From Spirochaetia bacterium (lineage in GTDB: Bacteria > Spirochaetota > Spirochaetia > Treponematales > Breznakiellaceae): a stretch of DNA of 17,072 bases. Location: NCBI GenBank assembly GCA_025997655.1, contig BNUW01000042.1, positions 1-17,072 of the forward strand, written 5' to 3'. This document shows, in pieces, positions 1 to 17,072 of this stretch. How positions within the stretch are numbered: the stretch's first letter is position 1; every line of letters starts with the position of its first letter. The notes under the pieces are model-generated. The model saw nothing but the letters and a program-made list of their open reading frames with translations. It had not been told where the DNA came from and did no database searches. The position numbers were made by a program, and so were the translations under genes.

Positions 1-38
1 TAAGTATCCCATACACAATTAACAAGGAAGGATAACCG

Positions 39-1808
39 ATGCCCGAATTAATTCAATCCCGGAACACATCCCCAAAGACAGAACCGGAAGGCGCCCGCAG
101 CCCTGAAAAATTAAAAGTAAACAAACGCGCAGGCGGGACCAGCAGGAAGATTTACCTGCTCAGGCATATTTCCAAAGTTGCGGACAGTATCCGCGAAAAC
201 GGGATATATGATGACGCCCTGGAAAACATCAAGACCCACCTGAGACCATTCGAAAAAGAATTCGGTATCAGCCCTGTCCAGGCGGCGCTGCTCGCCGGAT
301 TTCTGGATCATTTTGATGACAGTTCAATCTCAATCGGAGTTATGGCGGGAAGCGTCAATTGCACCAGATTTGAATTTCTTCAATACCAGGATGACATTCA
401 GGTACTGGAGGACAAGAAACTTATCTGCAGCTGCAAATTCCATGAAAACACTTTTTACCGGGTGCCGATGGAACTTATGGAGGCTCTTAACAAGGGGGAG
501 CATTACAAACCCGCCGAACACCGGAATATCCCGCTTACCGAATTTCTGGAAATTACCGGCGCCCTTTTTGATCAGCGTCCCGGAGAGGAGATAAGCTATG
601 CCGCCCTTGCCGGGGAGTTAAAGGATCTGATTAAATTCAATCCCGATCTGCCGTTTTGCCAAAAGCTCACCGCCTACGGCCTGTCCGATGAAAGCATGAT
701 CCTGCTTATGTACTTTTGTTTTATGTCCGCCCTTTACTTTAATAATGGTATCTTTCGGGGAACCATGGAATCTATATATGATAATGCTTCCGCAGCCAGG
801 AAGATGACACGGGCTTTTCTTGATGACACCCATGAATTGCTCAAACGGAAATTGATCGCAAAGACTATTGTGGATGAAGATGAATACCCGGCATCCGAGT
901 ATAGTGTAACTTTCGCCCTTACCGAAAAAACAAAAAAAGATCTGATTGGTGAATTAGTGATTAGGCAAAAAAAGCCGAAGGAGATGCGGGACGAAACTGG
1001 TTTAACCGGACACAAGACCATTAAGCAGCGGGTCCTGTTTTACAATGCCGCCGAGGCGGAACAGATTGACAAGCTTGCGGAGCTGCTCAAGGGAGACAAT
1101 TACCGGCGGGTTTGTAAACGGCTTGCCGATAGCGGGATGCGGACCGGCTTTGCCTGCCTTTTTTCCGGCGGCCCCGGAACCGGCAAAACCGAAACCGCTT
1201 TTCAGCTTGCCCGTAAAACCGGCCGGGACATTATGAAGGTTGACGTCCCGGCTATTATCGGTTCCTTTGTGGGTGAAAGCGAGAAGAACATCAAGCAGCA
1301 GTTTGACCGATACCGGGCCGTGGTAAAAAGCCGTAAAACGGCGCCTATTCTGCTCTTTAATGAGGCCGACGCCTTGTTCACCAAACGGATGCAGCTTGGG
1401 CAGGCAAATCCTACGGTACAGCAAATGTGGAATGTCATGCAGAATATCCTCCTTGAGGAAATGGAAAACTTCACGGGCATCCTTATCGCCACCACCAACA
1501 TGGTATCAAACCTGGACAAGGCTTTTGAACGGCGTTTCCTTTTCAAGATCGAGTTTGACAAACCGAACCCCGCCGGCCGCCTTTCCATTTGGCAAACCAT
1601 GATCCCGGAACTGCCGTCCACCGACGCGGAAACCCTGGCAAAAAGTTTCGATTTCTCCGGCGGTCAGATTGAAAACATTGCCCGGAAATGTATCATGGAA
1701 AACGCCCTTTCCGGTAAAGCCCCCGCATTGGAGGAACTGGTTTCCTTCTGCGATAAGGAATTGCTGGAAAAGAAAACCACCGGCAATATCGGGTTTACTG
1801 CTCATTGA
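39..1808 (+). CDS. AAA+ family ATPase with N-terminal helical region
   Basis: Cytoplasmic AAA+ ATPase, 589 aa; the substrate is unknown. Residues 1-340 form a mostly helical region with no motif I recognise. The AAA module follows: Walker A GGPGTGKT at 377-384, the pore-loop-like segment IIGSFVGESEKN, Walker B ILLFNEAD at 437-444, sensor-1 IATTN, and an arginine-finger-like AFERRF. The last ~70 residues fit a small helical lid. The Walker B acidic pair reads N-E rather than the usual D-E; I recall this variant from other bacterial AAA proteins, so activity is not excluded. The start is supported by AAGGAAGG about 8 bases upstream of ATG. The protein looks full length. A decayed leucine-rich-repeat segment begins right after the stop, and no co-oriented partner is visible, so a role in protein remodelling or secretion is only a guess. 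Confidence 0.9.
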   Translation: MPELIQSRNTSPKTEPEGARSPEKLKVNKRAGGTSRKIYLLRHISKVADSIRENGIYDDALENIKTHLRPFEKEFGISPVQAALLAGFLDHFDDSSISIGVMAGSVNCTRFEFLQYQDDIQVLEDKKLICSCKFHENTFYRVPMELMEALNKGEHYKPAEHRNIPLTEFLEITGALFDQRPGEEISYAALAGELKDLIKFNPDLPFCQKLTAYGLSDESMILLMYFCFMSALYFNNGIFRGTMESIYDNASAARKMTRAFLDDTHELLKRKLIAKTIVDEDEYPASEYSVTFALTEKTKKDLIGELVIRQKKPKEMRDETGLTGHKTIKQRVLFYNAAEAEQIDKLAELLKGDNYRRVCKRLADSGMRTGFACLFSGGPGTGKTETAFQLARKTGRDIMKVDVPAIIGSFVGESEKNIKQQFDRYRAVVKSRKTAPILLFNEADALFTKRMQLGQANPTVQQMWNVMQNILLEEMENFTGILIATTNMVSNLDKAFERRFLFKIEFDKPNPAGRLSIWQTMIPELPSTDAETLAKSFDFSGGQIENIARKCIMENALSGKAPALEELVSFCDKELLEKKTTGNIGFTAH

Positions 1809-2138
1809 CTTTTATTCCAGGACGGCATATTGATGAAATACACCGGCAATGACGCCATGATAACTATACCCGATAGTGTTACCCACATTGGAAAGAAAGC
1901 GTTTGCCCGGTGTTGCAGACTACGAGCTATTACCGTAGATAATCAAAACGAATGTTTTGCAGATATCAATGGTGTTTTATTTGATAAAATCCAGCGCTTA
2001 TAAGTGCATTGATAAAAAGAACGGATAGGGTAGATTTTTCTGTTCCACCTTTTATAGAATGATTGCTGTATGTGAGAGCGCCGTTTGACATCAGCGTTGT
2101 TCATGGAAATGGCGACTGTATCATTGTTCCCGATTTTA
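1809..2138 (+). pseudogene. Decayed BspA-like leucine-rich-repeat (LRR_5) fragment
   Basis: Directly after the ATPase stop, the + strand encodes a recognisable LRR_5/BspA repeat. An in-frame stretch from 1809 gives FQDGILMKYTGND then ITIPDSVTHIGKKAF and DINGVLFDK, ending at a TAA at 2001-2003; the longest ATG frame is 1833-2003 (56 aa). One frame shift later, ALIKRTDRVDFSVPPFIE continues the same repeat logic up to a TGA near 2057, and weaker traces run on to about 2140. BspA-type proteins are usually secreted or surface proteins with many such repeats; this piece has no signal peptide, no proper start and at least one frameshift. I read it as the relic of a larger LRR gene, or of an LRR partner or domain once adjacent to the ATPase. 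Confidence 0.65.
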
Positions 2139-2531
2139 TTAATCTTTGCCATAAAATAAATATGAGTTATCTCTAACATTGTCTAAGGGAAATGAGCCGA
2201 CTTTCATATTTAATATTTTCATTAAATCGGATGGATCTGCATAGTAAATTTTTTCCAATGATTCTTCAAATTTTGACAGGCCATCAGGGTTCCTGTATTT
2301 TATTACATCATATTCCATCCCACTGCCGCTGCTTGAATTTACCCCTCTATCTACATGAATGAGCCGTACATAATTAAACCCCAAGGCCTTAGCAAACCTT
2401 CTATTCAGTATATGGTCAATCACCATCTTATCAATATTTATATTAGGGAAACAATTTTTATAGCGATTTCTATAACACGTATAATCAGTTCTGACCCAGC
2501 ATAAGATAGATATTGCTTCATTAACGGTCAT
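2139..2531 (-). CDS. Unrecognised 130-aa protein downstream of thyA
   Basis: I do not recognise this protein. It is 130 aa, has no predicted membrane segment or signal peptide, and is rich in Asn, Tyr and Arg. A central segment (RRFAKALGFNYVRLIHVD) and a C-terminal half with many aromatic and acidic residues suggest a compact soluble domain. A good ribosome binding site, AAGGAAG, lies about 8 bases before the ATG. It begins 21 bases after the thyA stop on the same strand, so the two are probably cotranscribed. Base composition is clearly more AT-rich than the ATPase gene to its left and matches thyA, suggesting the pair arrived together, for example from a phage or plasmid. The 3' end sits against the LRR remnant. 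Confidence 0.75.
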   Translation of the reverse strand: MTVNEAISILCWVRTDYTCYRNRYKNCFPNINIDKMVIDHILNRRFAKALGFNYVRLIHVDRGVNSSSGSGMEYDVIKYRNPDGLSKFEESLEKIYYADPSDLMKILNMKVGSFPLDNVRDNSYLFYGKD

Positions 2532-2552
2532 AATTATCTTCCTTTTTGAATG

Positions 2553-3422
2553 TCATACTGCTATATCAAATTTTATTGAAGGATATGGATTATAATTTTC
2601 GATTTTTGAATCACTATAAGTCCATTCAAAAAGTGATGTAAAATTATTTGTTATTATTTGAGGAAGTTTTCTAGGGACTCTGGCAATTTGCTTTTTAATA
2701 GCATCTATATGATTCACATAGATATGCGTGTCACCTAAGAAACCGATCAACCTACCTTCCTTCAAATTGGCTTCTTTTGCAAATAAATGTAGTAAAGTCG
2801 CATAACTCGCAATGTTAAAAGGGAGACCAAGTGCAACATCAACAGAACGTTGATTCCATAATAAATTAAGTTTGTTTTCTGTTACTGTCAACTGAAATGA
2901 GTAATGGCATGGAGGAAGAGCCATATGATCAATATCTAGCGGGTTCCATGCTGTTACGATCATCCTTCGATTATCTGGATTTTCTTTTAATTCTTTTATA
3001 ATCATTTCTAATTGGTCAATTCCAGTGCCAATAGGTTTATTGTCACAACCGGAATATTTTGCACCAAAATTTCGCCATTGCCATCCATAGATTGGCCCTA
3101 AATCGTTTTCATTTATCATTAATTCCTTTTTCTGAGGGTCGTTACTGTTATAAGGTACAATATCAGGATTACACCATTCATCCCAGATATGGTTATTGTG
3201 TTTTCTTAACCATTCCTTGTTAGTTAATCCTTTTATAAAAAATTCCAATTCGGATGAAACTAACCGAAAAGCAATCTTTTTTGTGGTAAGCAATGGGAAG
3301 CCATTAGCCATATCGTGTTCAAACATTAATCCTGAGAATGATAACGCATTAATACCAGTCCTGTTTTTTTTCAGTACGCCTTCTTTCAATATTTTATTTA
3401 CAATGTTAATATATACTTCCAT
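2553..3422 (-). CDS. thyA: Thymidylate synthase
   Basis: Converts dUMP and 5,10-methylenetetrahydrofolate to dTMP and dihydrofolate in the cytoplasm, the last step of de novo thymidylate synthesis. The 289-aa protein has the classic ThyA signature: the nucleophile in LPPCHYSFQ (Cys172), the phosphate-binding Arg pair in NRRMIVTAWNP (152-153), QRSVDVALGLPFNI (191-204), and DTHIYVNH (231-238). It is a little longer than the 264-aa E. coli enzyme and ends in a short hydrophobic tail (DIAV), as expected for the family. GAAGGTG precedes the ATG by about 8 bases. The gene is AT-rich compared with the flanking ATPase and with the thrC region, which suggests acquisition by transfer. It appears to be first in a two-gene unit with the 130-aa protein. 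Confidence 0.96.
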   Translation of the reverse strand: MEVYINIVNKILKEGVLKKNRTGINALSFSGLMFEHDMANGFPLLTTKKIAFRLVSSELEFFIKGLTNKEWLRKHNNHIWDEWCNPDIVPYNSNDPQKKELMINENDLGPIYGWQWRNFGAKYSGCDNKPIGTGIDQLEMIIKELKENPDNRRMIVTAWNPLDIDHMALPPCHYSFQLTVTENKLNLLWNQRSVDVALGLPFNIASYATLLHLFAKEANLKEGRLIGFLGDTHIYVNHIDAIKKQIARVPRKLPQIITNNFTSLFEWTYSDSKIENYNPYPSIKFDIAV

Positions 3423-3498
3423 AATATTACACCTTCATAATCGTTATTAATACCCGGCCAAGCGTCTACTTCTTGTTGCCAAGTTTTTCACCATAGTC

Positions 3499-3633
3499 TT
3501 ATCCAACCCGCCGTAACCAGCTTAGTCCAAATATCCACCTCTTGAACCACCGTTTAGGACTATTCCTAAACCCCGCCACATAACTCAAAGCAGACAAATC
3601 TACCTTTGGCTTATGTTCACAATATAGTGACAT
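3499..3633 (-). CDS. Possible 44-aa basic small protein or gene remnant
   Basis: An ATG-to-TAA frame of 44 residues. Its C-terminal half is strongly basic and aromatic (FRNSPKRWFKRWIFGLSWLR), which looks more like real coding sequence than random translation. There is no recognisable ribosome binding site before the ATG. The frame continues past TAA for about ten codons (DYGEKLGNKK), so this may be the broken end of a longer gene. I do not recognise the family. Confidence 0.25.
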   Translation of the reverse strand: MSLYCEHKPKVDLSALSYVAGFRNSPKRWFKRWIFGLSWLRRVG

Positions 3634-3849
3634 AGACGAATGTTTTAGTCAAGCAAAAGTATAAAAAACCCGTTCGGTCTACAGACCCACGCCCAAACAG
3701 TACTTTCAATACTGAATATTACCAGAATGCCGCTATCTTCGCAAGACTTATTGGCATAAATCCCTTGATTATGGTATTATGGTGATAAGTATGCCTTTTA
3801 TGGAACGAAATAAAGACCAGCGCCGCCACATTTGTTGTAAAATGAGCGT

Positions 3850-3987
3850 ATGGGAGAGGGGAAAGACGGGGTTGAAAACCTTTTGGCCCCCATGCGGGAA
3901 GGCCGGGAAGCAAAGGCGAAAGAATTAGGAGCATTGCAGAGGGCACGGAACATGAAAAACAACGAGGAGCTGCCGATACAGAAATGA
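3850..3987 (+). CDS. Possible 45-aa charged small protein
   Basis: ATG-to-TGA frame ending 19 bases before the flavodoxin-fold gene. The product is highly charged and helical, with segments such as MREGREAKAKELGALQRARN. No Shine-Dalgarno sequence is visible, and a stop lies three codons upstream in frame, so the start is not well supported. It could be the tail of a lost upstream gene in the same operon as the oxidoreductase, or chance. Confidence 0.25.
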   Translation: MGEGKDGVENLLAPMREGREAKAKELGALQRARNMKNNEELPIQK

Positions 3988-4006
3988 TGGGTAAAAGGAG
4001 GTTGCA

Positions 4007-4594
4007 ATGGACGGACAAAACTCAGATAAAAAAGAATTGCTGCTGATTACAGGATCTCCCCGAAAAAACGGTGTTACCGCAATGTTGGCAGAAATATTTC
4101 TGGAAGAAGCGAAACGTTTGGATAAAGACATAAACGTTACAATCTTGGATACCTATACCCTGGCTTTAAACCCCTGCACCCATTGTGGGTATTGCAAAAA
4201 AACCCCCGCCTGCGTACATAAAGACTTTTTACCCGTGGATGCCGCGTTACAAAAGGCGGATATTTTAGTTATAGCAAGCCCCGTGTATGTGTTGGGATTT
4301 CCCGCACCCTTAAAAGCGCTTCTTGACCGGAGTCAGCAGTATTTTGAGGCAAAGTTTTCGCTAGGAATCACTTCTATTAAAAAGCATAAGAAAGCTATTT
4401 TATTAAGCGCCTACGGCTCGAAGGATAATAGGGGTATTTTATTTATGGAAAAACAATTAAAAATGATTTTTAACGTTTTTAACGCGGAGCTAAACGCAAT
4501 CATAACGGCACGCAATACGGACAGCGGAAATGTAGATTTTGACGCGCTAAGGGAGGAAATTAAAACGGCCCTTGCTGGTATTCTTTTGATCTGA
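4007..4594 (+). CDS. Flavodoxin-fold NAD(P)H-dependent oxidoreductase, iron-sulfur flavoprotein type
   Basis: A 195-aa member of the NADPH-dependent FMN reductase superfamily (WrbA / iron-sulfur flavoprotein group), expected to bind FMN and reduce quinones or other electron acceptors in the cytoplasm. The FMN phosphate loop is GSPRKNG at 16-22, and the second FMN-binding segment is IASPVYVLGFPAPLKALLDR (89-108). Four cysteines at 57, 60, 63 and 69 form a compact C-x2-C-x2-C-x5-C motif (CTHCGYCKKTPAC), the pattern used for a 4Fe-4S cluster in iron-sulfur flavoproteins, although many homologues with this spacing carry no cluster. AAAGGAGG sits 6-7 bases before ATG, a near-ideal site. It stands alone on the + strand; its physiological substrate cannot be told from sequence. 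Confidence 0.9.
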   Translation: MDGQNSDKKELLLITGSPRKNGVTAMLAEIFLEEAKRLDKDINVTILDTYTLALNPCTHCGYCKKTPACVHKDFLPVDAALQKADILVIASPVYVLGFPAPLKALLDRSQQYFEAKFSLGITSIKKHKKAILLSAYGSKDNRGILFMEKQLKMIFNVFNAELNAIITARNTDSGNVDFDALREEIKTALAGILLI

Positions 4595-4767
4595 TCTCCT
4601 GAGATATTTCAAGGGTTCTGCTTCAGTACAGCAGTAACTTCTTCATTAACAGTCTGGTAACCACCACAAATATACTCAGACCTTAAAATAGAGCTTCCCC
4701 TTTATGTAAGTATTTCTCGATATTTTATATCGATAAAGTGTTTTCTATAAAATTCTTTGCTGTCTCA
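4595..4767. other. Intergenic region with palindrome and a coding-like scrap
   Basis: Contains a perfect palindrome at 4717-4733 (TCGATAT-TTT-ATATCGA), which could be an operator or part of a recombination site. On the minus strand an open stretch at 4609-4701 ends in TGA and reads GSSILRSEYICGGYQ then TVNEEVTAVLKQNP; it looks like the C-terminal end of a lost gene, but I do not recognise it. A second scrap, VINETAKNFIENTLSI, lies between this and the integrase stub. Together they suggest a deletion junction. Confidence 0.35.
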
Positions 4768-5013
4768 TTAATCACTCCAAAAGGCTTGCAGATACCCCAT
4801 CAACGAATCAGGCGTTTTTTCCTTCGGCGTGAAGTCAATCTCGGCCAGCATCGCCCGGGTGGCATCGTATGCCTCCAACTTCCGTTCCTTCTTGCCCTCG
4901 GCAAGAATGGACAAACTCCGGGCTACCTGGTAGCGTCCAGTCTCCTCATTGTAGAAACGCGCATACCACATCTGCGCGCCGCCCTTCGTTTTCTGCTTGT
5001 AAATCGTGAACAA
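4768..5013 (-). pseudogene. N-terminal stub of a tyrosine-recombinase (phage-type) integrase
   Basis: 81 residues resembling the arm-binding N-terminus of treponeme phage and ICE integrases: FTIYKQKTKGGAQMWYARFY followed by NEETGRYQVARSL and, at the end, PDSLMGYLQAFWSD before TAA. Full integrases of this type run to about 350-400 aa with a C-terminal R-H-R-Y catalytic domain; none of that is present in any frame up to 4595, so it cannot recombine DNA. The labelled start is a TTG; the frame is open further upstream to about 5079 (reading IRAPDIFARKHK), so the true start may be earlier. It lies about 80 bases outside the left copy of the tRNA-Val attachment repeat and points away from it, the position expected for the integrase of a second element inserted in tandem and later mostly deleted. 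Confidence 0.7.
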
Positions 5014-5096
5014 CTTGTGTTTCCGAGCGAAAATGTCAGGCGCTCTAATTAGTGTGTATACCGCCGGTTTTCCGGTAGGCTAAATCGTTATACCAT

Positions 5097-5155
5097 AAAG
5101 AATTACGATATGGGCGATACTAGATTTGAACTAGTGACTTCTACCGTGTGAAGGT
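5097..5155. repeat. Left attachment-site copy with partial tRNA-Val duplicate
   Basis: Identical over 59 bp to 8436-8494. Bases 5111-5155 equal the last 45 nt of the minus-strand tRNA-Val (anticodon arm, T arm, 3' acceptor strand). The 5' 27 nt of the tRNA are absent, so no functional tRNA is encoded here. Similarity to the right side continues weakly beyond the repeat (5058-5096 against 8400-8435, e.g. GCCGG..TCCGGTAG), that is, outside the element on the left but inside it on the right. Confidence 0.85.
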
Positions 5156-5399
5156 GGCCCGGTATGTTTCTTTGTATATATAGCGTTCATTCCGTTAACT
5201 ACACGGCACTAAAATATAGTAGACTTTGTTATATTAGTTTATTCCGTTTTTTGTGTCAATAGGGATTTCGGGTGGCACTCGGGCATACGTGAAAAAAGGA
5301 TTTTTCTATCTTGCTTCCGGGACTTGTTCCCCCGCCAGGGCGTGCCGGTTGTTTCAGTACTCTGGGCCGTTTCTTCTTTGCCGGGCTATTGAGTGACCG
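5156..5399. other. Left end of element: promoter and decayed tRNA-promoter copy, no gene
   Basis: No coding sequence. On the minus strand there is a near-consensus sigma-70 promoter (separate entry). Further right, 5299-5337 resembles the region upstream of the intact tRNA-Val (8542-8580): both share GATTTTTCTATCTT and, after a variable gap, TTCCCCCG. So a degenerate copy of the tRNA promoter lies about 143 bases from the partial tRNA copy, compared with 20 bases at the intact locus. Confidence 0.5.
5231..5259 (-). promoter_or_regulatory. Near-consensus sigma-70 promoter reading into the tRNA-Val half copy
   Basis: Minus strand TTGACA (5254-5259), 17-bp spacer, TAATAT (5231-5236). Transcription would start near 5224 and run through the 45-nt partial tRNA copy toward the integrase stub. 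It may once have driven that integrase, or a short RNA. Confidence 0.5.
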
Positions 5400-5612
5400 C
5401 TATTTGACGCTGCGGCCTGGCTGTCCGGGGCTTGCGGTGGCCATGGCGGGGGTGCGTGCTGCCCTGGCCTGGGGGGCGGGCGTGTCCGGGACTTCCTTGA
5501 AAGCATCCCGTTCAAATTCCGCCATGCGCTCCGGCGTGATCATGCCATGTGCTAAAAAGCCCTTAAAATCTTCGTGTAAGGCTTCATAAATACCGCTTCT
5601 GTATTCCTTCAT
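5400..5612 (-). CDS. HigA-like antitoxin N-terminal segment with Pro/Ala-rich tail, HTH missing
   Basis: 70 aa. The first ~40 residues, MKEYRSGIYEALHEDFKGFL then AHGMITPERMAEFERDAF, follow the pattern of the N-terminus of HTH antitoxins paired with RelE/HigB-type toxins (M-K-x-Y-x-S-x-I-x-x-A-x-H-E ... G-x-I-...-M-x-x-F). In that family a Cro/C1-type helix-turn-helix follows; here it is replaced by a tail of Pro, Ala and Arg, so DNA binding is unlikely. GGGAGA lies about 8 bases before ATG, and the start is 4 bases after the stop of the preceding 65-codon frame, giving the toxin-then-antitoxin order typical of these modules. The similarity is by eye; it may be degraded or a shortened regulator. 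Confidence 0.5.
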   Translation of the reverse strand: MKEYRSGIYEALHEDFKGFLAHGMITPERMAEFERDAFKEVPDTPAPQARAARTPAMATASPGQPGRSVK

Positions 5613-5616
5613 TGCA

Positions 5617-5814
5617 CTATCTCCCTATGCGGCCCTCTTGTATAAAGGCCCTTAATCCCTCATCGGTAAGCCCGTCCAGGTAAAGCCCGGCGGATTCCTT
5701 AAACTCCCGCTTTTCCTTTGGGCTTATAAAAAAATATTTTGGGGCAAGCCCTTGACGGCACGGCCTTTTAAGGCGATACTTTAAGTATAGCGAAGGGGTG
5801 GAAGCGGCTTCCAT
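5617..5814 (-). CDS. Small protein resembling the C-terminal part of a RelE/HigB-type toxin
   Basis: 65 aa. The second half (KYFFISPKEKREFKESAGLY then LDGLTDEGLRAFIQEGRI) resembles the last 40 residues of RelE-like toxins of the HigB/DUF1044 type, which read roughly YGFAKxxxxNIxxxExxAxxxLAxxxLxLxDExLxxAxxxGxI. The basic segment KYRLKRPCRQG could match the conserved K-R-x-x-R-P-G-x-G-K-S-G stretch, but about a dozen residues expected between the two are missing. The gene just downstream looks like the cognate antitoxin. No Shine-Dalgarno sequence is evident. It is in the same reading frame as the nuclease-domain frame upstream, separated only by the TAG at 5830-5832, so it could instead be that protein's former tail. 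Probably inactive. Confidence 0.4.
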   Translation of the reverse strand: MEAASTPSLYLKYRLKRPCRQGLAPKYFFISPKEKREFKESAGLYLDGLTDEGLRAFIQEGRIGR

Positions 5815-5829
5815 CGGGCGTAGGGTTTC

Positions 5830-6297
5830 CTATGCTTCTCCGCCGGGATGGCCTCCGGCTGCTATAACTTTCCTTGCCCCCGATAAATCAGATATTCCGT
5901 TCATGGTTATAATCCTCTCAAAATTGTCCATATCCAGGGGTTTTATTATTTTGTAAAAGGTTCGGCCCCGCAGCGCCTTGTTTCGGTTACTGTCTAAAAC
6001 TTCCTCAAAATAGAGCCAGGTTGCCCCGGCCTCCCTTTTTGCGTAGGCGTTTATCAGTTCCCCTTCCCGGATAGCGCCGATGATTGCCATGTCCGGCGCT
6101 TTCACTATGCCGGGTATCCTGTCAAAGTCCGTATCCAGTATGGCAAGTTCCCCCATGCCATGGCGTTTTTTGACGTGGTTCTTGAAATGGTCAGTCAGTT
6201 CATGGGTAAGCCCGGAAAAGTCCAGGCCGGTAGCGGCGGCAGCTTCTATAAGCTAGGGTTCCGGCTTGCCTATGATGGTTTTATCGAATTGAGCCAC
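5830..6297 (-). pseudogene. Phage-type barnase/EndoU/ColicinE5/RelE-like (PBECR) nuclease domain, interrupted by an amber codon
   Basis: The frame from a possible GTG at 6297 reads VAQFDKTIIGKPEP, then TAG at 6253-6255, then continues as coding sequence: LIEAAAATGLDFSGLTHELT, HFKNHVKKRHG, and from Met at 6156 the 108-aa stretch with IPGIVKAPDMAIIGA, ATWLYFEEVLDS and RTFYKIIKPL. The order (H-V-x-K-x-H-G, then ...RIP.I...PD, ...WLYFEEV, ...T.YK) is that of the small RNase-like domains found at the ends of phage MuF-type and related proteins. Downstream translation could restart at 6156 but would lose the conserved HVKKRHG motif. The usual residue at the stop would fit Trp (TGG to TAG), which is inference. 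An ATG at 6330 sits one base out of frame with this reading. A second in-frame TAG ends it at 5830. Confidence 0.55.
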
Positions 6298-6331
6298 GGT
6301 TATTTTATACCGTACCCCGGCTTTGCCATGA

Positions 6332-6751
6332 CTATTTGTCCCCGTCCTTTCCCTGGGGCTTCCGGGGCTTGGCGGCGGGTTTCGCTTTGGCGGCGGATGC
6401 GGCCCCGGACTTGGCGGCCTTTGGTTTGCCGCCGGCTTTGGCCTTGGCGTTCCTGCGTTCCACGGCGGCGCGGACGGCGTCCTCTGCCTTGGCAGCTTTC
6501 AGCTTGGCGGGGTAGGTTGCTTTCATTTCCGCATATAGCAGCTCCGTTTTTTCATGTTCCTGGTTTATGCACTGAGCCAAGAATTCGCTATCGGTCAGGT
6601 GTCCGGGAAGGTGGGGGGCTTTGCCATCAAGAAAGGCCATGGTTTCCTTGATCTCCGCCTTCTCCTCTGCGGTCCACTTGTCAGGGGTAAGCCAGGTAAG
6701 GGCGGTATGAAGTACGATAGACGCCTTTTCATTGTTTAAGACAGTAGGCAT
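6332..6751 (-). CDS. Unrecognised 139-aa protein with lysine/alanine-rich tail
   Basis: I do not recognise the family. The first ~95 residues look helical and acidic-to-neutral (TPDKWTAEEKAEIKETMAFL, DSEFLAQCINQEHEKTELLY). From about residue 96 the sequence becomes low-complexity and basic, with Lys, Ala, Pro and Gly in an H1- or HU-tail-like style (KAKAGGKPKAAKSGAAS). Such tails usually bind nucleic acid, which would suit a small phage- or element-encoded protein, but this is inference. Start: the AAAGGAG upstream is 15 bases from this ATG, too far to be ideal, and is better placed for a 10-codon frame starting at 6761; translational coupling is possible. It follows the readthrough end of the preceding gene without a gap. 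Confidence 0.65.
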   Translation of the reverse strand: MPTVLNNEKASIVLHTALTWLTPDKWTAEEKAEIKETMAFLDGKAPHLPGHLTDSEFLAQCINQEHEKTELLYAEMKATYPAKLKAAKAEDAVRAAVERRNAKAKAGGKPKAAKSGAASAAKAKPAAKPRKPQGKDGDK

Positions 6752-6761
6752 TTATATACAT
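6729..6761 (-). CDS. Possible 10-codon leader peptide overlapping the 139-aa gene start
   Basis: ATG at 6761 with AAAGGAG 5 bases upstream gives MYINAYCLKQ then TGA, overlapping the first codons of the 139-aa gene in another frame. It uses the only well-spaced Shine-Dalgarno sequence here, so ribosomes probably load on it. Whether it matters is unknown. Confidence 0.2.
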   Translation of the reverse strand: MYINAYCLKQ

Positions 6762-6868
6762 AGTTTCTCCTTTGTGTGTGTAATGGCGCCCCGGTCGGGG
6801 CGGTGTATCTCCCGGATGGTTTCCGGGGATACTTCAGGTATTTCTGTATGGTTTTCACGCTGGGCCTT

Positions 6869-7123
6869 TTATGCTTCCACCGGTGCCCTGAGATGGATTT
6901 TGCCTTCACCGGAAAGATTAACAAACTCGGGGGTTATCCCATGCCGGACAAGTGATTCCCGCGCCTTGTTATTGAGACAGTCGCATTTTTCCTGGATCGT
7001 CATTCCCGCCGTTTCATCCTGGAGCATGAGCCGGGCCGCATGGATTTCCCTTATCGGTCCATCCTCCATGAAGGGATCATTGAGAATCCGGGGATCGTTC
7101 ATGTATTCCTCTATCGTTTTCAT
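6869..7123 (-). CDS. Unrecognised 84-aa protein, third gene of the BrnT operon; probably truncated by a nonsense codon
   Basis: Begins at an ATG that overlaps the TGA of the preceding 77-aa gene (ATGA), so its translation is coupled. It is 84 aa, soluble and charged: MKTIEEYMNDPRILNDPFME, then IREIHAARLMLQDETAGMTI and SLVRHGITPEF. I do not know the family. The frame does not lose coding character at its TAA (6869-6871): it goes on for 38 codons reading KAQRENHTEIPEVSPETIRE and IHRPDRGAITHTKEKL before a second TAA at 6752-6754, exactly next to the start of the 139-aa gene and with that gene's Shine-Dalgarno sequence inside it. This suggests an ancestral protein of about 123 aa and a later stop mutation such as CAA to TAA. 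Function may relate to the toxin module upstream. Confidence 0.7.
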   Translation of the reverse strand: MKTIEEYMNDPRILNDPFMEDGPIREIHAARLMLQDETAGMTIQEKCDCLNNKARESLVRHGITPEFVNLSGEGKIHLRAPVEA

Positions 7124-7353
7124 TTGACGGTTGCTAACTCCAGGGGAACCGCATCTGGGTCCACTACTCCCGCCGCCTTCATTCTCCGGGCGCGTTCTTC
7201 CCAGCTTATACCGCCTACGGGGTGCCAGTTTATGAATTCTTCCGGGGTTAATTTCTCGCACCCCGGATCAACGGCAGCGTGTCTTTTCTGCACCGCTTTT
7301 ATGCGTTCCACCTGTTCAGGGGATAAACCAGTTTCCTTTACTGCTTTCGCCAT
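7120..7353 (-). CDS. Candidate antitoxin in the BrnA position, non-canonical
   Basis: 77 aa, starting 38 bases inside the end of the BrnT-type gene, where brnA normally lies. Residues 8-40 (GLSPEQVERIKAVQKR then DPGCEKLTPEEFINWHPV) are reminiscent of the N-terminal part of some BrnA proteins, which read ...ERIKAL...D.D.P.LTPEQL..F.PV. The C-terminal ribbon-helix-helix of BrnA (RLD.DVL.WF...G.GYQTRIN) is absent; instead there is GGISWEERARRMKAAG and a short tail. If it is the antitoxin, it would neutralise without the usual DNA-binding fold, so autoregulation must differ. GGAGGAG lies about 13 bases before the ATG, inside the toxin gene. Alternatively it is an unrelated element gene. Its stop overlaps the next start. 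Confidence 0.65.
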   Translation of the reverse strand: MAKAVKETGLSPEQVERIKAVQKRHAAVDPGCEKLTPEEFINWHPVGGISWEERARRMKAAGVVDPDAVPLELATVK

Positions 7354-7609
7354 AATAAATACGCCGCTCCTCCGGCTCCGCCTCCCTAGCGGTTATAATG
7401 CGGCATGTTTCGCCGCGTTCCGTATATACCACAAATAGCACATCCCCAGATCTTCCCAGGACTTGCCACCTGTCCTCTAACCCGCTATGGGTTTCATCAT
7501 ACTGCTCTGCATGGAATGGATCATCAAATACCTCTTTGACCATCCCAAGGTCAATTCCATGCTTCTCAATATTAATCCGTTCCTTTTCGGAATACCATTC
7601 AAATTTCAT
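7316..7609 (-). CDS. brnT: BrnT family toxin (RelE-like ribonuclease)
   Basis: 97 aa, the usual length of BrnT toxins, which are RelE-fold ribonucleases that cleave mRNA and stop growth until neutralised by BrnA. Family signatures in order: FEW at 3-5, the KHGID segment at 16-20, a variable stretch, RWQVLGRS at 47-54, the beta-hairpin LFVVYTER at 58-65, and RIITAREAEPEERRIYY at 70-86, the C-terminal Arg/Tyr motif. The protein looks complete and undamaged, unlike many of its neighbours. It is the first gene of a minus-strand unit with the 77-aa candidate antitoxin and the 84-aa gene. A MITE end lies 43 bases upstream of its start, so the original promoter has been displaced or replaced. No strong Shine-Dalgarno sequence is seen. 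Confidence 0.85.
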   Translation of the reverse strand: MKFEWYSEKERINIEKHGIDLGMVKEVFDDPFHAEQYDETHSGLEDRWQVLGRSGDVLFVVYTERGETCRIITAREAEPEERRIYYGESSKGNWFIP

Positions 7610-7652
7610 AATAACCTAAACCCGCCTTTTTGTAAAATGACCGCCCCGGTAT

Positions 7653-7870
7653 GGCAGGATAAACGCATAGACTTTGAAATCAATGTCTGATGATACAAAT
7701 TCTTAAAAAACCACAAAGGAACCCAGGGGTTCCGGGACACGAAGGACACAAAGGGAAGAAAAGTTAGAGAATAACGCTCGAAACCATCTTTTTTCCCTCT
7801 TCCTTCGTGTTCTTTGTGTCCTTCGTGGTTAAATTTTCTTCTTTTTTAATTTCTATGCGTTTATCCTGCC
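7653..7870. mobile_element. 218-bp MITE with 19-bp terminal inverted repeats and 5-bp target duplication
   Basis: Perfect terminal inverted repeats GGCAGGATAAACGCATAGA at 7653-7671 and its complement at 7852-7870. The pentanucleotide GGTAT flanks both ends directly (7648-7652 and 7871-7875), the expected target-site duplication. The interior has no gene. It carries an internal inverted pair built from the motif CACGAAGGACACAAAG (left near 7739-7754, right complementary near 7802-7829), so the whole unit can fold into a long hairpin. The element is non-autonomous and needs a transposase in trans. It sits between the regulator genes and brnT. Confidence 0.85.
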
Positions 7871-7875
7871 GGTAT

Positions 7876-7957
7876 GGGGTGTATCAGCTTATTCTGCTGA
7901 CACTATAAATAGGGTTCGTTTTTAGAAAAAGCTTATCCAAAAGGTGAAAGGGAATGT
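7876..7957. other. Short gap between MITE and the 52-aa gene
   Basis: 82 bases, AT-rich in its left half, without a gene. A small inverted repeat TCAGCTTATTCTGCTGA near 7884-7900 could be a weak hairpin after the 52-aa gene. No promoter is obvious. Confidence 0.3.
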
Positions 7958-8116
7958 CTATGTCCGGGGCTGGTCAGTGACCTCCCTAAAATAGCCCTCA
8001 GGAGCGTTATAGCGGGCCGTGGTGAGGCGCGGAGAGGGTTTGTCATATTTCCCCTCCCCGGTATCCCGCATTTTAAGTGCCGGACCTACATATTGGGTGC
8101 CCTCTGGGGCAGTCAT
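7958..8116 (-). CDS. 52-aa small protein translationally coupled to the HTH regulator
   Basis: ATG at 8116 overlaps the TGA of the HTH gene (ATGA), and the frame runs to TAG at 7958-7960. The product begins MTAPEGTQYVGPALKM and contains PSPRLTTARYNAPEGYF; it is polar and Pro/Gly/Tyr-rich with no membrane segment. I do not recognise it. The exact stop/start overlap with a well-supported regulator is the main reason to call it real. It is close to the length of small phage accessory proteins, and its function cannot be inferred. Confidence 0.55.
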   Translation of the reverse strand: MTAPEGTQYVGPALKMRDTGEGKYDKPSPRLTTARYNAPEGYFREVTDQPRT

Positions 8117-8301
8117 AGCTTGGCCTCCGGCATGTCCCCGATTTTCGTACCATCGGGGAAGGAAAAAAACGAGTTGTAAACTGCCCCCAGGGAAGCGGCG
8201 ATTTTTTCCAGTTCTTCCCGCGTGAAGGTGTCCCGTTTTATTTTCTGGTTAAAGTTGGAGGGGGTCATCCCTATGGCCCTTGCTATGGCCGCTTGGCTCA
8301 T
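8113..8301 (-). CDS. Small HTH (Cro/C1-like) DNA-binding regulator
   Basis: 62 aa. Residues 1-38 form a helix-turn-helix: MSQAAIARAIGMTPSNFNQ, where the turn and recognition helix (IGMTPSNFNQKIKRDTF) are clear, then EELEKIAASLGA, the fourth helix of Xre-type domains. The remainder, NSFFSFPDGTKIG, resembles the C-terminal strand of small phage-type repressors that may dimerise. It is probably a repressor of the element's own operon. Its ATG overlaps the TGA of a 15-aa upstream frame with a good Shine-Dalgarno sequence, and its TGA overlaps the start of the 52-aa gene. If a single base were restored at the upstream junction, the 15-aa frame and this protein would join into one ~77-aa HTH protein, so the leader may be its former N-terminus. 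Confidence 0.75.
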   Translation of the reverse strand: MSQAAIARAIGMTPSNFNQKIKRDTFTREELEKIAASLGAVYNSFFSFPDGTKIGDMPEAKL

Positions 8302-8345
8302 TCCCTTGAATAGTCGGCATGGCCGATGGACACCGAAAAACGCAT
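8298..8345 (-). CDS. 15-aa upstream frame coupled to the HTH regulator
   Basis: ATG at 8345 with GAAGGAG 5 bases upstream encodes MRFSVSIGHADYSRE, ending at a TGA that overlaps the HTH start codon. It carries the only good ribosome binding site for the operon. It is either a leader peptide that couples translation, or the original N-terminus split by a one-base change. Confidence 0.45.
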   Translation of the reverse strand: MRFSVSIGHADYSRE

Positions 8346-8435
8346 AAAAACTCCTTCGCGGGTGTCATTCGTTATGCACTCGCTTCAAAAAGTGTTTTTA
8401 GCGCCGGTGGTCCGGTAGCTAATTCTATATAAAAC

Positions 8436-8494
8436 AAAGAATTACGATATGGGCGATACTAGATTTGAACTAGTGACTTCTACCGTGTGAAGGT
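8436..8494. repeat. Right attachment-site copy within tRNA-Val
   Basis: The 59-bp repeat matching 5097-5155; 45 bp of it lie in the 3' part of the intact tRNA and 14 bp just beyond. The element lies on its low-coordinate side, downstream of the tRNA 3' end, as is typical for integration at a tRNA gene. Confidence 0.85.
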
Positions 8495-8521
8495 AGCACT
8501 CTCCCACTGAGTTAATCGCCC
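8450..8521 (-). tRNA. tRNA-Val (anticodon CAC)
   Basis: 72 nt. The acceptor stem GGGCGAT/ATCGCCC with discriminator A, D arm CTC-AGTGGGA-GAG, anticodon stem-loop CTACC-TTCACAC-GGTAG giving anticodon CAC, and T arm ACTAG-TTCAAAT-CTAGT all pair correctly. CCA is not encoded. It reads GUG valine codons. Its 3' half serves as the attachment site for the element to its left, and it has its own promoter upstream. Confidence 0.95.
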
Positions 8522-8550
8522 AAACCACGGCTTTCGTCCGTGATTTTTCT

Positions 8551-8579
8551 ATCTTACCACCTTGATTCCCCCGTGTCAA
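8551..8579 (-). promoter_or_regulatory. Sigma-70 promoter of tRNA-Val
   Basis: Minus strand TTGACA (8574-8579), 17-bp spacer, TAAGAT (8551-8556), about 30 bases before the tRNA 5' end. The -35 box begins 6 bases after the stop of the large TPR gene on the same strand. Confidence 0.75.
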
Positions 8580-8584
8580 CGCAT

Positions 8585-11500
8585 TTACCGCGGCAGATAC
8601 GGTTCAAGCACCTCGGTGAGCCGGAAATCCCCGGGGACCAGTTCCTCCCAGGCGGAGGGTTCCAGCACGTCCTTGTCAATCTGAATGTAGAGATGGGGTT
8701 CGTAACCCGGTTCGGGGTAAAGGGTGTTCCGGGAGTTCAGGAAGGCCAGGTTCATGCCGGGGGAGGAAAAGTCACCGGCGCCGGCGCGGATCATGGAGGT
8801 GGGGTTACGGGTCAGGGAGTCCCAGGCGCGGGCGGATTCGGTGTAGAGGCCCAGGGCGCGGGAACGGTAGCTGCGGTTGCCTGTAGCTTTGGTCAGGGCT
8901 TCAAGGGCGACCGCCAGATTGTTCCGGGCTACCATCATCCGTTCTACCAGTTCCAGGTGTTCCGGCCGGTCATTGGGCATGAGCACGGGGAACCGGGCGC
9001 GTTCGGAGTCCAGGATGTCCAGGAGGCGGTTGTAGTAGCCCTGGGCCGCAAAGTAATTGCCCCGCAGGTAAGAGACGTTTCCCAGGGCGTTGAGGAGCCG
9101 GCGATTTGGGGGTATTGCCGAGGAAACCGCGAAGAACCGGTCAAGAGCGGGCGCCCATTGTCCCTGCTGGTAATAGGCCGAGCCGATGCGGTACTGCATC
9201 TCCGGCGGGGACCAGCCGTTCTGTTCGGCCTTTAGGTAGTACTCTACGGCCTGGGGCATGTTCCCTGATCTGGTGAAGTACTCCAGGTCCCCCAGGTCTG
9301 CGTAGAGCTTGCCGAATTGGGGATCGGGGGTGAGGAAGCGGCGGTCCAGGGCATCCTCGTATATACCGATACCCTTGATAAGCTGTTCTTCGGCGGCGAA
9401 AAATTCCCGGCTGTTGATGAGTATCTCTCCCATGCGGCACTGGGCGCTCAGGCGGTAACCGGTACGCCGGGCGGATTCCTCCGGGGCGGCGTCAAAGGCA
9501 CGCACGGCTATTTCCAGGGTCTGCCGTTCTTCCACGCTGCTGCCAAAATGATTGTAGTACCGGGCCAGGTGATAATGGGCTTCCGGCAGACGGGGTGAGG
9601 CCTGTACCGCCCGGAGCAGGATGTCCCGGATACCCCCAATCTGACCGATATGCTCGTCGGGAACGCCCCGGACTTCCTCAAACCGCTTATCCAGCAGGTA
9701 GCCCCCCAGGTCGGCAAGGGTGATTGCGGAAATTTTCCGGCGCTTGGGATCGGACATAAAGTACTGCTGCAGCGGGAGGACCTCACCCAGATTATCCACC
9801 CGGATGAAATACCGCAGCATCCGTTCAACAATGGGGTCCTGCCACCCATAGACCTCCAAAAGCCGGGCGTAGGCGCTGCGGGCATCTTCATAATGGACGG
9901 TCTTTTCAGCTTCTGCCCGGAGCCGGATTTCTTCCTGCCGGCGGGCAGCGGCGGCCTTGGCTTCGGCTTCGGACTGCTCACCCCAGAGCAGGTTGTTATC
10001 ACCCAGGGCCAGGAGGCCTTCTCTATCATCAGCAGAGAGTTCAAGGATATTCCGGCGGATGATACGATTCGCCTTGTCGTAGTTCCGCAGATAGTAGGTT
10101 TCCATATTGGCATAGTCCAGGGCGCCCTTCTTATCACCGGGATAATGGGTCAGGAGCTGATCGTACTTTTCCTCTGCATAGATGTACTGCCGCTCATCCC
10201 GGAAAGCTTCGGCGTACTTGTAGAACCAATTCTTTTGCCGGTGACGCTGGAAAGCCCGGTTAAAACGCTCGTTTGCCTGGGCATACGCTCCGGTGGGGAT
10301 AAGCTCATACCCCTGTTTGTATATCGAATTTGCACGCAGGGGGGTATAAATGAAGGTATATCCCAGGTAGAACACCGAAGCCGCCAGGATGGCAATAACC
10401 AGGAACAGCCGCAGTACCGGCAGAAACTTATGAGTAAAAACATAGGGAAAACTGGCCTGCTCCTGCTCTAAATCTTCACCGGTTTTCTTTTCAAAACCCC
10501 GGGGAACAGGGATGGATCGATTCAGAATTTTCCCCGCCAGGGAAGCCGCTTCCCTGGGGGACCCGCCCCGGACCAGCAGCTTAATCAGGGAGGACATGAG
10601 ATTCGGCGCGATGACCTGCTCGGCGATTATCTCTTCAACGGCGATCCGTAAATTCAGGGGATAGCCGGCGATGGTTTCCCGAAGCCGGTCAAAGTCACCC
10701 TCGCTTAGGCTGATTTCTTCCACCGCCTCGTCGGACACATCTGAGGCCGTAACTTCAGGCATAAACGCCTCGGCGGCAAAATCAACGGCAGGGGCGGCGC
10801 CCGTTTCCCCGCCGGGGGCATTGCCCCCCAATACCTCATCAAGGCCGGGCAGGGCAAAATCCATATCGGGAATACCCTCATCGGCAGTCCCCGTCCCATC
10901 ACCACCGCTAAGACCGGCGTCCCCTCCATCGGGGCTGAAACCCTCGAAGGGATCACCTTCAACGGCGCCTTCGGTAAGAGCTCCTTCCGGGAAAGCACCT
11001 TCTCCAGGTACGCCTTCAGGCGAAATATCCACCCCTAAATCCGGGACCGGGAATTCCCCTTCGTCACCGCCGCCTTCTTCCAGGTTTATATCCGCTATAT
11101 CGGGGAAAGCGTCCCCAAAATCCTCTTCGGTGACCGGTTCAGGGGATGCCGCCTCGATTTCATCGGCAAAACCGCCTAATAGAGCGTCCATGGCGCCGGA
11201 ATTATCATCAGTATCAAGAGGGGAACCTTCGGTTGAGGGTTCAAGAGGGGAACCTTCGGTTGAGGGTTCAGGGGCTTTACCGTCAGTTGCACCGGGAGCA
11301 ACCTCCGGGGAATCGGCGTTTAGATCGGGGAAGTCCAAATTGATGCCGGCATTATCCACGGGAATAGTCTCTGGTTCATCTGATGAGAATCCAAAGTCGG
11401 GGAGATCTTCCCCCAGATCGGGGAAGTCCAAATCAGCGCCGGCATTATCCGCGGGGGCTTTACCGTCAGTTGCACCGGGAGCAGCCTCCGGGGAATCGGC

Positions 11501-12457
11501 GTTTAGATCGGGGATGTCCAAATCGATGCCGGCACTATCCACGGGAACAGTCTCTGGTTCACCTGATGAGAATCCAAAATCGGGGAGATCTTCCCCCAAA
11601 TCGGGGAAGTCCAAATCAGCGCCGACATTATCCGCAGGGGCTTTACCGTCAGTTGCACCGGGAGCAGCCTCCGGGGAATCGGCGTTTAGATCGGGGAAGT
11701 CCAAATTGATGCCGGCATTATCCACGGGAATAGTCTCTGGTTCATCTGATGAGAATCCAAAGTCGGGGAGATTTTCCCCCAGATCGGAGAAGTCCAAATC
11801 AGCGCCGGCACTATCTGCGGGGGCTTCACCGCCAGTTGCACCGGGAGCAGCCTCCGGGGAATCGGCGTTTAGATCGGGGAAGTCCAAATCGATGCCGGCA
11901 TTATCCACGGGAATAGTCTCTGGTTCATCTGATGAGAATCCAAAGTCGGGGAGATCTTCCCCCAAATCGGAGAAGTCCAAATCGGCGTCGGCATTATCCG
12001 CAGGGGCTTCACTATCGGCCCCACCGGGAACGGCTGTTTCGGCGACGCTGTCACCAAGGCCGGAAAAATCATCATCAAAACTGACATCGGGAATATCCAA
12101 TGGGGGGGCTGCGGCCTCAGCGGAAATGGCATCCGCAGAAAGGGCCTCTTCAAGGGCGGTTTCGGCGGCCGGAGGTGGGGTTAAATTATCGGGGCCGCTG
12201 CCCAGCAGATCGGCAAAATCAAAGTCCAACCCCGATTCCACCGCGGATTCTTCCGGGGATGTGCCGACATCCAGATCAATGCCGGGATCAAGGTCCTCCG
12301 GGAATGCCGGCTCTTGGGGGGGGGGCGGCGCAACCGGTTCGGAATTCGGAAGGGGCAGATCGTCCGGGGGCTGTTCCAATTGAGCCAGAACCATGGCTTC
12401 GTCGGCGATGGCGCCAAAAGAGGCTTTAAAGTTTTTCAGTTGCTCCAACGACGGCAT
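8585..12457 (-). CDS. Large acidic single-pass TPR protein, probable periplasmic flagellar collar protein (FlcA-like)
   Basis: 1290 aa. N-terminal ~560 residues: acidic, Pro/Gly/Ala/Asp-rich low complexity containing four 61-residue tandem repeats (about 149-397). Then a folded helical stretch (SLSEGDFDRLRETIAGYPLN; LIKLLVRGGSPREAASLAGK), one transmembrane helix at about 680-705 (LRLFLVIAILAASVFYLGY), and ~590 residues of TPR-like helical pairs such as YKQGYELIPTGAYAQANERF. With no cleavable signal peptide, the low-complexity part should be cytoplasmic and the TPR part periplasmic. Spirochaetal FlcA (B. burgdorferi BB0326) has the same plan of N-terminal region, one membrane helix and C-terminal TPRs, and scaffolds the collar of periplasmic flagella; the match is from memory of architecture, so the symbol is left empty. 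The start has only a weak Shine-Dalgarno sequence (TTGAG). Another membrane-anchored TPR scaffold is the alternative. Confidence 0.9.
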   Translation of the reverse strand: MPSLEQLKNFKASFGAIADEAMVLAQLEQPPDDLPLPNSEPVAPPPPQEPAFPEDLDPGIDLDVGTSPEESAVESGLDFDFADLLGSGPDNLTPPPAAETALEEALSADAISAEAAAPPLDIPDVSFDDDFSGLGDSVAETAVPGGADSEAPADNADADLDFSDLGEDLPDFGFSSDEPETIPVDNAGIDLDFPDLNADSPEAAPGATGGEAPADSAGADLDFSDLGENLPDFGFSSDEPETIPVDNAGINLDFPDLNADSPEAAPGATDGKAPADNVGADLDFPDLGEDLPDFGFSSGEPETVPVDSAGIDLDIPDLNADSPEAAPGATDGKAPADNAGADLDFPDLGEDLPDFGFSSDEPETIPVDNAGINLDFPDLNADSPEVAPGATDGKAPEPSTEGSPLEPSTEGSPLDTDDNSGAMDALLGGFADEIEAASPEPVTEEDFGDAFPDIADINLEEGGGDEGEFPVPDLGVDISPEGVPGEGAFPEGALTEGAVEGDPFEGFSPDGGDAGLSGGDGTGTADEGIPDMDFALPGLDEVLGGNAPGGETGAAPAVDFAAEAFMPEVTASDVSDEAVEEISLSEGDFDRLRETIAGYPLNLRIAVEEIIAEQVIAPNLMSSLIKLLVRGGSPREAASLAGKILNRSIPVPRGFEKKTGEDLEQEQASFPYVFTHKFLPVLRLFLVIAILAASVFYLGYTFIYTPLRANSIYKQGYELIPTGAYAQANERFNRAFQRHRQKNWFYKYAEAFRDERQYIYAEEKYDQLLTHYPGDKKGALDYANMETYYLRNYDKANRIIRRNILELSADDREGLLALGDNNLLWGEQSEAEAKAAAARRQEEIRLRAEAEKTVHYEDARSAYARLLEVYGWQDPIVERMLRYFIRVDNLGEVLPLQQYFMSDPKRRKISAITLADLGGYLLDKRFEEVRGVPDEHIGQIGGIRDILLRAVQASPRLPEAHYHLARYYNHFGSSVEERQTLEIAVRAFDAAPEESARRTGYRLSAQCRMGEILINSREFFAAEEQLIKGIGIYEDALDRRFLTPDPQFGKLYADLGDLEYFTRSGNMPQAVEYYLKAEQNGWSPPEMQYRIGSAYYQQGQWAPALDRFFAVSSAIPPNRRLLNALGNVSYLRGNYFAAQGYYNRLLDILDSERARFPVLMPNDRPEHLELVERMMVARNNLAVALEALTKATGNRSYRSRALGLYTESARAWDSLTRNPTSMIRAGAGDFSSPGMNLAFLNSRNTLYPEPGYEPHLYIQIDKDVLEPSAWEELVPGDFRLTEVLEPYLPR
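11214..11267. repeat. 27-bp tandem duplication in the FlcA-like gene
   Basis: Two identical 27-bp units at 11214-11240 and 11241-11267 encode the repeated peptide EPSTEGSPL. It preserves frame and lies right next to the 183-bp array, in the Pro/Ser/Gly-rich cytoplasmic part of the protein. Confidence 0.85.
11271..12002. repeat. Four 183-bp in-frame tandem repeats in the FlcA-like gene
   Basis: Units at 11271-11453, 11454-11636, 11637-11819 and 11820-12002, with a partial diverged unit beyond 12003. Landmark sequences (GGGAATAGTCTCTGGTTCA and its variant) recur at exact 183-base spacing (11360, 11543, 11726, 11909). Each unit encodes 61 residues with two D-L-D-F motifs, for example AGADLDFSDLGEDLPDFGF and PVDNAGIDLDFPDLNADSPE. 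The near identity implies recent expansion, so copy number probably varies between strains. Confidence 0.9.
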
Positions 12458-12555
12458 GTGTACTCAACCGGGCTGAAAATCAGCGTAAGACTTCAGCCTA
12501 GGGGTCCCCTCTTGATTAAGATATTGAAACATCAGCCGATAATTGTAAATACGAT
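12458..12555. promoter_or_regulatory. Divergent intergenic region with inverted repeats
   Basis: 98 bases separating two divergent genes, so it should hold both promoters. I see an inverted repeat GGCTGAA/TTCAGCC (12471-12477, 12492-12498) and a palindrome AGGGGTCCCCT (12500-12510), but no confident -35/-10 pair on either strand. Confidence 0.4.
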
Positions 12556-13305
12556 ATGAAAAAGATCATAATTCTGATGCTCCTTATTGTTAGTATCGGC
12601 AATATCGAAGCTATAGATACAGAATCTTACCAATATATCAGTCACCTGCTGAATATCCGGCTTCCCGGCGCGCCCGATGTTTTTGAAGACGGGGTGATTT
12701 TTACCGCACCCTCCACCTACCGGCGGGTGGGCATTTCTTTTGCCCATGAGGGCTTTAAAAAGGTCTATTGGTTTGAAAAAATGCTGAAAGCTAAGGATGA
12801 ATTGACCCCGAAGGAAGAAAAAAGCAAGATAGAAACGGATCGATACCGGGATTCAGGGATACTCTTTTATGTCCTCAAAACGGCGCCCCCGGAGATTCGG
12901 GAACTGGAATACCGCCTGGTTATTGACGGCCTGTGGACTACAGACCCGCTGAACCCTCAGTATCGTATCGATCAGAAATCCGGCATAGTCCGTTCAATGG
13001 TGGTGATGCCCGAATTCAAGAAGGTCCCCACCGCCTTTGACGGCCCTCCGGGTACCCTCACTTTCAATTACCAGGCCCCCTCCGGAGAAACCGTCACCGT
13101 GGCGGGCTCCTTTAACGGATGGGACCCCTTCATGTATGAACTGCGGGAAACAAAGCCGGGCTCCTATTCCCTCACGCTGCCCCTTCCTCCGGGAACCTAT
13201 CACTACGTGTTTTTCCACCGCGGAGAGCGCATCCTGGACCCCTATAATCACAACCGGGTCTATACTATAGAAGGAATTGCCGCAACAGAAGCGGTGATCC
13301 GGTAA
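12556..13305 (+). CDS. Secreted-looking protein with glycogen-binding (CBM48/AMPK-type) domains
   Basis: 249 aa. A hydrophobic N-terminus MKKIIILMLLIVSIGNIEA looks like a signal peptide; no lipobox cysteine is present. The C-terminal domain (about 165-249) has the early-set beta-sandwich pattern of CBM48 / AMPK-beta glycogen-binding modules: VTVAGSFNGWDPFMYEL, then PGTYHYVFFHRGERILDPYN. An earlier stretch (about 50-137), ending VIDGLWTTDPLNP, looks like a more diverged copy of the same fold. This suggests binding of a glucan or cell-envelope glycan in the periplasm, but these modules are also reused as protein-interaction domains. It is divergent from the FlcA-like gene and shares its short upstream region, and it converges on thrC with a one-base gap. 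A Shine-Dalgarno sequence is not evident. Confidence 0.85.
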   Translation: MKKIIILMLLIVSIGNIEAIDTESYQYISHLLNIRLPGAPDVFEDGVIFTAPSTYRRVGISFAHEGFKKVYWFEKMLKAKDELTPKEEKSKIETDRYRDSGILFYVLKTAPPEIRELEYRLVIDGLWTTDPLNPQYRIDQKSGIVRSMVVMPEFKKVPTAFDGPPGTLTFNYQAPSGETVTVAGSFNGWDPFMYELRETKPGSYSLTLPLPPGTYHYVFFHRGERILDPYNHNRVYTIEGIAATEAVIR

Positions 13306-13306
13306 G

Positions 13307-14620
13307 CTACAAACAGCTCGCGATTGCCCCTTCCAGGGCATCAAGTTCGGGAGAAATCGTTGCCATAGGATCGGTCCTTTTCCAAAGGTTGGTAAACGCC
13401 GCCGGGATAGGAACCTGCTGGCCGGTAGTCTGGGCAACCAGTTCGGCATATTTCGCCGGGTGCCCCGTGGCAAGGACCACCACATGGCCGTTAAACCCGG
13501 CAGTCCGGGACATACGCCGGGCGGCGGCAAAGGCTACGGCGCTGTGGGGGTCCAGCAGGATACCGTAGCTTTTCCAGGCCTCTTCCATGGCTGCCAGGGT
13601 TGCCTGGTCGTCAATCGCATCGGGGTACACCATGTGCCGCATTACCGCCGGGGCTTCCGCATAAAAAGACGCCAGCCGTTCGTAGTTTGAGGGAACGCTC
13701 ACATCCATGGCCGGCGAATTGGTCTGGATAAGCTTCCCCGGCTTAAATTCCTTCCCTTTCACATAGTCCCCAAAGGCATTATTGGCGTTCATGGCGGCGA
13801 TAAACCCGTTCACGGGCATTCCCATTTTCCAGGCATAGAGCCCGGCGATCAGATTGCCGAAATTCCCCGAGGGTACGCTAAAAACCAGTTCCCCGGTGAG
13901 GATTTTTTTCAGCTTGATAAAGGCATAAAAGTAATAGAACACCTGGGGCAGCAGCCGGCCCGGGTTGATTGCGTTTCCACTGGTAATCCCGTAGCGCTCC
14001 GCAAAGGGCCGGTCGTTTATTGCCTCAACGATAAGGCGCTGGCAGTCGTCAAAGGCGCCCGTAATCTGGATGGAGATGACATTGGGGTCCAGGCCCCGGA
14101 CCGGGCCGGAGGGATAGATGATAACCGGAACCATCCCCCGGCGCCGGGAAAACGCATGGGCTATGCTGACCCCCGTATCCCCCCTGGCTGCGGAGAGGAT
14201 CATGGCACGACTGGTACTGCCGAGGAGTTCCTCCATGACCGCCGCCAAAAAGGCAATGCCGTAATCCTTAAAGACCCCGGTAGGTCCGTTGCAGAGGGTT
14301 AGGACGGAAAGGGTATCATCCAGTTGCTTCAACTGGGGTTCAAAATCAAAGGCGCTTTCCGCAACCCTGGCGGCGGAAAAGGGGTTCAGTTCCCCCTGGA
14401 GCAGAGCCGGAGCCACGGTGGCGACCAGTTCCGGATAGCTGGTTGCGGAATCCATATAGAGGATATACTGCCGCATATCTACTACTGAGTCGGGAACATA
14501 GAGCCCGCCGTTGGCCGGCAGGCAGTTAAGGATCGCGTCCTTAAAGGAAACCGTGGCTGTATCGGCGGACCGGAGTCCGGCGGACTTTAGTCCAAGTGAC
14601 CGGGTAGACCTAAATTGCAT
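13307..14620 (-). CDS. thrC: Threonine synthase
   Basis: Pyridoxal-phosphate enzyme that converts O-phosphohomoserine to threonine and phosphate, the last step of threonine synthesis. 437 aa, normal for the bacterial ThrC class with an N-terminal small domain. Signatures: N-terminal FRSTR, NGGLYVP (37-43), the PLP lysine in GPTGVFKDYGIAF (Lys118), the ARGDTG loop (145-150), SGNAINPGRLLPQ (214-226), the phosphate-binding SGNFGN (251-256) and PAMDVSVPSNYER (303-314). ARGDTG stands where A(T/S)SGDTG is usual. Between FRSTRSLG and TVSFKDAI lies an insertion of about ten residues encoded by two tandem palindromic 15-mers (separate entry). The start has AGAGGA 6 bases upstream and lies 2 bases after the stop of the HTH gene, so the two form an operon. 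Confidence 0.95.
   Translation of the reverse strand: MQFRSTRSLGLKSAGLRSADTATVSFKDAILNCLPANGGLYVPDSVVDMRQYILYMDSATSYPELVATVAPALLQGELNPFSAARVAESAFDFEPQLKQLDDTLSVLTLCNGPTGVFKDYGIAFLAAVMEELLGSTSRAMILSAARGDTGVSIAHAFSRRRGMVPVIIYPSGPVRGLDPNVISIQITGAFDDCQRLIVEAINDRPFAERYGITSGNAINPGRLLPQVFYYFYAFIKLKKILTGELVFSVPSGNFGNLIAGLYAWKMGMPVNGFIAAMNANNAFGDYVKGKEFKPGKLIQTNSPAMDVSVPSNYERLASFYAEAPAVMRHMVYPDAIDDQATLAAMEEAWKSYGILLDPHSAVAFAAARRMSRTAGFNGHVVVLATGHPAKYAELVAQTTGQQVPIPAAFTNLWKRTDPMATISPELDALEGAIASCL
14564..14593. repeat. Two tandem palindromic 15-mers inside the thrC 5' coding region
   Basis: Units at 14564-14578 and 14579-14593; on the coding strand GGACTAAAGTCCGCC then GGACTCCGGTCCGCC. Each contains a GGAC...GTCC palindrome and encodes GLKSA / GLRSA in frame. 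The first unit shares 14 identical bases with 16205-16218. They sit exactly where ThrC proteins usually have no residues. Confidence 0.75.
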
Positions 14621-14622
14621 TA

Positions 14623-15039
14623 CTATCCTCTTTCAGTACCTTCTATAATACCCGCCAAACAAATACATGACAATGGATCGTCCAAAGGAAGAACGTCATT
14701 TTTTTTATTGTTTAAATCAGAAATGTATCTATTATGAAGCTCCTCCAAGGATTGCCCGAAGGTGGTATACATATCGGCGGTGTATTTTTCAATGATATTT
14801 ATCGCATCATCCGGGATGGTCTCTGCCGGACGCAGCAGTTCATAGGCTTCAAGATTAAAGACATCGGCCATTTTTGCCAATGTACGGGGCGAAACCCATT
14901 TTTTCCCGTTTTCAATATCACTTAAAAAAGGGATAGAAATATCCAGCTTTTCCGCCAATTCAGTCTGTGAAAATTTGCGGAAATTGCGATATCTTTCTAA
15001 ATTTGTGCTTAAAATACGCCGTAAATCCCCTTCATCCAT
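14623..15039 (-). CDS. HTH Xre/Cro-C1 family transcriptional regulator upstream of thrC
   Basis: 138 aa cytoplasmic regulator. The N-terminal helix-turn-helix occupies about residues 10-67: LERYRNFRKFSQTELAEKLD then ISIPFLSDIENGKKWVSPRT, with the recognition helix around SIPFLSDIENG and the closing helix LAKMADVFNLEAYELL. The C-terminal ~65 residues, including IPDDAINIIEKYTADMYTTF, are helical and may mediate dimerisation or ligand binding; no known sensor domain is evident. It ends 2 bases before thrC, so the two genes are probably cotranscribed, and it may control thrC or simply be adjacent. Its upstream region contains repeated AGATAATT boxes that could be its own operators. AGGGG lies about 9 bases before the ATG. 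Confidence 0.88.
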   Translation of the reverse strand: MDEGDLRRILSTNLERYRNFRKFSQTELAEKLDISIPFLSDIENGKKWVSPRTLAKMADVFNLEAYELLRPAETIPDDAINIIEKYTADMYTTFGQSLEELHNRYISDLNNKKNDVLPLDDPLSCICLAGIIEGTERG

Positions 15040-15054
15040 AAAAGATAGCCCCTT

Positions 15055-15131
15055 AGATAATTTAGTATGCTATTAGCCGTACAAAGTGAATAAGCATATA
15101 GATAATTGTCTTAGCAAACAGATAATTGTCT
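15055..15131. promoter_or_regulatory. Repeated AGATAATT boxes upstream of the HTH gene (candidate operators)
   Basis: AGATAATTGTCT occurs at 15100-15111 and 15120-15131, exactly 20 bp (two helical turns) apart, and AGATAATT again at 15055-15062. The 12-mer is an imperfect palindrome (AGA.AATT.TCT). It starts 16 bases upstream of the HTH start, fitting autoregulation by that protein. Confidence 0.45.
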
Positions 15132-15173
15132 TTAGCCGAAAAGAGGTTATTTAGGCGGTTATTACGGCAATCA

Positions 15174-15193
15174 ATGTATGAATTTTCATACAT
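15174..15193. promoter_or_regulatory. 20-bp perfect palindrome
   Basis: ATGTATGAA-TT-TTCATACAT, a 9-bp arm with 2-base centre, 40 bases before the UbiA remnant. It could be an operator, or a hairpin in a transcript; a smaller hairpin CCGCTTTTAGCGG follows near 15209-15221. Confidence 0.4.
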
Positions 15194-15233
15194 GCAGAGG
15201 GTATTACGCCGCTTTTAGCGGATTAAAGGAAAT

Positions 15234-15548
15234 GTGCGGGGGGTAACAAAAGTCTATACATACAATTTTCTCGATAAAAATATGTATGTCTGCCAAACCT
15301 TATGTATTGTGTTTTACTCCCTATGGAGTATAGATGCCGTAACGGTAGCGCGTTTTCACTCAAACGCATTTGTGTTTACCATACCGCTTGTGGTGGTATT
15401 GCTTCTCAAATACAGTTTAAGCGTGGAGGCAGATTCCGATGGCGACCCAACCACGGTATTATTTCACGATAAAATTCTTATTGGTTTGGTTTTAGTTTAT
15501 ATCGCATCAGCATTATTTATTGTCAATTTGGCCGGGATCGTTAAATGA
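15234..15548 (+). pseudogene. C-terminal fragment of a UbiA-family prenyltransferase (decaprenyl-phosphate phosphoribosyltransferase type)
   Basis: About 104 codons starting formally at a GTG; a stop lies just upstream in frame near 15219. The sequence VTKVYTYNFLDKNMYV, then TLCIVFYSLWSID, FVFTIPLVVVLLLKYSL and SVEADSDGDPTTVLFHDKIL followed by a hydrophobic helix is the last third of UbiA-type enzymes that transfer phosphoribose to polyprenyl phosphate. The Asp-rich catalytic motifs (N-D-x-x-D and the second D-rich loop) belong to the missing N-terminal two thirds, so no activity is expected. About three membrane helices remain. The stop overlaps the start of the SMR gene (ATGA), which shows the original operon. 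The start is not supported by a ribosome binding site. Confidence 0.7.
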
Positions 15549-15910
15549 AAAATGTAGTTCTCATTCTTACCAGTGTTTCGTTAAACGCGGGCGCGCAGAT
15601 CATCATGCGCAAAGCAATGATGCAAATCGGTGAAATAAACATTGAAGAAAAAAACTTTATATCATATTTGCCCCAACTTTTAGGCAATATATTTCTATGG
15701 ATTTCATTTTTATGTTATGGCGTGAGCATACTCATCTGGATAATTGTATTGTCAAAGGTTGAAGTAAGTTACGCCTATGCGTTTTCAAGTTTAGGGTATA
15801 TTTTTGTGACAATAATGGGTGTGTTATTACTCCACGAGCAGATTTCGGCGGTGAGGATTGTTGGCATCATTATTGTGTATTTTGGTATTATTTTGGTGGC
15901 AAGGAGTTAA
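15545..15910 (+). CDS. Small multidrug resistance / EamA-like 4-helix membrane protein
   Basis: 121 aa inner-membrane protein with four hydrophobic helices (about 3-21, 42-64, 68-90 and 97-119), the length and topology of the SMR family. Motifs: SLNAGAQIIMRKAM in helix 1, KVEVSYAYAFSSLGYIFVTI in helix 3 and LLLHEQISAVRIVGIIIVYF in helix 4. The membrane glutamate of drug-exporting EmrE (Glu14) is replaced by Asn14, so this belongs with the ArnE/ArnF- or EamA-like members thought to flip lipid-linked sugars rather than export drugs. Its ATG overlaps the UbiA remnant stop, and pairing with a polyprenyl-phosphate glycosyl-type enzyme agrees with a lipid-linked sugar role. The gene itself looks intact, but with its partner broken its use is uncertain. 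Confidence 0.82.
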   Translation: MKNVVLILTSVSLNAGAQIIMRKAMMQIGEINIEEKNFISYLPQLLGNIFLWISFLCYGVSILIWIIVLSKVEVSYAYAFSSLGYIFVTIMGVLLLHEQISAVRIVGIIIVYFGIILVARS

Positions 15911-15911
15911 A

Positions 15912-15968
15912 GTGAAAGATTTTGTTGATAAAAATATGAATTCTTATCAAGAAAAAGGAGATGTGTGA
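15912..15968 (+). CDS. Possible truncated start of a third gene in the UbiA-SMR operon
   Basis: GTG one base after the SMR stop, 18 codons reading VKDFVDKNMNSYQEKGDV, then TGA. AAGGAG precedes the GTG by about 6 bases. It may be the first codons of a gene cut off by the intron fragment that starts about 15 bases later. Confidence 0.25.
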   Translation: MKDFVDKNMNSYQEKGDV

Positions 15969-16204
15969 AATGACAAATGTAAAGCATACATCGGGTTTAC
16001 CACGTTCCGCTTGCCTACCAATTCAATACACGGTAGAACCTGCCTATAGCCCGGGGCTGCTTGTCCATTTTATCCATCCCGTAGGAAAAGGATGAATACG
16101 AACCCTCACTTTTTAGTCAAAGCGTTTCACTCCCCTTTCGCTTTTTCGAGGTAACGGGCCTTACGGCAATTCGATTAATCTGTTCATAGTGCATTATTTA
16201 TGCT

Positions 16205-16219
16205 GCGGACTTTAGTCCG
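16205..16219. repeat. Palindromic repeat GCGGACTTTAGTCCG
   Basis: Shares 14 identical bases with the thrC-internal palindrome (14580-14593). It lies in the putative intron fragment. Confidence 0.6.
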
Positions 16220-16265
16220 ACGTTACCGGAATGGGGGTATCCGTTTACCGCGTTGTCCCCACCGC

Positions 16266-16281
16266 GCGGACCAAAGGTCCG
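16266..16281. repeat. Related palindrome GCGGACCAAAGGTCCG
   Basis: A GGACC...GGTCC hairpin, similar in form to the palindrome 61 bases to the left. It may simply be a stem of the structured intron RNA. Confidence 0.4.
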
Positions 16282-16440
16282 ATAGCACCTGTCTGTTACC
16301 GGACACGCACCGGCGGGTAGCATTACCCCAAATGGAAGGGGTAGACTTTTTCTTTTACCTCCTTTTCCATATCTTGGTCAGCTATTCAAGCGACTTCGTG
16401 TCGCACTCCTACAGCCTCGTTATGCGAAGTACATTTGGTT

Positions 16441-16829
16441 TTAATCAACTACTTTTAATCCATCTTTTTTATATAATTTTATATTATCATCCACACTTAT
16501 TAAAATAAAATCATTCCTTATTGCCTCCCATATTAAAAATCTAGCAAATGGGTCTTTATGGTGAATAGGTAATTTGTTATTATATCTATATTATCTATTC
16601 TTTTGCATAGGTAATAGCTATTGTCTAATTCTTCAAAAAAATCATCAAGTGTACCACCGTTCAAATACAATTTTTTTAATCCATATTTTATAGATATTTC
16701 CCATAAATTTATTGGACTATAATATATTTCATTATTTTCGTCCAACAAAATTGAGCATATGTTTTTGGGTAATTTATTAGTATCCAAAAATGACCATAAT
16801 AATATATGAGTATCAACCAGATATTTCAT
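16441..16829 (-). pseudogene. vapC: VapC-type PIN-domain toxin, frameshifted
   Basis: The first frame from ATG at 16829 gives MKYLVDTHILLWSFLDTNKL, NEIYYSPINLWEISIKYGLK and CKRIDNIDIIT, the N-terminal two thirds of a VapC ribonuclease (catalytic Asp6 and Glu44). It then drifts out of frame and stops at 16533. In another frame the missing end is complete: NKLPIHHKDPFARFLIWEA, then NDFILISVDDNIKLY, ending at TAA (16441-16443), supplying the remaining PIN acidic residues. One base added near ATAATAACAAATT (about 16572-16584) would restore a protein of about 129 aa, the normal length. It is therefore a one-base loss, a sequencing error in an AT-rich run, or less likely a programmed shift. Its start overlaps the antitoxin stop (ATGA). 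Confidence 0.8.
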
Positions 16830-16927
16830 AAATTCAGTAACTCTTCATCAGTCATTGAAAAATCGGCCGCAAATTTTACCGTCATTTTCCCTTCCAATGA
16901 ACCTAATGTAATGTAATTGACAAACAT
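16826..16927 (-). pseudogene. C-terminal end of the antitoxin paired with vapC
   Basis: 33 codons, MFVNYITLGSLEGKMTVKFA then DFSMTDEELLNL, with TGA overlapping the vapC start. The L-G-S-L-E-G-K motif followed by an acidic tail resembles the toxin-wrapping C-terminus of Phd/VapB-type antitoxins, which are normally 70-90 aa with an N-terminal DNA-binding part. Here that part is absent, and a transposase gene in the opposite direction begins about 20 bases away, so an insertion probably removed it. GAAGGGAAAATG inside could also initiate a shorter peptide. Confidence 0.5.
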
Positions 16928-16931
16928 GTGA

Positions 16932-16947
16932 ATAGTAAATATACTAT
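16932..16947. repeat. Inverted repeat ATAGTA-AATA-TACTAT before the transposase
   Basis: 6-bp perfect arms around AATA, just upstream of (and touching) the first ATG of the transposase frame; it could mark the insertion-sequence end or its promoter region. Confidence 0.3.
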
Positions 16948-17072
16948 GTTCATGGCTAAAGCATTAGTTCCTGCACTAGTTGCAGACGACAAAATTTTGA
17001 TAGAAAACATATTAACAAGCGGGCATATTGAGTACAAATATGCGGTTCGGCTGCAAGCTGTTTTGCATCGGG
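16946..17072 (+). CDS. N-terminus of an IS630-like transposase (partial, runs off window)
   Basis: Starts at ATG 16946 or, two codons later, 16952, and is still open at the window end. It reads MAKALVPALVADDKILIENI then LTSGHIEYKYAVRLQAVLHR. This matches the opening of IS630-family and related HTH transposases (x-L-T-x-x-E-x-x-x-L-x-x-x-x-x-S-G-x-x-x-x-x-x-x-R-x-x-x-x-L), whose first helices bind the terminal repeats; the DDE domain would lie beyond the window. No Shine-Dalgarno sequence is evident. Its position at the broken end of the antitoxin suggests that the insertion sequence truncated that gene. Without the rest, another HTH protein cannot be excluded. Confidence 0.5.
   Translation, partial: MFMAKALVPALVADDKILIENILTSGHIEYKYAVRLQAVLHR

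What the first reader, a model, noticed from the sequence alone, without database searches (positions are those of the whole stretch)
5097..8494. tRNA-Val-integrated accessory element carrying toxin-antitoxin and nuclease genes but no integrase
A perfect 59-bp direct repeat, one copy in the intact tRNA-Val and one in a partial tRNA copy, brackets 3.3 kb of small co-oriented genes (HTH, BrnT module, PBECR-like nuclease, HigBA-like). Without integrase, replication or packaging genes it resembles a satellite or the stripped remnant of a larger element. Its cargo layout is not one I can match to a described element.
Basis: partly seen in the sequence, partly recalled or inferred. Interest (0 to 1): 0.7.

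Follow-up and report, generated by a model that had tools for sequence, protein, structure and literature searches.

The report
Integrase-stripped island beside a tRNA gene
A 3.3-kb piece of DNA beside a tRNA gene in a termite-gut-type spirochaete is the worn-down remnant of a mobile element that lost its integrase gene, stacked on the remnant of an older one, and it still carries one toxin gene and a likely antitoxin.

Summary
An exact 59-bp repeat (5097-5155, 8436-8494) joins tRNA-Val(CAC) to a displaced tRNA 3' fragment, with small leftward genes between. The missing integrase is explained: relatives at the same tRNA (G002, G058) keep a full-length tyrosine integrase, and the window matches G002 at 99% from the tRNA through the first 38 nt of that gene (8308-8345), then jumps into a truncated HTH gene. 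Integrase loss is a secondary deletion. The distal repeat is also the left end of a second, probably older element, with an 81-codon integrase N-terminal relic (4768-5013) just outside. G003, a complete genome, holds a single copy of the core at an empty site. G058 holds three copies: an integrase-truncated 2.8-kb toxin cassette bounded by att cores, plus the tRNA followed by a full integrase on another contig. Best reading: a decayed tandem array that works like a cis-mobilizable element. It is probably immobile now: the right arm motif is lost and no closely related integrase is in the 70%-complete assembly. Much cargo looks broken, but BrnT and a conserved 77-aa partner look intact. New member of a known kind.

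The parts
8449..8522 (-). tRNA-Val(CAC), the intact integration target
   Evidence: ARAGORN
8551..8579 (-). promoter-like site of the tRNA, TTGACA-17-TAAGAT
   Evidence: consensus match only; 8 sites found in 4650-8700, shuffles gave 4.3, sd 2.2
8436..8494 (.). proximal copy of the 59-bp repeat; 8449-8494 is tRNA, 8436-8448 is element DNA
8402..8418 (-). inverted-repeat block between tRNA and integrase (CTACCGG-ACCA-CCGGCG), left end of element A
   Evidence: similar blocks in leaders of relatives; no consensus RNA fold
8359..8381 (-). putative arm-type integrase site GAGTGC-N4-CGAATGACACCCG, left arm of element A
   Evidence: 0 mismatches here and in 4 other left ends; role inferred
8308..8345 (-). 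relic A: first 38 nt of the A-type integrase gene, then a deletion junction at 8307/8308
   Evidence: 0 mismatches to G058:C23, 1 to G002:C2
8113..8301 (-). HTH gene apparently lacking its 5' part (joined to the integrase start)
   Evidence: PF13443 4.2e-4, below cut-off; a homologue in L015 has more N-terminal residues
7652..7868 (.). 217-bp insertion with 27-nt, 89% complementary, inverted ends (MITE-like)
   Evidence: 100% copy at G000:C64:13267-13483 and a 91% match over most of it in G057:C1; inverted repeats
7608..7636 (-). promoter-like site upstream of brnT
   Evidence: TTTACA-17-TATTAT, (consensus match only)
7316..7609 (-). BrnT toxin (ribonuclease type), full-length domain
   Evidence: PF04365 2.8e-22, profile 1-77/77
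7120..7353 (-). 77-aa conserved partner overlapping brnT, probable antitoxin, no Pfam/NCBIfam/PADLOC name
   Evidence: 283 hits including itself; brnT adjacent in 6 of 7 loci that were found with this protein and have upstream sequence; no named family
6869..7126 (-). conserved 85-aa protein of these islands ('EYMND' is my label), function unknown
   Evidence: 117 hits including itself; relatives in L016 (G002:C50), L085 (G001:C98), L086 (G058:C72), L092 (G003)
6332..6751 (-). 139-aa ORF with Lys/Ala-rich tail
   Evidence: one homologue besides itself
5830..6297 (-). PBECR3-type nuclease gene interrupted by an in-frame TAG at 6253-6255
   Evidence: uninterrupted relatives in G001, G002 (Pfam) and G133
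5617..5814 (-). possible HigB/RelE-like fragment
   Evidence: by eye against L015 and G002 right ends only; no family match
5400..5612 (-). HigA-like ORF (name by recall and position), without HTH
   Evidence: homologues in L015, where it follows a RelE toxin gene (PF06296), and in G058:C72; no family match
5231..5259 (-). outward-facing promoter-like site at the right end, TTGACA-17-TAATAT
   Evidence: consensus match only; right end aligned with relatives
5097..5155 (.). distal copy of the repeat: displaced tRNA 3' fragment plus the start of element B
5062..5078 (-). same kind of inverted-repeat block, left end of element B
   Evidence: also in G001:C98
4768..5013 (-). relic B: N-terminal 81 codons of a B-type tyrosine integrase; no catalytic-domain remnant found in the window

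Best explanation
This is a decayed tandem array of two elements that integrated, by tyrosine-recombinase site-specific recombination, into the anticodon arm/3' half of the same tRNA-Val gene. Element B came first; it survives as the distal att copy, its left-end block and an integrase N-terminal relic. Element A came later, between the tRNA and B, pushing B away from the tRNA. A then lost its integrase by a deletion running from integrase codon 13 into the HTH gene, lost part of its right-hand arm site, took a MITE-like insertion, and had its nuclease gene interrupted. It keeps the two att cores and a likely intact BrnT/77-aa toxin-antitoxin pair, which could hold the segment in place. Shown by sequence: att duplication, the two integrase relics, an empty site and relatives with a full integrase. 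Inferred: order of events, arm-site role, present immobility, antitoxin function and addiction.
For: Exact repeat and tRNA. Empty site in complete genome G003: TPR-like gene, tRNA-Val, then a conserved 216-aa gene, and one copy of the core in the whole genome, against 2 in G000, 2 in G002 and 3 in G058. Window 8308-8494 is 99% identical to G002:C2 and 97% to G058:C23, both with full-length 394-402-aa integrases (PF00589, 3.3e-19 and 7.9e-19) directly after tRNA-Val and with homologues of the window's flank genes. Relic B: matches in 8 of 57 genomes, host included; all 8 relative loci lie directly 3' of a tRNA, as do 22 of 30 fetched loci of the A-type search. G058:C72 holds an integrase cut after 48 codons between att cores 2769 bp apart, with two right ends identical over 242 bp. 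In G057 the same left end breaks off before the integrase start.
Against: No far-end att copy of element B was found in the window, so B's extent and its relation to the thyA/FMN-reductase segment are unknown. The contig comes from a MAG (69.7% complete, 402 contigs), and a 59-bp repeat can mislead assemblers; independent contigs (G001:C98, G058:C72) show matching att/left-end junctions, but no reads were checked. A's complete relative is not seen end to end: G002:C2 and G058:C23 end within 1.4 kb after the integrase, and the link between G058:C23 and C72 is inferred. The A-like integrase closest after G058 (L103, 58%) has no tRNA in its 1.2 kb upstream. Relic B is matched by 6 of 10 integrases tested at E<=1e-9, weakly by one and not by three; it belongs to the B type, not the A type.
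Confidence: 0.85

Rival explanations
1. An integrase-less cassette that is still mobile: a sibling integrase encoded elsewhere excises it using the intact cores and left arm, as a trans- or cis-mobilised passenger.
For: Cores and left arm motif intact. The integrase is cut at different points in G000 (12-13 codons), G058:C72 (48 codons) and G057 (before the start codon) while the left arm motif is kept. In G058 a full integrase of the same type is present in the same genome.
Against: The right arm motif is lost in the window (no match at up to 4 mismatches). Of six PF00589 hits in the host assembly, three align to the A-type integrase at 24-27% identity and three do not (E<=1e-3). HTH gene truncated and nuclease gene interrupted, as expected of a fossil.
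Confidence: 0.1
2. Phage satellite that never had an integrase.
For: Small size; relatives of the integrase family sit on elements with terminase, primase or tail genes.
Against: 38 nt of an A-type integrase gene remain at the expected place; no replication or packaging gene named in the interval.
Confidence: 0.03
3. Simple duplication of a tRNA segment or an assembly artefact.
For: MAG contig; repeat within reach of assembly errors.
Against: Element-type left-end block after both copies, and matching junctions on independent contigs in other genomes.
Confidence: 0.02

Closest known systems
CIME (cis-mobilizable element) in tandem accretion, ICESt1-type
   Same: att sites kept at both ends, integration genes lost, in tandem with another element at one target gene (PMC5704250, passages read)
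   Different: defined as derived from an ICE or IME; here relatives of the integrase family carry phage-type genes and no conjugation gene was seen among the proteins tested; mobilisation not shown
Dehalococcoides ssrA genomic islands
   Same: tandem islands bounded by repeats of an RNA gene 3' end; of 31 islands 15 lack an integration module (PMC3146451, passages read)
   Different: Ccr-like recombinase and tmRNA target; reductive dehalogenase cargo instead of toxin-antitoxin genes
Islander-type tRNA genomic islands
   Same: intact tRNA plus displaced 3' fragment; anticodon-centred sites in 2083 of 3919 islands (PMC4383910, passages read)
   Different: the pipeline tests for an integrase gene and calls tandems only when each member has its own, so this interval would be expected to be missed
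ICEclc outward promoter
   Same: promoter at the far end facing outwards, placed before the integrase gene in the circle (PMC2704930, one passage read)
   Different: here only a consensus promoter match in the right-end sequence; no expression data, and the integrase is gone

Membership tests
CIME | attL and attR retained | tested here: met
   59-bp exact repeat, cores intact; whether they still work is untested, and the arm motif is lost at the right end
CIME | integration genes lost | tested here: met
   only relics at 8308-8345 and 4768-5013
CIME | derived from an ICE or IME that had transfer genes | tested here: inconclusive
   no transfer gene named among nine ORFs of the interval; relatives of the integrase family carry terminase, primase or tail genes; A's complete parent not seen end to end
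CIME | moves with an adjacent element | not testable with these tools
   needs excision or transfer assays
tRNA genomic island (Islander definition) | intact tRNA gene plus displaced tRNA fragment in the same orientation | tested here: met
tRNA genomic island (Islander definition) | integrase gene in the interval | tested here: not met
   38-nt relic only
Phage satellite (PICI/P4-like) | own integrase, replication and packaging-interference genes (definition recalled) | tested here: not met
   none named among the nine ORFs tested
BrnTA toxin-antitoxin | BrnT toxin domain | tested here: met
   PF04365 2.8e-22
BrnTA toxin-antitoxin | BrnA antitoxin domain PF14384 in the partner | tested here: not met
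   no PF14384 hit for 7120-7353 at E<=1, while two G058 proteins do hit

The most novel reading that the evidence does not exclude
In this spirochaete family the tRNA-Val site holds arrays in which integrase-deleted, att-bounded toxin cassettes are a recurrent and selected form: a sibling with a full integrase moves or maintains them, and an outward promoter at each right end re-arms the next integrase. The BrnT here is neutralised by a 77-aa partner that is not BrnA.
Probability: 0.12. Interest if true: 0.6.

Novelty: new member of a known kind. Interest (0 to 1): 0.35.

Why it matters
It lays out how a tRNA-integrated element becomes an integrase-free island: an empty site, left ends with a full integrase, three differently cut integrases in close relatives, and an integrase-cut cassette between att cores in a genome that also has a full integrase. 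Island finders that require an integrase gene would be expected to miss such segments. It also points to a BrnT partner protein without a library name that is common in spirochaete records and easy to test.

Tried and rejected
RNAalifold of 22 aligned tRNA-to-integrase leaders gave no consensus structure (energy 0.0), so the inverted-repeat block is described as DNA only; 12 of 34 leaders in hand were dropped before that run (duplicates and long ones) and the rest cut to 95 nt. AlphaFold of the 77-aa partner was low confidence (mean pLDDT 59.7, pTM 0.41), so no fold search was made. The exact right-end pattern was found in 3 of 195 genomes; G058, with a mismatch, is missed by it. The viral-contig scan for the 77-aa partner found no relative. 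The AAA gene at 39-1808 hits IetA-type models through its ATPase domain, far below the NCBIfam cut-off, so it is not called a defence gene. Joining G002:C2 with G002:C5 as one prophage was considered and dropped: C5 has its own different integrase after a tRNA-Arg gene. The gene after tRNA-Val in G003 looked like a dolichol kinase to me, but no Pfam model matches at 0.01. The DNA search scored only two candidates per genome, so the single copy in G003 rests.
Full report
Observation. The 59-bp repeat is exact (5097-5155 = 8436-8494), with tRNA-Val(CAC) at 8449-8522 on the minus strand. The 50-bp core is found twice in the 2.74-Mb host assembly, at these two places only. Ten minus-strand ORFs were scanned against Pfam and PHROGs (nine of the interval plus 4768-5013): BrnT is clear, PBECR3 and HTH are below Pfam's cut-offs, and the HigBA-like ORFs match no family. 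Plus-strand ORFs of the interval were not scanned.

What the distal repeat is. Just outside it lies an 81-codon ORF (4768-5013). A search of 57 genomes found matches in 8 including the host. The eight relative loci all lie directly 3' of a tRNA gene: Leu, Gly or Val. Five of them have integrase ORFs of about 400-430 aa; L009 runs into the contig end, L008 stops after 284 aa, and L011 is a broken copy. In one search tblastn placed six of ten integrases (L004-L009) on the window fragment at E<=1e-9, L103 weakly (0.01-0.05), and L010, L101 and L102 not at all (L010 had matched at 1.8e-7). The fragment stops after the FW motif, and no significant catalytic-domain match was found in the window. Between tRNA and integrase the relatives share a block of the form TTAGCCTACCCGAAAACGGGCGG, with variants; the window has its own version after both repeat copies. 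The distal repeat is therefore also the left end of a second element, B. In G001:C98 the same att copy and block (96% over 105 bp) is followed by the AAA gene that lies at 39-1808 in the window (95-96% identical), with no integrase seen between.

What happened to the integrase of element A. Window 8308-8494 matches G002:C2 at 99% and G058:C23 at 97%, at tRNA-Val genes next to homologues of the window's TPR-like and CBM genes. Both carry a full-length integrase (394 and 402 aa; PF00589). The window keeps the first 38 nt of that gene, with 1 mismatch to G002 and 0 to G058, then joins an HTH gene that seems to lack its own start. In G057 the same left end breaks off before the integrase start and runs into a PBECR-type gene. 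In G058:C72 the integrase is cut after 48 codons.

A matching array in G058. C72 holds, in tRNA orientation, the right end of one element, an att copy, then a 2.77-kb cassette (integrase fragment, HTH, one BrnT/BrnA pair, a second BrnA with a BrnT match over residues 45-87 only, two EYMND-type proteins, a HigA-like ORF, right end), another att copy, and a conserved gene. The two right ends are identical over 242 bp. The tRNA with the full integrase is on another contig, C23, so the join is inferred. In G003 a homologue of that last gene follows tRNA-Val directly, and the core occurs once in the complete genome: an empty site. Core copies at up to 3 mismatches: G000 2, G001 1, G002 2, G003 1, G004 1, G057 1, G058 3. 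The gene was not found in the host or G001 assemblies (10 of 12 genomes have it), so the far end of the host's own array could not be located.

Arms and promoter. A bipartite motif, GAGTGC-N4-CGAATGACACCCG, has 0 mismatches at 5 left ends and 3 right ends among 7 sequences scanned; at up to 4 mismatches it is absent from G001:C144 and from the window's right end, which is shorter there. The motif was read from these same sequences, so its role as an integrase arm site is inference. A TTGACA-17-TAATAT match faces outward at the right end (8 promoter-like sites found against 4.3 expected), as reported for ICEclc (PMC2704930, one passage).

Kind of parent. The A-type search found integrases at E<=1e-40 in 30 of 195 genomes, and none in the host. 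Of the 30 loci fetched (of 35 places listed), 22 have a tRNA directly upstream; of the other eight, L128 has one base of upstream sequence. Of six PF00589 hits in the host, three align to the A-type integrase at 24-27% identity and three do not. Ten proteins of five related elements were scanned: terminase (L016, L015), primase or helicase (L019, L083), tail tape-measure and head genes (L015) were named; the three from the A-like element L137 gave an excisionase, an endonuclease and an unknown. The parent looks phage-like; a conjugative parent is not excluded.

Cargo. BrnT is full length. Its 77-aa neighbour has 283 hits including itself and 25 invariant positions in 26 aligned (26 chosen from the 120 listed). 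Of ten loci found with this protein, seven have upstream sequence and six of those have brnT next to it; L147 is the exception. Adding the loci, which were found with DNA that included brnT and so are biased, gives 10 of 11 distinct loci. In several of these one gene is only partly matched or split (L032, L034, L039, L041, L144). It has no Pfam, NCBIfam or PADLOC match at the thresholds used, apart from a chance-level Pfam hit (YBR126W-A, E 0.22), so an antitoxin role is inferred from position. The 85-aa EYMND protein has 117 hits including itself. The PBECR3 gene is interrupted by TAG at 6253-6255; uninterrupted relatives exist.

Literature. One search (Treponema, termite, prophage, integrase, tRNA together) held one paper, on hydrothermal-vent prophages. 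One search listed 12 of 2,167 papers, and none of the 12 mentions T. primitia. So no described array of this kind was found, on a thin search. The CIME and accretion model is in print (PMC5704250, passages), as are tandem islands lacking integration modules (PMC3146451, passages). Searches gave listings; from them the passages were read. One search read passages of a paper listed.

Noticed in passing
7652-7868: 217-bp MITE-like repeat with 27-nt inverted ends; an identical copy lies at the very end of contig G000:C64, so it may be breaking the assembly.
   Followed up: partly
7120-7353: Conserved 77-aa partner of BrnT without a library name; the genome-contig scan found 10 loci, all in records titled Treponema, Spirochaetaceae or Spirochaetia.
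   Followed up: partly
6869-7126: 85-aa EYMND protein recurs in several islands, next to BrnT genes (L086) or a gene with a weak PIN_3 match (L085; PF13470 8e-4).
   Followed up: partly
1808-4768: Segment with thyA (33% GC), an FMN reductase-like gene and a weak LRR_5 fragment lies between relic B and the AAA gene; in G001:C98 the AAA gene follows the att copy within about 350 bp, so the segment may be B's cargo or a separate insertion.
   Followed up: no
39-1808: AAA ATPase with weak IetA-type similarity in its ATPase domain; several relatives in G001, G002 and G003.
   Followed up: partly
11269-12117: Four tandem copies at 183-bp spacing inside the TPR-like gene.
   Followed up: no
G002:C5 36560-48060: Element with a different integrase after a tRNA-Arg gene, but ending in the tRNA-Val right end and att fragment: a composite or rearranged island.
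   Followed up: partly
L021 (G015:C51) 3840-4087: Another broken integrase, matching residues 1-46 and 168-234 only, next to tRNA-Gly.
   Followed up: no
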